Below are positions 1-64,000 of a stretch of 64,000 nucleotides of DNA, piece by piece. Position 1 is the stretch's first letter; the number at the start of each line of letters is the position of its first letter. The notes below the pieces were generated by a model, which was not told the origin of the DNA, made no database searches, and saw only the letters and a list, made by a program, of their open reading frames with translations. The position numbers and the translations under genes were made by a program. The stretch spans positions 2,973,629 to 3,037,628 of the forward strand of contig NZ_CP160906.1 of NCBI RefSeq assembly GCF_041080865.1. The letters are read 5' to 3'. The stretch comes from Psychromonas sp. MME1 (lineage in GTDB: Bacteria; Pseudomonadota; Gammaproteobacteria; Enterobacterales; Psychromonadaceae).

Positions 1-1141
1 TTTCGATTAATCCTTCGCTATTTTCTCGAGATAGTGCCGTTCTATCTCGTACAACTTCTAGCTCAAAACTACTTAAGTTAGCAATATTGATGATGAAGAC
101 AGCAATCATAATAAGTAAAACAGAGCCGTAGGCTATAATTTTAGGCCGTAATACATGCTCTTTTTTACCCTCAAGAATTTGCTCAGAAGTATAGGAGATT
201 AAACCGCGTGGATAACCCATTTTATCCATGGTTTGATCGCAGGCATCGACGCAAGCACCACAGTTAATGCATTCGTACTGAAGCCCTTCGCGAATATCAA
301 TGCCTGTTGGGCATACTTGCACACAAAGGTCGCAATCGACACAATCACCAAGCCCTAGTGCTTGCGGGTTGTCTTTACGGCGGCGCGGGCCTCGTTGCTC
401 ACCACGTTTGCTATCGTAGCCAACGATGTAGGTGTTTTTATCAAACATTGCCGATTGAAAACGGGCGTAAGGGCACATATGTGTGCACACAATTGATCGC
501 ATCCACCCGGCATTAACATAGGTGATCAAGGTAAAAAATAGGATAGTACCGACGGTTGCTGCACTCGCGTTAAGGGTAAAGAAATCATAGTAAAGTGTAT
601 TTACAGGCAGAAAGTAGGAAGCAAATGCAAGCGCGGTGAATAGTGAGACGATAATCCATCCGGTGTGCTTTGCTGTTTTACGCCATATTTTATTAAAATC
701 CCAAGGCGTTTGATCTAAACGCTTACGTTTATTGGCAGATCCTTCAAAGCGTTCTTCAAACCAAATAAAAATAAAGGTCCAAACGGTCTGTGGACAGGTA
801 TAGCCACACCAAACGCGGCCTAAATAGGTAGTAAAAAAGAACAGCGCAAAGGCGGCGATAATAAAAATCCAAGCGAGAATGGTTAAATCCTGTGGAAAAA
901 GCGTTAAGCCAAAAATATGAAACTGCTGTTTAGTTACATCGAGTAAAACGGCTTGATTACCATTCCAACGCATAATGGGTAATGCGAGAAAGAGTAGTAT
1001 TAATCCCCAACCAGTATAACGACGTAGGCGTTGAAAAAATCCATAAGTGGCGCGAACATAAATGCGTTTACTCGGATTAAAGCGATCCACACTGGTTGTT
1101 TGCGAACTTTTGATTTCTTTAATTTTAATAGGTTGTGTCAT
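1..1141 (-). CDS. ccoG: CcoG/FixG/RdxA-type cytochrome c oxidase accessory protein (3' end cut by window)
   Basis: The first 380 codons of a membrane ferredoxin-like protein; the C-terminal part lies beyond the window start. The translation begins MTQPIKIKEIKSS, has several membrane segments, a CGYTCPQTVW motif, a CTHMCPYARFQ motif and then two clustered 4Fe-4S motifs (CVDCDLCVQVCP and CINCGACVDACD). This is the order seen in CcoG/RdxA, which helps deliver copper to cbb3-type cytochrome oxidases. Its usual partners (ccoNOPQ, ccoI, ccoS) are not visible, so they may lie before position 1. The start codon at 1141 is the first ATG in the open frame. Confidence 0.93.
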   Translation of the reverse strand, partial: MTQPIKIKEIKSSQTTSVDRFNPSKRIYVRATYGFFQRLRRYTGWGLILLFLALPIMRWNGNQAVLLDVTKQQFHIFGLTLFPQDLTILAWIFIIAAFALFFFTTYLGRVWCGYTCPQTVWTFIFIWFEERFEGSANKRKRLDQTPWDFNKIWRKTAKHTGWIIVSLFTALAFASYFLPVNTLYYDFFTLNASAATVGTILFFTLITYVNAGWMRSIVCTHMCPYARFQSAMFDKNTYIVGYDSKRGEQRGPRRRKDNPQALGLGDCVDCDLCVQVCPTGIDIREGLQYECINCGACVDACDQTMDKMGYPRGLISYTSEQILEGKKEHVLRPKIIAYGSVLLIMIAVFIINIANLSSFELEVVRDRTALSRENSEGLIE

Positions 1142-1248
1142 TTATCATTACCTATAATGAATTTTAATTATAAAAAGAGAATTCACTAAACATTATTGCA
1201 TTGCAACTTAATTAATTAAAAGTTGTGAATATTATGCATGTTACAGTC

Positions 1249-2520
1249 TTAGTAGATGGTGATCCCATGCAGATGGCTCTCTATTAATATTGCGCTTTTA
1301 TTTTGATAACTTTTTTTACTCATTGTGTTTAAGTTTGTGCTACACCAATCTGTTAATACTGGGAAGGTGGCTGGATTTTCTAAATTATCGAAGAATGTAG
1401 AAAAATCACTGTTGGGTAGTATGTTCTGTGCAACGAAAAGTGCTCTAGGTTGAGTTATTTCATCAGCAATTCGATTACGGACTCCCCAAGCAATCAGATA
1501 ATCAGCACAAGTTAAGTTAGCTCCTTCGGGTTTTACAACAAAGGCACTATCCATATCTATGTCGAATATTTTTTTCAACATGGTTGCTTGAAATAACATC
1601 GCGACATCTTCTGCTTTAGTAGAATAAGCATAAAGATGATTTGCCCCTTCTTGCTGCATTAATTCGCCGAGATACTCAGCACTATCCTGCTGCTGTTGTT
1701 CGTTGGGCTTATTACCTCTATACATAATTTTTGCGTGGGCGTTAAGTTCTTCATTTTGTAGAGGATAGGCATTAGCTAATAATATGTTTACTCGTTGAGA
1801 AGCAAGGTTATTAATTACTGTATTAGTGGTTTGCTTAATATCAATGTAAGGGAGTAAATTTTGTGGCATGTAATCATTAGCATGCGCTAATTCATGAAAT
1901 AGTAAACTGGCCATCGGAAAGATGATATCGTCAATTGTGCGCTCACTTGGGCTGTCTAAAGGAATGGTCGTGTAGGCGTATTGATTGTCTTTGATGAAGC
2001 GATGAAAAAAATAATAGGATAAGTTTTCACCGTAGTTACTGCGATAATCTCCTTGTTGTGAAATGGTCTTTTTTTCTTCATTACTTAGCCATAAATCATA
2101 GGGGTCGATATAGATTGCTGCGCTACCAGTCCAATAAAAAGAAGGACGGATATTGTCTGCTATGACAATCGCGGTGACGGAACCCAATAAGGTGATTATT
2201 TCTGGTGGTAATTGTGTCAATAAAGTTTCAAATCGCGCCCCCATCCAATCGTGGGATACAACTACGCGTGACATAATATCGTTAATAGTTGGAGTGGGAT
2301 AACTCAGCGCAATAAATGGAAGTTCAGCAATGGTGCAGGTACGTGAATAGTTCACACAGGAAGCGGGATCGACTTGTTCGTCAGGCAGCGGTTGTTGATA
2401 AGTATAAATATGGTCTAAATTATCGGCATTGTTATTAGGCTTTGATGAACTATTACAGCTTACTAATAATGTGCTGATAGCGAGGTAATAAAAGGGCCGC
2501 GCCAGCGTTAACAAATCCAT
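1249..2520 (-). CDS. Predicted lipoprotein with zinc-metallopeptidase motif
   Basis: A 423-residue protein that I do not recognise as a named family. The N-terminus is a hydrophobic signal ending in the lipobox LLVSC (Cys21), so it should be an exported lipoprotein. Residues 209-213 are HELAH, a HExxH zinc-peptidase signature, within the context FPMASLLFHELAHANDYMP; the third ligand is not identified. A low-complexity Gln/Asn stretch around residue 270 looks like a surface loop. A Shine-Dalgarno-like AAGGAA precedes the start. It stands alone between ccoG and yihD. Peptidase activity is inferred from the motif only. Confidence 0.7.
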   Translation of the reverse strand: MDLLTLARPFYYLAISTLLVSCNSSSKPNNNADNLDHIYTYQQPLPDEQVDPASCVNYSRTCTIAELPFIALSYPTPTINDIMSRVVVSHDWMGARFETLLTQLPPEIITLLGSVTAIVIADNIRPSFYWTGSAAIYIDPYDLWLSNEEKKTISQQGDYRSNYGENLSYYFFHRFIKDNQYAYTTIPLDSPSERTIDDIIFPMASLLFHELAHANDYMPQNLLPYIDIKQTTNTVINNLASQRVNILLANAYPLQNEELNAHAKIMYRGNKPNEQQQQDSAEYLGELMQQEGANHLYAYSTKAEDVAMLFQATMLKKIFDIDMDSAFVVKPEGANLTCADYLIAWGVRNRIADEITQPRALFVAQNILPNSDFSTFFDNLENPATFPVLTDWCSTNLNTMSKKSYQNKSAILIESHLHGITIY

Positions 2521-2644
2521 GAGTATTCCTTTATATTACAAGCCATTAACTTTAAATTTATAATTGCACGATCGGTACTGATAGTTGCAATATAAAAATA
2601 TTATAGGTTAAGATAATGGCATTATTACGCTAATAATCGTCCTT

Positions 2645-2908
2645 TTATAGGAGCCCTCTTGCCTTTAATAGTGCGGTTTGAAAATCGTCTTCACAATCTT
2701 TCGCGATACCTGGGATCATTTCATCTTTAGCTGTTTGATCCATTTTCAAATGATATATGATCACCTCATCCGTTAATTCCGTTAATGGCTTATCAAATCC
2801 AGATTGTTTGGATATTAAGGCTAATATCTCTAGTAGGCTTAATTCTTTGTTTTTTAACCAGTATGGTTTTAATAATTCTAATATTTCATTAATTCTATGG
2901 TTATCCAT
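2645..2908 (-). CDS. yihD: YihD family protein (DUF1040)
   Basis: An 87-residue soluble protein that aligns by eye with E. coli YihD over its whole length. Shared blocks are RINEILELLKPYW, SGFDKPLTELTD, IIYHLKMDQTAKD and the C-terminal DDFQTALLKARGLL. The function of YihD is not established. It lies just downstream of aroE on the same strand with a 20 bp gap, and a GAGG element precedes its ATG, so it may be the last gene of the dprA-to-aroE transcript. Confidence 0.85.
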   Translation of the reverse strand: MDNHRINEILELLKPYWLKNKELSLLEILALISKQSGFDKPLTELTDEVIIYHLKMDQTAKDEMIPGIAKDCEDDFQTALLKARGLL

Positions 2909-2928
2909 TATTGCATCCTCAACGATCT

Positions 2929-3747
2929 TTAGTTTGATAAATTATGACGTAATTCATTTAATACTTGTTTGGCGCCAGGTTTTATTGCTCGCCACATTGC
3001 AAAACTTTCTGCCGCCTGACCGACTAACATACCGAGCCCATCAATCACTAACCGAGCACCATTCTGTTTTGCCCAATTATTAAAAGGGGTTAATTGTGCG
3101 CTATACATCATATCGTAAAAAACAGTTTCTGGGCGGACTAAATTCGCTGATATAGGGACAATTTGTCCCTGTAAACTGGCTGATGTTGAATTGATTATTA
3201 AGTCAAAATCACCACTTAATTCACTAAATTCACTGGCTGTAATATTGCCGAAGGAGGTGAATATTTGTGACAACAGTTGTGCTTTAGAAAGGGTGCGATT
3301 GGCTATGACTAATTGCTGTGGTTGTTCAGCTAATAAAGGGCCACAAACACCACGAGCCGCACCACCTGCACCGAGTAATAAAATACGTGCGCCTTTTAGG
3401 GGGACATGGTTATTCTTAAGGTCTAAGACCAATCCAGCGCCATCGGTATTATCCCCAATAATAATACCGTCATCGGTCAATTTTAGAGTATTAACGGCAC
3501 CCGCTAAAGTTGCGCGAGGGGTCAGTTGTTGTGCGTAAGCGAACGCTTGCTCTTTAAATGGTGCAGTTATATTACAGCCCTTGCCATTGCTAGAGAAAAA
3601 ATTATCTAAGGTTGTTTTAAAATTATCAAGTGCAGGCTCAATCGCATTGTATTGCATTTGTTGTGCGGTTTGATGTGCAAAAAGAGTGTGTATAAAGGGC
3701 GATTTACTTTGTTTGATCGGGTTGCCAAAAACAGCGTATTGATCCAT
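2929..3747 (-). CDS. aroE: Shikimate dehydrogenase (NADP+)
   Basis: A 272-residue AroE of normal length. It reduces 3-dehydroshikimate to shikimate in aromatic amino acid synthesis. Visible signatures are the substrate-binding FGNPIKQSKSPFIH at the N-terminus, the catalytic lysine block GCNITAPFKEQAF, the glycine-rich NADP loop LLLGAGGAARG, and the C-terminal DGLGMLVGQAAESF. It sits downstream of tsaC as in E. coli (tsaC-aroE-yrdB). Two further genes of the pathway, aroK and aroB, are at 47-49 kb in this window. Confidence 0.97.
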   Translation of the reverse strand: MDQYAVFGNPIKQSKSPFIHTLFAHQTAQQMQYNAIEPALDNFKTTLDNFFSSNGKGCNITAPFKEQAFAYAQQLTPRATLAGAVNTLKLTDDGIIIGDNTDGAGLVLDLKNNHVPLKGARILLLGAGGAARGVCGPLLAEQPQQLVIANRTLSKAQLLSQIFTSFGNITASEFSELSGDFDLIINSTSASLQGQIVPISANLVRPETVFYDMMYSAQLTPFNNWAKQNGARLVIDGLGMLVGQAAESFAMWRAIKPGAKQVLNELRHNLSN

Positions 3748-3834
3748 GAAAACTCCAACGTTGAAACAACTTATATATAGAAGTAATTTATCATTTATAT
3801 GTGCTTAGGGGAAATATCGATTGTTAACTGGTTT

Positions 3835-4398
3835 TTAACGAAATTGTTTACCCGTTAATGCATCAAATATTTTTGATGGTGAGGATAACCCTGAGACTGG
3901 CGCATCAATTACAGCAGAAAGAAGTGGCGCATTACTAAACATCAATTTGACCTGTTCACTATCAATACAAGGCTCACATCCTGATAAGTTCGCGCTGGTG
4001 GATATTATAGGTTTGCTGAATTGTAAGCACAAATCTTGTACGACAGGGTGTGCACTCACTCGCACTGCAACACTATCAAAATCACCTGTTATTAGCTTAG
4101 AAAGCGATTTTTGTGCAGGGACGACCCAAGTTACAGGGCCTGGCCAACTCGCTTTGATCTGTTGTAGTTGTTGTTCGTTTAATGCGGAAAAATCTGCATA
4201 TTTAGTAAGTTGGTCGATGTTTGCTGCGATTAATATCAACCCCTTATGTGCTGGTCGATCCTTTAAAGTGAGTATTTTTTCAATTGCAGCATCACTATCA
4301 GGATCGCAACCGAGCCCAAAGACAGCTTCCGTCGGATAAGCAATAATGCCCTCTGTTTTTAAAACATGGAGGGCATTAGATAATTGAAGATCTATCAT
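3835..4398 (-). CDS. tsaC: Threonylcarbamoyl-AMP synthase (TsaC/YrdC)
   Basis: A 187-residue single-domain YrdC protein. It makes threonylcarbamoyl-AMP from threonine, bicarbonate and ATP, the first step of tRNA t6A37 synthesis. Conserved blocks include IIAYPTEAVFGLGCDPDSD near the N-terminus, LKDRPAHKGLILIA, WPGPVTWVVPA and ISTSANLSG. The length matches the short TsaC form and not the longer Sua5. It lies between purE and aroE in the same orientation, as part of the dprA-smg-yrdD-tsaC-aroE cluster. Confidence 0.96.
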   Translation of the reverse strand: MIDLQLSNALHVLKTEGIIAYPTEAVFGLGCDPDSDAAIEKILTLKDRPAHKGLILIAANIDQLTKYADFSALNEQQLQQIKASWPGPVTWVVPAQKSLSKLITGDFDSVAVRVSAHPVVQDLCLQFSKPIISTSANLSGCEPCIDSEQVKLMFSNAPLLSAVIDAPVSGLSSPSKIFDALTGKQFR

Positions 4399-4411
4399 TA
4401 TTAGTGAAGGC

Positions 4412-4921
4412 TTACATTTCTGCTAGTTTAAGTTGCAATGCGGCATCTTTAGCGATAACTGCTTTGGCATTTTCTGCACGATCTTCTTTAACGCGTAGTG
4501 CTAATTCATCATCAGCAACAGCAAGAATCTGTGCCGCAAGGTATGCTGCATTTTTAGCACCAGCACTACCAATAGCGACGGTAGCAACAGGCACACCCGC
4601 TGGCATCATCACTGTTGAAAGCAAGGCATCGTGACCTTGTAGAGGGCCGCAATCTACTGGTACGCCTATAATAGGGCGGGTAGTGATGCCTGCCACTGCA
4701 CCGGCTAAGTGAGCTGCAAGTCCTGCTGCACAGATAAACACTTTACAACCACGCGCTTCAGCATCCGTAACGTAAGCATGGGTCGCCGCTGGGGTACGGT
4801 GGGCTGAAGTAACTTTGACTTCATAACCAATAGAGAATGATTTTAGGATGTTAATTGTATTTTGCATAACAGGCAGATCTGAATCAGATCCCATTAAAAT
4901 AGCAACAAATGGTTTAGACAT
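4412..4921 (-). CDS. purE: N5-carboxyaminoimidazole ribonucleotide mutase (PurE, class I)
   Basis: A 169-residue PurE. It converts N5-CAIR to CAIR in purine synthesis. The N-terminal VAILMGSDSDLPVMQ loop, the SAHRTPAATHAY active-site segment and the GVPVDCGPLQGHDALLSTVMMPAGVPVATVAIG block are diagnostic. Class I enzymes normally work with PurK, but no purK is adjacent. The gene is inserted between yrdD and tsaC, which are neighbours in E. coli. It ends 13 bp before the tsaC start, so the two are probably co-transcribed. Confidence 0.96.
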   Translation of the reverse strand: MSKPFVAILMGSDSDLPVMQNTINILKSFSIGYEVKVTSAHRTPAATHAYVTDAEARGCKVFICAAGLAAHLAGAVAGITTRPIIGVPVDCGPLQGHDALLSTVMMPAGVPVATVAIGSAGAKNAAYLAAQILAVADDELALRVKEDRAENAKAVIAKDAALQLKLAEM

Positions 4922-4977
4922 ATGTATTCCTTACAAAGTATTTAAGCAAATTGATTGCGTATCGACAAGAGAGGTAA

Positions 4978-5541
4978 TTATATAGGCTTACTGCGGTAAC
5001 CACACCCTTTTTTTGGACATATTATGCGGAACGTACTGGCCGTTTTGCGCTCAACGAGTATTGGCCAGTGGCAATCAGGACAGAACTCATTAACGGGTTT
5101 GTCATTTAGCGCATATTTGCAAGCAGGATAATTATCACAGGCGTAAAAGGTTTTTCCATAACGTGAATGACGTTGGATTAAATGACCTTTTTTACATGAA
5201 GGACAGGTAACATTGTTTTCTGTTTCTGCTTTTTCATTACTTTCTGATAATTGTGTTGTATATAAGCACTCAGGGTAAGAGCTACAGCCGATAAATAGGC
5301 CATAGCGCCCTTGTTTTAGGACTAACTCTTGATTGCACAAGGGGCAGCGTGTGCCACTAAGCACTTTTTTTATCTCACTCTTTTCGTGCAATGGGCGTAG
5401 ATATGAACATTTCGGATAGCTTGAACAGCCAAAAAATGGGCCTTGTTTTCCATTACGAATTTGCAATGGCTCGCCACATTGCGGGCACTTTTCTGCAATA
5501 TGTTGGTGGTGAGTTGGCAAGACGCTTGGATTATCACTCAT
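4978..5541 (-). CDS. yrdD: Topoisomerase-I-like C4 zinc-finger protein (YrdD type)
   Basis: A 187-residue protein made almost entirely of four topoisomerase I C-terminal type zinc ribbons. Each starts with a CPxC-type pair (CPQCGEPL, CPLCNQEL, CPSCKKGH, CPDCHWPI) and the first three are followed by a GCSSYPKC-like pair. It is likely to bind single-stranded DNA; the physiological role is not known. The ATG directly follows the smg stop codon, indicating translational coupling. Such proteins sit at this place next to smg and dprA in many gammaproteobacteria. Confidence 0.9.
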   Translation of the reverse strand: MSDNPSVLPTHHQHIAEKCPQCGEPLQIRNGKQGPFFGCSSYPKCSYLRPLHEKSEIKKVLSGTRCPLCNQELVLKQGRYGLFIGCSSYPECLYTTQLSESNEKAETENNVTCPSCKKGHLIQRHSRYGKTFYACDNYPACKYALNDKPVNEFCPDCHWPILVERKTASTFRIICPKKGCGYRSKPI

Positions 5542-6015
5542 TTAATGGATTAATCCATCTTCAAAATCAATGAGCATTGATTCAAGTTGCAAAAAAGCAT
5601 CTTCATTATTGGGGTCATTATATAACACCATTAAGGTTAACCATTTTAGGTCATCCAGTTGTAATGTGTTGATATCTAATGACATGGCACAATCTATAAC
5701 AACTTCACGCGTATGTGTATTTAATATATCTGCTTGCTCAAGGTAAGAGATGTAGCCCTGAACCTCATGTGATAATTTCTGCTGTTCAATAGCACTATAG
5801 ACTCGATGCGATGTCTCTTTGGCTAGTTGAGTTTTACTTTGTGGATTTTTTTCATGTAAATGGGTGAGGTTGTCTAACCAAGCTAAAGCTTTAACGATGT
5901 CATTTTTTTGAAAGCCTTCTTCCAATAATTCATCGGTGATCTCTTGGGCGTTGATCTCAATGCTTTGATCAATTTGTATATAACTTTCAAAAAGATAAAC
6001 TATAATTTCAAACAT
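5542..6015 (-). CDS. smg: Smg family protein (DUF494)
   Basis: A 157-residue acidic, mostly helical protein that begins MFEIIVYLFESYIQ, typical of the Smg/DUF494 family. The family is conserved in beta- and gammaproteobacteria and has no settled biochemical role. It lies 34 bp downstream of dprA on the same strand and abuts yrdD, the order dprA-smg-yrdD found in E. coli and relatives. The assignment rests on the N-terminal motif, the length and the context. Confidence 0.9.
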   Translation of the reverse strand: MFEIIVYLFESYIQIDQSIEINAQEITDELLEEGFQKNDIVKALAWLDNLTHLHEKNPQSKTQLAKETSHRVYSAIEQQKLSHEVQGYISYLEQADILNTHTREVVIDCAMSLDINTLQLDDLKWLTLMVLYNDPNNEDAFLQLESMLIDFEDGLIH

Positions 6016-6049
6016 AATTCGCCTTAAAATTTAATAATTCTATATTATT

Positions 6050-7180
6050 TCAGCTTTGTAACTTGATGTAGCCTTCTGCTGTAACGGTAATACTACCAGT
6101 TATCTCAAGTTCTATTAACTGATTTTGTAAGCTAATTATATCTAATCCACTTCGATGCATGATTTGTTCGAGTGGCGTGATATGGAAATCAATATGTTTT
6201 AATAATGGATGTGCTGCTTTCTGAGATGTCGTGGAGGAGTTGGAAGAAGAGGGGATCAGCGTTAAACATTCTTTGTATTCATTACAGATATCTTCACAAT
6301 TAATCACTAATTTTGCCCCCTGCTGAATTAGGTGATGGCAACCAGACGCTTCTGGATTGTCTATTGAACCCGGTAGAGCATAAACATCTCTATTTTGTTC
6401 TAGCGCATAACGAGCGGTAATAAGCGATCCGCTACGCAGCGAAGCTTCAATGACAAATGTGCCAAGGCTTAATCCTGAGATGATTCGGTTACGCCGTGGA
6501 AAATTACTTGGAAAAGCGGCGGCCGTTGGCCAAAATTCCGAAACAAGTAATCCTTTATCAATGATTTCTTTGGCAAGTTTTATATGTCGTTTGGGATAAA
6601 TGTTATCTAATCCCGTTCCCAATACTGCAATGGTTTTACCCTGTTGACTCAATGCACCTTGGTGTGCAAAACCATCGACGCCGAGTGCCAACCCACTGGT
6701 TATTGTAAAGCCGCAACGGCTTAAATCTGCACCAAATTGGTAAGCTTTTTGTTGCCCATAGGGGGTGCATTTACGACTGCCAACCAGTGCGATTTGTGGT
6801 TCTTTTAGGAGTGTAATATCGCCTTGTAAATAGAGTAATAATGGGGGATTGTTAATCTCTTTTAATTGCTCAGGATAGTCATTGCTATTAAGGCTGATAA
6901 TGTGTCTATCTGAGTTGTTGCTTAGCCAGTGTAAACTCTCATCAATGCGTTTCATGTCTGGATTTAATAAGGCGTTGATCTCTGTATCTTGTAGTTTATA
7001 GCTCTGTAATGTCGCGCGATTAAGTTGTAATAGTTCACCGATGGAGTGTCGTGAAAGTAATTTTAAGAGGGTGCGTTTAGGGAGGCCTGGTACTGCATCT
7101 AAAATCAGCCAGCGTGTTATTTCTTGTTCATTATCTAAGGTATTATCGGTTTTATGAAATAAGTCGATGGCCATCTCCAC
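6050..7180 (-). CDS. dprA: DNA processing protein DprA/Smf
   Basis: A 376-residue DprA. The family loads RecA onto single-stranded DNA taken up during transformation. An N-terminal helical domain is followed by the Rossmann-like core with ALVGSRKCTPYGQQ, FTITSGLALGVDGFAHQGAL, TIAVLGTGLDNIYPKRH and FPRRNRIISGLSLG, then a small C-terminal winged-helix-like domain with LEQIMHRSGLDIISLQNQLIELEITG. It begins the dprA-smg-yrdD-purE-tsaC-aroE run. The pil operon elsewhere in the window would be the matching DNA-uptake machinery if the strain is competent, which is not shown here. Confidence 0.95.
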   Translation of the reverse strand: MEMAIDLFHKTDNTLDNEQEITRWLILDAVPGLPKRTLLKLLSRHSIGELLQLNRATLQSYKLQDTEINALLNPDMKRIDESLHWLSNNSDRHIISLNSNDYPEQLKEINNPPLLLYLQGDITLLKEPQIALVGSRKCTPYGQQKAYQFGADLSRCGFTITSGLALGVDGFAHQGALSQQGKTIAVLGTGLDNIYPKRHIKLAKEIIDKGLLVSEFWPTAAAFPSNFPRRNRIISGLSLGTFVIEASLRSGSLITARYALEQNRDVYALPGSIDNPEASGCHHLIQQGAKLVINCEDICNEYKECLTLIPSSSNSSTTSQKAAHPLLKHIDFHITPLEQIMHRSGLDIISLQNQLIELEITGSITVTAEGYIKLQS

Positions 7181-7191
7181 AGTTTAAGCAA

Positions 7192-7216
7192 ATGAGCCAG
7201 TCATTAACTGGCTCAT
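7192..7216 (-). terminator. Hairpin between the LysM gene and dprA
   Basis: A perfect 10 bp stem, ATGAGCCAGT paired with ACTGGCTCAT around a CATTA loop, lies just downstream of the LysM gene stop and 12 bp before the dprA start. The sequence after it on the minus strand is only weakly T-rich, so it may be a partial terminator or attenuator. Confidence 0.5.
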
Positions 7217-7223
7217 GGTTAAA

Positions 7224-8306
7224 TTAAAACTCTAGCCCTTGTATTTTATATTTTGCGCCCATGATGTCAGTACTGCGCATGATTAAAGCAATACTCACTT
7301 TTTCATATACTTTAAACACCATCAGTTCGCCAACGCGTTCAGCAGGGATAACCAAATCTGGTGCACCCATTTGCCCAAAGGCGTTAGCGTCTTCTTGATA
7401 CTCAATCGCTTTTTTATCGACTAAAACATTGGGCCCGGATTGCAAAATAGAGAACATCGAGCCAATTTTTATATTTTCTCGCTTGCCTTTATTAATGACG
7501 ACAACATCCCATTTGCCAATGGCACTTGAATTATTAAGAGCAGCAAGTATTTGCCCTTTCAGTGTCATTGGAACAGGCTTAGGTTGAAAGTAAGCAGGTA
7601 AGCTATCATGCTCTGGAATGGGTAAAATAAGATCCCCTTGGCGAGCTTCACGAGAGCTTTTTAAGAAATCCAGTGGCGTCATTTCGTTCGTGGAGGTTAC
7701 ATTTGGATTTTTAGATGACTGAGAAAGCCCAATGTAATTGAGTTCTGTCCCTAGAAATTCCTCGGTTTCAGGGTCGATATAATCCTCACCCATACGGTAC
7801 ACACCGTATAGTTTATATTTGTCATACTGACCCTGTGCATAGAAAACATCACCTTCAAAAAAACGTGGCGTGGCAATGGCATCGCCGAGTAAACGAGGAG
7901 CTGATTTTATTAAATCAGGATTTATCACATGATCTCTTGATAAAAATGCAGAGATAGAGGCAAGAGGTATGGTTGGAATTGCGGCTCTTTTCTCTTCTAT
8001 GCGAGTAGTCGGTGATAATTTTTTCAATTGTTTACGTGTGATTTGTGGTTCACCATTTACCCAAATGAGTGTTAACACATCACCCGGATAGATTAAATGA
8101 GGGTTATCTATTTGGTTATTGGCTTGCCATAATCGCGGCCATAACCAGGGGGAATTTAAAAAATGTGCGGAGATATCCCATAATGTGTCACCCTTTTCAA
8201 CGGTGTAAGTTTCTGGGTGTCCTTCCTTTAGCGTTAACACGTCAGCGAAAGCTGACATCGAAAACACAGCACCTATTAAGAGTGAGCTAATTAGCTTTAA
8301 TTTCAT
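7224..8306 (-). CDS. Exported LysM-domain protein
   Basis: A 360-residue protein with a signal peptide (MKLKLISSLLIGAVFSMSAFA) and one LysM domain at about residues 30-80 (YTVEKGDTLWDISAHFLN ... NPHLIYPGDVLTLIW). LysM domains bind peptidoglycan, so it should be periplasmic. The rest, about 280 residues, resembles the conserved LysM protein found next to dprA in Vibrio, Shewanella and relatives, whose role is not established. It is divergent from def, with about 110 bp of shared upstream region, and may be co-transcribed with dprA. Confidence 0.85.
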   Translation of the reverse strand: MKLKLISSLLIGAVFSMSAFADVLTLKEGHPETYTVEKGDTLWDISAHFLNSPWLWPRLWQANNQIDNPHLIYPGDVLTLIWVNGEPQITRKQLKKLSPTTRIEEKRAAIPTIPLASISAFLSRDHVINPDLIKSAPRLLGDAIATPRFFEGDVFYAQGQYDKYKLYGVYRMGEDYIDPETEEFLGTELNYIGLSQSSKNPNVTSTNEMTPLDFLKSSREARQGDLILPIPEHDSLPAYFQPKPVPMTLKGQILAALNNSSAIGKWDVVVINKGKRENIKIGSMFSILQSGPNVLVDKKAIEYQEDANAFGQMGAPDLVIPAERVGELMVFKVYEKVSIALIMRSTDIMGAKYKIQGLEF

Positions 8307-8416
8307 AACAATCCCTGTTTGGTAATTAATAAAACTGTTTTTTGCCTTAGGAAATGACTAGAATTACTATTAATAAATATAAATTTAAACATTAACCTAT
8401 AGAGCATTATAATATC

Positions 8417-8929
8417 ATGGCTTTACTAGACGTATTACATTTTCCTGATAAACGATTAAGAACTGTGGCAAAAGCTGTAGCTCAGATCACACCTGAGCAT
8501 AAAAAAATAGCTACAGATATGCTTGAAACGATGTATGAAGAGAACGGAGTCGGTCTTGCGGCCACACAAGTTAACATACATCAATGCATTGTTGTTATTG
8601 ACGTTTCTGAAACACGTGACACACCAATGGTGTTAATCAACCCGATTATTATTGATAAATCCGGTGAAGAAGGTTCACAGGAAGGGTGCCTTTCTGTTCC
8701 TGATATCAACGCAGAAGTTAAACGAGCTGAGTTTGTGACGGTTGAGTACTTAAATCTTGACGGCGAAATGCAAACATTACAAGCCGATGGTCTATTAGCT
8801 ATTTGTATTCAACATGAGCTGGATCACCTTAGCGGTAAATTGTTTATTGATTATCTGTCGCCCTTTAAGCAAAAGCGAATCAAAACAAAACTTGAAAAGT
8901 TAAAACATCAAAATGAAAAATTTGCATAA
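8417..8929 (+). CDS. def: Peptide deformylase
   Basis: A 170-residue deformylase of normal size that removes the formyl group from the N-terminal methionine of new proteins. All three metal-site motifs are present: [17 protein letters not shown] (Cys ligand) and [10 protein letters not shown] (two His ligands and the catalytic Glu). It is followed 39 bp later by fmt, which adds the formyl group to initiator tRNA, the standard def-fmt-rsmB arrangement. Confidence 0.98.
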
Positions 8930-8968
8930 ATTTTAACACCTCAATTTATTATATCGATAAGGTTAACC

Positions 8969-9928
8969 GTGGATAAATTAAAGATCGTTTTTGCTGGCAC
9001 GCCTGATTTTGCTGCAAAGCATTTGCATGCATTACTACTTGAGTCAGAGTTTGATGTTGTTGCGGTTTATACGCAACCAGATCGTCCTGCTGGGCGAGGT
9101 AAAAAATTAACCGCCAGTGCAGTCAAAGAGCTTGCTGTGGCGAACAATATTACCGTCTATCAACCTGATAATTTTAAAGAGGCTGCAAGCGTTGAACAAC
9201 TACGCGCTTTAAATGCGGATATCATGGTCGTCGTTGCTTATGGTCTGATTCTGCCAAAGGTTGTTTTAGAAACGCCGCGTTTAGGCTGCCTTAATGTGCA
9301 TGGTTCATTGCTGCCTCGCTGGCGTGGCGCAGCACCTATACAGCGTGCGATTTGGGCTGGTGATGCTGAAACGGGCGTCACTATCATGCAGATGAATGAG
9401 GGGCTCGATACGGGGGATATGCTCAGTAAAGTGAGTTGCACTATCGGTGCGGTTGAAACGAGTGCGTCTCTTTATGAGAAGCTCGCTGAACAGGCGCCTT
9501 TACTCTTAGTTGATACGATCAAGCAATTAGTTCAGGGGCAGCTAACAGCACAAGTGCAAGATGAGCAGTTTGCCAACTATGCAAAAAAATTATCTAAGGA
9601 TGAAGCGCTAATCGATTGGTCCTGTGATGGTGCTTTTATTGAACGCTCTATTCGTGCCTTTAATCCTTGGCCAATGAGTTATTTTATGCTTTCAGGGCAA
9701 GCCATTAAAGTGCATCGAGCGAGTTGCATTAATCAGCTTAGTGATAAGGCTGTTGGGACAATCATTGCTGCTGATAAAAAGGGTATCCAAGTTGTGACGG
9801 GGAAGGGAGTCTTGAACCTAGAGGTTATTCAGCTTGCTGGTAAAAAAGCGATGCCAGTACAAGATATTTTAAATTCTCGCCGTGAGTTATTTGCGTTGGG
9901 TACGAATTTACATCAACAGCAGGATTAA
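8969..9928 (+). CDS. fmt: Methionyl-tRNA formyltransferase
   Basis: A 319-residue Fmt with a GTG start. It transfers a formyl group from 10-formyl-THF to initiator Met-tRNA. Motifs are the N-terminal [15 protein letters not shown], the PAGRGKKL loop and the catalytic [20 protein letters not shown], followed by the [16 protein letters not shown] segment. The C-terminal OB-like domain (from about residue 208) is intact. It is separated from rsmB by 5 bp, so the two are co-transcribed. Confidence 0.98.
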
Positions 9929-9933
9929 GTTAA

Positions 9934-11238
9934 ATGAATATTAGAGCGCTTGCTGCCAAAGTGTTAAACCAAGTCGTTGAACAGGGCGTCTCATTATCTC
10001 AAGCATTACCTGCCGTGCAACAGGATCTCTCTGCTAAGGATAAAGCCCTGCTGCAAATGATCTGTTATGGGGTTTTGCGCACTTTACCTCGACTAGACTT
10101 CTTCTGTCGTTCATTAATGAATAAGAGCTTAAAAGGTAAGCAGCGTCCACTGCATTTTTTGATTCTCGTTGGTCTTTATCAGCTCCTTTATACACGCATT
10201 CCAAGCCATGCAGCGGTTGGTGAAACGGTTAATGGTGCTAAAGCACTAAAACAACCCGCATTAAAAGGGGTGGTAAATGGTGTTTTACGCAGTTTTTTAC
10301 GCGAACAAGCTGATTTAATTGCCAAAGCAGATCAACAAGAAGCACTCATTTATTGTCATCCAAGTTGGTTGGTGAAGCGGTTGCAAAATGCTTATGGCAA
10401 TGAAGTTGCCGCCGACATAATGAATAATAACAATCAGCAAGCGCCGATGTGGTTACGTGTTAATGGTCGCCACCATACGCGAGAAGCGTACCAAATATTA
10501 TTGAATGAGGCTGAATTAGAAAACAGTCCTGCCGAGGATGCGGAAAATAACAATGCATTACGTTTAATTAAAGCGACCGACGTATATAAGCTTCCTGGAT
10601 TTGAAAATGGTTGGGTCTCTGTACAAGATGGTGCTGCACAATTGGCGGCACACTATTTGGATGCTCAAGCGGGAGATTTGATCCTCGATGCCTGCGCCGC
10701 ACCAGGTGGTAAAACGGTACATATGCTAGAATTGCAAGCTGGTATTAAACAAATGGTTGCCGTTGATGCCGATGAAAAACGTTTATTAAGGGTAGATGAA
10801 AACCTACAACGTCTTAATTTATCTGCAACGGTTATTCATGGTGATGCCTCGCAACCCGATAATTGGTGGAAAGGTGAGTTATTTGATCGCATTCTTTGTG
10901 ATGCTCCCTGTAGTGCAACAGGGGTGATTCGTCGCCATCCAGATATTCGTTGGCTACGTCGAGATAGTGATATCGCTGAATTGGTTTCATTACAAAGGCA
11001 AATATTACATGCGCTGTGGGAAAAATTGAAACCGGGTGGTATTTTACTTTATGCAACCTGCTCTATTTTACCCGATGAAAATGCGTTACAAATTAAAGAA
11101 TTTTTAGAAAGTCGCAGTGATGCAACAGCAATTGCGCTTTCGCAGCAATATAATAACGGACAAACTGAGCGTCAATTATTGCCAAATGAAGCAGGTATGG
11201 ATGGCTTTTATTATGCTAAATTACAAAAATCGTTATAA
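9934..11238 (+). CDS. rsmB: 16S rRNA m5C967 methyltransferase RsmB
   Basis: A 434-residue RsmB (Sun/Fmu). It methylates C967 of 16S rRNA. An N-terminal NusB-like helical domain (residues 1-140, with the SHAAVGETVNGAKAL block) precedes a SAM-dependent methyltransferase domain. That domain has motif I LDACAAPGGKT, the motif IV cysteine in CDAPCSATGVIRRHPDI and the catalytic cysteine in LLYATCSILPDEN. The gene lies between fmt and trkA as in E. coli. Confidence 0.97.
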   Translation: MNIRALAAKVLNQVVEQGVSLSQALPAVQQDLSAKDKALLQMICYGVLRTLPRLDFFCRSLMNKSLKGKQRPLHFLILVGLYQLLYTRIPSHAAVGETVNGAKALKQPALKGVVNGVLRSFLREQADLIAKADQQEALIYCHPSWLVKRLQNAYGNEVAADIMNNNNQQAPMWLRVNGRHHTREAYQILLNEAELENSPAEDAENNNALRLIKATDVYKLPGFENGWVSVQDGAAQLAAHYLDAQAGDLILDACAAPGGKTVHMLELQAGIKQMVAVDADEKRLLRVDENLQRLNLSATVIHGDASQPDNWWKGELFDRILCDAPCSATGVIRRHPDIRWLRRDSDIAELVSLQRQILHALWEKLKPGGILLYATCSILPDENALQIKEFLESRSDATAIALSQQYNNGQTERQLLPNEAGMDGFYYAKLQKSL

Positions 11239-11276
11239 CGATTAGTTGTACAATCACATAGGAATAGTGGTGATAG

Positions 11277-12653
11277 ATGAAAATTATTATTTTAGGTGCA
11301 GGTCAAGTCGGTGCATCACTGGCAGAAAATCTCGTTGGTGAAAATAACGATATAACCGTGATTGATGAATCGTCCGAACGCTTACAGGATTTACAGGATC
11401 GTTTTGATCTTCGCGTCGTGCAAGGTAGTGCATCTAGCCCCACTATTTTAAGTGAAGCTGGTGCCGATGATGCAGATATGTTAATTGCGGTCACCAATTC
11501 CGATGAAGTTAATATGGTTGCTTGTCAAATAGCGTTTACGCTCTTTAATGTACCTAAAAAAATAGCCCGCATTCGCTCACAGAGTGTTGTCATGCACGAA
11601 AAGGAGCTGTTTAATAGCGATGCTTTTCCGATTGACCATATTATCGCCCCAGAAAAGTTAGTAAGTGACTACATTATGCAGTTGATTGAGCATCCTGGCG
11701 CATTGCAGGTTGCTAATTTTGCCGATGGTAAAGTCGGGTTGGTGGCTATTAAAGCGTACTATGGTGGATCTTTGGTGGGTAATGCAATATCCACCCTGAA
11801 AGAGCACATGCCCAATATAGAGGCGCGAGTTGCTGCCATTTTCAGACGTGGAACTGCAATTAGACCACAGGGGACGACGATCATTGAGGCTGATGACGAG
11901 GTGTTCTTTATCACCGCTAGCCAGCATATTCGTGCCATCATGAGTGAAATGCAAAAGTTAGAGCAGCCCTATAAACGTATTATGATTATGGGTGGTGGTT
12001 ATATTGGCGAAAGATTGGCTATACGCCTTGAAAAAGAAAACTCAGTTAAGTTAATTGAGAAAAATTTAAAACGTGCAGAATACCTATCTGAAACACTCTC
12101 TAATACGATCGTTTTTTGTGGCGATTCTTCAGACCAAGAGTTACTCGCCGAAGAGCATATTGAGCAGATCGACCTTTTCATTAGTGTTTCTAATGACGAT
12201 GAGGCTAATATTATGTCTGCAATGTTGGCAAAACGTATGGGGGCACGAAAAGCAATGGTATTAATTCAGCGTGCTGCCTATGTTGAATTAGTACAAGGTG
12301 GTGTGCTTGATATTGCAATATCGCCACAGCAAGCAACTCTTTCTGCACTATTAACTCATGTCAGAAAAGCGGATTTAAAACATGTTTACTCTTTAAAAGA
12401 GGGGCAGGCTGAGGCGATTGAGATTGTTGCCCGAGGAGATAACATGACATCTAAAGTAGTTGGTAAAGCGCTGTCACAACTTAAACTACCACGGGGAACG
12501 ACGATTGGTGCCATTGTTAGAGATAATAACGTTCTGATTGCACATAACAAAACCATAGTCGAAAGCGATGATCATGTAATCCTTTTTTTAGCTAATAAAA
12601 AATACATTAGTGACATCGAAAAACTATTCCAACCTAGTCCGTTTTTCCTCTAA
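11277..12653 (+). CDS. trkA: Trk system potassium uptake protein TrkA
   Basis: A 458-residue TrkA, the cytoplasmic NAD-binding regulatory subunit of the Trk potassium channel. It shows two tandem RCK units: the first begins [19 protein letters not shown], the second near residue 233 with [14 protein letters not shown]. Each is followed by a TrkA_C-type segment. The partner trkH starts 16 bp after its stop, so the complete TrkAH pair is encoded together, unlike in E. coli where trkH is elsewhere. Confidence 0.97.
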
Positions 12654-12668
12654 ATAGGGCCTAATAAG

Positions 12669-14114
12669 ATGGTATTTCGACCACTCTTTTTCATCACTGG
12701 TTTAGTGTTATCTAAAATGGCTTTTTTCATGTATTTTCCGATGATTTTGGCTTTTTATTACGGCAGCCTTGGTGGGATGGAATTCTTAATGGCGATTGTA
12801 CTAACCCACTTTGCCTCTTTCCTATTCCTCTATGTGGGTAAAGAGAAAGAAAGTTCTCGTTTAGGTGTGCGAGAGATGTTTTTGTTAACCACAAGTGTTT
12901 GGGTCTTAGCGAGTCTATTTGCCGCATTACCCTTTGTTTTTATTGAGCATATTAGCTATAGCGATGCTTTTTTCGAAACCATGTCGGGCATAACAACAAC
13001 GGGGAGTACTGTATTACATGACTTAGATACTATGCATCATAGTGTCTTATTGTGGCGCTCGATACTACAATGGCTTGGTGGTGTCGGCTTTATTGTCATG
13101 GGGGTGGCCATTTTACCCTTTCTGAATGTTGGTGGTATGCGCCTTTTCCAAACCGAATCCTCCGATTGGTCCGATAAAAGTTCGGCTAAAACACGCACGG
13201 TTGCGTTAGATATTCTGGTTGTTTACCTGATTTTAACCGTGTTATGTATTCTAGGCTATTATTTTGCTGGCATGAGTGGTTTTGAGGCGGTTAATCATGC
13301 CATGACAACGATCTCAACGGGGGGGTATTCTACATCCGATAGTTCAATGGGGCATTTTTCTATTCTCGCTCAATGGAATGCGATTATTTTTATGTTCTTG
13401 GGTGGCTTGCCTTTTCTGCTTTTTGTTCGTGCCGTTAAAAACAGTAACGTATTTAATCTTTTTCATGATGCGCAAGTCGTGGGTTTTTTAAAGCTTATTA
13501 TTTTTTCCTCTGTTAGTTTGACCATTTACCTTGTTTACACGGGGCAATTTTTCGGTGAAGAGGCACTTCGATTAAGTCTATTTAATGTTGTCTCTGTACT
13601 TACTACAACTGGGTTTGGTTTGGATGATTTCCTTACTTGGGGGGATTTCAGTGTGATGATTTTCTTTGCCTTATTATTTTGTGGAGCCTGTTCAGGATCA
13701 ACAACGGGAGGGATTAAGATATTTCGTTTTCAAATTGCCTTAACACTATTTAAACGTCAGCTTATGTTATTAATGCACCCGCATGCAATTCTTCCACAGA
13801 AATACAATAATCGCCCAGTTAGTGATGATATTTTACGCTCCTTAATTGCTTTTGTTTTGGCATATTTAGGAACGATTATCATTGCAGCACTGTTATTAAC
13901 ATTGCTAGGTTCATCGGCAATGGAAGCAATAAGTGCATCGATCACCGCTGTTTCTAATGTTGGTCCGGGGCTAACCGCTGAAATTGGCCCGTCGGGTAAC
14001 TTTGCTCATTTTTCTGATTTAGCTAAATGGATATTATCGCTTTGTATGTTACTTGGACGGTTAGAAATATTAACCGTAGCGGTATTGTTTACAACTCATT
14101 TTTGGCATCGTTAA
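12669..14114 (+). CDS. trkH: Trk potassium uptake channel TrkH
   Basis: A 481-residue integral membrane potassium channel subunit built from four M1-P-M2 repeats. The four filter-like pore loops can be read as SGITTTGSTVL, TTISTGGYSTS, VLTTTGFGLDD and TAVSNVGPGLT, each with the glycine that defines the TrkH/KtrB selectivity filter. It works with TrkA, encoded directly upstream. Its 3' end overlaps the convergent rmuC by 26 bp, so no terminator is possible between them. Confidence 0.96.
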   Translation: MVFRPLFFITGLVLSKMAFFMYFPMILAFYYGSLGGMEFLMAIVLTHFASFLFLYVGKEKESSRLGVREMFLLTTSVWVLASLFAALPFVFIEHISYSDAFFETMSGITTTGSTVLHDLDTMHHSVLLWRSILQWLGGVGFIVMGVAILPFLNVGGMRLFQTESSDWSDKSSAKTRTVALDILVVYLILTVLCILGYYFAGMSGFEAVNHAMTTISTGGYSTSDSSMGHFSILAQWNAIIFMFLGGLPFLLFVRAVKNSNVFNLFHDAQVVGFLKLIIFSSVSLTIYLVYTGQFFGEEALRLSLFNVVSVLTTTGFGLDDFLTWGDFSVMIFFALLFCGACSGSTTGGIKIFRFQIALTLFKRQLMLLMHPHAILPQKYNNRPVSDDILRSLIAFVLAYLGTIIIAALLLTLLGSSAMEAISASITAVSNVGPGLTAEIGPSGNFAHFSDLAKWILSLCMLLGRLEILTVAVLFTTHFWHR

Positions 14115-15450
14115 TACTCACTACACGTTGCGCCCTTTCAACTAGCCTTTCTGGTAAAGGCTGTTTGATTGGTACCCCCATATCTCTAAGCGCCTCTGTT
14201 TGTGAGATGACATTTCCACGCCCTTCACTTAACTGCTTTAGGGCGTGGTCATAGCTGCTTTGTGCTTTACCCAATTGCGCACCTAAATCCAACATGTTTT
14301 GACTAAATAGGCGCAATTTGTCATAGAGTTTGCCCGCTTGATTTGCAATTAAGCGACCATTTTTCTCTTGTTGATCAAAACGCCATAGGTTTTCAATGGT
14401 GCGTAAAGCGATCATTAAATTAGTTGGGCTTGCCAGTAATATATTATTATCTAAGGCTAATTTAACTAATTCTGGGTCGTGCTCAATGGCGCTAATAAAA
14501 GCGGGTTCAACGGCAACAAAAAGTAGTACATAGTCTAGGCTGTTGGTCGATATTAACTTTTGATAATCTTTTTTACCTAAGCCTTTGATATGCTGGCGCA
14601 TAGAGATAATATGTGCCTGTAATGCTTGTTTTTGTTGATCGCTATTTTCGGCATTAAAGAAGCGCTCGTAGGCGACCAAGGAGACTTTAGAGTCAATAAT
14701 AATAGTTCTATCGCCAGGCAAATTGACGATAACATCGGGCTGTAGGCGTTGTCCATGCTCATTTTTAAGGCTGACTTGGGTGTGATATTCATGTCCTTCC
14801 CTTAGCCCTGATGATTGTAAAATCCGCTGCAAAACCACTTCCCCCCAATTACCCTGCTGTTTATTATCCCCCTTTAAGGCATTGGTTAGGTTGATCGTTT
14901 CCTGTTGCATTTTTTCATTTAAAGTTGCTAGTTTAGAAACCTCATTTTGTAACTGATAGCGTTCTTTGCTTTCTGACAAATAACAATCGCTAACCTGTTT
15001 TTTAAACTCATCTAATTGTGTTTTAAAGGGATTTAATAACTGATTGAGGCTCTCTTGATTGATGGCTTTAAACTGTGCAGATTTATCATTAAAAATACGC
15101 TGTGACAGGAGTTCAAATTGTTGACTTAACTTTTCTTCACTAAATTGATGGTCGCGCAGTCTTTGCTCGCCACTTTGTAGGCGAATTTCCGTTTCTCTTA
15201 ATCTTGTGGTGAGTTTATTGGTTTGCAATTGTAGTGAATCAATAAAAAGCTGCTTCTCTTGTAGCTGTTCTGTTTGTTGCTGGTTAAGTTCACTTTGAAA
15301 TTGTAACGCTTGATTGCTTAATTCTAATTTAACATTAAGTGCGTTATTGGCTTTTTTTAAAGATGAAATAAACCACAGTAAGCAAAGCAGTGAGCAGCCA
15401 AGGGTGATCGATAGGATAATAACAACGGAATCTGCAGAAAAATTTAGCAT
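14089..15450 (-). CDS. rmuC: DNA recombination protein RmuC family
   Basis: A 453-residue protein with an N-terminal membrane anchor (about residues 8-28), a long coiled coil (about 30-180) rich in Gln and Glu, and the RmuC domain. Recognisable RmuC blocks are KGDNKQQGNWGEVVLQRILQSSGLREG, PDVIVNLPGDRTIIIDSKVSL and EPAFISAIEHDPELVKLAL. The domain has a restriction-endonuclease-like fold and is linked to limiting DNA rearrangements at inverted repeats. The start overlaps the stop of the small membrane gene upstream by 1 bp (TAATG), which suggests translational coupling. Confidence 0.93.
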   Translation of the reverse strand: MLNFSADSVVIILSITLGCSLLCLLWFISSLKKANNALNVKLELSNQALQFQSELNQQQTEQLQEKQLFIDSLQLQTNKLTTRLRETEIRLQSGEQRLRDHQFSEEKLSQQFELLSQRIFNDKSAQFKAINQESLNQLLNPFKTQLDEFKKQVSDCYLSESKERYQLQNEVSKLATLNEKMQQETINLTNALKGDNKQQGNWGEVVLQRILQSSGLREGHEYHTQVSLKNEHGQRLQPDVIVNLPGDRTIIIDSKVSLVAYERFFNAENSDQQKQALQAHIISMRQHIKGLGKKDYQKLISTNSLDYVLLFVAVEPAFISAIEHDPELVKLALDNNILLASPTNLMIALRTIENLWRFDQQEKNGRLIANQAGKLYDKLRLFSQNMLDLGAQLGKAQSSYDHALKQLSEGRGNVISQTEALRDMGVPIKQPLPERLVERAQRVVSINDAKNEL

Positions 15451-15704
15451 TATGAGTACTCAAAACGTTGCAGGTAGTTAATGATCTTTTTATTGCTGAT
15501 TTTCCAAAATAAAAGGTAGATAAGATAAATCGCAAAAACTAACCATTTATGTTTGTTTTGCCCTTGATCAAGTTGCTCAAAGCTAAATGGGCCAAAGTAA
15601 GTATTCATTACATAAACATACAATAAGATGATAATTGGAATAATGAACACCGATGATAGCTTCCAAAGTAGCAGTAGTAATTGACCTAGACGAGCTCGTA
15701 GCAT
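15450..15704 (-). CDS. Small two-helix membrane protein of unknown function
   Basis: An 84-residue protein that I do not recognise. It has two predicted membrane helices, about residues 8-31 (LLLLLWKLSSVFIIPIIILL) and 49-66 (KWLVFAIYLIYLLFWKIS), and a short basic C-terminus. Its stop overlaps the rmuC start, so the two genes probably form an operon. It could be involved in the same membrane-anchored process as RmuC, but nothing in the sequence shows that. Confidence 0.7.
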   Translation of the reverse strand: MLRARLGQLLLLLWKLSSVFIIPIIILLYVYVMNTYFGPFSFEQLDQGQNKHKWLVFAIYLIYLLFWKISNKKIINYLQRFEYS

Positions 15705-15827
15705 GAGAGGTTCCTAGTGAGCGAACAGATAAAAAATAATCACGATAACTTTAAACAGTTACAACTAAGAAGTGAATATTTAATTATTACAAATCTGCTC
15801 TGTTCGTAAATTTTTAATTTATTTCGC

Positions 15828-15914
15828 TAAGTGAAACAATTAACTTACACTTTGTTGCTGTTTTGTTTTGTTGTGCTATATTTGTGTTTTGATCGAAACT
15901 TAAGTGAAACTTAA
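15828..15914 (+). promoter_or_regulatory. Repeated TAAGTGAAAC / GAAACTTAA elements upstream of the DeoR-type gene
   Basis: TAAGTGAAAC occurs at 15828-15837 and again at 15901-15910. GAAACTTAA occurs twice, 11 bp apart, at 15895-15903 and 15906-15914, touching the regulator start. Helically phased direct repeats at the start of a regulator gene look like an autoregulatory operator. This is inference from spacing only. Confidence 0.4.
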
Positions 15915-16683
15915 TGGTTAAGCGCAACAGTAAACAACGGCGTCATATTATTCTCCGCTTATTGGCCGAGCAGGGGGAAGTGAGCGTTGAACATTTGGCA
16001 TCCCATTTCGCCACCTCTGAAGTGACTATTCGTAAAGACCTCTCTGCATTAGAAAAAAATGGTTTACTACTGCGCCGTTATGGCGGTGCTATAACCGTAC
16101 CTGAAGAGCTAATACAATCAACCATGGAGCATTCATCTCCAAATAAGCAAAGAATGGCGCAAGCTGCTGCCAACCTGATTCGAGACAATAACCGTATCAT
16201 TATCGATAGTGGTAGTACAACGTCCGCGCTCATTGAAAAATTGAATGACAAACGCGGTTTGTTGGTGATGACTAACTCATTGTCCTTAGCCAATGCGATT
16301 CATGAGCTTGAGCATGAACCGACATTACTCATGACCGGTGGAACTGGGATCCCCACTCCGAATCCTTTCAAGGGCAAGTCGCGGAGCAGGTGTTACGCTT
16401 ATATGATTTTGATCAGTTATTTATCGGTGCCGATGGGATTGACCTTGCGCGTGGCACAACAACCTTTAATGAATTGACTGGATTGAGCAAGGTGATGGCA
16501 GAGGTTTCTCGCGAGGTTATTGTGATGGTTGAGGCCGATAAATTTGGTCGTCGCATTCCTAATTTAGAGCTTCCTTGGCAACAAATTTCAATACTAATTA
16601 GCGATGATAGATTACCTGCATCGGATTTACAAAAAATAACAGAGCAAGGGGTGCAGGTGATACTGACCCCTTATAGTAATTAA
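15914..16683 (+). pseudogene. DeoR-family regulator upstream of glmS, broken by a single-base frameshift
   Basis: The N-terminal frame (from 15914) has a DeoR helix-turn-helix, VEHLASHFATSEVTIRKDL (about residues 21-41), and begins the sugar-phosphate sensor domain (IIDSGSTTSALIEKL). At ACT-GGG-ATC (16343-16351) the frame is lost. The correct continuation, starting WDPHSES and running through DQLFIGADGIDLARGTTT to the stop at 16683, is in the frame one base back. Adding one T after 16345 (ACTTGG) restores a DeoR protein of about 256 residues. It is 21 bp upstream of glmS and probably regulates amino-sugar genes. It may be a sequencing error or true inactivation. Confidence 0.85.
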
Positions 16684-16704
16684 TTAAACTCTAAAGGCAA
16701 TATT

Positions 16705-18537
16705 ATGTGTGGAATAGTGGGCGCGGTAGCGCAAAGGGATGTAGCGGATATTTTACTTGAAGGATTAAAACGTCTTGAATACCGAGGTTATGATTCAGCG
16801 GGATTGGCTATCATTTCTGAAACAGGGGAATTACAACGTTTACGTCGTGTAGGTAAGGTGAAATCATTGGCTGATGCAGTGGCCGATCACCCTGTTTCTG
16901 GTGGGACGGGGATAGCACATACCCGTTGGGCAACGCACGGTGAACCAAATGAAGCTAATGCGCATCCACATACCTCTAATGACAGAATTGCAGTTGTGCA
17001 TAATGGTATCATTGAAAACCACGCAACATTACGTGACCAGTTACAACAGCAGGGTTACCAATTTACCTCCGATACCGATACCGAAGTAATTACTCACCTC
17101 GTTCATCTACACCTACAAACTGAGTCGTCACTACTCAAAGCGGTGCAAAAAACCGTCAAACAGTTGGAAGGAGCCTATGGCACCGTAGTGATCGATAAAA
17201 ATGATCCGCAACGTATAATCGTTGCTCGCTCTGGCAGCCCATTAGTCGTTGGTTATGGGCTTGGCGAGCACTTTGTTGCCTCCGATCAATTGGCATTGCT
17301 ACCTGTAACTCGTCGTTTTTCCTTTTTAGAAGAGGGAGATGTTGCTGAAATTACCCGTAAAAGCGTCAATATCTATGATTTAGATGGAAATAGTGTTGAA
17401 AGAGAGGTAACAGAGTCAGCCGTTAGCCATGATGCGGGTGACAAAGGGCAGTATAAACATTACATGCTTAAAGAGATTTATGAGCAACCCGTCGCGCTAC
17501 AACGTACTATTGAAGGGCGAATTAGCAATGGGAAAGTCGTTGATAATACCTTTGGTGAAGGGGCTGAAAAGTTACTCAAAGATGTTAAGCATGTACAAAT
17601 TATCGCCTGTGGTACAAGTTATCATTCAGCTATGACTGCGCGTTACTGGTTTGAAGCTATTGCCGGCGTTTCCTGTAATGTTGAAATTGCCTCCGAATTT
17701 CGTTATCGCAAATCGATGGTCATGCCTAACAGCCTGTTGGTTACGATTTCCCAATCGGGTGAAACGGCTGATACCTTAGCGGCATTGCGTCTTGCTAAAG
17801 AAATTGGTTATATGACTAGTTTAACCATTTGTAACGTTCCCGGTTCATCGCTGGTACGCGAATCGGATATGGCTTATATGATGAAAGCGGGTGCGGAGAT
17901 TGGCGTGGCATCAACCAAGGCATTTACCGTACAACTGGCTGGATTAATGATGTTAGTCGCAGCAATCGGTCGCCATAATGCGTTAACTGTACAAGGGGAA
18001 GCGGATATCGTCGCTGCGCTACAAAGCTTACCCGCAAAAATCGAGCAGGCATTAGGGATGGATAAAGCGATTCAGGAATTGGCCGAAGATTTTGCCGATA
18101 AACACCATAGCCTATTTTTAGGGCGTGGCGATCAATACCCAATCGCGATGGAAGGAGCGCTTAAACTTAAAGAGATCTCCTATATTCACGCCGAAGCCTA
18201 TGCCGCTGGTGAATTAAAACATGGTCCTTTGGCATTGGTGGATGCTGATATGCCAGTTATCGTCGTTGCGCCAAATAATGAGCTCGTTGAAAAATTAAAA
18301 TCAAATGTCGAAGAGGTACGTGCCCGTGGCGGTTTGATGTATGTTTTTGCCGATAAAAATGCCCATTTTAAAAGCGATAAAACAATGAAGGTATTAGAAG
18401 TACCAACCTGTGATCCTTTACTGGCACCGATCATCTACACCATTCCCTTACAACTGTTGAGTTATTATGTGGCACTCATAAAAGGTACGGATGTTGACCA
18501 ACCAAGAAATTTAGCCAAAAGCGTGACAGTGGAATAA
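16705..18537 (+). CDS. glmS: Glutamine-fructose-6-phosphate aminotransferase (isomerizing)
   Basis: A 610-residue GlmS, full length. It makes glucosamine-6-phosphate from fructose-6-phosphate and glutamine for cell wall and LPS synthesis. Cys2 of [11 protein letters not shown] is the N-terminal nucleophile of the glutaminase domain, and [13 protein letters not shown] is the glutamine site. The two SIS domains contain [29 protein letters not shown] and [39 protein letters not shown], and the C-terminus is the conserved NLAKSVTVE. The conserved 3' end is the target recognised by Tn7-type TnsD, and a Tn7-like end follows it here. Confidence 0.98.
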
Positions 18538-18562
18538 TTATTTATCGCTTTTACTATACAAT

Positions 18563-18592
18563 TGTAGGTCGACAATAAAGTTTGGTCACTTG
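18563..18592 (+). mobile_element. Tn7-like transposon end at attTn7 (terminal repeat)
   Basis: TGTAGGTCGACAATAAAGT begins 25 bp after the glmS stop. It matches the Tn7 terminus as I recall it (TGTGGGCGGACAATAAAGT) at 16 of 19 positions, including GACAATAAAGT, the start of the TnsB-binding site. Both the sequence and the position (Tn7 inserts about 25 bp after glmS) fit. No tns genes and no opposite end were found in the window, so this looks like one surviving end of a decayed or deleted element. Confidence 0.75.
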
Positions 18593-18630
18593 AAACCTTC
18601 GATGAGATTTAATCTATCGAAGGTTTTTTT
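18593..18630 (+). terminator. Rho-independent terminator after glmS
   Basis: A 10 bp stem (AACCTTCGAT paired with ATCGAAGGTT, 12-base loop) is followed by a run of T residues. It lies just inside the Tn7-like end, so glmS transcripts should stop here. Confidence 0.85.
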
Positions 18631-18786
18631 ATGTCTGATATAAATACCTATTTCATAATATTCTAAAAGTAGTTGATTTGATGTAGAGTTATTTGTGATG
18701 CGTTTGTTGTTATTGAAATTATTAAAGAGCAAAGTCATACATTAACAATGACTTAGGTTTGAGGTGGTGGTAAAATACCAGGTTAA

Positions 18787-18993
18787 AACAACAAAAAAAA
18801 ATCACAAGTTGGTTTCGGAGAAGCGTTATGGGATAGCGCCAATAAGTTACGTGGCAGTGTTGAATCCTCGGAATACAAGCACATTGTCTTATGCCTTATT
18901 TTCCTTAAATTTATCGTTACCATCTTGCAGGGAAGAAACAAAATGACTATTGGAAAGCACGGGTTTATTTTGCGGTTAGTTGTAGTTTATTAA
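18787..18993 (+). pseudogene. Type I restriction methylase HsdM, N-terminal relic
   Basis: The frame reads KKSQVGFGEALWDSANKLRG, then SVESSEYKHIVLCLIFLKFI. This is the characteristic start of HsdM N6-adenine methyltransferases (helical domain before the methylase core). Homology stops at about 18915, where a normal HsdM continues SDSFE; the frame ends at 18993. No start codon is in frame: a TAA lies at 18784, just upstream of the Lys-rich start. No hsdS, hsdR or catalytic NPPF motif is nearby. It is therefore a remnant of a type I restriction system in the island. Confidence 0.75.
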
Positions 18994-19319
18994 TTAAATA
19001 TGGATTTAAACCCATAGGAAAAACAGTAGATGAAAAGTGGCTTGTTTCAATCAACAAAGGTACAAGATTAATTGATTATAATTTTGACGAAGGCTAGCAA
19101 TATTTTGTGCTTGCAAATGGTAAAATCTGGTATGTCGATGAATTTCTAGAGCCCCCAGAAAAATATTTAAGTGGTGTTGATCCTGAAATAGATAATTTTG
19201 GATATATATCTGTACTAGAAATGTGGCTACATTTTAAAGACTTTATGAAAATAGGTGACGAAAACTCATTTAATAAAGCACAAGTGGCATTTAAAAATAA
19301 ATTAAAAGAACTCGTATAA
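18909..19319 (+). pseudogene. Hypothetical gene interrupted by an in-frame TAG
   Basis: One frame is open from 18909 apart from a TAG at 19095-19097. It reads GKKQNDYWKARVYFAVSCSL, then IKYGFKPIGKTVDEKWLVSI and NKGTRLIDYNFDEG, then the stop, then QYFVLANGKIWYVDEFLEPP and on to ELV at 19319. Coherent protein-like sequence on both sides suggests a gene broken by a nonsense mutation. I do not recognise the family. A GTG at 19107 could restart a 70-residue protein. Its upstream part overlaps the break point of the hsdM relic, so the 5' end was probably lost by the same event. Confidence 0.5.
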
Positions 19320-19384
19320 TGAGATGTAAAAATCGAAAGTTATACATCATAAAGTAATTTGAAAAAGGAAAGGTTTAGAACGAC

Positions 19385-20176
19385 ATGAATCGCACATCAG
19401 AGCCTACTCAGGCAAAATCCCAATTGGAATTAATTCAGCAGTGGCGCAGTACTTTAGAATGTTTAAAAGGTGATGTCGGTTTTCCTGCATGTATGGCTAA
19501 TGTGACAGGTGAAGAAAAAAGCAAACTTGATTCTGTTATAGAAGCCTTTAGTTATTTAGAGCAAAAAAATACTTTGTTAGATGAAAATGAAGACTTTTTA
19601 TTCTCAGAATCTGGGTTTATTAAGTACAAGGCTCTGCATATGCTTGTGTTTGATTATTTATCCAAGTTAACAAAGACGACAAACTCAGATGAAAAATCGA
19701 CGTTTTACTTTGTTTCTAGGAAAAAACATATCGCACAGCAAAAAAGGAGTAGTAATGGGACTCATTCTTTAATTCACTTTTTGCTTACCCTTGTTGCTCT
19801 CTTTATATTAGGTAGTGCTAGTTTGATGATGGTGGTGAAAACACAAAATAATTTGATTGTTATTCTGATTTTATTTTGGTTGTGTTTTTTGCACTTTAAA
19901 ACGGCTCTTAGGCTAGTAAAACCATTTAAAAAATCACCAATTAGTCCATTCAAGTTCCGAGTTAGTCTCTTAGGAATACACTCGTTAAATACACTATTGA
20001 AAGTGAGTTTGTTATGTCTTGTACCCATTGCTTTAACAGCTAATTTTAAACCCTATTGGGTTGATGATGTGATTATTATCAGCTTGTCTATTCTATGTTT
20101 ATTTCATTATAAGGCGAATAATCTTGTTGATGAAACCCCTATCACTTCAGCAGCAAAAGAGTCAGCTAATGTTTAA
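19385..20176 (+). CDS. Four-helix membrane protein of unknown function (island operon gene 1)
   Basis: A 263-residue protein with no family I recognise. The first 120 residues are soluble and mostly helical. Four hydrophobic segments follow at about 128-151, 156-172, 201-219 and 228-242, so it should be an inner-membrane protein with a cytoplasmic N-terminal domain. GGAAAGG lies upstream of the ATG. Its stop overlaps the next start (20169) by 8 bp, indicating an operon with the two following genes. A membrane protein in a defence-type island could be an effector, but this is speculation. Confidence 0.75.
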   Translation: MNRTSEPTQAKSQLELIQQWRSTLECLKGDVGFPACMANVTGEEKSKLDSVIEAFSYLEQKNTLLDENEDFLFSESGFIKYKALHMLVFDYLSKLTKTTNSDEKSTFYFVSRKKHIAQQKRSSNGTHSLIHFLLTLVALFILGSASLMMVVKTQNNLIVILILFWLCFLHFKTALRLVKPFKKSPISPFKFRVSLLGIHSLNTLLKVSLLCLVPIALTANFKPYWVDDVIIISLSILCLFHYKANNLVDETPITSAAKESANV

Positions 20177-20585
20177 ATGGGTTTCGATATTAATAAGTAT
20201 TTTATTTAGTGCAAGCACGGTTGCATCTATAAATTTAAATCTTGCTTGTAAAGAAAAGAAAGAGCAGCAAATGTCTCTATTAACAGAAATGTCTACCTCT
20301 GTCAGTGAGGCTCACTTAGCAGGACAATGTACAGGATATTGGTCTTTTGAAATAGTTCCTATAAAAGAATCATGTTCAGAATTTGTAGAACAAAAAAATG
20401 CACTTTTACCCGCTTTCAGCACATCTGTTTCAGAAGCGCATTATGCAGGTATTTGTGTTGGGGTTATTTATCGAATTGCACAGAACTGTGGCACCCATGT
20501 GCGTCAGAATGAATATTTAAGAATTGCTGAAAATGCGAGTTCTTTAGAGGCAATTAGAGAGAGACTTTCTTGTTATGGCGGGTAA
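20169..20585 (+). CDS. Small secreted protein with two STSVSEAHxAGxCxG repeats (island operon gene 2)
   Basis: Starting at the ATG at 20169 gives a 138-residue protein with a signal peptide (MFKWVSILISILFSASTVAS); an upstream ATG at 20124 would lack it and overlap gene 1 by 53 bp. The mature part has two similar units, MSTSVSEAHLAGQCTGYW and FSTSVSEAHYAGICVGVIY, with regularly spaced cysteines. It should be a periplasmic, disulfide-bonded protein. The Cys-Gly pattern is loosely like Rap1a/Tai immunity proteins, which I offer only as a thing to test. It overlaps the next gene by 11 bp. Confidence 0.7.
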   Translation: MFKWVSILISILFSASTVASINLNLACKEKKEQQMSLLTEMSTSVSEAHLAGQCTGYWSFEIVPIKESCSEFVEQKNALLPAFSTSVSEAHYAGICVGVIYRIAQNCGTHVRQNEYLRIAENASSLEAIRERLSCYGG

Positions 20586-21246
20586 AAACACAAGTATTGC
20601 CGCCATTGCCTGCGAAGCATTAGGTATTCAAAGAAATCTTTTACCAGAGCGTTTAAGAGGTCGTCTGAATTATTACGTTAAAGATAAAAAGCTTAAAGCT
20701 AAATTGCTTGATCAGAAAGATGCCAATTCAGAATCTGTTGATTATGTGCCTAAACCTATTAAGCCGGGCAATCATACTTTTATCCGTAATCTTGTTATTT
20801 TAGATACTTTATTTGAAGATAAAAAATTAGTGATTAACTGGTTGAGTGGCGAAGCAATGGAGGCCGCTAGTTTTGACCAATTTGCCAATGAGTGGAGGGC
20901 AAAGAAAATATTATTTCAGGCGCTTGATAAACGTGTGACTGATTTGCGCGCTTTTTTATTAAGTGGTGAAAAAGATTGGTCGCAGGATGAAATCCCTTAT
21001 CCTTTTAATGAAGGCAAATATAGTTCGATGGAGATGATTGCTGCTTCAATTGAATTTGATGAAAACTCAAGCGCATACGATTTAGCGTTAAAAGCGGTTA
21101 TTCAAGGTCAGTTTGGTGTGCTTGGTAAGCTAATAGAAAACAATCCTCAGGCTTTTATTAGCGAACATGGTGAATGGTTGGTACAGCTTTATCATAGTAA
21201 AGAAGCTGAATATGAAGAGTACAGCCAATTACTTAATAAGTATTAA
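20575..21246 (+). CDS. Hypothetical soluble protein (island operon gene 3)
   Basis: A 223-residue soluble protein, not recognised. It has a basic N-terminal third (RNLLPERLRGRLNYYVKDKK), a central helical region with VINWLSGEAMEAASFDQFAN, and an acidic C-terminus ending EYEEYSQLLNKY. The start overlaps the stop of the preceding gene by 11 bp (translational coupling). Its last codons and the DNA behind them recur at 22097-22215 upstream of the viperin gene. So this gene's 3' end belongs to a duplicated segment, and a second copy of the gene was probably once present. Confidence 0.7.
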   Translation: MAGKNTSIAAIACEALGIQRNLLPERLRGRLNYYVKDKKLKAKLLDQKDANSESVDYVPKPIKPGNHTFIRNLVILDTLFEDKKLVINWLSGEAMEAASFDQFANEWRAKKILFQALDKRVTDLRAFLLSGEKDWSQDEIPYPFNEGKYSSMEMIAASIEFDENSSAYDLALKAVIQGQFGVLGKLIENNPQAFISEHGEWLVQLYHSKEAEYEEYSQLLNKY

Positions 21247-21330
21247 ATAACTGCTTATTTTCCCTTTTTTGTGAATTTCACAGTTTGATACTTGCTCCTG
21301 AAGTCACCGCACAGTGCGGTGATATAAGGA
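21211..21330 (+). repeat. Leader repeat copy 1: 3' end of gene 3, promoter-like region and hairpin
   Basis: About 120 bp that recur at 22097-22215. The best conserved part runs from CTTTTTTGTGAATTTCACAG through TTTGATACTTGCTCCTGAAG to the hairpin TCACCGCA-CAG-TGCGGTGA (21304-21322, 8 bp stem). It ends 10 bp before the first kinase gene, which follows after AAGGA. TTGATACT could be a -10-like element, though no good -35 is seen. The same leader precedes the viperin gene, so the two transcripts may be co-regulated. Confidence 0.75.
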
Positions 21331-21339
21331 TAAAGAAAA

Positions 21340-21945
21340 ATGAATAAATTTATTGTTTTTGAAGGTCTTGATGCTTGTGGAAAAACAACGCTGAGCTCAC
21401 TTTATGCAAAACAGAGAAATTCCGTTGTTTATTCCGCAGTGGTGGAAGAATCACAGGAACTGAGAAAAGTTATTGACTGTTATCAGTCAAAGGAAAGCGC
21501 TTTGTTATTTTTTTTGTTGAATAACTTTTTAAAGAGTCATGAGGTCTCTGGTGCTTTACAGTCGGGGGATGTCATACTAGACAGATACATATTTTCAACC
21601 TTGGCATACCAGAGCATTATGCTTGGAGAAAATACAGTTAGGAGCCTCTTTGATACCCTTAATATTGCTGAAAGACTTATTCTTCCTGACGTCATCGTTT
21701 TTGTTAAGGCTGATGCGGAAACGATAAAGAGCAGGATAAAAGCCAGAGTTGGTAATGGCCAATGGTACGGTGATGAAATAACACAAAATAACTGTGTAGA
21801 GAGTCCCTACAAAAAGATTTTTAAGTGGTTTGATATTCCCATTGTAGAGATTGATACATCAGAAAAGCATGGTCGCTCGATAGCTGAAAATTATCAGCTG
21901 ATGCAAGAAAAGATTGATCGTGTTCTTTCTGCTGGAAAAAATTAA
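21340..21945 (+). CDS. Thymidylate-kinase-fold nucleoside monophosphate kinase, copy 1
   Basis: A 201-residue kinase with the P-loop FEGLDACGKTT (residues 7-17) and the DRYIFSTLAYQ motif (81-91) of thymidylate kinases, followed by a lid segment near QWYGDEITQN. The housekeeping tmk is normally longer and lies elsewhere, so this is an extra enzyme. Vertebrate CMPK2, the genomic partner of viperin, has the same fold. I infer that it supplies nucleotide substrate to the viperin encoded 380 bp downstream. A near copy is at 23736. It has its own leader upstream and a terminator 48 bp after its stop. Confidence 0.88.
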   Translation: MNKFIVFEGLDACGKTTLSSLYAKQRNSVVYSAVVEESQELRKVIDCYQSKESALLFFLLNNFLKSHEVSGALQSGDVILDRYIFSTLAYQSIMLGENTVRSLFDTLNIAERLILPDVIVFVKADAETIKSRIKARVGNGQWYGDEITQNNCVESPYKKIFKWFDIPIVEIDTSEKHGRSIAENYQLMQEKIDRVLSAGKN

Positions 21946-21990
21946 TACAAAATAGGAAACGTTTTTGGTTATCCGATCCAAATGGTTATA

Positions 21991-22025
21991 AAGCCCATTA
22001 TCAGTTCTCTGGTAATGGGCTTTTA
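21991..22025 (+). terminator. Terminator after kinase copy 1
   Basis: GCCCATTA (21993-22000) pairs with TAATGGGC (22013-22020), followed by TTTT. It separates the kinase transcript from the viperin transcript, so the viperin should depend on its own copy of the leader. Confidence 0.8.
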
Positions 22026-22132
22026 TGTCACTGAAAGATGATAAGCATGATAAACCTGCACAACTAATCCCAATTGAGTTAGATGTAGAAGACCGCTATG
22101 AAGAGTATAAATAACTGCAAAATAAATATTGA
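22025..22132 (+). pseudogene. Remnant of a second copy of island operon gene 3 (3' end)
   Basis: A 29-codon frame from 22025 ends YEEYK-stop. Reading through the TAA gives YEEYK-stop-LQNKY-stop, which lines up with the YEEYSQLLNKY-stop end of the gene at 20575. The DNA match then continues into the leader repeat. So a nonsense-containing tail of a duplicated gene 3 survives in front of the viperin leader. It could in principle express a short peptide. Confidence 0.55.
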
Positions 22133-22215
22133 ATAATTTTTATTTTCTCTTTTTTGTGAATTTAACAGTTTGATACTTGCTCCTGAAGTCACCGCATAGT
22201 GTGGTGATATTAGGA
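22097..22215 (+). repeat. Leader repeat copy 2, upstream of the viperin gene
   Basis: Second copy of the leader at 21211-21330. The hairpin here is TCACCGCA-TAG-TGTGGTGA (22189-22207). Compared with copy 1 the stem has one C-to-T change that turns a G-C pair into G-U, so pairing is kept. AGGAG follows at once as the ribosome site of a 37-codon ORF. The rest of the leader (TTTTTTGTGAATTT, ACAGTTTGATACTTGCTCCT) is nearly identical. Confidence 0.75.
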
Positions 22216-22222
22216 GTACAAT

Positions 22223-22336
22223 ATGTATCATTTAATTCTTTTTTCGTTACTCAATACGACTGATCAACTTTCCCCATCTGACACTGTTATTAAAACAGAC
22301 CTTCTTGCACTTGTACTAGGAGGTTCTCATGAGTAA
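22223..22336 (+). CDS. 37-residue ORF overlapping the viperin start (putative leader peptide or small partner)
   Basis: An ATG at 22223, six bases after AGGAGT, opens a 37-codon frame (MYHLILFSLLNTTDQ to the C-terminus LGGSHE). Its stop (TAA, 22334-22336) overlaps the viperin start in ATGAGTAA. The good ribosome site and the 8 bp overlap suggest it is translated and coupled to the viperin. The N-terminus is hydrophobic, but the peptide is too short for family assignment. It could equally be a coupling peptide with no function of its own. Confidence 0.5.
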   Translation: MYHLILFSLLNTTDQLSPSDTVIKTDLLALVLGGSHE

Positions 22337-23300
22337 TTCATTTGACGAATTAGTAATTAATTATCACGTTACAGAGATCTGTAATTATTCATGTAAGTTT
22401 TGTTATGCAAAGTGGGATCGTCCAAACGAAATTCATACTCAAGGTTACAACGCCGAATTGATGCTAGAAAAGCTTGCTCGCTATTTTTTCAATGAAGCTG
22501 GTAATAAAGTTAAATCGGTCTTTCCTTATAAAAGTGTTCGCATTAATTTTGCAGGTGGTGAGCCACTAATCCTTAAAAACCGTTTTTCACAACTCATTAT
22601 AAAAGCTAAGGAGCTTGGTTTTAACTTATCGCTTATAACTAATGGGCATTATCTAACCAAAGAGTTTGTCGATAATTATGGTGCTTTATTCTCGATGATT
22701 GGTATTAGTTTTGATAGTCAATCTGCTGATGTGAGGAAAAATATTGGAAGAATAGATCGTAAGGGTAATTCATTTGATGAAGTTGATTTAATTAATACCG
22801 TTGAACGCCTTCGCAAGATCAATCCATCTATTTCGATAAAGGTAAATACGGTTGTTAATAGTTTAAATTATCAAGAGTCATTTGTAGGGTTAATTACACA
22901 GTTGCAGCCTGATAAATGGAAGGTCTTTCAGGTTCTTCCTGTATTAAATAATCATCTGCTAGTGACTGATAAACAGTTTACTGAGTTTGGTGAACATCAT
23001 GCTCAATTAGAGGGTGTGATGGTCATTGAGGATAACGATGCGATGACTAATTCATATTTAATGATCAATCCCCAAGGTCGATTTTATCAGAATAGTTCAA
23101 CACAAGTAGGTTATCAATATGGCGAATTGATTCTGGATGTTAGCGTTGATCAAGCATTAAGTGTCTGCGAGATTAATTGGGAAACATTCACTAGTCGTTA
23201 TCAGAAGCCTTCTACTGATAACGCAATTAAGCTTATTAGTAACAATGAATATATATTCAAACAAAACGAACAGTTAGCCTCTTTAAGTCAAGGAGAATAG
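22329..23300 (+). CDS. Prokaryotic viperin (pVip), radical SAM nucleotide dehydratase
   Basis: A 323-residue radical SAM protein. The CNYSCKFC cluster motif (Cys18, 22, 25) follows VINYHVTEI. Further viperin-like blocks are RINFAGGEPL (GGEP at 76-79), LSLITNG, IGISFDS, IKVNTVVNSLN, KWKVFQVLPV, NSYLMINPQGRF and LILDVSVDQAL, in the same order as in human viperin (for example RWKVFQCLLI and SYLILDEYMRF). Viperins convert NTPs to 3'-deoxy-3',4'-didehydro chain terminators that block viral RNA synthesis; bacterial ones protect against phage. AGGAGG precedes the ATG. The substrate base cannot be told from sequence. Flanking NMP kinases support the call. Confidence 0.9.
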   Translation: MSNSFDELVINYHVTEICNYSCKFCYAKWDRPNEIHTQGYNAELMLEKLARYFFNEAGNKVKSVFPYKSVRINFAGGEPLILKNRFSQLIIKAKELGFNLSLITNGHYLTKEFVDNYGALFSMIGISFDSQSADVRKNIGRIDRKGNSFDEVDLINTVERLRKINPSISIKVNTVVNSLNYQESFVGLITQLQPDKWKVFQVLPVLNNHLLVTDKQFTEFGEHHAQLEGVMVIEDNDAMTNSYLMINPQGRFYQNSSTQVGYQYGELILDVSVDQALSVCEINWETFTSRYQKPSTDNAIKLISNNEYIFKQNEQLASLSQGE

Positions 23301-23301
23301 C

Positions 23302-23338
23302 ATGAATACCACTTCTGATGACAAACAATTTGTGGCTC
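23302..23338 (+). pseudogene. 5' stub of a gene following the viperin, cut by an IS relic
   Basis: An ATG at 23302, two bases after the viperin stop TAG and behind AAGGAG, starts a frame MNTTSDDKQFVAL. The frame then runs into the end of an IS3-family relic at about 23339. The tight spacing and good ribosome site suggest a third operon gene once followed the viperin. Its identity cannot be told from 13 residues. Confidence 0.5.
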
Positions 23339-23548
23339 TGAATCGACACTATTTTACTAGGCACTTTCTAGCCTTTCTTGATAGCGCTTTTCATAGTCTA
23401 CTGGCGACAATAAATTATTGGAACCATGTTTGCGTTTGTTGTTATAAAAAATTTCAATATAATCGAATATTTCGCTTCGCGCATCTTCCCTTGTAGAGTA
23501 GATCTTCTTCTTAATACGCTCTCGTTTTAATAATTGAAAAAAGCTTAA
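23339..23548 (-). mobile_element. IS3-family insertion sequence relic (3' end of transposase plus terminal repeat)
   Basis: On the minus strand a frame reads SFFQLLKRERIKKKIYSTRE, then DARSEIFDYIEIFYNNKRKHG and NLLSPVDYEKRYQERLESA-stop (stop at 23357-23359). This is the C-terminus of an IS3-family OrfB transposase, after the DDE core. The bases beyond the stop (plus-strand TGAATCGACACTATTTTACT from 23339) look like a terminal inverted repeat of that group. Upstream of SFFQ the homology ends, so only about 210 bp of an element of roughly 1.2 kb remain. Confidence 0.8.
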
Positions 23549-23667
23549 GCCCAAACCTCATCGGAGATAAGCAAGCACAGGATAAATTTAAAAGCGTTAT
23601 ACCAGCTAAGATGATTAAAAAAGTAAATAGAGGGCGTTCAAATTTTTGTGTATGGGTAATGCATTAG
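23545..23667 (+). pseudogene. C-terminal coding remnant beyond the IS relic
   Basis: In the same forward frame as the stub at 23302 the DNA reads LSPNLIGDKQAQDKFKSVIP, then AKMIKKVNRGRSNFCVWVMH and stop. It is protein-like and lacks a start. It may be the other part of the gene interrupted by the IS element. I do not recognise it. Confidence 0.35.
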
Positions 23668-23735
23668 GTATCCTGCATGAGGTCTAAGCGCCCTTCAAAA
23701 AAGCGACTATTACATTATAAAAAATGAGAATAAAA

Positions 23736-24341
23736 ATGAATAAATTTATTGTTTTTGAAGGACTGGATGCCTGCGGAAAAACAACGTTAAGCTCACTTTA
23801 TGCAAAAGATAGAAGCTCAGTTGTTCATTCTGCTGTAGTGAAAGAAGCAAAGGCATTACGAAAGGTCATTGACTCCTACCAGTCAAAGGAGAGCGCTTTA
23901 CTGTTTTTTTTGTTGAACAACTTATTAAAGAGTCATGAAGTCTCGGGTGCATTAGAATCTGGAGATGTGGTACTGGACAGGTATATCTTTTCAACCTTGG
24001 CATACCAGACAATTATACTTGAAGAAGATATAGTCAAGCAGATCTTTGATACGCTTAAAATTACCCAAAATATTCTTCTTCCTGAAGTAATTGTCTTTGT
24101 TAAGGCTGATGCTGAAACTATAAACAGTAGGATAGAGACCAGAGGAGGCACACTTCAGTGGTACGGCGATGCTATAACGCAAAATAATTGTGTAGAAACA
24201 GCCTACAAAAAAATATTTCAGTGGTTTGATATTCCCATTGTAGAGATTGACACATCAGAAAAACATGGTCGGTCTGTGGAAGAAAATTATCAGCTAATGA
24301 AAGACCAGATTGATCTCGTTCTCTCTGGAGGGAGTAATTAA
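23736..24341 (+). CDS. Thymidylate-kinase-fold nucleoside monophosphate kinase, copy 2
   Basis: A 201-residue paralogue of the kinase at 21340, about three quarters identical by eye and colinear without gaps. The P-loop GLDACGKTT and DRYIFSTLAYQ are unchanged; most differences are at residues 92-115 and in the lid (GGTLQWYGDAITQN). I chose the ATG at 23736, not 23724, because it matches the MNKFIVFEG start of copy 1. It lacks the hairpin leader of copy 1, so it may depend on viperin-operon transcription through the IS relic or on another promoter. Both copies appear intact. Confidence 0.87.
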   Translation: MNKFIVFEGLDACGKTTLSSLYAKDRSSVVHSAVVKEAKALRKVIDSYQSKESALLFFLLNNLLKSHEVSGALESGDVVLDRYIFSTLAYQTIILEEDIVKQIFDTLKITQNILLPEVIVFVKADAETINSRIETRGGTLQWYGDAITQNNCVETAYKKIFQWFDIPIVEIDTSEKHGRSVEENYQLMKDQIDLVLSGGSN

Positions 24342-24504
24342 AACTAGGTTCAGTTCAGTATTTATAATGGGCATGCTTAAACATTATTGTTGTGGCTTTA
24401 GAATTCAGACATACAGATCATGGCCCATATTAGCTCCTTGTTAATAAGTTATTAGATGTTAGGCGTCAACTAGCTTGGCCGTTATGGTCTTGGGCGGGGA
24501 TTTG

Positions 24505-24524
24505 CTGCTTACATTTGTAAGCAG
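24505..24524. other. Short perfect hairpin downstream of the HD-GYP gene
   Basis: CTGCTTACA-TT-TGTAAGCAG, a 9 bp stem, lies 12 bp beyond the 3' end of the HD-GYP gene. It has no T-run on either strand, so I do not call it a terminator with confidence. The remainder of 24342-24535 holds nothing else I recognise; the right boundary of the island may lie here. Confidence 0.35.
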
Positions 24525-24535
24525 GCTAAGTGCCT

Positions 24536-25582
24536 TTACTCTGCTACTCTTAACTCTGAGCTTGTATCACTATAAATCGATTTAATCTTATCAATGCATT
24601 CAAAAAAGGCGCTGACTAATTGTGGGTCAAACATTGTGCCGCTGCCTTTGCCAATAAAGTCTATCGCATCCTCTAATGGCCAACCCTGTTTATAGGGCCT
24701 TGTGGTGGTTAGGGCATCAAACACATCGGCAATGGAAACAATTCGAGCTGATAAGGGAATTTCCTCGCCTGCTAACTTATAGGGGTAACCAGTGCCATCC
24801 CAACGCTCATGGTGGCTTAATGCAATTTCATGTGCCATTACCAACAAGGGAGAATCATCTCCACTTAAAATTTCACCGCCAAAAATAGGGTGTTGCTCTA
24901 TGACTAAGCGCTCATCGGGAGTGAGTCGCCCTGGTTTTAGTAGCACGGCATCAGGCACGCCGATTTTACCTATATCATGCATGGGGGCTGCATCCACTAA
25001 TAATTTGCACCATGGTTTAGTCATGCCGATATGTTCAGCTAATGTTTTGCTGTAGTGGCTGACGCGTACCAAATGAAAACTTGTTTCGTTATCGCGAAAT
25101 TCTGCGGCTTTGCCAAGTCGATAGATAAGGTTGCAACGACTTTGCTCTAGCTCCTGCGTGCGTTTTTTCACCATTTCTTCGAGGTGGCGTTCGCGATTTG
25201 CCAATTTAAGTTGGGTTTCAACGCGTAATTTAAGGACGATTGGACTAATAGGTTTGGAGATATAATCCACTGCACCGAGTGTAAAACCTTTCGTTTCATC
25301 TACTGTTTCTGTTTTGGCAGTGACAAACATAATTGGAATGTTTGAGGTTATGGTGTTCATTTTGAGCTGTTTGCAGGTTTCAAAGCCATCCATTTCTGGC
25401 ATCATCACATCAAGTAAAATCAAATCCGGTAGGGGGTGCTTCTCGGCAAGTTGCAGTGCTCTTTTACCTGATGTCGCGGCACGAATGGTATAATCTTTTG
25501 ATAATGTATTATGGATAAGTTGGATGTTTTCAGGGACATCATCAACGACCAAAATAGTTATGTTCTGTTGCTTTGATTCCAT
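24536..25582 (-). CDS. Response regulator with HD-GYP cyclic-di-GMP phosphodiesterase domain
   Basis: A 348-residue two-domain protein of the RpfG type. The receiver domain (residues about 8-125) has the acidic pair DD14-15, phospho-acceptor Asp58 in LILLDVMMPEMDGFETC and Lys110 in DYISKPISP. A coiled linker follows. The HD-GYP domain (about 155-335) has the metal-binding HD (202-203, AAPMHDIGKIGVPD) and HHERWDGTGYPYKL, ending with IVSIADVFDALTTTRPYK. It should hydrolyse cyclic-di-GMP when phosphorylated. It is divergent from the hybrid kinase at 25785, its likely partner. Confidence 0.93.
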   Translation of the reverse strand: MESKQQNITILVVDDVPENIQLIHNTLSKDYTIRAATSGKRALQLAEKHPLPDLILLDVMMPEMDGFETCKQLKMNTITSNIPIMFVTAKTETVDETKGFTLGAVDYISKPISPIVLKLRVETQLKLANRERHLEEMVKKRTQELEQSRCNLIYRLGKAAEFRDNETSFHLVRVSHYSKTLAEHIGMTKPWCKLLVDAAPMHDIGKIGVPDAVLLKPGRLTPDERLVIEQHPIFGGEILSGDDSPLLVMAHEIALSHHERWDGTGYPYKLAGEEIPLSARIVSIADVFDALTTTRPYKQGWPLEDAIDFIGKGSGTMFDPQLVSAFFECIDKIKSIYSDTSSELRVAE

Positions 25583-25784
25583 TTTCTTGCCTTGGGGATA
25601 TATTAAGTAAAAAACCCTCTGTAATATGTTAATACAAAGTAAAGTGAGTTAGATAAATAATTGCAAATTGTTGATGCAAAGTAAATGGACATGAAGTGTT
25701 ATAATAACGGATTACTTCTCATTATTCCATATCCATCCCTTAAGGGTAGTCGATATCTCTTTTAAATGTCATTGTGGGCCAAAA

Positions 25785-28700
25785 GTGAAAGAAACAATTC
25801 AAAATAATAACCTTAAGATAAAAAATCTGTTTTCTGGCTGTTTTATTGCCGCAAAGAGACTCTTTTTGTTAGTTGTCATCTGTTTTTGCGTCATAAAACC
25901 AACTTTTGCAGACCATGCCGATGTAAAAAACATAAGCCAGATTCAACCTTTTAGCCAATATTTAAAGCGTCCTAAAGTAACCATGATTTTAGATACAAAG
26001 CGCAGCTATTGGCAGCAAGTTGCTAAGTTTTCCAATATTGCAGCGGAGGACCTAAATATTGAATTGAATATCGTTTATGGTGATGGAACGGTTAATACCC
26101 TGCTTGATTTAGGTAAGCAAGCGATTAAAGAGCAAGTTCAAGGGCTTATTTTTGTGCCTATTTTAGGCCAAGGGGATGAGTTGCTCGATGCGGCTAATCA
26201 GCATGATATTCCTGTGATCACCTTACAATCAGACTTTAGGCAATCATCAACTTTATTAAGGGGGCTTTTCTCGAATTGGATAGGGCGTGTTCATGGCGAC
26301 GACTTCGTGACGGGCAGAAAAATTATTCAGCAATTGTTACCTCCGAGCAATATTGAGGATGATGAAACGCTGCTGATTATTGCCGGGTTGGAGAGTAGTG
26401 AGGAGGTGCAGAAGCGTATAAAGGGGATTGAAAAATATGTTAAAGAGCGTAATCCCAACACACAGCTCACTGTTGCTTATACTGATTGGAGTGCCGAGCA
26501 AGCCTTAGCTGCTTATCAAAATGCAGGGCCACAACAAAGCGTTATTGTGATGAATGCGGAAATGGCTTTAGCCGTTGCGGAGGCGGCAAAAAACGACCCA
26601 AGTGATGTAAAGCCTAAAATTGCGGCGATGAATTGGTTGCCTGGGATTGCTGATGCAATACAGGATAAAAGTATATATGCCGCCGTTGCAAATACCGAGT
26701 TTTATGGTGCCTTCGCCGTGGTGCTCATGTTTGATTATTTTCATGGTAAGGAAGCACAGCTACAAAACTTTGATTTTTCTATTTCGCCTTTGCTTGTGGC
26801 ACAAAATAGTTATATGGAATATCAAAAGCTATTAAGTTTTGATGATTTGCGGCCTGATTTTTTTCAGGTTTCACGGGCTTTAAATGATGATTTACTGGTG
26901 GCTGATTTTCGCGTTGAAAGCTTACTCCCTAACTCTCAAACGCAGTTATTTATAGCGACCTTATCACCACAGGAAAAAGCGTTTATTTTAAATCACCGTC
27001 TTATTCGGGTGGGGGTCGACCCAAAGGGGGGGCCATTAGATTTTATTGATGGTAACTCACATCATCAAGGGGTAATGGCCGATCTTATCAGAGAGGTTGT
27101 CCCCATCTTGCCGCTTAAATTTATCTTTGAAAATAAAGGATCCTGGAAAAATGCGCGGCAGGGGGTATTAAATGGACAGTTAGAGATGCTCTCTATTGTT
27201 GCCAATCACCCCTTGCGTCAAGAGGATATGTTACTGACTAATGAGTTATATCGAGTACCTCCGGCTATTATTACCCTCGATAGTACATACGGGATAGATA
27301 GCCTTAGCGATTTAAGCGGTAAACGGGTGAGTGTGGTTGATGGCAATATTACTCAATTGCAGCTGTTGGAGGATTATCCTGATATTCAATTGGTGCCATT
27401 TAAAAGTGTCGAGCTAGCCTTGCAGGCCGTGGTCGATAAAAAAACCACAGCGGCATTTGTGATTGCTCCCTCGGCAACGCCATTTCTTAACGCGGTTAAG
27501 TTTAATAATTTGCAAATTGTTGCCTTTTCCGATTATCGTTTTGGTCTCTCCATTGGAGTCCGTAATGACTTGCCCGAGCTTCAGAGTATATTAAATAAAG
27601 CTTTTTTAACGCTTCCTGAGAATAGAATTAAAGAAATTGAAAGTCGCTGGATACGTGACCAATACACTGTTGGTTTTAATAAACAGCAGGTGTGGGAGTG
27701 GGTGCAGCAGGCTGCATTTTCGGTTGTATTGATTCTTGTTTTTTTTAGTATATGGGCAAGTCGCTTAAAGCAAGAGGTTTCTCACCGAAAATTGACCGAA
27801 GCGCAATTAATAGCCAGTGCCAAAAAGTTCCAAGTGTTGTTTGAATCGGCGATTGAGCCTTGCGTTATATTGGATGAAAAAGAGAATATTTTTCAAATAA
27901 ACTCATCATTTGCTGAGTTGTTCGGGCTAACAGAAGTTAAGGCGATAGAAGGGAAAAGTCTTGCAGCTATTCACGCTGGCAACCCTAAGGTAAATGATAT
28001 ACATGAGCAATTTGCTCATGCCTTTAAGTTTGGCAGCTGTGCATTTGAAGTTGAAATGACAATATTAAATGGTGCGACTATTCCGATAGAAGTGCGTTTA
28101 AAGAAAATAGAGCTGGATGGGGAATTCTATATTCTCGCTTCTTTTCAAGATTTGAGCGAGCGGCGTCTGGTTAGTCAATTAATAGAAAGTGAGCGAGATA
28201 CCTTAAAGCAAGTGTTGGGTAATAGCCCCGTTGGGGTGTGGATGTGTCGCGATAAAACATGCCTGTATGTTAATCGCACTATGCTGAAAATGACAGGATT
28301 AAGGGTGGGTAATTCTTTATTAGATATTTTTGCTAATCACGAAGACTATATGAAAAATATCCATAGTATTGATTCTACATCAACGGATGTTGTCTTCGAA
28401 ACGATCATATTAGATGTCGATGGTAATAAACGTAATATGCTGATCACCACTTATCATGCTCAATATGATAATGGGTATGCTAATCTCTGCTGGGCGCAGG
28501 ACATTACCGAAAGTAAGCAAGCTCAATTAGAGCTCGCTACCGCTAAAGAGGGGGCTGAAGCAGCGAATGAAGCTAAGTCAAACTTCTTAGCCAATATGTC
28601 CCATGAAATACGCACCCCGATGAATGCGATTTTGGGTATGTCTTACTTGGCTCTACAAACAGACCTTTCTAGTAAGCAGCGTGATTATGTCTCGAAAGTG

Positions 28701-30737
28701 CATCAAGCCGCTTCTTCGTTGCTCGGTATCGTTAATGATATTTTAGATTTTTCAAAAATTGAAGCACATAAATTAGATATTGATAATATTGACTTCGACT
28801 TGTCCGATTTATTGAGTAATCTGCTCAATGTTTTAAGCCATAAACTCGATGAAAAGCAGATTGAATTTATTATCAATTTATCCAAAGATACGCCGCGTTA
28901 TTTACACGGTGATCCACTTCGCTTAAATCAAATTTTGATTAATTTTTGTAATAATGCCATTAAATTTTCACCAAATAATAGCGATGTATTGTTGAGTTGC
29001 ACCGTCAATAGCATAGGAAAAAATGCCGAACTGACTTTTTGCGTGGAAGATTTCGGAATTGGTATCTCGGAAAATCAGCAACGTCGATTATTCCGCTCCT
29101 TTGAGCAAGGAGATGCTTCGACATCTCGTAAGTTTGGTGGTACTGGGCTAGGGTTGGCTATCAGTAAGCGGTTGGCGGAGTTATTAGGGGGAGAAGTTTG
29201 GTGTGAAAGTGAATTAGGTCAAGGTAGCCGTTTTTATGTCAAGGTTCGCCTTGCCGTTGTTTCACATTTTGAATCAGAGGTTATATTTCAAGCGCTCGCG
29301 CAGCAGACGCTTATTTTAGCAGGCCTACCAGCGCGGGTAAGTTATATGCTGGCATCCTATGCGAAAATGGTCAATATGGATGCGATTGCATGTGACCATG
29401 AAAATTTAAAGGCAACCCTTGCGCAGGCAACTGATCGCGCTGTTGTTATGTGTGAAATTAGCGCTGTTAATGAATCGTTACTACAGACTTTATCCTTATA
29501 CCCGGAGACCAAACTACTGACCATTGGGCGTGTTAGTGAAGAGGAACTCGTCGATGATATTATTGCGCGTTATCCACAGACTCGTTTTCAAAGTAAACCT
29601 TTAACTCCGGTTGCCGTTGGCAACACGTTAATTGCCCTGTTAACTGATGACTCCGCTTTGACCAAACCCAAGGAGGACCATTCATTAGGCGCACTGAAAA
29701 AGAAGCTTGCAGGTGCGAATGTCTTACTGGTTGAGGACAATTTACTTAACCAACAGTTGGCAAAAGAGTACCTTGAACAAGCGAATATAAACGTCACCAT
29801 CGCCAATAACGGGCAGGAGGCGGTAAATCTAACGACACAACATCACTACGATTGCGTGTTAATGGACGGGCAAATGCCGGTGATGGATGGTTATCAGGCG
29901 ACAAAAAAAATCCGCGAGCGCTACTCGGCAGATCAATTACCCATTATCGCGATGACAGCTAATGCACTGAATGAAGATGTTGATCGCGCACTCAATTGTG
30001 GGATGAACAGCCAAATAAACAAACCGGTGCATATAAAAAATCTCTATCTTGAAATGGCGAAGTGGATCACAGTAACCGAAGTTAAGCCTTTGTTGCTGTT
30101 GGATAGCAAAGAAAATCGGTCATCGGAGGCGTTGACGTTACCGAAGATTGCGGGACTTAATTGTGAACATTTAAAAATGATGGTTAATGATGACATCCCT
30201 TTTGCGATCAAATTACTGGAGTTATTTGTCAGCTCTACGCGAAAATTATCTGCAGAAATTGAAGAGAGTATTCAGCAACGAGATGTAACTTGGCTGCTAC
30301 GTTCTTTACATACATTAAAAGGTATCTCTGCAAATATCGGTGCAGAGCAGCTTAGTAAGATTGCTTTACGGCATGAAAATGAGTTAAAAGCACAACAGGA
30401 AATTGATTTTAGCGACTGCTCTGAAAAGCTATTAAATCTACAATTAGAGCTGAATCAGCTAGTTGATGGCCTTGCACTATGGTTGTCAAGTAGACAGCAG
30501 CACGTTCAGCTAATAGAGATGGATGATCTGCAACTGAGACAATTACTTAATGACCTTCAACAGAGTTTAGAAGAAAGCAGTACAGACGCTTTAGATTGGA
30601 CCGAACAATTATCACAGGTGCCACAGTTACAATCGTATCGAAAAACATTAAATCAATTAAAAAAAGATGTAGAACAGTTTAATTTTGATCAAGCGTTGAA
30701 TAAATTAAGTGAGTTACGCACGAAAATGAATAGTTAA
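25785..30737 (+). CDS. Giant hybrid sensor histidine kinase with two periplasmic binding domains
   Basis: A 1650-residue protein with a GTG start. Order: signal/anchor (about 24-42); sugar-binding-like type I periplasmic domain (about 60-350); SBP_bac_3 amino-acid-binding-like domain (about 400-625); membrane helix (about 640-657); two PAS domains (about 680-795 and 805-915); HisKA with His940 in ANMSHEIRTPMN; HATPase with N-box FCNNAIKFS, DFGIGI and GTGLGL; a degenerate receiver-like stretch (about 1170-1290); receiver with Asp1361 (LMDGQMPVMDGY) and Lys1413; HPt with His1509 (RSLHTLKGIS). It probably phosphorylates the divergent HD-GYP regulator, linking two extracellular signals to cyclic-di-GMP. 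Ligands are unknown. Confidence 0.93.
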   Translation: MKETIQNNNLKIKNLFSGCFIAAKRLFLLVVICFCVIKPTFADHADVKNISQIQPFSQYLKRPKVTMILDTKRSYWQQVAKFSNIAAEDLNIELNIVYGDGTVNTLLDLGKQAIKEQVQGLIFVPILGQGDELLDAANQHDIPVITLQSDFRQSSTLLRGLFSNWIGRVHGDDFVTGRKIIQQLLPPSNIEDDETLLIIAGLESSEEVQKRIKGIEKYVKERNPNTQLTVAYTDWSAEQALAAYQNAGPQQSVIVMNAEMALAVAEAAKNDPSDVKPKIAAMNWLPGIADAIQDKSIYAAVANTEFYGAFAVVLMFDYFHGKEAQLQNFDFSISPLLVAQNSYMEYQKLLSFDDLRPDFFQVSRALNDDLLVADFRVESLLPNSQTQLFIATLSPQEKAFILNHRLIRVGVDPKGGPLDFIDGNSHHQGVMADLIREVVPILPLKFIFENKGSWKNARQGVLNGQLEMLSIVANHPLRQEDMLLTNELYRVPPAIITLDSTYGIDSLSDLSGKRVSVVDGNITQLQLLEDYPDIQLVPFKSVELALQAVVDKKTTAAFVIAPSATPFLNAVKFNNLQIVAFSDYRFGLSIGVRNDLPELQSILNKAFLTLPENRIKEIESRWIRDQYTVGFNKQQVWEWVQQAAFSVVLILVFFSIWASRLKQEVSHRKLTEAQLIASAKKFQVLFESAIEPCVILDEKENIFQINSSFAELFGLTEVKAIEGKSLAAIHAGNPKVNDIHEQFAHAFKFGSCAFEVEMTILNGATIPIEVRLKKIELDGEFYILASFQDLSERRLVSQLIESERDTLKQVLGNSPVGVWMCRDKTCLYVNRTMLKMTGLRVGNSLLDIFANHEDYMKNIHSIDSTSTDVVFETIILDVDGNKRNMLITTYHAQYDNGYANLCWAQDITESKQAQLELATAKEGAEAANEAKSNFLANMSHEIRTPMNAILGMSYLALQTDLSSKQRDYVSKVHQAASSLLGIVNDILDFSKIEAHKLDIDNIDFDLSDLLSNLLNVLSHKLDEKQIEFIINLSKDTPRYLHGDPLRLNQILINFCNNAIKFSPNNSDVLLSCTVNSIGKNAELTFCVEDFGIGISENQQRRLFRSFEQGDASTSRKFGGTGLGLAISKRLAELLGGEVWCESELGQGSRFYVKVRLAVVSHFESEVIFQALAQQTLILAGLPARVSYMLASYAKMVNMDAIACDHENLKATLAQATDRAVVMCEISAVNESLLQTLSLYPETKLLTIGRVSEEELVDDIIARYPQTRFQSKPLTPVAVGNTLIALLTDDSALTKPKEDHSLGALKKKLAGANVLLVEDNLLNQQLAKEYLEQANINVTIANNGQEAVNLTTQHHYDCVLMDGQMPVMDGYQATKKIRERYSADQLPIIAMTANALNEDVDRALNCGMNSQINKPVHIKNLYLEMAKWITVTEVKPLLLLDSKENRSSEALTLPKIAGLNCEHLKMMVNDDIPFAIKLLELFVSSTRKLSAEIEESIQQRDVTWLLRSLHTLKGISANIGAEQLSKIALRHENELKAQQEIDFSDCSEKLLNLQLELNQLVDGLALWLSSRQQHVQLIEMDDLQLRQLLNDLQQSLEESSTDALDWTEQLSQVPQLQSYRKTLNQLKKDVEQFNFDQALNKLSELRTKMNS

Positions 30738-30748
30738 TTCCCTAAAGA

Positions 30749-30777
30749 AAGCCGCTACTATCGCTAGCGGCATTTCT
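30749..30777. terminator. Bidirectional terminator between the hybrid kinase gene and corA
   Basis: GCCGCTA (30751-30757) pairs with TAGCGGC (30765-30771), with AAAGAAA on the left and ATTTCT on the right. It sits between two convergent genes and could serve both. Confidence 0.7.
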
Positions 30778-30790
30778 ATAGGGCATTAAA

Positions 30791-31762
30791 TTATAGCCAA
30801 CGTTTTTTCTTGAAAAATATCACCAAGCCTAATGCGATGATTGCCATTATGCCAAGTAGGTAGAAATAGCCATATTGCGCTTTTAGTTCTGGCATATACG
30901 AAAAATTCATTCCGTATATACCTGCCAAAAAACTTAACGGTACGAAGATAGCAGTGATCACCGTTAATGCCTGCATAGTCTCATTGAGTTGATGCGATGT
31001 TATTGATATATAAGCATTAATGATGTCACCGCAGATGTCATAATACATCTGAGACAAACTCAGGAGGCGCTGTAACCGTTCTTGCATATCGGTGAGATAA
31101 TGAGATTCAGCCTTACCGATGATCGTCGTGCCATCTCCGATCAGCGATTTAAGCTCAGAACCAATATTAAGGTGGTAGTTAAAGGTGCGTTTTAGCTTAG
31201 TTAAACGCGAGCTATATAGAGTGAGTTTCTGCATCATTTGGTCTGAACCCTGAATTTGAAAGGCATCTTCAATCGCTTCTAAGGTATCTTCAAATTGTAA
31301 TAACGCTTCAATATAGGCACCACTACTGTAATGAAAAATGCGTAAAGCGAGGGTCATCGGACTCGTTTTTAATAGTTTCTCCCCTTCGTTATTAAAAAGA
31401 TTATTGATTGTCTCTGATTTTTTATCATGGCGTGTAATTAAAATTCGTTTTCCAACAAATAGGCCTATCGGTAATAATTCAAATTCAAGCTGCGACTTGG
31501 TGGAAAATATCTCTCGATAAATCATAAAAATATAGTTATCGAATAATTCAATTTTTGGAGGGTGGCGGTTATCCCTGACTGCATCTTCTATCGCTAATGG
31601 ATGGCAACCGAGTTGCTCTAATATCAGGTGTTCTTGATCGCTATCGTGTTCATTAATATCAAGCCAGAGCAAGCCATTATCATCTTTTTGCCATTCTTTG
31701 ATGAGCTCACTTCCACCGTATTTGGCATCTAAATTTTTGGCGATAAATATACATTGAATCAT
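30791..31762 (-). CDS. corA: CorA-family magnesium/cobalt transporter
   Basis: A 323-residue CorA-type channel. The soluble N-terminal domain contains HPLAIEDAVRDNRHPPKIELF, typical of the family. The C-terminus has two membrane helices, with the signature YGMNF at the end of the first (AGIYGMNFSYMPE) and a basic tail FFKKKRWL. The GMN motif forms the magnesium selectivity filter. It is a single-gene unit, convergent with the hybrid kinase gene. Confidence 0.93.
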   Translation of the reverse strand: MIQCIFIAKNLDAKYGGSELIKEWQKDDNGLLWLDINEHDSDQEHLILEQLGCHPLAIEDAVRDNRHPPKIELFDNYIFMIYREIFSTKSQLEFELLPIGLFVGKRILITRHDKKSETINNLFNNEGEKLLKTSPMTLALRIFHYSSGAYIEALLQFEDTLEAIEDAFQIQGSDQMMQKLTLYSSRLTKLKRTFNYHLNIGSELKSLIGDGTTIIGKAESHYLTDMQERLQRLLSLSQMYYDICGDIINAYISITSHQLNETMQALTVITAIFVPLSFLAGIYGMNFSYMPELKAQYGYFYLLGIMAIIALGLVIFFKKKRWL

Positions 31763-31826
31763 AACGTTAACCTTTGCCCATAGCAGTAATGAGGGTGATA
31801 GTGTTAAATCGTAAATATATACCCAT

Positions 31827-31864
31827 GTTACCTCAAGATGCCAGACAAAGTATCTTGAGGTAAC
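31827..31864. repeat. Perfect 13 bp inverted repeat upstream of corA
   Basis: GTTACCTCAAGAT (31827-31839) and ATCTTGAGGTAAC (31852-31864) flank a 12-base centre. It lies between corA and the 3' end of nasA, with no T-run. It may be an operator for corA, or part of a nasA transcript end. Confidence 0.6.
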
Positions 31865-31935
31865 TTGGATATAAAGTGTTTAGACTAACGATTAATAATA
31901 ATTAAGCAAGGTGATCATGGTTTGATTTGCGAGCT

Positions 31936-31982
31936 GCGCCCTGCCGGGCAAGGAAGTTGCCCTTAGCATTTCGGCGGGCTTT
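31936..31982. other. GC-rich nested hairpin downstream of nasA
   Basis: In an AT-rich region, GGGCAA (31946-31951) pairs with TTGCCC (31957-31962), inside an outer GCCC/GGGC plus GCC/GGC pairing (31938-31945 with 31973-31979). It starts 11 bp beyond the nasA stop. It could stabilise or end the nasA message, or be a repeat element. No clear T-run follows. Confidence 0.4.
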
Positions 31983-31992
31983 CCAAAATAGC

Positions 31993-34683
31993 TTATGCGC
32001 TGTAACTAAGAGAGTAATCTGCAACGAGTTGTTGAATGTCTGGCAGGCAACTACCGCAACCCGTCCCCGCTCCTGTGCAGTCGCTGATGGCTTGCACTGT
32101 TTTTAATTGTTTGTCTTTAATTGCCGACTTAATCGTATTTTCCCCCACCTGTTTACAGGCGCAGATAATTTTTCCTGCGGCTAATTTTCCTTTAACAACA
32201 CCGGATACGAACGATAGCTCAACGTCGTGATCTGCGCGAATATCTAGTAAATTTTGCATCCACTCTAACGGCTGATTTTGCAAATTGTTGGACGCGATAT
32301 AGGCACCGAGAATTTGTTTGTTATGTATATGAGCATAGCGATAAAGGGGAGTGTTATGGTCATCTGAGCGGCTATAATTTAAGGTTTTTCCACTTTTTTT
32401 GGCTAATAAATTATGTAATTTTACGCACAGTTGTTGTGCCGGTAGTTGTGCAGCAATACGGTATAAGTAACCGTTACTGACCTTTTGTTTAATCCAATAA
32501 GCAAAGGCATCGACATTTAACGGTTCGTCGCTTAACAGTAAGGCTTCACTCTGATATGGCCATTTTTGAATAGCAACAGGGGTTGTTTTAAATTCTGGTT
32601 GTCCCGAATAGCTATCTTTGTGGGCTGGTATTAAGGCGCAGACACTACTTAGTTTTGCGTTACTTTGATTCCAATGTATCGGCATGAACAATTGTTGTGG
32701 TTGTATTCGAGTGGATATTACTACGCGTGCTAAGGCCTTACCATAGTGATTACTTAGCATGGCGATATCACCATTGTTGAGTTGCTGTTGTTGTGCATCA
32801 GAAGGATGGATATTGACAAATGGTTCTGCAATATGTGCACTCAAACGACTCGATAAACCTGTTCGTGTCATGGTATGCCATTGGTCACGGATACGTCCAC
32901 TATTGAGTAGGAAGGGGTGGTTGTTATCGCAAACCCCCTTGGGTTTTTGATGTGTCACCGCGATAAATTGCGCTTTTTTGGAGGGAGTAAAAAAAACATT
33001 ATCACTAAACATGCGTTGGTGAATGATCTTTTTTTGCAACTTGGTGACGGGCCACTGTTGTGGTGTCAGTTGGCTATATCCTTGCGCATCTAAGTGTGTT
33101 AAACCGATTAGGTTTAGGTCTCTATTTTTACCATTTTCATTACCAAGGGTCGTCATGCGTGCATATTCATTAAATATCTCTCCTTCATGAAGGTAGCTAA
33201 AATGTCGAGAAAATCCCATCCGTTTGGCGACTTCACTAATGATCCACCAATCAGGCTTACCTTCCCCTGGTGTTGGTAAAAGGCGTCGCTGCCTTGAAAT
33301 ACGACGTTCGGAATTGGTCACCGTACCTGATTTTTCACTCCATCCCTGGGCGGGAAGTAATACGCTGGCATATTTGCTGGTGGCCGTCTCTTTAATGCAA
33401 TCGGAGACAACAACGAGTGGGCATTTTTGTAATGCGGCAATAATTTTATTGCTATTGGGTAGACTCACCACGGGATTGGTTGCCATGATCCACACCGCTT
33501 TAATCTTGCCATCATACATGGCATCGAAAAGATCAATGGCCTGTAACCCAGGGGCTTTTGCTACTGTATTGCTTTGCCAAAAGTCACTAATTAAACGATG
33601 CTCTTCTGGGTTGTTGAACTCCATGTGTGCAGCCAGTGTATTCGCTAATCCACCCACTTCACGTCCGCCCATTGCATTAGGTTGCCCCGTCACTGAAAAT
33701 GGTCCCATGCCTGCTTTACCAATGCGGCCAGTTGCTAAGTGGCAGTTTAAAATGCTATTGACCTTATCACTGCCCTGTGAAGATTGGTTAACTCCTTGAG
33801 AATAGATGGTGATGACCTTTTCGGTATTTGCAAATTGCTTATAGAAGCGGGTTAGTAATGTTTTGGAAATCGTTAATCTATCAAGAAAGTCACGTTCATC
33901 TTGGCAATCTTGTTGTGCATTTTTTAGGGCGTCTTGAAAGCCTTCGCAGTAGCTATCAATGTAATTTGGGTTGATTTTTTGCTCGGCGACTAAATGACAA
34001 AGCAGACCATTAAATAAAGCGACATCGCTGCCTGGTTGTATTGCGAGATGTAGGTCTGCAATTGCACTGCTATCCGTTTTACGGGGGTCAATAACGACAA
34101 TAAATAGCTCAGGTCGTAGCTTTTTTGCTGCTTTTAAGCGTTGAAATAGAACAGGATGACACCAAGCTAAATTTGAACCGGTGATCACGACCATATCGGC
34201 ATGATCAAGGTCTTCGTAGCATATTGGGACGGTATCACTTCCAAAAGCGCGTTTATGTCCAACGACGGAAGATGACATGCACAGGCGCGAGTTTGTATCT
34301 ATATTGGCGCTACCAATAAATCCTTTCATTAATTTATTAGCGACATAATAATCTTCTGTTAAGAGTTGTCCTGAAACATAAAAGGCTACAGCATCAGGGC
34401 CGTGCTCGGCAATGATATCGGAAAATTGTTGTGCGACATGATCTAGCGCAGTTGACCAATTTGTCTCTTGACCCTCTAGGCTTGGGTGTAATAAGCGTCC
34501 TTCATGACTAACCGTTTCACCTAGTGCCAATCCTTTTGAGCATAGTTTTCCATAATTAGCAGGGTGTGCAATATCTCCACGTATATCTACTCCACCCTGT
34601 GCATTACTTTTTGCTTCGATACCACAGCCAACACCACAATATGCGCAGGTTGTTTTTGTCCAGCTGTTATTTTCCATGGCCAT
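31993..34683 (-). CDS. nasA: Assimilatory nitrate reductase catalytic subunit
   Basis: An 896-residue molybdopterin oxidoreductase that reduces nitrate to nitrite in the cytoplasm. The N-terminal 4Fe-4S site is TTCAYCGVGCGIEA plus Cys in YGKLCSKG. Cofactor-binding segments include NSRLCMSSSVVGHKRAFGSD and GPFSVTGQPNAMGGREVGGL, and a dinucleotide-binding domain follows from about 600. The C-terminus (about 845-896) is a BFD-like [2Fe-2S] module, CACKQVGENTIK ... TGAGTGCGSCLPDIQ, found in NasA of enteric and marine bacteria. There is no signal peptide. A sigma-54-like promoter lies 38 bp upstream, and nirB/nirD are divergent. No nitrate transporter gene is in the window. Confidence 0.95.
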   Translation of the reverse strand: MAMENNSWTKTTCAYCGVGCGIEAKSNAQGGVDIRGDIAHPANYGKLCSKGLALGETVSHEGRLLHPSLEGQETNWSTALDHVAQQFSDIIAEHGPDAVAFYVSGQLLTEDYYVANKLMKGFIGSANIDTNSRLCMSSSVVGHKRAFGSDTVPICYEDLDHADMVVITGSNLAWCHPVLFQRLKAAKKLRPELFIVVIDPRKTDSSAIADLHLAIQPGSDVALFNGLLCHLVAEQKINPNYIDSYCEGFQDALKNAQQDCQDERDFLDRLTISKTLLTRFYKQFANTEKVITIYSQGVNQSSQGSDKVNSILNCHLATGRIGKAGMGPFSVTGQPNAMGGREVGGLANTLAAHMEFNNPEEHRLISDFWQSNTVAKAPGLQAIDLFDAMYDGKIKAVWIMATNPVVSLPNSNKIIAALQKCPLVVVSDCIKETATSKYASVLLPAQGWSEKSGTVTNSERRISRQRRLLPTPGEGKPDWWIISEVAKRMGFSRHFSYLHEGEIFNEYARMTTLGNENGKNRDLNLIGLTHLDAQGYSQLTPQQWPVTKLQKKIIHQRMFSDNVFFTPSKKAQFIAVTHQKPKGVCDNNHPFLLNSGRIRDQWHTMTRTGLSSRLSAHIAEPFVNIHPSDAQQQQLNNGDIAMLSNHYGKALARVVISTRIQPQQLFMPIHWNQSNAKLSSVCALIPAHKDSYSGQPEFKTTPVAIQKWPYQSEALLLSDEPLNVDAFAYWIKQKVSNGYLYRIAAQLPAQQLCVKLHNLLAKKSGKTLNYSRSDDHNTPLYRYAHIHNKQILGAYIASNNLQNQPLEWMQNLLDIRADHDVELSFVSGVVKGKLAAGKIICACKQVGENTIKSAIKDKQLKTVQAISDCTGAGTGCGSCLPDIQQLVADYSLSYSA

Positions 34684-34720
34684 AGAATCCCTATCTATTG
34701 ATATAAATTAAATGATATAG

Positions 34721-34737
34721 AGCAAAGAGCAGACCAA
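34721..34737 (-). promoter_or_regulatory. Candidate sigma-54 promoter of nasA
   Basis: The minus strand reads TTGGTCTGCTCTTTGCT. GG and GC have the exact -24/-12 spacing, and the TTGCT part is perfect; the GCAC part of the -24 box is weak. It lies 38 bp before the nasA start, the correct distance for a short leader. Confidence 0.55.
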
Positions 34738-34873
34738 GTCGTCTTTTTTTTATCTATTCGCCTACCTAAAACTTATTTCTTCTTTATTATCAATAACTAA
34801 AAACCCTAAAATGAACTGTCTTTAAATGGACATGTTGTTAATTAAATGTAAATGAATTGTTTTCGCTATATCT

Positions 34874-34880
34874 TGGTGCA
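34874..34880 (+). promoter_or_regulatory. Possible NtrC half-site between nasA and cobA
   Basis: TGGTGCA equals half of the NtrC consensus (TGCACC-N5-GGTGCA type). The other half is poor. It lies about 140 bp from each sigma-54 candidate, an enhancer-like distance. Otherwise 34684-35080 is AT-rich non-coding DNA with two T-runs before the cobA promoter. Confidence 0.3.
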
Positions 34881-35016
34881 GCCTCCATTTTAAAAACACC
34901 ATGATTGAACATTGTCTCAGTTAAAGGGATGTGTTGAGCAATTTTAAAACTTTTGTTAGTTATGTAATTAATTGAATAATATATCTTTGTTTGTTTTTTT
35001 AGGTTTTTTTTTTAGG

Positions 35017-35033
35017 TTGGCACTTAGCTTGCT
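35017..35033 (+). promoter_or_regulatory. Sigma-54 promoter of cobA-nirB-nirD
   Basis: TTGGCACTTAGCTTGCT matches the sigma-54 consensus YTGGCACGRNNNTTGCW at all but two of its defined positions, with correct -24/-12 spacing. It predicts a transcript start near 35044, 37 bp before the cobA ATG. A sigma-54 promoter implies an NtrC-type activator and nitrogen control. Confidence 0.8.
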
Positions 35034-35080
35034 GTTAATGAATAAATGGATGTTAATTATTTGTTAAATAACAAGGGGCG

Positions 35081-35944
35081 GTGATGAGCAGTTTAAATGA
35101 TAGTAATGATGTTATTCCATTGTCACCAAGTAAAAGAGTTAGCTCGCTTAAACTTACTCAGAAAGCGCAGTGGGGCACCGTTTCATTAGTGGGTGCAGGT
35201 CCTGGTGATCCTGATTTACTGACCATCAAAGCATTGCGAGTAATTGAAAGGGCTGATGTGATTGTATATGACAATCTCGTTAGCGATCAAATACGGGCGC
35301 TTTTTCCATCTGCGACAGAAAAATTATATGTGGGAAAAAAGAAAGGTCAGCACAGTTTTACACAAATACAAATTAATCAACTGCTAATCGATAAAGCACA
35401 GCAAGGTTTGAATATTTGTCGTTTGAAGGGAGGAGATGCCTTTGTTTTTGGTCGTGGCGGTGAAGAGATGTTGCAATTGAAAGCAATGGATATAGCCGTT
35501 GACCTCGTACCTGGTATTACCGCTGCTGCAGGTTGTAGCAGTTATGCCGGCATTCCGCTTACTCATCGTGGGCTTGCTCAAGGGTGTACTTTTATCACAG
35601 CGCATGCGGAAAAAGAGTTGGCAGTACAATGGTCTGCTCTAACAGGCTTACAGCATACATTAGTTTTTTATATGGGCTTAAGTAAGGCTGCTCTTATTGA
35701 ATGTGAACTATTAAAAGCGGGGATGCCGAGCAGTACACCTGTTGCCTTTATAGAAAATGGTTGCTGCCCTGAGCAGCGTGTTATTACCAGCACCTTAGAT
35801 CAATTAGCAAGCTTAGTTAGTCTGCATCAAATTCAATCCCCTGCACTTATTGTGGTTGGCAAAGTTGTCGCTCTTGCAGAACAGTTGCAGTGGGTTGGTC
35901 AGCAAAGCAGTATCGATAGCGTAATAAATCAATTATCAGCTTAA
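35081..35944 (+). CDS. cobA: Uroporphyrinogen-III C-methyltransferase (SUMT)
   Basis: A 287-residue single-domain SUMT that methylates uroporphyrinogen III twice to precorrin-2, the siroheme precursor. After a 30-residue extension it has VSLVGAGPGDPDLLTIKALR, VIVYDNLVS, ICRLKGGDAFVFGRGGEE and VPGITAAAGCSSYAGIPLTHRG. It lacks the CysG N-terminal dehydrogenase/chelatase domain, so the last steps to siroheme need another enzyme. It is the first gene of the nitrite reductase operon, so it supplies the cofactor for NirB. Confidence 0.95.
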   Translation: MMSSLNDSNDVIPLSPSKRVSSLKLTQKAQWGTVSLVGAGPGDPDLLTIKALRVIERADVIVYDNLVSDQIRALFPSATEKLYVGKKKGQHSFTQIQINQLLIDKAQQGLNICRLKGGDAFVFGRGGEEMLQLKAMDIAVDLVPGITAAAGCSSYAGIPLTHRGLAQGCTFITAHAEKELAVQWSALTGLQHTLVFYMGLSKAALIECELLKAGMPSSTPVAFIENGCCPEQRVITSTLDQLASLVSLHQIQSPALIVVGKVVALAEQLQWVGQQSSIDSVINQLSA

Positions 35945-35973
35945 TAAAGAACAAGACAAAGGAAATGACGATT

Positions 35974-38514
35974 ATGAGTAAAGCAAAAATTGTAGTGGTA
36001 GGAAACGGAATGGTTGGCCACAAATTTATTGATTCAATTATCACTGACGCGAGCGCAGACTATGAAGTGATCACTTTTTCTGAAGAGTCGCGGCTAGCTT
36101 ACGATCGCGTGCAACTCAGTTATTTTTTTTCGGGTAAAAGTGCCGCTGACTTAGCGTTAACTGACGCTAATTATTATCATGAAAACGGCATTAACTTTGT
36201 TCTTAATGATAAAGTCGTTGAGTTAGATTTCGCCAATAAAGAGGTCATTACAGCAAGCGGTCGGGTTGAAGGTTATGACAAGTTAGTGGTCGCGACAGGC
36301 TCATATCCCTTTGTTCCTCCTATTCCTGGTAATGACCAAGAACATTGCCACGTGTATCGTACCATCGATGATTTAGAAGCGATTTTACGTTCAGGTAAAA
36401 GTAGTAAAGTAGGCGTGGTGGTTGGCGGTGGATTATTGGGTCTTGAAGCGGGTAATGCCTTGGTGAATTTGGGATTAGAAACTCATATTGTGGAATTTGC
36501 GCCACGCTTAATGGCCGTGCAACTAGATGAAGGTGGCGGAGCTTTATTGCGTCGCAAGATAGAAGATTTAGGGGTGCAAGTACACACCGAAAAAGCGACA
36601 ACGGAGATTGTCGCTGGTGATACCTGCCGTTATCGCATGAACTTTGCTGATGGTAGCTTTTTAGAGACAGATACTATTATATTCTCGGCAGGTATTCGCC
36701 CTCAGGATGAATTGGCGCGTTCAGCCGGTCTTGAAATTGGTGAGCGTGGCGGCATTGTGATTGATAATAATTGCCAAACTAGTGTGCAAGATGTTTACGC
36801 CATTGGTGAATGTGCACTGTGGAATAATTTTATTTTTGGCTTGGTTGCACCGGGTTACCAGATGGCCAAAGTGGCGGCAGCACATATAAAAGGAGATAGC
36901 GAACAACAGTTTAACGGTGCAGATATGAGTACCAAGCTAAAATTACTGGGCGTGGATGTGGCAAGTATTGGTGAAGTACACGGTAAAACGGTCGGCGCTC
37001 AGTCATACACTTACAATGATGAAATTGAGCAGATCTATAAGCGCTTAATTGTTTCTGCCGATGGTAAAAAAATTGTTGGTGCGGTATTAGTCGGTGATGT
37101 TGATGCCTATGGTTCATTATTGCAGTTAAAGCTTAATAATATGGATTTACCTGAGAATCCAGCGGTATTGATTTTACCAAGTGCAGGCGAAGGTCAGTCC
37201 GCAGGTTTAGGTGTTGATGCATTACCCGATAGTGCCGTTATCTGCTCCTGTTTTGATGTCACTAAAGCTTCCATTAAAGAGGCGGTGGCTGCAGGATGCA
37301 CCTCTATGTCGGCATTGAAAGAGTCAACCAAAGCCTCTACGGGATGTGGAGGCTGTTCAGCACTCGCTAAACAGGTGTTGGATTCAGAGCTGGCGCTGTT
37401 AGGTTTTGAAGTTAAAAATGATATTTGTGAACATTTTGCTTATTCACGCCAAGAGCTGGTGGATATTATTCGCATTAAGAAAATCAAAACCTTTGATCAG
37501 GTACTGGAAACCTGTGGAAAAGGGCTCGGTTGCGAGGTCTGTAAACCTGCCGTGGGATCTATTTTGGCCTCCTATTGGAATGATTATGTTCTCAAAGATG
37601 AGTTAATTGAGTTGCAAGATACCAATGATATTTATCTTGGTAATATGCAAAAAGATGGGACTTATTCCGTTGTGCCTCGTGTGGCCGGTGGTGAAATCAC
37701 CCCCGAAAAATTAATTGTGCTTGGTGAAGTCGCGAAAGAGTTCGATCTTTATACCAAATTAACGGGCGGGCAACGAATCGACCTATTTGGTGCGCAATTA
37801 CATGAATTACCTCTTATCTGGAGAAAGCTGATCGATGCTGGATTTGAAACTGGGCACGCTTACGGTAAGTCATTGCGTACCGTTAAATCTTGTATTGGCA
37901 GTACTTGGTGTCGTTTTGGCGTGGGCGATAGTGTTGGCTTCGCGATTAAATTAGAAAATCGCTACAAAGGCGTGCGTTCCCCTCATAAAATTAAGTTTGG
38001 TGTCTCTGGCTGTACCCGTGAATGTGCCGAAGCACAAAGCAAAGACGTCGGCATTATCGCAACGGATAAAGGTTGGAATATGTATGTTTGTGGTAATGGT
38101 GGGATGCGTCCACGTCATGCAGACCTGCTGGCCTCCGATCTCAGTGAAGATGAATTACAGCGATATACAGACCGTTTCTTAATGTTTTATATTCGTACGG
38201 CAGATTGTCTACAACGTACCTCGGTGTGGTTAGAAAATATGGAGGGGGGGATAGATTATCTTAAGGAGGTGATTATTAATGACAAGCTTAATATTGCCGA
38301 TGAGCTTGAAACTGAAATGGCTAATAACATCAAGAACTATCAGTGTGAGTGGAAAACGACCATTGAAGATGCTGAAAAAGTGAAACGTTTCAAACATTTC
38401 GTTAATAGTAGTGATGTTGATAATCGACTTTCATATATCAAGGAGCGCGCACAACGTTTCCCTGCACCGCGTGCACAGGCAGAAGAGATTAACATTGTCG
38501 AACTAACACAATAG
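35974..38514 (+). CDS. nirB: NAD(P)H-dependent assimilatory nitrite reductase, large subunit
   Basis: An 846-residue enzyme that reduces nitrite to ammonium. Order: FAD domain (KIVVVGNGMVGHKF), NAD domain (VGVVVGGGLLGLEAG), BFD-like [2Fe-2S] segments (CSCFDVTKASIKEAV ... STGCGGC and CGKGLGCEVCKP), then the siroheme/4Fe-4S region with CIGSTWCRFGVGD and SGCTRECAEAQSKDVG. I chose the ATG at 35974: the AAAGGAA ribosome site is only one base from the alternative ATG at 35965 but ten from this one. nirD follows after 12 bp. Confidence 0.95.
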   Translation: MSKAKIVVVGNGMVGHKFIDSIITDASADYEVITFSEESRLAYDRVQLSYFFSGKSAADLALTDANYYHENGINFVLNDKVVELDFANKEVITASGRVEGYDKLVVATGSYPFVPPIPGNDQEHCHVYRTIDDLEAILRSGKSSKVGVVVGGGLLGLEAGNALVNLGLETHIVEFAPRLMAVQLDEGGGALLRRKIEDLGVQVHTEKATTEIVAGDTCRYRMNFADGSFLETDTIIFSAGIRPQDELARSAGLEIGERGGIVIDNNCQTSVQDVYAIGECALWNNFIFGLVAPGYQMAKVAAAHIKGDSEQQFNGADMSTKLKLLGVDVASIGEVHGKTVGAQSYTYNDEIEQIYKRLIVSADGKKIVGAVLVGDVDAYGSLLQLKLNNMDLPENPAVLILPSAGEGQSAGLGVDALPDSAVICSCFDVTKASIKEAVAAGCTSMSALKESTKASTGCGGCSALAKQVLDSELALLGFEVKNDICEHFAYSRQELVDIIRIKKIKTFDQVLETCGKGLGCEVCKPAVGSILASYWNDYVLKDELIELQDTNDIYLGNMQKDGTYSVVPRVAGGEITPEKLIVLGEVAKEFDLYTKLTGGQRIDLFGAQLHELPLIWRKLIDAGFETGHAYGKSLRTVKSCIGSTWCRFGVGDSVGFAIKLENRYKGVRSPHKIKFGVSGCTRECAEAQSKDVGIIATDKGWNMYVCGNGGMRPRHADLLASDLSEDELQRYTDRFLMFYIRTADCLQRTSVWLENMEGGIDYLKEVIINDKLNIADELETEMANNIKNYQCEWKTTIEDAEKVKRFKHFVNSSDVDNRLSYIKERAQRFPAPRAQAEEINIVELTQ

Positions 38515-38526
38515 GAGCAAGGTATC

Positions 38527-38874
38527 ATGCAAACACAATTACATAATCAATGGACAACCATTTGTAAAAAAGAGGATTTAACTGCCAATGCGGGTATTTG
38601 TGCGCAGTTTAATGATGAGCAAGTCGCTATCTTTTTCGATAAACGTAATAACGCCCTTTATGCGTTAGCTAACTTTGACCCATTTGGTCAGGCAAATGTT
38701 ATCTCTCGGGGTATTATTGGCTCAACAGAAGATATTGTTTATGTTGCTTCTCCCCTCTATAAACAACGATTTAACCTTCAGACTGGTGAATGTTTAGAGT
38801 CACCAGTACACGCATTAAAAATATATCCTATTAGATTTGAAAATGATGAGGTGCAATTAAAAAGAGCCAGTTAG
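38527..38874 (+). CDS. nirD: Nitrite reductase small subunit NirD
   Basis: A 115-residue Rieske-fold subunit of the NirBD enzyme. Conserved blocks are WTTICKKEDLTANAGICAQ, VAIFFDKRNNALYALANFDPFGQANVISRGIIG and SPLYKQRFNLQTGECLE. The Rieske Cys/His ligands are replaced, as usual for NirD, so it does not bind a 2Fe-2S cluster. It is the last gene of the cobA-nirB-nirD operon, followed by a terminator. Confidence 0.96.
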   Translation: MQTQLHNQWTTICKKEDLTANAGICAQFNDEQVAIFFDKRNNALYALANFDPFGQANVISRGIIGSTEDIVYVASPLYKQRFNLQTGECLESPVHALKIYPIRFENDEVQLKRAS

Positions 38875-38911
38875 TAAGAAAATCAAGTTGGCGTGTCTGT
38901 TTTATCTATTT

Positions 38912-38936
38912 GAGCTCCCAAGTGGGAGCTTTTATT
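38912..38936 (+). terminator. Terminator of the nir operon
   Basis: AGCTCCCA (38913-38920) and TGGGAGCT (38923-38930) form a stem followed by TTTATTTTTA. It closes the cobA-nirB-nirD transcript. Confidence 0.85.
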
Positions 38937-38982
38937 TTTATTTTGTTAGACTGGTATAAATCATAGTTGAAAAGGTCTAACG

Positions 38983-39570
38983 ATGAATTATCTTGCCCAT
39001 TTACATATAGCTGACCATACGAACAGCAGTTTACTGGGCAATTTTTTAGGGGATTTTGTAAAAGGTTCACCAGAGGGTAAATATAGCGTTCCGGTTGTAC
39101 AAGGCATTCGTTTACATCGCTTTGTTGATAGTTTCACGGATCAGCACGCAATCGTTAAGTCATTAAAACAATATTTTCCAACTGAGTTGCGTCGTTTCGC
39201 GCCAATCACCTTGGATATGTTTTGGGATCATTGTTTGGCAAAAAATTGGCCTGTTTACCATCAAAGTGCTTTAATGGATTTTTGTCAGCAGGCTGAAAGG
39301 CAAATCGCAATAGAAATGCAGCAGGAGAATTATTCGTTACCCGAACGATTTTTAAGCACATCTGAGGCAATGTGGCAAGGAAGGTGGTTAGAGCATTATG
39401 CCGATATCGATAACATCATTTTTAGTTTGCAGCGCATTGCCCGTCGGGGGAAAAGGATGGCACCTTTAGCATCAACGGGGGATACACTGCTCAATCACTA
39501 TGACATTTTTGCTGAGCAGTTTTTGCAACTGTATCCTGAATTATTGCAGCAAGCCCAAATACTCAGTTAA
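38983..39570 (+). CDS. acpH: Acyl carrier protein phosphodiesterase (AcpH/YajB family)
   Basis: A 195-residue protein beginning MNYLAHLHIADHTNSSLLGNFLGDFVKG, which matches the YajB/AcpH N-terminus; HRFVDSFTDQH and DMFWDHCLAKNW are further family blocks. The family removes the 4'-phosphopantetheine arm from acyl carrier protein. It stands alone, and its 3' end overlaps the convergent mrcA by 4 bp. Some members may be better described as HD-like hydrolases, so the exact activity is inferred. Confidence 0.9.
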   Translation: MNYLAHLHIADHTNSSLLGNFLGDFVKGSPEGKYSVPVVQGIRLHRFVDSFTDQHAIVKSLKQYFPTELRRFAPITLDMFWDHCLAKNWPVYHQSALMDFCQQAERQIAIEMQQENYSLPERFLSTSEAMWQGRWLEHYADIDNIIFSLQRIARRGKRMAPLASTGDTLLNHYDIFAEQFLQLYPELLQQAQILS

Positions 39571-42128
39571 AAAAGCTCTTCATGTTTCGATGTTGCAGTG
39601 CCTTTTGTGCCGCCCTGTTTAAATAGTTCCTCTTCACTATTACGCGACTTATCGACATAATTTTTCGGAACGGTTCCATTTTTGAAATATTCAAAGCGTG
39701 TAGTGTAATCCGTTGCATAGGATAATAAACCGCTACTAAGGTCAATACGTGCCGTTGATATACCCTTAGGAATCGGTGCTGTAAATACCGGGGTTGATGA
39801 TGCCGTCTCCTGCATGAATTCAATCCATGCGGGAAGTGCTGTTCTTGCACCAAATTCCCCTCCATAAATCTGTTCTTTATCTAAATTGTTATTATAGGAT
39901 GCTTTACCTAGGTCGCGACTGAAATTATCAAACCCAACCCAAGAGGTTGCCACTGTTTTACCAACGAACCCGGAAAACCAAGCATCTTTAGAATCATTTG
40001 TTGTCCCAGTTTTTCCACCGATATCTCGACGTTGTAAAGCTTGGGCTGCGCGCCATCCTGTGCCATTCCAACCAGTTTTATGCTGCCAACTACCCCCCCC
40101 AAAAACCGCGCTATTCAATAATTCGCGAGTTAAAAAAGCAGTCTCTTCACTAATCACGGAAGGGGCTATTTGCGCCTCACTGATATAGGCAATTTCGCAG
40201 GTTTTGCTGATATCTCCCTTTTCTGCGAGTACTTTAGTTAGATACTCTGGAGAGCGTTGTTTTTCATATAGTTCGTTACACTCTTGGCAGACTGTATGTG
40301 GTGCGGCTTGATATAAGACATTACCGTAACCATCTTCTATCCGTTCAATAATATAGGGATCAACCTTATATCCACCATTAGCGATAATCGCATAGCCAGT
40401 GGCTAGCTCTAATGGGCTAATTGATGCAGAACCTAATGCTAGCGTTAGGTTTCGGGGTAGTTCTTCACCGTTAAAGCCAAATTTTTCGAGTTGATTGATG
40501 ATTGTTGGTAAGCCGAGGTCTTCAACTAAACGTACAGAGACCACATTTTTAGATTGACCTAACGCACGACGTAAACGAATTGGACCCTCATAGACTTCGG
40601 GGGAGTTTCTTGGGCGCCATGCGCTGCTACCTGTCCATTGATTAATCGGCGCATCGTTAACCAGAGTAGCTAATGTATAACCATTATCTAAGGCTGCTGA
40701 ATATATAAATGGTTTAATATTCGAACCGACCTGACGTTTTGCTTGTGTTGCACGATTAAATTTACTCTGCACAAAACTAAAACCACCCACTAATGAGGTA
40801 ATTGCCCCATTCATTGGGTTAAGTGACACAAAGGCTGCACTTGCATCAGGGTATTGTGCTAGCTCTAAGCCTTGCGCGCTTTGACGGACCCAAATCTGTT
40901 CACCAACGGCAACGATATCCGATGCTTTTTGTGGTGCCTTTCCTTGCGCGGTATCGCTGATATAACGCCTCGCCCATTTTAATCCATGCCAATTTATAGA
41001 TGATGTTTCCGCACCTTTGTCTTTGCTTAAGACTTTTACATCATTATCGCCTACTTCAATAACAACGGCGGGTTGCAAACCGCTAAAGTCAGGCTCTGAT
41101 TTTAGTTTTGCTATAATTTTTTCATGCGGCCAAGGTGTTGCTGTGGCGTCCCATAGGACATTCACCGCACCGCGGTAACCGTGGCGTTTATCGTAATCGA
41201 GCAGGTTATTTATCAAGGCGTTATTTGCCGCTTCTTGGGATGTTTTATCGATTGTCGTGTAAACATTTAAGCCATTGTTGTAACTCTGCTCTGCACCATA
41301 CATCTCGATAAGTTTATTGTGCGCCATCTCGGCCACGTAATGTGCCGATAAGGTGATTTCAGCGCCGTGAAGCTTTCCGGTTATTGGGCTATTGACTGCT
41401 TCATTATATTCGAATTGAGTGATATATGATTCTTCTAACATCCGTTTTAATACGATATTACGGCGTTGGCGGGCATTTTCTGGTGAATAAATGGGATTTA
41501 AACGCGATGGTGCTTTGGGTAATCCTGCTAACACCGCCATTTCCGGTAATGTTAACTCTGCGACGTTTTTTCCGTAATAGACTTGTGCTGCTGCACCCAC
41601 ACCATAGGAACGGTGACCTAATGAAATTTTATTGAGGTAGAGCATTAAAATTTCGTCTTTAGTTAATATTTGTTCAATTTGGATTGCAATAAAAATTTCT
41701 TTAATTTTACGGATAAAGGTTTTTTCTCGTGTCAAAAAGAAATTTCGTGCTACTTGTTGAGTGATTGTGCTAGCGCCTTGTTTTGCTGAACCACTTGTAG
41801 CATAAACGATGGCTGCTCTTAATATTCCGATCGGATCAATGCCAAAATGTTGATAATAGCGATTATCTTCAGTGGCGAGAAATGCATTAATTAATTGCGC
41901 TGGTACTTCATCACGGGTCAGTGGGATGCGGCGCTTTTCACCAAATTGAGAAAGCAGCTCACCATCAATGCTAAACACTTTCATCGGAACTTGTAATTGA
42001 ATATCTTGAATGGTAGCGACATCAGGTAAATCTGCTTTAACCATATAATAAATGGTCGTAATCGTACCAATAGCAGCTAGGATGCTAAAAATAATAAGCC
42101 AGAGAAGTCGTTTAACCCATCTATTCAT
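39567..42128 (-). CDS. mrcA: Penicillin-binding protein 1A
   Basis: An 853-residue bifunctional peptidoglycan synthase anchored by an N-terminal helix (about residues 8-29). The glycosyltransferase domain has ATEDNRYYQHFGIDPIGILRA and GASTITQQVARNF. An OB-like insert precedes the transpeptidase domain with the active-site SNIK (GSNIKPFIYSA), SKN and KTGTTND motifs. It is divergent from pilM, the arrangement found across gammaproteobacteria. Its short C-terminal tail is Glu/Lys-rich. Confidence 0.97.
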   Translation of the reverse strand: MNRWVKRLLWLIIFSILAAIGTITTIYYMVKADLPDVATIQDIQLQVPMKVFSIDGELLSQFGEKRRIPLTRDEVPAQLINAFLATEDNRYYQHFGIDPIGILRAAIVYATSGSAKQGASTITQQVARNFFLTREKTFIRKIKEIFIAIQIEQILTKDEILMLYLNKISLGHRSYGVGAAAQVYYGKNVAELTLPEMAVLAGLPKAPSRLNPIYSPENARQRRNIVLKRMLEESYITQFEYNEAVNSPITGKLHGAEITLSAHYVAEMAHNKLIEMYGAEQSYNNGLNVYTTIDKTSQEAANNALINNLLDYDKRHGYRGAVNVLWDATATPWPHEKIIAKLKSEPDFSGLQPAVVIEVGDNDVKVLSKDKGAETSSINWHGLKWARRYISDTAQGKAPQKASDIVAVGEQIWVRQSAQGLELAQYPDASAAFVSLNPMNGAITSLVGGFSFVQSKFNRATQAKRQVGSNIKPFIYSAALDNGYTLATLVNDAPINQWTGSSAWRPRNSPEVYEGPIRLRRALGQSKNVVSVRLVEDLGLPTIINQLEKFGFNGEELPRNLTLALGSASISPLELATGYAIIANGGYKVDPYIIERIEDGYGNVLYQAAPHTVCQECNELYEKQRSPEYLTKVLAEKGDISKTCEIAYISEAQIAPSVISEETAFLTRELLNSAVFGGGSWQHKTGWNGTGWRAAQALQRRDIGGKTGTTNDSKDAWFSGFVGKTVATSWVGFDNFSRDLGKASYNNNLDKEQIYGGEFGARTALPAWIEFMQETASSTPVFTAPIPKGISTARIDLSSGLLSYATDYTTRFEYFKNGTVPKNYVDKSRNSEEELFKQGGTKGTATSKHEELF

Positions 42129-42324
42129 TTTTATTTACCTTGAAAATGTTACAAAATGTTTTCATATTAGTTAGTTTTTTGGGATTAGTTGCACAGTATA
42201 TAGTGATATTGTGCGAGTTACAGCGTAAATATCACTTTACATTATTGAACTTGCTGATTTTAGATATATTATGGGCAATGGTAGATATCAAATATGTATA
42301 ATCAAATAATATGGCAAGGATGTT

Positions 42325-43383
42325 ATGTTTGAAGCAATGAAAAGGGTAAAGTCAAATGCACTAATAGGCATCGATTTTGGATCCAACTCCATCAAAGCGA
42401 TTGCGTTGTCTAAAGTGGGGGGGACATTTCAAGTTGATGCTGTCGCAGAAGCGCCGCTTGCTAAAGGGTTAATTGTTGATAATCGCTTTGAAGATTTAAC
42501 TAAAATTACGCAAATTATTGATCAACTGCGTAAAAACTTCCCCAGTTCATATAAAAATGCAGCGATTGCTGTCACGGGTACTGATGTAATTACAAAAGTG
42601 GTTACGATGAATGCGAACATGAACGAACTCGAGTTAGAAACTCAGGTAGAGCTTGAAGCTGAAAATAGTATTCCCTTTCCTATTGATGAAGTCTTTTTAG
42701 ATTTTGAGGTGTTATCGGAAAATGTCGATAATAGCGAATTTAATGATGTTTTATTAAGTGCCGCTCGTAAAGAAACGGTTTTATCTCAAGTTGATTGTGT
42801 TGAAGCGGCTCATTTAACTGTAAAAGTTGTCGATGTGGCCAGCCATGCTCTAGCTCGTGCCTGTGAGCTTTTATTTTCTCGTGATGATCATGACAAAGGA
42901 ATTGCTATTGTTGATATCGGTGCAGCACAGATGACGCTTAATATAATGCATAAAGGCCGAATGGTGTTCTCTCGTTCTAAAAATCACGGTGGGGCCATTT
43001 GCACACAAATGATGATGGAACATTATGGTTATAAATTTGAAGAAGCTGAAAAAATAAAAGTTAGCCATGAATGGAATGCGGACTGTGAACTCGATATTGT
43101 CGCCCCTTTTATTAACATGACTATCAATCATTTACGTTATGATTTGCGTATGTTTACCAATGCCCCCAATAATATTCAATTAGAAAAAGTGATATTAACG
43201 GGAGGTTGTCAGTTACTGCCTGAGTTAGTGACGCAACTTGCTGAGCAGCTTGAGTTAAATGTTGAAGTGGCAGATCCTTTCCTTGGTTTTGAATATAAAA
43301 ACGCCGCAGATAAAGCTTTGCTTAGAGACGTTGGTGTTAAATATATGACAGCGTTAGGGCTAGCTTTAAGGGGGGTGCAATAA
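42325..43383 (+). CDS. pilM: Type IV pilus assembly ATPase-like protein PilM
   Basis: A 352-residue actin-like protein of the pilus inner-membrane alignment complex. The nucleotide-binding motif LIGIDFGSNSIKAIALS begins it, and GIAIVDIGAAQMTLNIM and VILTGGCQLLPEL follow. It binds the N-terminal peptide of PilN in the cytoplasm. It is the first gene of pilMNOPQ; pilN begins at its stop codon. The pilus could serve twitching, adhesion or DNA uptake. Confidence 0.96.
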   Translation: MFEAMKRVKSNALIGIDFGSNSIKAIALSKVGGTFQVDAVAEAPLAKGLIVDNRFEDLTKITQIIDQLRKNFPSSYKNAAIAVTGTDVITKVVTMNANMNELELETQVELEAENSIPFPIDEVFLDFEVLSENVDNSEFNDVLLSAARKETVLSQVDCVEAAHLTVKVVDVASHALARACELLFSRDDHDKGIAIVDIGAAQMTLNIMHKGRMVFSRSKNHGGAICTQMMMEHYGYKFEEAEKIKVSHEWNADCELDIVAPFINMTINHLRYDLRMFTNAPNNIQLEKVILTGGCQLLPELVTQLAEQLELNVEVADPFLGFEYKNAADKALLRDVGVKYMTALGLALRGVQ

Positions 43384-43943
43384 TGTCAAATATTAACCTG
43401 CTGCCATGGCGTGCAGAATATAAAAAGAAAAAGAAAAAAGATTTTTTTGGTGTGTTAGTGCTTTTTGCTATTGTTGTGTTAGGAATTTCTTATAGCGGAA
43501 AAATGTATGTTGATACATTGATATCAGCCCAACAGCAGCGCAACACTTTTCTACAAAATGAAACGCTTATTTTAGATCGCCGCATTGCTGAAGTCCGCAA
43601 AATAAAGGCAGAAAAAGCAGAGCTTGAGCGTCGTATAAATCTAATAAAAGAGTTAGAGAAAAAACGTAATTACACGATTCAGTTATTAAATATGCTGGTG
43701 GATGTCGTTCCTGGCGGTATCTATCTTGATCGTGTTAATTTTGTTAATGAGCAAGTTGATGTTATTGGGATGAGTGAATCAAATAATCGTCTTGCTAAAA
43801 TGATGCGTAATATTGATAGTTCTGGCTGGCTTGGGGACTCCTACCTGAGCTCAATTGTTGCAGGTCCTACTAAACCGATAAAACTGAGCAAATTCGTAAT
43901 GAAATTTAGTGTCGTTCCTGAAACGAAAGGGGAGCAAAAATGA
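43383..43943 (+). CDS. pilN: Type IV pilus assembly protein PilN
   Basis: A 186-residue bitopic membrane protein. The N-terminus NINLLPWRAEYKKKKKK is the conserved PilM-binding segment. A single membrane helix (about residues 21-40) is followed by a coiled coil (about 50-95) and a periplasmic ferredoxin-like domain. It pairs with PilO. Its start overlaps the pilM stop, and its end overlaps the pilO start by 4 bp. Confidence 0.95.
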   Translation: MSNINLLPWRAEYKKKKKKDFFGVLVLFAIVVLGISYSGKMYVDTLISAQQQRNTFLQNETLILDRRIAEVRKIKAEKAELERRINLIKELEKKRNYTIQLLNMLVDVVPGGIYLDRVNFVNEQVDVIGMSESNNRLAKMMRNIDSSGWLGDSYLSSIVAGPTKPIKLSKFVMKFSVVPETKGEQK

Positions 43944-44514
43944 ATTTAAATGAATTAGAGCTTGAAAATGTCGGTAGTTGGCCTGCTCTTTATCGAGCGG
44001 TATTTATTGGGATTGTTTGTGTCCTGCTTAGTGGTGCCTTTTTTTACTATGTCATTACTCCACAGTTAGAGCAGCTTGAAAGAGTCAAACAAGAAGAGAT
44101 CACACTTAAAGATCAATTTAAAACCAAGGCCGCATTATCTGCTAACTTGGAAGCGTATCGTGAGCAAATGAAAGAGATTAAAGTGATTTTTGAGGGATTA
44201 TTACAAAAACTACCCAGTACCCTGAAATAGCCAGTCTACTCGATGATATTACTTTCATTGGGTCTAATAATGGCTTGCAGTTTAGAAGTATTAATTGGGG
44301 GGTCGTTAAGGATGAAGAGCTCTCAGTAGAGGTGCCTATTAGTATACGGGTTGTTGGAAGTTATAAGGCAATAGGTAATTTTGCCGCCGACATCGCAGCA
44401 TTACCACGTATTGTTATTTTGGATGACGCGAAATTAGCAAAGGAGAAGGGTGATGAGTTACTAATGCTAACCGTTGTTGCCAAAACCTACCGTTATAAGG
44501 AGGTTAAAAAATGA
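43940..44514 (+). pseudogene. pilO: Type IV pilus assembly protein PilO, split by a one-base frameshift
   Basis: The first frame (43940-44230) gives the N-terminal half: membrane helix (about 22-41), coiled coil, ending LLQKLPST before a premature TAG. The continuation PEIASLLDDITFIGSNNGLQ, through FRSINWG to KTYRYKEVKK at 44514, is in the frame one base back. Restoring one C in the ACCCT run at 44219-44223 (ACCCCT, giving T-P-E) yields an intact PilO of about 191 residues. A sequencing error in a C run is plausible; a real loss would disable the pilus. pilP starts 4 bp before its end. Confidence 0.88.
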
Positions 44515-45029
44515 GATTGTTGATCGTTTTATTAATCCCCGTTGCTTTATTCGGTTGTGTCGAAGCAAATGTTGAAGATTTAAATGATTTTGTGGTCAAG
44601 ACTAAAGCACAAATTTACCCTATTAATGATAAAGTGCCTGCGTTAGAAAAAATTGATGCAGTACCTTTTACTCAAAATGAAGGGCGTAACCCTTTTTCTG
44701 AGCCAAAACCAGAAGTGGTTGCACCTGTACAAGATGCACCTAAAAGTTGTCCTCAGCCAAACTTTGAGCGTAAAAAACAGCCTCTTGAGATGTATTCTCT
44801 TGATAATATTTATATGCGCGGTACATTGTTGTTTGATGATGAGCTGTGGGCGCTTATACAGATTTCTAGTGGCGAATTATATAGGGTAAAACCAGGTAAT
44901 TATATTGGTTTAAATCACGGGAAAATATTAAAAATAACAAAAGAGATGGTAGAAATACTGGAATTGGCTTCAGATAAAGATGGATGTTGGCAAGAGCGTA
45001 TAACTCAAATAACGCTAAAGTCTGAATAA
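44511..45029 (+). CDS. pilP: Type IV pilus assembly lipoprotein PilP
   Basis: A 172-residue lipoprotein with lipobox ALFGC (Cys16), a disordered segment containing EGRNPFSEPKPE, and a beta-rich homology domain (about 90-170) with LDNIYMRGTLLFDDELWALIQ. It links the PilNO complex to the PilQ secretin. It overlaps the pilO frame by 4 bp and precedes pilQ by 27 bp. Two C-terminal-region cysteines could form a disulfide. Confidence 0.94.
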   Translation: MRLLIVLLIPVALFGCVEANVEDLNDFVVKTKAQIYPINDKVPALEKIDAVPFTQNEGRNPFSEPKPEVVAPVQDAPKSCPQPNFERKKQPLEMYSLDNIYMRGTLLFDDELWALIQISSGELYRVKPGNYIGLNHGKILKITKEMVEILELASDKDGCWQERITQITLKSE

Positions 45030-45056
45030 TATTAAAGCAGGGATGGAATAAACTTC

Positions 45057-47180
45057 ATGAAAATTATAAAGCTAAAGCAACTGGTAAGTTATTTGTACGT
45101 ACTGGGGGTAATGTTTTCATCAGCGGTGTTAGCCGAATCACAGCTTCTCAAATTAAATGTTAATCCACTCGTGGATAGTAAGTCTGAATTAACATTTGAA
45201 TTTAGTGAAGCGGTCGGCGAATACAGTGATAAGCTTCATTATCGCCCCAATAAACTGGTTATAGACCTTGATAATGCTAGTTCAGTATTAGAACTCAACC
45301 CGATGACTATTAATGCAAATGGTGTAGAGACTGTAGAAACTGAGCGTACTTCGGATGGTTTGCGTATAACCCTTGCTTTGAAAACATTGATGCCATATCG
45401 AATTGTGCGTGAAGATAAACTACTTTTTGTACGTTTCGGTGAAATTACCCCGGAAGCGGCGGAGGTCGATCCAACGGAAGTTGCATTGGCAGCTGCGTTA
45501 AAGCAGGATGGTAACGAAACAATGTCTGTCGCTGCTGCGTTAAACAATGATAAGGCACCTAGCACACAAACTCCGCCACCTAAAGGCTATGTTAATAGTG
45601 TCAAATCGATTGACTTTAAACGTGGCTCAGAAGGTCAGGGAAAACTGCTTGTTTACTTAGATAACTCAAGTGTTGCTGTTGATATTCGCCGTCGTGATCA
45701 ACAGTTAATTGCAGAGTTTCAAAGTACATTTATCCCCGATGACTTTTTATACATCATGGATGTTTTTGACTTTGCAACGGTTGTTGAAAAAGTTGAAACC
45801 TTTAAAGAAGATGGTAAAGCTCGTTTTGTCTTCAATATAAGCGATGAATATAACTACCGTTATGATCAACTTGATACCTTGTTTATGATTGAAGTATCAG
45901 AAAAACCGAAGGATCAAAAAACCAGTGTTTATCAAGGGAAAGCTATTTCGTTAAATTTCCAAGATATTCCTGTCCGTACTGTATTGCAATTAATCGCTGA
46001 TTTTAATGCTTTCAATTTGGTTATTACCGACTCTGTGAGTGGCAATATTACCTTGCGTTTAGATGATGTGCCATGGGAGCAAGCTCTGGATATTATCCTT
46101 AAAGTAAAAGGGCTTGGTAAACGCATGGATGGCAATGTATTAATGATTGCACCTGCGGCAGAATTGGCAGCAAAAGAGCGTGAACAATTACAAACTGAAA
46201 AAGAGGTTGCAGAGTTGGCACCACTTTACAGTGAGTTCATTCAAATTAATTATGCTAAAGCATCAGATATTGCGACTTTGTTATCAACGGGTACTACGAG
46301 CTTATTATCTGAACGCGGTTCAGTTAGTACCGATGTTAGAACGAATACCTTGTTATTAAAAGATACTGCTGCTGTTATTGATGCCGTTAAAGAGATGGTT
46401 GAAATTCTCGATATCCCTGTGCGTCAAGTTGTGATTGAAGCACGTATGGTTACCGTAAATGAAAGTGTTGGTGAAGAGCTGGGTATTCGCTGGGGTGTTA
46501 CAGGTGTAGGTGGTGATACTGGAACATCGGGTACCATCGAGGGTGTAACAGATGCCAATAATGGTACGGTGCCAAGCATTGAAGATCGACTAAATGTTAA
46601 TTTACCCGTCGCTGGTGCTGCAGGTACAATTGCTTTCCAAGTTGCTAAATTGGCAAATGGTGAGATATTGGATTTAGAATTATCAGCATTGGAGAAAGAG
46701 AACAAGGCTGAAATCATAGCTAGCCCGCGTATTACAACGGCAAATCAACAAACAGCTTATATCGAACAGGGTACGGAGATCCCCTATACTGAATCGGCTT
46801 CTTCAGGTGCAACTTCGGTCAGCTTTAAAAAAGCGGTATTGAGCTTGCAGGTAACGCCGCAAATTACACCCGATGATAAAGTTATTTTAGACTTGGTTAT
46901 TACGCAAGACTCGAAGGGTGAAGTTATTCCAACAGGGTTAGGTCAAGCTGTTTCGATTAATACGCAAGAAATTGGTACGCAGGTACTCGTTGAAAATGGT
47001 GAAACACTGGTTCTGGGTGGTATTTATCAACAACGTATAACTAATTCTGTATCTAAAGTACCGGTATTAGGGGATATTCCTTACTTAGGTTATTTATTTA
47101 GAACAACCGTTGAAGAGAATGCCAAATCAGAGTTATTAATCTTTGTAACCCCGCGCATTGTGATGCAAACGAAGTACTAG
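45057..47180 (+). CDS. pilQ: Type IV pilus secretin PilQ
   Basis: A 707-residue outer-membrane secretin with a signal peptide (ending near SSAVLA). The N-terminal half has two AMIN domains that bind peptidoglycan (about 30-130 and 190-280). A secretin N0 (STN) domain follows (ISLNFQDIPVRTVLQLIADF), then an N1 domain. The secretin core has VVIEARMVTVNESVGEELGIRWG and ENGETLVLGGIYQQ, ending VPVLGDIPYLGYLFR and FVTPRIV. It forms the pore through which the pilus leaves the cell. A terminator follows. Confidence 0.97.
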   Translation: MKIIKLKQLVSYLYVLGVMFSSAVLAESQLLKLNVNPLVDSKSELTFEFSEAVGEYSDKLHYRPNKLVIDLDNASSVLELNPMTINANGVETVETERTSDGLRITLALKTLMPYRIVREDKLLFVRFGEITPEAAEVDPTEVALAAALKQDGNETMSVAAALNNDKAPSTQTPPPKGYVNSVKSIDFKRGSEGQGKLLVYLDNSSVAVDIRRRDQQLIAEFQSTFIPDDFLYIMDVFDFATVVEKVETFKEDGKARFVFNISDEYNYRYDQLDTLFMIEVSEKPKDQKTSVYQGKAISLNFQDIPVRTVLQLIADFNAFNLVITDSVSGNITLRLDDVPWEQALDIILKVKGLGKRMDGNVLMIAPAAELAAKEREQLQTEKEVAELAPLYSEFIQINYAKASDIATLLSTGTTSLLSERGSVSTDVRTNTLLLKDTAAVIDAVKEMVEILDIPVRQVVIEARMVTVNESVGEELGIRWGVTGVGGDTGTSGTIEGVTDANNGTVPSIEDRLNVNLPVAGAAGTIAFQVAKLANGEILDLELSALEKENKAEIIASPRITTANQQTAYIEQGTEIPYTESASSGATSVSFKKAVLSLQVTPQITPDDKVILDLVITQDSKGEVIPTGLGQAVSINTQEIGTQVLVENGETLVLGGIYQQRITNSVSKVPVLGDIPYLGYLFRTTVEENAKSELLIFVTPRIVMQTKY

Positions 47181-47207
47181 TTTGCACAATTCAATAGCGT
47201 AATAGCG

Positions 47208-47240
47208 ATAAGCCTGAATAATATTCAGGCTTATTTGTTT
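47208..47240 (+). terminator. Terminator after pilQ
   Basis: ATAAGCCTGAAT pairs with ATTCAGGCTTAT across a 3-base loop, followed by TTGTTT. It separates the pil operon from aroK. Confidence 0.8.
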
Positions 47241-47336
47241 CTGGGCTTGCAATAAGTTATTAACAATTGCGATAATGTAGCGCACATTTATTTATAAAGG
47301 TTTTCCTGTAATTAATCACTTGAGTAATAATTTAAC

Positions 47337-47852
47337 ATGGCTGAACAACGTAATATTTTCTTAATCGGTCCAATGGGTGCAGGTAAAAGCACGATTGGTC
47401 GCCATTTAGCACAAATGCTCCACCTTAATTTTCATGACTCAGATGCTGAGATAGAGAAAAAGACTGGTGCGGATATCGCATGGGTTTTTGATGTTGAAGG
47501 CGAACAAGGTTTCCGTACTCGTGAGCACGACATGATTGACCAATTAACACAAAAACATGGCATTGTTTTAGCGACGGGAGGGGGGGCTGTTATTGACCCT
47601 GAGAACCGAACTCATTTATCTGCTCGAGGTATCGTTGTCTATTTAAAGACCAGCGTTAATAAACAACTGGCTCGAACCCTAAAAGATAAACGTCGTCCAC
47701 TATTGCAGTCTGGCGACCCTCGTGCAGTACTTGAGGAGTTAGCGGAAAAGCGTAACGCTTTATACGATGAAATTGCTGATTACACTATTGAGACGGATGA
47801 TCAAAGTGCTAAAGTTGTGGCAAGTCAAATTGCGGTATTATTGGATTTTTAA
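47337..47852 (+). CDS. aroK: Shikimate kinase I
   Basis: A 171-residue kinase that phosphorylates shikimate. The P-loop is [16 protein letters not shown], followed by the substrate-binding [21 protein letters not shown] and GGGAV motifs and the RRPLLQ lid. It is followed directly by aroB (ATG at 47852, overlapping the stop). aroK-aroB-damX-dam after pilQ is the classical gammaproteobacterial order. Confidence 0.97.
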
Positions 47853-48922
47853 TGGATAAATTAATCGTTGAGTTAGGTGACCGTAGCTATCCCATTTCAA
47901 TTGGTGAAGAGTTACTTAGTCAAGCTGCGCTTTTTAGCGGTGCGATCGCCGGTAAAAATGTCATGATTGTTACTAATGATGTTGTTGCCCCCCTCTATTT
48001 GCAAGCATGTAAAGAGACCTTATGTGAATATAAAGTTGATGAGGTTATTTTACCGGATGGTGAAAAATATAAAACGCTAGCGACATTTGAGACTATTTTA
48101 GCGGCATTGCTAGCAAAAAAACATGCACGAGATACGACCATCGTAGCGTTAGGTGGCGGTGTTATTGGCGATATGGCAGGCTTTGCTGCGGCCTGTTATC
48201 AACGAGGAATTGCGTTTATACAGGTGCCGACGACATTACTTTCTCAAGTAGACTCTTCAGTCGGTGGGAAAACGGCGGTTAATCATGCACTCGGTAAGAA
48301 TATGATTGGTGCTTTTTACCAGCCTCAGGCCGTTATAATTGATATTAATTGTCTTAAAACATTACCAGCCCGCGAATTTGCCGCTGGAATGGCTGAAGTG
48401 ATTAAATACGGTATTATTTATGATAATGGCTTTTTTACTTGGTTAGAGAATAACGTTGATAAGATAAAGTCTCTACAAGCATCGGCAATAACTTACATGA
48501 TAAAACGTTGTTGCGAGATTAAAGCTGAAGTTGTTTCATTAGATGAAAAAGAGAGTGGTATTCGTGCGTTGCTGAATTTGGGGCACACCTTTGGGCATGC
48601 GATTGAAGCTGAACAGGGTTATGGTAATTGGCTACACGGTGAAGCTGTCGCTGTCGGTATGGTGTTAGCAGCGCAAACGTCGTTACATTTATCGCTTCTT
48701 AAGCAACCACAAGTAGAAAAAATAATGGCTTTAATTGAACGCTTCGATTTGCCCGTTGTATCACCTCAGGATATGGGCTACGACCAATATGCGGAGCATA
48801 TGCAATTAGATAAGAAAGTATTAAATGGCAAGTTACGTTTAGTTTTGCCGACCGCAATTGGTCATTGTGAATTATTTGATAATGTTAGCGAAGCAACATT
48901 GCGTCGCGTTATTGAACAGTAA
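47852..48922 (+). CDS. aroB: 3-dehydroquinate synthase
   Basis: A 356-residue NAD-dependent enzyme that converts DAHP to 3-dehydroquinate. Signatures are [57 protein letters not shown] and the zinc-binding [13 protein letters not shown]. Its start overlaps the aroK stop, so the two are coupled. With AroK and the AroE at 2.9 kb, three shikimate-pathway enzymes are in this window. Confidence 0.97.
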
Positions 48923-48927
48923 TTCAT

Positions 48928-50565
48928 ATGGTTGAAAGAGTGTTAATAGCGCTTCCATCCCAGTTGCAGTTGATCGATCGGCTGCAGCATCTCATTTATC
49001 TCTCCTCTTCACTTATTTTTATTGCAGGAAGAAATGGCTCGGGTAAAACGGCATTGATGGAGCAACTTTCCAATCAATTGCCTTCTAATGTTCAAGAAGC
49101 GTTTATTAACCTTAATGAGACAGTGCCAGATGAGCAGATTCGTCAACAAATTATAACCCAGTTATTCGAACATCCCTTATTTGATGCAAATGACACTTTA
49201 TTCACCACTTTTGTGCAGTTGCAAGAAAAATTTAATGTCGATATTCCTCAGGTTATTATCATCGACAACAGCGACTATTTATCCAATCAGTTACTCTCAG
49301 AATTAGCCCAGTTAATGACCTTAAAAACGCAGGTGAGTGAGAGTGAAATTAACGTTTTGTTGCTAGGTAATGATGAAATTATCAACAAGCAACTTGCATA
49401 TATTAGCGACTCAATGCCGAAGCACGATCCTAATTGCACTTGCTTGGAATTTAAAATTGAGCCGTTAAATGGTGAAGAAACAAGCGCACTTTTAGACCAT
49501 ATGTTTAGTCAAAATGGCTATCAATCAGAGGTTCAGCATCAAGATGCGCTTAGTCAAAAATTGAATGGTTGTGCGGGTAACCCTAAAAAAATAATCGTAT
49601 TAGCAGAAGAAATTATTGCAGGTAAATTAGAAAATACCGAAGTCTCTAAATTTCGAGCCCGTCTACCGGCATTTTTATTTATGTGTTTGCTATTATTGAT
49701 TGTGATTGTCATTGCAATTCAGCTTAAGGATAAGTTTTTTGAGGAACCACAAAGCGAACAAGTAACTGAGACGCTTTTAGTGCCACAACCATTTGCTATA
49801 GAAGAGATTGCAGCGACTAATTTAGTGGCGGATAGTCAAATTTCTCAGGGTGAGCCTACATTTGCAGGTGAAGCATTGGCAGGAAACTGGAAAGATCAAC
49901 ACCATGATCAGATTGCTGAGAATAAATTAATGGTTGGTATCAGTGATGATAGTGTTACGCGTGTTGTTATTTCTGAACAGGAAATCGCTAATAGCATAGG
50001 CGGTAGTGAGCTCGCTATTGTTGAGCTTGAAATGCAAGTTTCTCCTTCTGAAACTGAGTTAAAAGAGCAATTTGAATCACCTAGTGGTGCTCTGCAAACA
50101 ACGCCTTTAGCGGTGCTAATAGAAGATGAGAAAATAGAGGTGATAGAAGAGCCTGACGCTAGCTTTGATAAAGTCTCCGATGCAGAGGGGCTAACTCAGG
50201 TTGAAGTGCTGGTCAAGGAAGTCCAAGAAAGTGTACGTAAGAACAGTGCCGATCCTATTTTTACAGCAAGGGAAAAGTTATTAGCAATCAATCCTGACCA
50301 CTATACCCTACAACTATTGGCGATGGACTCTAAGGATTCATTGCAACGATTTATTCGTGTGCATAATTTACCGCAAAAGAATGTTTTTGTATATCAAACC
50401 AAACATAATAATAAACCCCGTTATATGGTAATTTTTGGCGATTATGCGACGCGCAAATTAGCCCAGCAAGGCGCTAAAAAGTTGCCGGGTTCACTAGCTA
50501 AAATGGATGGATGGATCAAAAAATACAGGTTAGTTCATCAGGATTTACAACAAAATAATGATTAA
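48928..50565 (+). CDS. damX: DamX-like cell division protein (AAA ATPase plus SPOR domain)
   Basis: A 545-residue membrane protein. The N-terminal half is an AAA-like domain with Walker A AGRNGSGKT (about 33-41). A single membrane helix lies at about 249-266 (FLFMCLLLLIVIVIAIQL). An acidic, disordered periplasmic linker is followed by a SPOR domain at about 455-535 (YTLQLLAMDSKDSLQRFI ... PRYMVIFGDY) that binds septal peptidoglycan. Its position between aroB and dam is typical. Its end overlaps dam by 8 bp. Confidence 0.93.
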   Translation: MVERVLIALPSQLQLIDRLQHLIYLSSSLIFIAGRNGSGKTALMEQLSNQLPSNVQEAFINLNETVPDEQIRQQIITQLFEHPLFDANDTLFTTFVQLQEKFNVDIPQVIIIDNSDYLSNQLLSELAQLMTLKTQVSESEINVLLLGNDEIINKQLAYISDSMPKHDPNCTCLEFKIEPLNGEETSALLDHMFSQNGYQSEVQHQDALSQKLNGCAGNPKKIIVLAEEIIAGKLENTEVSKFRARLPAFLFMCLLLLIVIVIAIQLKDKFFEEPQSEQVTETLLVPQPFAIEEIAATNLVADSQISQGEPTFAGEALAGNWKDQHHDQIAENKLMVGISDDSVTRVVISEQEIANSIGGSELAIVELEMQVSPSETELKEQFESPSGALQTTPLAVLIEDEKIEVIEEPDASFDKVSDAEGLTQVEVLVKEVQESVRKNSADPIFTAREKLLAINPDHYTLQLLAMDSKDSLQRFIRVHNLPQKNVFVYQTKHNNKPRYMVIFGDYATRKLAQQGAKKLPGSLAKMDGWIKKYRLVHQDLQQNND

Positions 50566-51379
50566 AAAAAATAGAGCATTCCTGAAATGGGCAGGTGGTA
50601 AATACACTCTTACTGAACAAATTAATCAACGTTTACCGAAGGGGCGGAGATTAATTGAGCCCTTTGTTGGTGCTGGTTCAGTGTTTTTAAATAGTGACTT
50701 TGATGAATACCTACTCAATGATATTAACCCTGATTTAATTGAGATGTATAAAATTATTAAGCGCAAACCGAAGCAGTTTGTGATTGATGCGAAACATTAT
50801 TTTCAAGATAAATTTAATAATGAAACTGTTTATTATCAACTGCGCAATGAGTTCAATTGTAGTAGTGATAGTTATCAGCGTTCATTACTTTTTCTTTATA
50901 TGAATCGCCATGGTTATAATGGGCTTTGTCGTTATAATCAAAGTGGTGGTTTTAATGTCCCCTTTGGGCGTTATAAAAAGCCCTATTTCCCTGAAAAAGA
51001 GATCCTTTTTTTTGCTAAAAAAGCAAAAAAAGCGACCTTTACCTGTAAGCCATATCACAAGCTATTCCAGTATTTACGCGATGATGATGTGCTCTACTGC
51101 GATCCACCCTATGTGCCATTGAGTAAAAGTGCATCATTTACCTGTTATGCAAGTGATGGCTTTAATTTAGATGATCAAGCAAATTTAGCTAAGTTAGCCA
51201 GAGAATCGAAGTGCAGCGTCTTGCTGAGTAACCACGATACAACGTTAACACAAGAGCTTTATCGTGATGCGATATGCGATAAGGTGCAAGTGGCGCGAAC
51301 CATCAGCAGTAAGTCATCAACACGTCTGCCTGTTGGTGAGCTTTTTGCTCTGTTTGCAGGTTGTAAAACCTCACAATAG
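50558..51379 (+). CDS. dam: DNA adenine methylase (GATC)
   Basis: A 273-residue Dam methyltransferase. The SAM-binding motif FLKWAGGKYTL opens it, RLIEPFVGAGSVFLNSDF follows, and the catalytic DPPY is in VLYCDPPYVPLS. NMNRHGYNGLCRYN-type sequence (YMNRHGYNGLCRYNQSGGFNVPFG) is diagnostic of Dam. It methylates adenine in GATC for mismatch repair and replication control. The start overlaps damX by 8 bp. Confidence 0.97.
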   Translation: MIKKNRAFLKWAGGKYTLTEQINQRLPKGRRLIEPFVGAGSVFLNSDFDEYLLNDINPDLIEMYKIIKRKPKQFVIDAKHYFQDKFNNETVYYQLRNEFNCSSDSYQRSLLFLYMNRHGYNGLCRYNQSGGFNVPFGRYKKPYFPEKEILFFAKKAKKATFTCKPYHKLFQYLRDDDVLYCDPPYVPLSKSASFTCYASDGFNLDDQANLAKLARESKCSVLLSNHDTTLTQELYRDAICDKVQVARTISSKSSTRLPVGELFALFAGCKTSQ

Positions 51380-51451
51380 ATGCAATAAAAAATGGTCTGT
51401 TGCGCTTTGCTTCGGTAGAATAAGCGCTCAATTTAACACTGGAAGCTGACC

Positions 51452-52126
51452 ATGACCGACTATTTAATTGCCCCTTCAATCCTTTCTGCTGATTTTGCCC
51501 GTTTAGGTGAAGACGTTGAAAAAGTGCTTAACGATGGTGCCGATGTAGTACATTTTGATGTAATGGATAACCATTATGTACCCAACCTAACGATTGGGCC
51601 GATGGTCTGTAAAGCACTGCGTGACTATGGCATCACTGCGCCGATTGATGTCCATTTAATGGTCAAACCTGTCGATACGATGATTGTTGAGTTTGCTAAA
51701 GCGGGGGCATCCATTATTACTTTTCATCCAGAAGCCTCCGACCATGTGGATCGCTCTCTACAATTAATTAAAGATCATGGTTGTAAAGCGGGATTAGTTT
51801 TAAATCCGGCAACCTCTTTAGAGGTGTTAACCCATGTCATGGATAAGTTAGATGTTATTTTATTAATGTCTGTTAATCCCGGATTTGGTGGGCAATCCTT
51901 TATTCCTCATACCTTAGAAAAGTTACGTCAAGTGCGTGCGTTAATTACAGCCAGTGGTCGAGATATTCGCTTACAGGTTGATGGGGGAGTGAAAGTTGAT
52001 AACATCAAAGAGATTGCTGAAGCGGGGGCAGATATGTTTGTTGCAGGCTCGGCCATTTTTAATGAACCTGATTATAAAGCTGTGATTGATCAGATGCGTG
52101 CAGAATTAGCAGCTGTTCAAGGGTAG
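51452..52126 (+). CDS. rpe: Ribulose-phosphate 3-epimerase
   Basis: A 224-residue TIM-barrel epimerase of the pentose phosphate pathway. Motifs are [59 protein letters not shown] and [17 protein letters not shown] lies upstream of the ATG. gph follows after 5 bp, the dam-rpe-gph-trpS order seen in E. coli. Confidence 0.98.
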
Positions 52127-52131
52127 ACGCC

Positions 52132-52803
52132 ATGGCAAAAATAGCGAATATTAAACTCATCTGTTTTGATTTAGATGGCACGCTGGTCAATAGCGTGCCT
52201 GATTTGCGTTTAGCACTTAATGCAATGATGGATGATTTACAGCTTCCCCATTGCCATGATCAAGATATTAGAAACTGGGTGGGCAATGGTATTCCTAAAA
52301 TGGTTGAACGCGCATTAATTCATGTCGGTAAAAATGATATTGATAGCGCTTTTTTTGACCATGCAGTCAGTTTATTTGAAAAGTATTATGCGCAGTTTAT
52401 AAATAGCGCTTCTGGATTATACGATGGGGTTGCGCAAACCTTATGCGACTTAAAAAGTCGTGGCTATCAAATCGCTTTGATCACCAATAAAGGAGAAAAA
52501 TTTTTACCACCTTTACTGAGTCACTTTGCGATATTGGATTACTTTGATTTGCTATTGGGGGGCGATAGCCTTAGTAAAAATAAACCTGATCCAATGCAAG
52601 TTGATTTTGCCCGTGAGAAATTACAAGCTACAAAACAACAAACCGTGATGGTCGGTGACTCGCGTAACGATATTCTGGCGGGACAAAATGCAGATGTGCA
52701 GACAATCGCATTAACATATGGGTATAACTATGGTGAACCCGTTGACCGATTGAATCCCGATTATATTATTGATCAATTTAATGAATTATTAGATCTGCTC
52801 TAA
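52132..52803 (+). CDS. gph: Phosphoglycolate phosphatase
   Basis: A 223-residue HAD-family phosphatase. The nucleophile motif is CFDLDGTLVNSVPDL, motif II is in IALITNKG, and motif III/IV in KNKPDPMQVDF and MVGDSRNDILAGQNA. It removes phosphate from 2-phosphoglycolate formed during DNA repair. It lies between rpe and trpS in the usual operon. Confidence 0.95.
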   Translation: MAKIANIKLICFDLDGTLVNSVPDLRLALNAMMDDLQLPHCHDQDIRNWVGNGIPKMVERALIHVGKNDIDSAFFDHAVSLFEKYYAQFINSASGLYDGVAQTLCDLKSRGYQIALITNKGEKFLPPLLSHFAILDYFDLLLGGDSLSKNKPDPMQVDFAREKLQATKQQTVMVGDSRNDILAGQNADVQTIALTYGYNYGEPVDRLNPDYIIDQFNELLDLL

Positions 52804-52821
52804 GCAGTGCAAGGAAAGAAG

Positions 52822-53823
52822 ATGACTAAACCAATTGTACTAAGTGGCTGCCAACCCTCTGGCGCATTAACTATAGGTAATTACATGGGGGCGCTGCGTC
52901 AATGGGTAGCGATGCAAGAGAGCCATGATTGCCTTTTCTGTTTGGTTGATCTTCATGCGATTACAGTACGTCAAGATCCCTCTGCTCTGCGCCGTGCAAT
53001 TTATGATGGTTTAGCGATGTATCAAGCGGTTGGTATTGATGCCAATAAAAGCACCATGTTCATTCAATCACAAGTGCCTGAGCATGCCGAGCTAGCATGG
53101 ATTTTAAATTGTCATACACAAATGGGTGAATTAAATCGTATGACTCAATTTAAAGATAAATCGCAAAAAAACGTGACTAATATTAATGCCGGGTTATTTA
53201 GCTATCCCGTATTGATGGCAGCAGATATTTTGCTTTATAACCCGATTAGTATTCCCGTTGGTAGCGATCAAAAACAGCATTTAGAATTAGCCCGCGATAT
53301 CGCGATCCGTTTTAATAACGCCTATGGTGATACCTTTGTGGTGCCAGAGCCAGCGATTCCAAAGTTTGGTGCGCGCATTATGAGTTTGCAAGAACCGACC
53401 AAGAAAATGTCTAAATCCGATGATAATGTGAAAAACATTATCCAATTATTAGAAGATCCAAAGCAGATAGCGAAAAAAATAAAAAGTGCGGCAACCGATT
53501 CTGATGAACAAGCACGCATCTACTTTGACACAGAAGAAAAAGCTGGTGTATCGAATTTATTAACCCTATTGTCATGCTCTACGGGTAAATCGATTGAACA
53601 GCTTGTTCCTGAATATGAAGATAAAATGTATGGTCACCTTAAAAAGGATACCGCAGAGGCGGTTGTTGAGTTATTAACTCCGATACAAGCGCGTTTTAAA
53701 GAGTTAAGAGCCGATGAACAAGCGCTACAGTCAATTGCTCGGATTGGGGCTGAAAAAGCACGTGAGCGTGCCGCAGAGACGTTAGCTAAGGTATATGACC
53801 GGGTTGGTTTCTTACCAAAATAA
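52822..53823 (+). CDS. trpS: Tryptophanyl-tRNA synthetase
   Basis: A 333-residue class I synthetase. The HIGH-like motif is in [17 protein letters not shown] and the KMSKS motif in [11 protein letters not shown] chose the ATG at 52822 (MTKPIVLSG) because AAGGAAAG lies just upstream; the open frame extends five codons further to a GTG at 52807. It is the last gene of the run starting at aroK, followed by a strong terminator. Confidence 0.97.
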
Positions 53824-53845
53824 AATAGAAAATCTTTATCTGAAA

Positions 53846-53886
53846 AAGCAAAAAGCCTAACATTGAACTCGTTAGGCTTTTTGCTT
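53846..53886. terminator. Bidirectional terminator between trpS and gloA
   Basis: A long stem, AAGCAAAAAGCCTAAC with GTTAGGCTTTTTGCTT, around a 9-base loop. It sits between convergent genes and carries A-runs and T-runs on both sides. Confidence 0.9.
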
Positions 53887-53930
53887 TGTGGGCTAGGCTT
53901 CTTTACTTATAGCCATTGTTAAAGAAATTG

Positions 53931-54338
53931 CTATAAACCTAGCCCCTTACCCGCATCTTTTTTATTAATTAGTTCGATCATATAGCCATCGGGATCTTTG
54001 ACAAAGGCAATGACGGTTGTGCCGCCTTTAACCGGGCCCGGTTCGCGGGTAACTTGCCCGCCCATTGCTTTGATTTTTTCGCAGGTTGCATAGATATCAT
54101 CGCTTTCTATGGCAATGTGTCCATAGGCATTGCCCAGGTCATACTCTGTTGTGCCCCAGTTATAGGTTAACTCAAGTACCGTGTTATCAGTTTCATCGCC
54201 ATAACCTAAAAAGGCGAGGGTGTATTTGTATTCATTGTTTTCAGATTGACGTAGTAATTTCATTTCTAAAATAGTGGTATAAAAGTCGATCGACTTTTGT
54301 AAATCACCGACACGTAACATGGTGTGTAATAAACGCAT
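53931..54338 (-). CDS. gloA: Lactoylglutathione lyase (glyoxalase I)
   Basis: A 135-residue glyoxalase I that converts the methylglyoxal-glutathione adduct to S-lactoylglutathione. It has the two-fold repeat with metal ligands in [12 protein letters not shown] (His5), NTVLELTYN (Glu), GHIAIESDD (His) and GYMIELINK (Glu), typical of nickel-type bacterial enzymes. It is a single-gene unit after a terminator. Confidence 0.95.
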
Positions 54339-54374
54339 AATGACCTCATAGATTGTTGAAAAAAAGGATATAAA

Positions 54375-54396
54375 AAAACCACCTATCGGTGGTTTT
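54375..54396 (-). terminator. Terminator after the cytochrome c5-like gene
   Basis: AAAACCACC (54375-54383) pairs with GGTGGTTTT (54388-54396), with a T-run on the minus strand. It ends the cytochrome gene before gloA. Confidence 0.8.
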
Positions 54397-54424
54397 GTAA
54401 ATCGTCACAGATATTGTTAGATCA

Positions 54425-54850
54425 TTACAGACCTTTGGTTAAGAATGCAACCGCTGAGGCCATTTCTTGATCGCTACAATTAGCACATGTGCCCCTTGGT
54501 GGCATGGCATTTAAGCCATTTATTGCATGTTTTAGTAATGTCTCTTGACCCTGTGCTATACGTGGACTCCATGCTTTTGCATCGCCTGTAATTGGGGCGC
54601 CTGCCGCTCCTGTGGCATGACAGGCGACACAATAGGTATTATAGATTTTTTCGCCGGAGCGCGGTTCTGCTGGCTCACTTGACGCTGTACTTTGTTCAGC
54701 TGTTGCTATATCACCCTGTAAATAAACATCGCCGACAGGTGCTATTCGCGCGGCTATTTCACCTTCAGATTGATTTTGTGCCAAACTTGAGAGGCTAACC
54801 AAGCTAATTGCTACAGTTAGTAGTAATGGGATGCGTCTAATTAGCTGCAC
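54425..54850 (-). CDS. Cytochrome c5-type periplasmic monohaem protein
   Basis: A 141-residue protein with a signal peptide (RIPLLLTVAISLVSLSSLAQ), one haem site CVACHATG, and near the C-terminus the axial Met in LNAMPPRGTCANCSDQEM. The extra CxxC after MPPRG is a hallmark of cytochrome c5. It should shuttle electrons in the periplasm, possibly to terminal oxidases. It stands alone. Confidence 0.9.
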   Translation of the reverse strand: MQLIRRIPLLLTVAISLVSLSSLAQNQSEGEIAARIAPVGDVYLQGDIATAEQSTASSEPAEPRSGEKIYNTYCVACHATGAAGAPITGDAKAWSPRIAQGQETLLKHAINGLNAMPPRGTCANCSDQEMASAVAFLTKGL

Positions 54851-54932
54851 AGTAAACTCCAGATTAATGTATATGTTGTAAAAATGTTAATTATAACGAG
54901 CTTACCAATAACAACCAATGTCTTTATCCACA

Positions 54933-55529
54933 TTATTGCCTCCAGTTCACTATTTTTTTCTCTTTACCCTGTAATAAGCGTTTTATATTTCCACTATGGC
55001 GCAGAATAATTAATATTGAGAGCATGATAACCGGGATGGTGTATTCTGGTTTTATTTGCGAAACGAAAATCGGTGCTGCAATGACGGTGATGATAGCAGC
55101 TAATGAAGCATATCCTGTCACGGCAACAGATAGTAACCAAGTTAATAGTACTAAACCTGTCATATCCATACCTAAAGGTAACAAAGTACCAAGGCCGGTG
55201 GCCACCGCTTTACCCCCTTTAAATTGGAAGAAAGGAGGGAAAATGTGTCCGAGGCAAGCTGCGATGCCAATAAAGCCTATTAGTACAGGGGGGTAACCTA
55301 AAAAATAAGCAAGATAAACGGGGATGCAGCCCTTTATTAGGTCGAATAACAGCACACTAATTGCAGCTTGCGGATGGTGTAGTCGCAACATGTTGGTTGC
55401 ACCTGGATTTTTTGACCCCTGTGAGCGAGGGTCGGCCCAGCCTTTAAGGCGGCAAAGTAATATTGCGCCGTTCAATCCACCTAAGAGGTAGGAGCAAAAC
55501 ATAAAAAATGCGGTTGTCAGGATAATCAT
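54933..55529 (-). CDS. plsY: Glycerol-3-phosphate acyltransferase PlsY
   Basis: A 198-residue polytopic membrane enzyme that transfers an acyl group from acyl-phosphate to glycerol-3-phosphate. Signatures are DPRSQGSKNPGATNMLRL, CLGHIFPPFFQFKGGKAVATGLG and the C-terminal ILIILRHSGNIKRLLQGKE. It is divergent from folB, as in E. coli (ygiH next to folB). Confidence 0.96.
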   Translation of the reverse strand: MIILTTAFFMFCSYLLGGLNGAILLCRLKGWADPRSQGSKNPGATNMLRLHHPQAAISVLLFDLIKGCIPVYLAYFLGYPPVLIGFIGIAACLGHIFPPFFQFKGGKAVATGLGTLLPLGMDMTGLVLLTWLLSVAVTGYASLAAIITVIAAPIFVSQIKPEYTIPVIMLSILIILRHSGNIKRLLQGKEKKIVNWRQ

Positions 55530-55635
55530 TTGTATTTATTTCTTCTTATCAGGTAAAATACTTAGTATCCAATACTAATTAGTGACTAATAGTACGTGGA
55601 TTTTTTGATTAGCGATAGCATTTTAAAGGGTGTAA

Positions 55636-55989
55636 ATGGATATTATTTTTATTAAACAGTTAGAGGTTATTACAACAATCGGTGTGTATGACTGGGAAAA
55701 AGAGGTTCAGCAAAAGCTCTATTTTGATCTCGAAATGGCTTTTGATAATAAACCCGCCGCGGCTAGTGATGATATTAATTTAGCCCTTAATTATTTTAGT
55801 GTTTCCGAAAAGGTCAATCAGTTTGCACAAATTCACCGATTTGAATTATTAGAAACCATGGCCGAACGTGTGGCAGCACTTATCATGGCCGATTTTTCCG
55901 TGCCTTGGATTAAGTTGACTCTGCATAAACCCGGCGCTTTGCCAAAAGCACAAAGTTTAGGTGTACAAATCGAGCGTGGTATACGTTAG
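55636..55989 (+). CDS. folB: Dihydroneopterin aldolase
   Basis: A 117-residue folate-pathway enzyme. It has IIFIKQLEVITTIGVYDWEK (active-site Glu/Tyr region), LNYFSVSEKVNQFA and LLETMAERVAALI, and the Lys in LTLHKPGALP. folK begins at its stop codon with a GTG (TAGTG), so the two folate genes are coupled. Confidence 0.94.
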   Translation: MDIIFIKQLEVITTIGVYDWEKEVQQKLYFDLEMAFDNKPAAASDDINLALNYFSVSEKVNQFAQIHRFELLETMAERVAALIMADFSVPWIKLTLHKPGALPKAQSLGVQIERGIR

Positions 55990-56471
55990 TGGCTGAGGTT
56001 TTTGTTGGTATTGGTTCAAGTATTAATCGAAGTGAAAATGTTCAGTTAGGCGTTGCTGCGTTACAGGCTTTATTTTCAGATGTACAGATATCTCCGGTCT
56101 ATGAAAGTGAAGCCGTCGGATTTAGCGGTGCTAATTTTTATAACTTAGTCGCAAAATTTACCACTAACCTAGCTATCGTAGATGTTATAAAGCAGTTAAA
56201 AAAGATTGAATTAGCAAATGGTCGCCCTGAGTTTGCGATTAAATTTGCACCAAGAACAATAGATTTAGATTTGCTTTTATATGATCAAGAAATAGCGCCG
56301 GAATTTGATTTGCCTCGCGCAGAAATTACAAAAAATGCCTTTGTATTAAAGCCATTAGCAGATTTGGCTCCACGTCTAACAGACCCTCTCTCAGGTGAAA
56401 CATACCAAAATTTATGGGCTAAGTACCCTAAAGAAAAACAAAACTTATGGAAGATTGAAGCTGGGCTTTAA
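55989..56471 (+). CDS. folK: 2-amino-4-hydroxy-6-hydroxymethyldihydropteridine pyrophosphokinase
   Basis: A 160-residue HPPK with a GTG start. Motifs: VFVGIGSSINRSENV, VYESEAVGFSGANFYNLV, FAPRTIDLDLLLYD (magnesium-binding aspartates) and LPRAEITKNAFVLKPLADLAP. It follows folB with a 1 bp overlap, giving two consecutive steps of folate synthesis. Confidence 0.93.
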   Translation: MAEVFVGIGSSINRSENVQLGVAALQALFSDVQISPVYESEAVGFSGANFYNLVAKFTTNLAIVDVIKQLKKIELANGRPEFAIKFAPRTIDLDLLLYDQEIAPEFDLPRAEITKNAFVLKPLADLAPRLTDPLSGETYQNLWAKYPKEKQNLWKIEAGL

Positions 56472-56505
56472 CTTCATTTTTTAATTTATATGGACTATCA
56501 ATACT

Positions 56506-57309
56506 ATGTCGTTACTTGAAATTGTTGTGTTGGCTTTGATTCAGGGATTAACTGAATTTTTACCTATTTCTAGCTCTGCACATCTTATCTTGCCATCACA
56601 ACTGTTAGGTTGGCAAGATCAAGGGTTAGCTTTTGATTTGATCTTAAATATAGGTACCTTAGCCGCTGTTTTTATCTACTTCCGCAGTGAAGTGGTGAAC
56701 ATGAGTCGCGCTTGGGTTGGTTCATTGCGTGGGCAACCCAAAACCGCAGATAGTCGCCTTGCTTGGTGGATTATTTATGCCACTATTCCTGCTGCATTGG
56801 TTGGCTTTTTCGGTAAATCCTTGGTAGAAACATACCTACGCAGTGGCTATGTGATTGCTATAACGACCATCGTTTTTGGCCTGTTGCTATGGTGGGCGGA
56901 CTCCCATGCTAAGCAACTTAAAGACGAGTATCAAACCGGGCTAAAGGGGGCGATTATATTTGGTCTCGCTCAAACGCTTGCTTTAATCCCGGGTACTTCT
57001 CGTTCCGGTATTACGATTACGGCGGGATTAATGCTGGGGTTAACGCGCAATGGGGCAGCCCGTTTTTCATTCTTAATGTCAATTCCCATTATCTCTATGG
57101 CTTCAGGCTATGACTTACTAAAATTTATATTATCCGATGAATATGTAGATTGGGGGGCGTTATTTTTAGGCGCCGGTATCTCTTTTATGAGTGCTATTTT
57201 ATGTATTCATGCCTTTCTTATACTGCTCAATAAAGTTGGCATGCTGCCCTTTGTTATTTATCGTTTGTTACTTGGTGTGGCACTTTTTTATGTGTTATCT
57301 ATGGGCTAG
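56506..57309 (+). CDS. uppP: Undecaprenyl-diphosphatase
   Basis: A 267-residue integral membrane phosphatase (BacA) that recycles undecaprenyl pyrophosphate. The two reentrant active-site segments are [17 protein letters not shown] and [16 protein letters not shown]. The last codons overlap the convergent permease gene by 11 bp. It lies 34 bp after folK, so it may share the folB-folK transcript. Confidence 0.96.
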
Positions 57310-58015
57310 ATATTACTCGCCTTTGTAAGAGCAGGAAGCAGGCTGATGCCATTCCTGCCGAGGCGAAAATCATACACATCACCATTATTTGGTATCTTGC
57401 AGCGATGAAAGGTGAGATACCCGATAAAATTTGCCCGGTCATCATGCCTGGTAATGACACCACTCCCACGGCAAAAAGCGCATTTACATTGGGGATAATC
57501 GACGCTTGAAAGGCCATTTTCCGTGCCTTTAAATAATCATTATCGCGTTCAAATTCAGCATAAAAGCGTTCACCGCAGAGGCTGACACTGTTCATACAGT
57601 TCGCAAAAATCATTCCGCCGAGTGGGATAATCGTTTGCGCATGATACCAAGGTTGTACCTCTAACACGCCCTGTGTGATAAGCCATAGGGTGAAACTACC
57701 CGGTAATGCAATCGATATGATGGTTGATTTTAATAGTGGTAAGCGGCGATCTTTAATGTTGCTTAATGCAATCCAACTAGAAAAAAAGACCATCATGAGT
57801 AGAATCGAAACAATCATTAAACTGTTGTTATCTGCAAAAATATAATTGAGCACATAGCCAATTAAAAGTAGCTGAACGAGCATCCGTACTAGTGCATGTA
57901 TCGCTCGGCGGATATCTAATGACCATTTAAAGAGAATAAATAACACTACCGCCACGGGAATAAATGCAAAGGCAAGATTGCTCAGTGAAATAGTCTGTAT
58001 TGGCTGTGTAATCAT
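57299..58015 (-). CDS. UPF0014 family inner-membrane permease (FetB/YbbM type)
   Basis: A 238-residue protein with about seven membrane helices. [35 protein letters not shown] and [24 protein letters not shown] are typical of the UPF0014/FetB family, the permease of an iron-export ABC transporter in E. coli. No FetA-like ATPase gene is adjacent, so its partner is elsewhere or it acts differently. It overlaps cca by 4 bp. Confidence 0.9.
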
Positions 58016-59247
58016 AGTGATTCGCTATGTTGTTGCTTATACTCGCTAACTGCATCAATGCGTGCTTGTCGCAATGCATTTTTGATTTCGCCACCACTTA
58101 TACCCTGTTGAATGATTGCTTGCACATCGACTTTTGCTGCAACTAAAAAAGCTTGCCAAATATAGTCTGCACTTGGATAGGGTTTATCTTCGAATCCTGT
58201 TCTGCCCTTAGAGTCGGCTACGCAGCACTGTAGCATTTGTTGAAAACGATCAGCTTTACGCCACGCATCGCATTGATCCATTAGCTTGACTAAAGTTGCT
58301 GAGCGAAGCTCAAAAGCGCTATGTACTAGCGTGTGGTGTTCACTCACTAATAGCGCTAAATCACGACACTCATTGGGAACTTTTAGGCGTAAACAGAGTG
58401 CTTTTATCGTTTTCAGGCCTAGAGTGCCATGCCCTTTGTGACTCGGCCAAAGTGCTTTTGGAGTTAATGCCTTGCCAAGATCATGAACCAGGCAAGCAAA
58501 GCGAAATGGGAGGGAGTCAGATAGTTTGGCTGCTTGTTCAACGACCATTAAGGTGTGGATTCCGGTATCTATTTCAGGATGCCAACGTTTAGGGCCGGGA
58601 ATACCAAATAGGCGGTCTATTTCAGGAAACAAAATTGCTAGCGCACCGCATTCACGCAGAACGTGAAAATAAATATGTGGGCTATCTGTTTGCAAAGCTT
58701 GTGCTGTCTCTAACCATACCCGTTCTGCGGTTAAGTGGCTTAATTCACCACTTTCACTGAGCTGTTGCATCAATATTAATGTTTCTTGAGCAATGCCAAA
58801 ACCCAGTTTGTGAAAGCGAGCTGCAAAACGGGCAACGCGTAACACGCGCAGGGGATCTTCAGAAAATGCGGGAGATATATGGCGTAAGAGTTTATTTTTT
58901 ATATCCTCGCGGCCATGGTAGGGGTCAATATATTGGCCTTGTTCAGAGAGTGCAATCGCATTAATGGTTAAATCGCGGCGTAATAAATCCTCTTCTAAGG
59001 TGACATCTTTACCCGCATAGCATTCAAATCCATTGTAACCACTTGCTACTTTGCGTTCGCTACGTGCTAAGGCGTACTCTTCTTTGCTCTTGGGGTCTAA
59101 AAAAACGGGAAAATCTTTACCTACCTGCTGATATCCTAACTGTAAAAGTTGTTCAGGGGTGCTGCCAACGACGACATAGTCACGATCTTTGATTTTAAGT
59201 TGTAATAGTTGATCTCTAACGGCTCCACCGACTAAATATACCTGCAT
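58012..59247 (-). CDS. cca: CCA-adding tRNA nucleotidyltransferase
   Basis: A 411-residue enzyme that adds or repairs the 3' CCA of tRNA. The nucleotidyltransferase core has [13 protein letters not shown] and [12 protein letters not shown], and [11 protein letters not shown] and [16 protein letters not shown] follow. A C-terminal HD domain ([12 protein letters not shown]) gives the phosphatase and phosphodiesterase activities of the gammaproteobacterial form. It overlaps the downstream permease gene by 4 bp. Confidence 0.96.
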
Positions 59248-59458
59248 TGTTTTTCCTCTTTACCTTTTATTTAGTTATTATACGCTCTACTACTAAAAAT
59301 GGTTAATCTCCGTAGGGCAAGAAAAATAGCACCAATCTGCTTTGTTATAAAATATCGATGTAGAATCACTATACTTCTATTTTATGGCTCGCATCTCGGT
59401 ACTCTTTTTCTTGCTGACTTTGCGTATATAAGCTTAATTATATTGTTTGGATTGTCTC

Positions 59459-61108
59459 ATGTATCAAGATTTTTTTTCTTTAAACAAACAGCCTTTCTCT
59501 ATCTCTCCAGATCCTGATTTCATTTTTTTAAGTGAACGTCATAAAGAGGCATTGGCGCATTTAACCTACGGGTTACAGGATAACGGTGGTTTTGTTTTAC
59601 TAACGGGGGAAGTGGGGACGGGGAAAACCACGGTATGTCGAGCATTACTGCAGGATATTTCTGAAGAGACCGATATTGCCTATATTTTAAATCCTGCCTT
59701 ATCGGAAATTGAACTCCTAGCGACCATTTGTGATGAATTTAAGATTGCCTATGAACTAAATCTAAAATCGTTATTTGATGCCATCAAAGCCTGGATGATG
59801 GATAATTTACGTGCAGGCCGCAGTGCCATTGTCTTAATTGATGAAGCGCAACATTTAAGTTTTTCATCCTTAGAGCAGCTACGCTTATTGACCAATATCG
59901 AGTCGAATAATAAAAAACCATTACAGGTAATTTTAATTGGACAAACTGAATTACAACAAAAATTAAAACAGACTGAATTTCGTCAATTAGCACAGAGGAT
60001 AACGGCTCGTTACCACTTATTGCCACTGAATCGCCTAGAAAGTGAATATTATATTCAGCATCGTTTACATGTAGCAGGCGCACGCTCTCCTCTTTTTGAT
60101 CGCAATACCATCGCTTTAATTTTTAAAATAAGCCAAGGTATCCCACGTATCATTAATTTATTATGTGATAGAAGTTTACTCTGTGCTTATAGTGAGCATG
60201 CCGCTAAGGTAACACCGAAAATGGTACGCCTTGCCGCTCATGAGATTGGGGTTGATGGGCGTCATAAATCATCATCGTTCCTATCGCAATGGGGGCGGTT
60301 TGCATTATTAACAATATTTGTCGTCATTATAATGATTCAGGGGGCCAAGCTTTATAGTGATAACCTATTTGTAGAAACTAAAAAAGTGACAATCGAGCCA
60401 CTATTAGCCACTCAAGCAATTCAAGTTATAGAGGTAAGTGAGCCGCCTGCGCAAAAAACAAGCGAAGCAAAGGAGGACAGGCATGTTGCAGAGGACGGAA
60501 ACTGGTTTGATAATTATCCAACACTGGACTTAACAGACAATGAATTCGCCGATGCATTAGTGACACTCTATGCTCTGTGGGGGTATCAAACCGAAGCGCA
60601 AACGGTAAATTGTGAGCTCGGGGGAAGTATCCTATTAAGCTGTTTTAGTGAATATATGTCCCTTGAACAGGTTAAACAAGCCAATTACCCAGCGATTATT
60701 AAATTAGAAAATGAAGATCAATATGCTTACGTTGTCCTCTATAAAGTTAACGACAATTACCAACTATTAATTGCAGATCAAGTCATTAACGTTTCTGCCT
60801 CTTGGTTAAGTAAATATTGGCAAGGCGAGGTGACATTGCTTTGGCAAGCGCCCTTTATACTAGAAAGTGCCTTACAGTTTGGGCAAAAAAACGCGAAGGT
60901 TGCTTGGTTGTCCTCCCAGTTAAATAGCATTGCGGGATTACCCACCCAGAATAAAGATCGCTTTGATTTATCATTGTTACAACAAGTTGTTGATTTTCAG
61001 AGGGAGCAGGGTCTCGAAGATGACGGTATCGTCGGCTCGCGAACACTGATGGCATTAATGCGATTAAATCATCCCGATTTACCTAATTTAGTAGAAGAGC
61101 GAAATTAA
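59459..61108 (+). CDS. gspA: GspA/ExeA-type ATPase of the type II secretion assembly pair
   Basis: A 549-residue protein starting MYQDFFSLNKQPFSISPDP (an ATG at 59447 is also in frame but lies before the conserved start). AAA ATPase domain: Walker A GEVGTGKTT (about 50-58) and Walker B VLIDEAQH (about 124-131). A membrane helix at about 280-300 leads to a periplasmic part with a peptidase C39-like region and a peptidoglycan-binding domain (VVDFQREQGLEDDGIVG, about 508-534). With GspB it places the GspD secretin in the wall. An MSHA-type homologue is the alternative, but gspB follows directly. Confidence 0.9.
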   Translation: MYQDFFSLNKQPFSISPDPDFIFLSERHKEALAHLTYGLQDNGGFVLLTGEVGTGKTTVCRALLQDISEETDIAYILNPALSEIELLATICDEFKIAYELNLKSLFDAIKAWMMDNLRAGRSAIVLIDEAQHLSFSSLEQLRLLTNIESNNKKPLQVILIGQTELQQKLKQTEFRQLAQRITARYHLLPLNRLESEYYIQHRLHVAGARSPLFDRNTIALIFKISQGIPRIINLLCDRSLLCAYSEHAAKVTPKMVRLAAHEIGVDGRHKSSSFLSQWGRFALLTIFVVIIMIQGAKLYSDNLFVETKKVTIEPLLATQAIQVIEVSEPPAQKTSEAKEDRHVAEDGNWFDNYPTLDLTDNEFADALVTLYALWGYQTEAQTVNCELGGSILLSCFSEYMSLEQVKQANYPAIIKLENEDQYAYVVLYKVNDNYQLLIADQVINVSASWLSKYWQGEVTLLWQAPFILESALQFGQKNAKVAWLSSQLNSIAGLPTQNKDRFDLSLLQQVVDFQREQGLEDDGIVGSRTLMALMRLNHPDLPNLVEERN

Positions 61109-61905
61109 TGTCCACTATTTCACGAGCATTACAAAAGAGCAGAGCACATCAACTACCCTATGGTACTGAATTATATAATAAAGATAATAGGCATACGAAA
61201 TTAAAAAGAGCGCTTGTTGTCTCCCTACTCGTTGTACTTTGTTTACTCATCACGGTCCTTTTTTTATTAATTAAGCCACGGGATGCAAGAGTTGATGCTA
61301 TACAAATTAGCCCTGAAATAGTTATTGAAAAAACAGAATCTCAGCCAGAAGTAGCAAAGAGTGTGCCGCCAAAAGATCGCAATCGAGTCGAAAAAATTAC
61401 CTTTTCAGTGAAGCCGTTACCGGTAATAAAGAAAGAGCCGGAGGTGAAAGTGGTTACGGCACCATTACTGCCAGCGGTGACAGCGCCAGTCGCAGCAGCA
61501 GAGAAGGGAAGTGATCTGTTAGCTGATGATACAACACAAGAAATTGATTATGGAGATACCCCTTCAGATTTGCAGAAGCGCTTTCAAACAGCGCTGCTTA
61601 TGGTCGATGAGTTGGGTAAAGTCGAGTCCAGTAACACTCCGCCTATTAATAATGATGGTAGAGATATTCACCAAATGGATAGCGAATTGCAAAGGAAAAT
61701 ACCACCTTTACAGTACGATTCTCATATGTATTCATCAAAGCAGCAAGATCGCTGGGTGCGTATTAATGGGGAAGATTTAAAAGAGGGGCAATTTAGCCAT
61801 TCAACCAATATAGAGGTTGTGGAGATCCAACCCAATCGTACTATCTTTCGTTTTGGGCCGCGTAGTTTTAGCCTTGAATCTTTAGAAAACTGGGATGGTT
61901 TTTGA
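61108..61905 (+). CDS. gspB: GspB/ExeB-type secretion accessory protein
   Basis: A 265-residue bitopic membrane protein. It begins STISRALQKSRAHQLPYG, has a membrane helix at about 34-54, a Pro/Val/Lys-rich periplasmic linker, and a C-terminal T2SSB-like domain (RWVRINGEDLKEGQF ... VEVVEIQ-like NIEVVEIQPNRTIFRFGPRSFSL). Its ATG overlaps the gspA stop. The pair is separate from the main gsp operon, as is common in Vibrio and Shewanella. Confidence 0.88.
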   Translation: MSTISRALQKSRAHQLPYGTELYNKDNRHTKLKRALVVSLLVVLCLLITVLFLLIKPRDARVDAIQISPEIVIEKTESQPEVAKSVPPKDRNRVEKITFSVKPLPVIKKEPEVKVVTAPLLPAVTAPVAAAEKGSDLLADDTTQEIDYGDTPSDLQKRFQTALLMVDELGKVESSNTPPINNDGRDIHQMDSELQRKIPPLQYDSHMYSSKQQDRWVRINGEDLKEGQFSHSTNIEVVEIQPNRTIFRFGPRSFSLESLENWDGF

Positions 61906-61922
61906 ACATAGGGTTGATCTAT

Positions 61923-61950
61923 TTTAGCGTGACCGCTGTGTTACGCTAAA
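61923..61950 (+). terminator. Hairpin after gspB
   Basis: TTTAGCGT (61923-61930) and ACGCTAAA (61943-61950) pair 18 bp after the gspB stop. No T-run follows, so termination is uncertain. The rest of 61906-62104 shows nothing else clear. Confidence 0.4.
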
Positions 61951-62104
61951 CAGCAGATTGTTCGATTTAAATAATACATCGCCATGTGTAAACTCATCAT
62001 GCGCCATATTTTTCCTCAACAAGCTATGACCATAATATTTCAGAGCTATACTGAAAATGGTTGAATTTAACAGTTGTATCTTTTTATTTAAACAGGGGGA
62101 GTTT

Positions 62105-62662
62105 ATGAGTAATACCGTGGTTATTTATTATTCTGGATATGGTCATACACGTCGAGTTGCAGAATATGTCGCTAAAGGTGCACAAGCACATTGCATTGAA
62201 GTTGATGCGACGGGGGAAATTACAGAGAGTGATTGGGATACTCTGAGTGATGCTGATGCCATCATCTTTGGGGCGCCTACCTATATGGGGTCGGTGCCTT
62301 GGCAATTTAAAAAATTTGCCGATAGTACATCGAAAGTATGGTTTACTCAGGGGTGGAAGGACAAAGTATTTGGTGGATTTACCAATAGTGCGAGCTTGAA
62401 TGGTGATAAGCAAATTAGCTTAATTTACTTACAAACGCTCGCTTCTCAACATGGTGGTATTTGGGTGAGTTTAGGGTTGCTTCCAAGCAACAAACTAGCA
62501 TCAACACGTAATGATATCAATGCGATGGGAGGATCTGCGGGGGTGTTAGTACAATCGCCATCAGACGCTGCTGAAGATGCGATACCAGAAGGCGATTTAG
62601 AGACGGCTCGTTTGTATGGTGAGCGAGTTGCAAAGGTCGCTGTAATGCTTAAAGGCAAGTAG
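62105..62662 (+). CDS. Flavodoxin-like NAD(P)H-dependent FMN reductase (WrbA-like)
   Basis: A 185-residue flavodoxin-fold protein. VVIYYSGYGHTRRVAEYVAKGA is the FMN phosphate loop, DAIIFGAPTYMGSVPWQFKKFAD the next loop, and GGIWVSLGLLPSNK follows. I chose the ATG at 62105 because GGGGAG lies 4 bases upstream; the frame is open to an ATG at 62057. It probably reduces quinones or protects from oxidative stress. The exact substrate is unknown. Confidence 0.85.
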   Translation: MSNTVVIYYSGYGHTRRVAEYVAKGAQAHCIEVDATGEITESDWDTLSDADAIIFGAPTYMGSVPWQFKKFADSTSKVWFTQGWKDKVFGGFTNSASLNGDKQISLIYLQTLASQHGGIWVSLGLLPSNKLASTRNDINAMGGSAGVLVQSPSDAAEDAIPEGDLETARLYGERVAKVAVMLKGK

Positions 62663-62690
62663 TCTGGTGAATTCGGGTGTTTGATAAGTA

Positions 62691-62852
62691 ATACCAATTC
62701 CGGTAAGTATGTGATCTAGATTTTGCGCAGGAAAAACAGCTTAATTCAAGGCGTAATTTGACGTAAATGGTTATTCCCTTTGCGAAAATTACAACGCAGC
62801 AGTAAGTTGTTTTAACCAGTAAAATAGATCAGCTATTTATCGGAATTGGTAT
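62691..62852. repeat. MITE-like palindromic repeat with about 30 bp terminal inverted repeats
   Basis: The left end ATACCAATTCCGGTAAGTAT and the complement of the right end, ATACCAATTCCGATAAATAG, match closely and continue into a shared TGATCTA. The 162 bp between and including them have further internal pairing (GCGTAATTT with AAATTAC). It encodes nothing. It looks like a non-autonomous mobile repeat; similar ATACCAATTCCG repeats are, from memory, widespread in marine gammaproteobacteria. Confidence 0.7.
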
Positions 62853-62904
62853 AATTATTATATTACGGCAGGCGCTGTTAATTAGACAACGCCTGACGCC
62901 ATTA

Positions 62905-63513
62905 TTACCAATTATTGTTGCGTTTTTTACGACGAGGTAAAAACGGAATAATTAAGCCGATTAATAAGCCGAAAAAGAGTACGCTGCCACCATACATCAT
63001 CCACTCCATCTTAATGCGCTCATCTTTAGTGTCTTGTAGTAAATCAAGTTCTAAGTTACGCGCTTTTAACTCATCGATAGTTTGTAAGAGAGTTTGTTTC
63101 TCATCCATTAAGTTAGCAATTAATTCCTCTTTTTCGTTAAGAGATTGCACCGTATTTTGCATTTCTTGCTCATTTTCTTGCGCGATATTGGCTAATTTCT
63201 GCTGCGCTTGTTGTAGCTCAAGTTGCACTTTAGGCAATAAAACCTTTGCTGGTTGTGTTTCTTGTAACTCTCGATTTTGTACCCAAGAGGTCTTGCCATT
63301 TGCCTTTTTTATCTGCATAAATTTGGTTTTTTCATCATACTGCAGCGTTTCAACGGGGGTGCCAACATTAAGCGTGCCAATAATGCGATATTGTAAACTA
63401 GGGCCTGAGTGTTCGTAGATAGAAACATCGTCACTAACATAGCGGGTTGCCGCAAATAGGTTCATGGATAGGGAGAGCGGGAGTATTACAGTGAGATATT
63501 TAAATATTTTCAA
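62905..63513 (-). CDS. SH3-domain, coiled-coil membrane protein (YgiM-like)
   Basis: A 202-residue protein with a signal peptide (ending SMNLFA), a bacterial SH3 domain (about 25-90: YVSDDVSIYEHSGPSLQYRI ... SWVQNRELQ), a coiled coil (about 95-165, Gln/Glu-rich), a C-terminal membrane helix (about 170-192) and a basic tail PRRKKRNNN. This matches the SH3-and-anchor family of E. coli YgiM. It should sit in the inner membrane facing the periplasm. Its role is not established. It is downstream of the PiT transporter gene. Confidence 0.85.
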   Translation of the reverse strand: MKIFKYLTVILPLSLSMNLFAATRYVSDDVSIYEHSGPSLQYRIIGTLNVGTPVETLQYDEKTKFMQIKKANGKTSWVQNRELQETQPAKVLLPKVQLELQQAQQKLANIAQENEQEMQNTVQSLNEKEELIANLMDEKQTLLQTIDELKARNLELDLLQDTKDERIKMEWMMYGGSVLFFGLLIGLIIPFLPRRKKRNNNW

Positions 63514-63587
63514 GGCGGTACCTATTAGCTAAATGAGCAGAAACCTTATTCTAAAAGTAATTGTGTCCGAGGAGAAGCCTTAGATGT

Positions 63588-63620
63588 AAAAAAGAGAGCG
63601 AATGCTCTCTTTTATTTTTA
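63588..63620. terminator. Bidirectional-type terminator after the pit gene
   Basis: AAAAGAGAGC (63590-63599) and GCTCTCTTTT (63604-63613) flank a GAAT loop, with T-rich flanks on the plus strand and A/T-rich flanks on the minus strand. It separates the pit gene from the SH3 protein gene. Confidence 0.75.
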
Positions 63621-63629
63621 TGTAACGTG

Positions 63630-63693
63630 ATTTTTAGTTAAAAATCGCTTTTCTCATCTCGCCGAGTTAGGTGATTTTTAGTTAAAAATCGCC
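63630..63693. repeat. Direct repeat of a palindromic segment spanning the pit 3' end
   Basis: GTGATTTTTAGTTAAAAATCGC occurs at about 63628-63650 and again at 63671-63692. Each copy contains the palindrome GATTTTTA-GT-TAAAAATC. The second copy includes the pit stop codon, so the first looks like a duplicated gene end. Confidence 0.6.
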
Positions 63694-64000
63694 TGTATCA
63701 TATAGAAGAATACAATAGATAAAGCCGCCCCAATAGGTAGGGTAACAATCCATGAGATAACGATATTACGTACGACACCTAGATTAAGTGCAGCAATACC
63801 ACGAGCCATACCTACGCCTAATACCGCTCCAACCAAGGTTTGCGTGGTGGAAATTGGTAGTCCTGTACCAGAGGCAATAACAACGGTTGATGCAGCAGCA
63901 AGCTCAGCAGCAAAACCACGGCTTGGTGTAAGGTGGGTGATACCTTGACCAATGGTTGCCATTACGCGTTTACCGAAGATTGCTAAGCCTAACACGATAC
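63678..64000 (-). CDS. PiT-family inorganic phosphate transporter, C-terminal part (5' end cut by window)
   Basis: The last 107 codons of a PiT permease; the gene continues past the window end. GKRVMATIGQGITHLTPSRGFAAELAAASTVVIASGTGLPISTTQTLVGAVLGVGMARG is the conserved C-terminal PiT repeat, with the diagnostic GLPISTTQ, followed by the last helices and the end IQAIFN. It is a proton- or sodium-driven phosphate importer. Whether it is PitA-like or another paralogue cannot be told. Confidence 0.9.
   Translation of the reverse strand, partial: IVLGLAIFGKRVMATIGQGITHLTPSRGFAAELAAASTVVIASGTGLPISTTQTLVGAVLGVGMARGIAALNLGVVRNIVISWIVTLPIGAALSIVFFYMIQAIFN

Follow-up and report, generated by a model that had tools for sequence, protein, structure and literature searches.

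A prokaryotic viperin gene flanked by nucleotide-kinase genes of two different lineages in a marine Psychromonas

The DNA analysed here (the window) is a stretch of 64,000 nucleotides from the marine Psychromonas sp. MME1, in which a viperin gene lies between two nucleotide-kinase genes that, from their sequences, belong to different lineages. The cluster lies directly downstream of glmS (16705-18537), a site used by Tn7-like elements; no Tn7-like transposase was seen among the open reading frames (ORFs) of 14000-32000. Its parts are the following.

19385..20176, plus strand: TM263, which opens the conserved upstream set; predicted to be a membrane protein with several helices, with no Pfam family over cut-off
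20169..20585, plus strand: SP153, a small protein with a signal-peptide-like start
20575..21246, plus strand: D223, a conserved unknown gene (223 aa, all-helical)
21248..21340, plus strand: leader copy 1, before K1, with a hairpin at about 21296-21330 predicted to pair the Shine-Dalgarno (SD) sequence
21340..21945, plus strand: K1, a VakA-type kinase of the thymidylate-kinase (TMPK) fold in the upstream position, of the sequence type of Psychromonas downstream kinases
21990..22023, plus strand: a hairpin resembling a terminator, downstream of K1 (-22.4 kcal/mol, z -6.6)
22097..22146, plus strand: the D223-end scar, a 50-nt copy of the D223 3' end and leader start
22133..22225, plus strand: leader copy 2, in front of viperin and its small ORF, with a hairpin at 22178-22218 predicted to pair the SD sequence of the small ORF
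22223..22336, plus strand: a 37-aa small ORF (MYHLILFSLLN...) with an 8-nt overlap with the viperin start
22329..23300, plus strand: the prokaryotic viperin (pVip), with the radical SAM CxxxCxxC at residues 18-25
23302..23340, plus strand: the remnant of a DUF4145-Sel1 gene, of which only the first 13 codons are left
23357..23554, minus strand: a C-terminal fragment of an IS3-family transposase, a scar after the DUF4145-Sel1 remnant
23736..24341, plus strand: K2, a VakA-type TMPK-fold kinase in the downstream position, of another lineage than K1, with no leader copy before it

The initial annotation had placed a viperin between two similar kinases, and all three genes lie where it put them; the difference in kinase lineage, the conservation of three upstream genes, the repetition of the leader and the truncation of the gene that follows viperin go beyond it. 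The start of SP153 is taken from its relatives, which begin at the in-frame ATG at 20169 (20124 in the ORF list), and the terminator-like hairpin was not reported by the consensus scan.

Prokaryotic viperins are reportedly the subject of Bernheim et al. (2021), and the 22329-23300 protein is, by its sequence, one of them. It scores 337.4 bits against NCBIfam NF038283 (cut-off 180) and 340.8 bits against the PADLOC pVip profile (PDLC02904), as compared with 45.6 bits against the MoaA profile, below the cut-off of 284. Its radical SAM cysteines are C18, C22 and C25, and among proteins of known structure it has viperin matches (7n7h, E 1.3e-25). In a 39-row tree, from which experimentally characterised pVips are absent by name, it groups with the pVips, and four MoaA-like rows separate at 100/100; the fifth, L022, is a very long branch whose placement is unsure. 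Scores and tree position both agree with the identity first proposed, and the outcome that had been named as speaking against it, a place outside the pVip clade with MoaA-like enzymes, did not occur. Viperins turn NTPs into ddhNTPs, which bring RNA synthesis to a stop (PMC10732462, PMC11249213).

K1 and K2 are, by profile and fold, VakA-type kinases: they score 224 and 235 bits with PADLOC VakA (PDLC02911) and only 72 and 73 bits with PDC-M51B, both carry the P-loop GLDACGKTT and DRY, and their structure-fold matches are thymidylate kinases, which bears out the fold suggested for them at the outset. They reach 68.5 and 68.7 bits with the dTMP kinase profile TIGR00041, under its cut-off of 83.25, and the housekeeping tmk (199.3 bits) is a separate gene; a second adverse outcome, in which the kinases would be housekeeping tmk genes found without viperin, did not occur either; they adjoin viperin in relatives. 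The two proteins are 78% identical. Their dN of 0.120 and dS of 0.879 (dN/dS 0.137) point to an old divergence under purifying selection, with the proviso that a pairwise dN/dS could miss a relaxed constraint that set in recently in one of the two. In a 74-row tree, which took in the 190-230-aa proteins among P0121-P0195 (P0133, which is K2, being left out), K1 has the metagenomic P0121 as its sister (100/98), and both belong to a starred clade (97/98) whose 11 rows include the downstream kinases of the Psychromonas genomes G021 and G019. K2 lies outside that clade with the metagenomic P0138, P0149 and P0150 (86/91, under the star limit), and the upstream kinases of Pseudoalteromonas form a clade of their own (100/91). 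Since K1 and K2 are only 78% identical and belong to different VakA lineages, they are not the products of a fresh duplication.

Related loci show where each part of this arrangement is found. In G021 and G019 the order is TM263, SP153, D223, leader, small ORF, viperin, DUF4145-Sel1 gene, VakA. Two Pseudoalteromonas loci (L045, L046) have TM263, SP153, D223, leader and VakA and, after about 0.6-0.7 kb, leader, small ORF, viperin and a DUF4145-Sel1-SEC-C gene; P. shioyasakiensis (L234) shares this order and both leaders. Each of these relatives has one VakA gene, upstream in L045, L046 and L234 and downstream in G021 and G019. From 19565 to 21931, as far as the kinase, the window runs collinear with the Pseudoalteromonas block. 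Thus, K1 has a Pseudoalteromonas-like upstream position and a Psychromonas sequence type, and K2 has a Psychromonas-like downstream position and another sequence type. With position uncoupled from lineage in this way, the kinases must have been moved or exchanged within the locus family. The 50-nt copy of the D223 end (score 22.5; reached by 0 of 500 shuffles, the best of which gave 20.0) is, on its sequence match, the scar of a duplication or exchange, and the DUF4145-Sel1 gene, which is next to viperin in relatives, is cut to its 13 codons beside the IS3 scar. TM263 homologues occupy the same place in L031, L032, L045, L046 and G028 L224. The cluster as a whole looks horizontally acquired: the MME1 and G021 viperins are 89% identical and their GlmS proteins 70%, and in G001, with a 93% identical GlmS, there is no viperin match and unrelated genes follow glmS.

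A pVip with one kinase is already known; 15% of bacterial viperin genes adjoin a CMPK2-like kinase, according to PMC11249213. A pVip locus with two VakA genes is rare. Among the 80 named pVip loci (the best 80 of 284 confirmed, with flanks of at most 8 kb and some contigs shorter), seven have a kinase of the VakA family, one each, and none has two. VakA-type matches occur in six of 394 genomes of the order, with two copies only in Psychromonas sp. MME1, and in six of 72,556 plasmid records, at one place each. The opinion that a viperin with two diverged kinases is unusual therefore holds among these loci and genomes.

The leader, a 93-nt element, has two copies in the whole genome, which contain a 76-nt direct repeat (93% identical); it also precedes both kinase and viperin in L045, L046 and L234. 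Its core (at most three mismatches) is found in five of 394 genomes, exactly the five with D223, and a search of 18500-24600 against Rfam 15 at gathering score gave no matches. Two stems are seen in the aligned leaders (n = 9): the inner one is TCACCGCA/TGCGGTGA, and the outer one, CTCCTGA/TTAGGAG, is predicted to pair the SD sequence. Fold z-scores are -5.0 before K1 and -7.8 before viperin, and 90.8% of cells pair on the leader alignment, as against 33.8-49.0% when it is slid. A model built from the nine leaders gives 20 matches across 80 sources. Eleven are strong (the nine inputs and both L234 copies), five are weak and stand immediately before other viperins (L047, E 0.0045; L058, 0.028; L063, 0.032; L074 and L075, 0.86), and four run antisense to known leaders. 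The leader hairpin is predicted to sequester the SD sequence, in which case translation would stay low until the hairpin opened. That the element is instead a DNA operator or determines mRNA stability we hold possible but less than likely. As DNA, the stem forms a palindrome too, with another dyad (TGTGAA-TTCACA) upstream, and covariation is weak, its score being reached by 43 of 500 shuffles, with both double changes coming from G028 alone; against this, the outer stem specifically pairs the SD sequence in all nine folded leaders (weakest in W_K1, mean about 0.8), and in G028 the same pairing is made by other letters (UUUCUG/CAGGAG).

The kinase starts directly after its leader, and viperin is reached by way of the overlapping small ORF, which is likely a leader peptide coupled to viperin. 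Constraint is about the same in the stated frame as in frame +1. Only the comparison with G028 favours the stated frame, over the first 11 codons (pN 0.11, pS 0.92; 0.27 and 0.67 in frame +1) and, weakly, over 25 codons (pN 0.37, pS 0.69). Hiding of the SD sequence as a general property of pVip genes was considered and is no more than a lead: the SD sequence is hidden in 35 of 67 pVips that have one and in 18 of 91 control genes (p 2e-5), and in 16 of 32 pVips and 15 of 83 controls of a non-redundant set, but 12.3 of 32 are reached when the 44 nt upstream are merely shuffled. (L048 was left out of this survey, and 12 of the 79 others are without a usable start with an SD sequence.)

Gene families, gene order, kinase lineages, leader repetition, truncation and upstream-gene conservation are established at the level of sequence. 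The account of them that we think probable, with real room for doubt, is that viperin would convert a ribonucleoside triphosphate to a chain-terminating ddh-nucleotide directed against phage, and that K1 and K2 likely keep it supplied with phosphorylated nucleotide, raising the triphosphate pool. K2 would probably be a redundant arrival from a related locus, with no substrate of its own. The leader transcribed before K1 and viperin is predicted to start as an SD-hiding hairpin that would keep both genes quiet until a signal opened it, after which viperin would be translated by coupling to the 37-aa leader peptide.

The destruction of the gene after viperin in Psychromonas sp. MME1 implies that the system may be failing. 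It is possible, though we hold it less than likely, that this is a decaying, rearranged pVip locus in which recombination between variants and IS3 activity left an extra kinase, and from which K2, perhaps the whole system, is being lost. The DUF4145-Sel1 remnant and IS3 fragment, the D223-end scar and the want of a leader before K2 are all as expected of decay, and decay is seen in other Psychromonas: the kinase is interrupted in G019 (one stop) and G003 (five stops), and in G006 the DUF4145 gene is broken and there is no kinase match. On the other side, viperin, K1, K2, D223, SP153 and TM263 are all open, with low pairwise dN/dS, and K2 does not depart from the family-invariant columns. Where 95% or more of the other rows agree on a residue, K1 differs in two columns, with K189Q, which it has in common with its sister P0121, and A156P, in a column otherwise invariant among 22 rows; K2 differs in none.

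A division of labour, with K1 and K2 phosphorylating different nucleotides so that one viperin makes two or more ddhNTPs, is quite improbable: it would suit the lid differences at 130-146, the 22% overall divergence of the kinases and the making of ddhCTP, ddhUTP and ddhGTP among prokaryotic viperins, some of which make two or three (PMC10732462), but the differences fall at family-variable columns and each lid type is elsewhere the only VakA match beside a viperin. At lid position 146, E (as in K1) and A (as in K2) are each found in 11 of 22 aligned family members; the E type is the sole VakA match in Psychromonas G021 and the A type in Pseudoalteromonas L045/L046 and Vibrio L061/L089. The different nucleotide preferences suggested in the initial annotation are thus unsupported.

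The MME1 viperin is like known pVips in its radical SAM family, its NF038283 and PDLC02904 matches and its kinase neighbour, and unlike them in its pair of VakA kinases from different lineages, the conserved trio of genes upstream, a shared leader predicted to hide the SD sequence and a leader peptide. VakA is also found in a Nostoc plasmid kinase-viperin pair; in contrast to known VakA loci, two copies are present here, with a kinase on both sides of viperin. The vertebrate RSAD2-CMPK2 pair likewise joins viperin to a kinase of the TMPK fold, which CMPK2 has; here, unlike CMPK2, the kinase is a single domain of 201 aa, and there are two of them. PMC11249213 assigns CMPK2 an independent bacterial origin.

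A second system bears on the upstream genes and leader. The PADLOC candidate PDC-M51 combines a radical SAM protein, B12-type rather than a viperin, with a TMPK-like kinase, PDC-M51B, that is a relative of VakA. In G028, from another family of the order, the same three upstream genes and leader are followed by a small ORF, a ParE-like protein, a radical SAM protein of 415 aa that scores 567 bits as PDC-M51A, and a kinase that scores 242 bits as PDC-M51B and 84 bits as VakA; there is no viperin match. PDC-M51A occurs in seven of 394 genomes: G028; the Moritella-type G024 and G135; G089, G190 and G369, where other upstream genes precede it; and G098 (alone, without a kinase match); the MME1 genome has no match at E <= 1e-40. 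Tentatively, and with more doubt than conviction, the upstream genes and leader may be seen as a reusable RNA-gated defence chassis for swappable modules of radical SAM enzyme and NMP kinase: viperin with VakA in Psychromonas and Pseudoalteromonas, and the B12-type enzyme with its kinase in G028. PDC-M51 would then be another producer of antiviral nucleotides besides viperin, and the window, whose two kinases occupy different slots, would show module exchange under way. Four of the five D223 genomes have pVip and VakA loci, so that the chassis is mostly a viperin chassis, and the case for exchange comes from one clear genome, G028, with its PDC-M51 locus. To the known viperin-kinase pair this reading would add regulation and module exchange; a predicted translation gate common to enzyme and kinase would offer a handle on how a chain-terminator synthase is kept quiet until infection, and the PDC-M51 link predicts that nucleotides are also the substrates of a B12-type radical SAM enzyme paired with a viperin-type kinase.

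In PMC10865869, hicA and relE are described as adjoining pVip genes. A likeness in toxin-like neighbours extends to the Moritella-type loci, where, behind diverged upstream genes, a PDC-M51 radical SAM-kinase pair shares the locus with a viperin that, unlike the one in Psychromonas sp. MME1, has a ParE-like domain fused at its C-terminus.

At many other prokaryotic viperin (pVip) loci, L050, L072, L078, L083 and L087 among them, a long hairpin stands just before the viperin start and holds the Shine-Dalgarno sequence within its 3' arm. That arrangement was found at 35 of 67 pVip genes versus 18 of 91 controls, an excess much of which is accounted for by composition. A second palindrome, of the GTGCA-n-TGCAC type, lies upstream of viperin in L050, L069-L070, L072, L074, L078, L083 and others; it precedes the hairpin, often 3' of a T run, and at its place the window carries TTGTGAATTTCACAG.

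Moritella-type viperins with a C-terminal ParE-like domain are encoded at two loci:

L034, 8277-9446: scores 27.0 bits with PF24732 (cut-off 24.4)
L035, 8716-9873

In both, the viperin is followed by PDC-M51, the PADLOC candidate pair of a B12-type radical SAM enzyme and a thymidylate kinase-like kinase. Other PDC-M51 loci share a different upstream set:

L247, 3052-7638
L249, 8221-12790
L250, 8537-13107

The set comprises proteins of ~897, 309 and 194-203 aa and one of 104-106 aa, whose L247 copy, the one examined, is ParE-like.

A pseudogene of VakA, the thymidylate kinase-fold family of the two kinases, was found in another Psychromonas genome:

G003 contig 20, 36317-36772: VakA pseudogene with 5 stops

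Nothing near it matched viperin, the 223-aa conserved upstream gene (D223) or the leader. Before glmS in the window, the DeoR-type regulator gene (15914-16683) is broken, apparently by a frameshift, into one frame at 15914-16477 and another, overlapping it, at 16390-16683.
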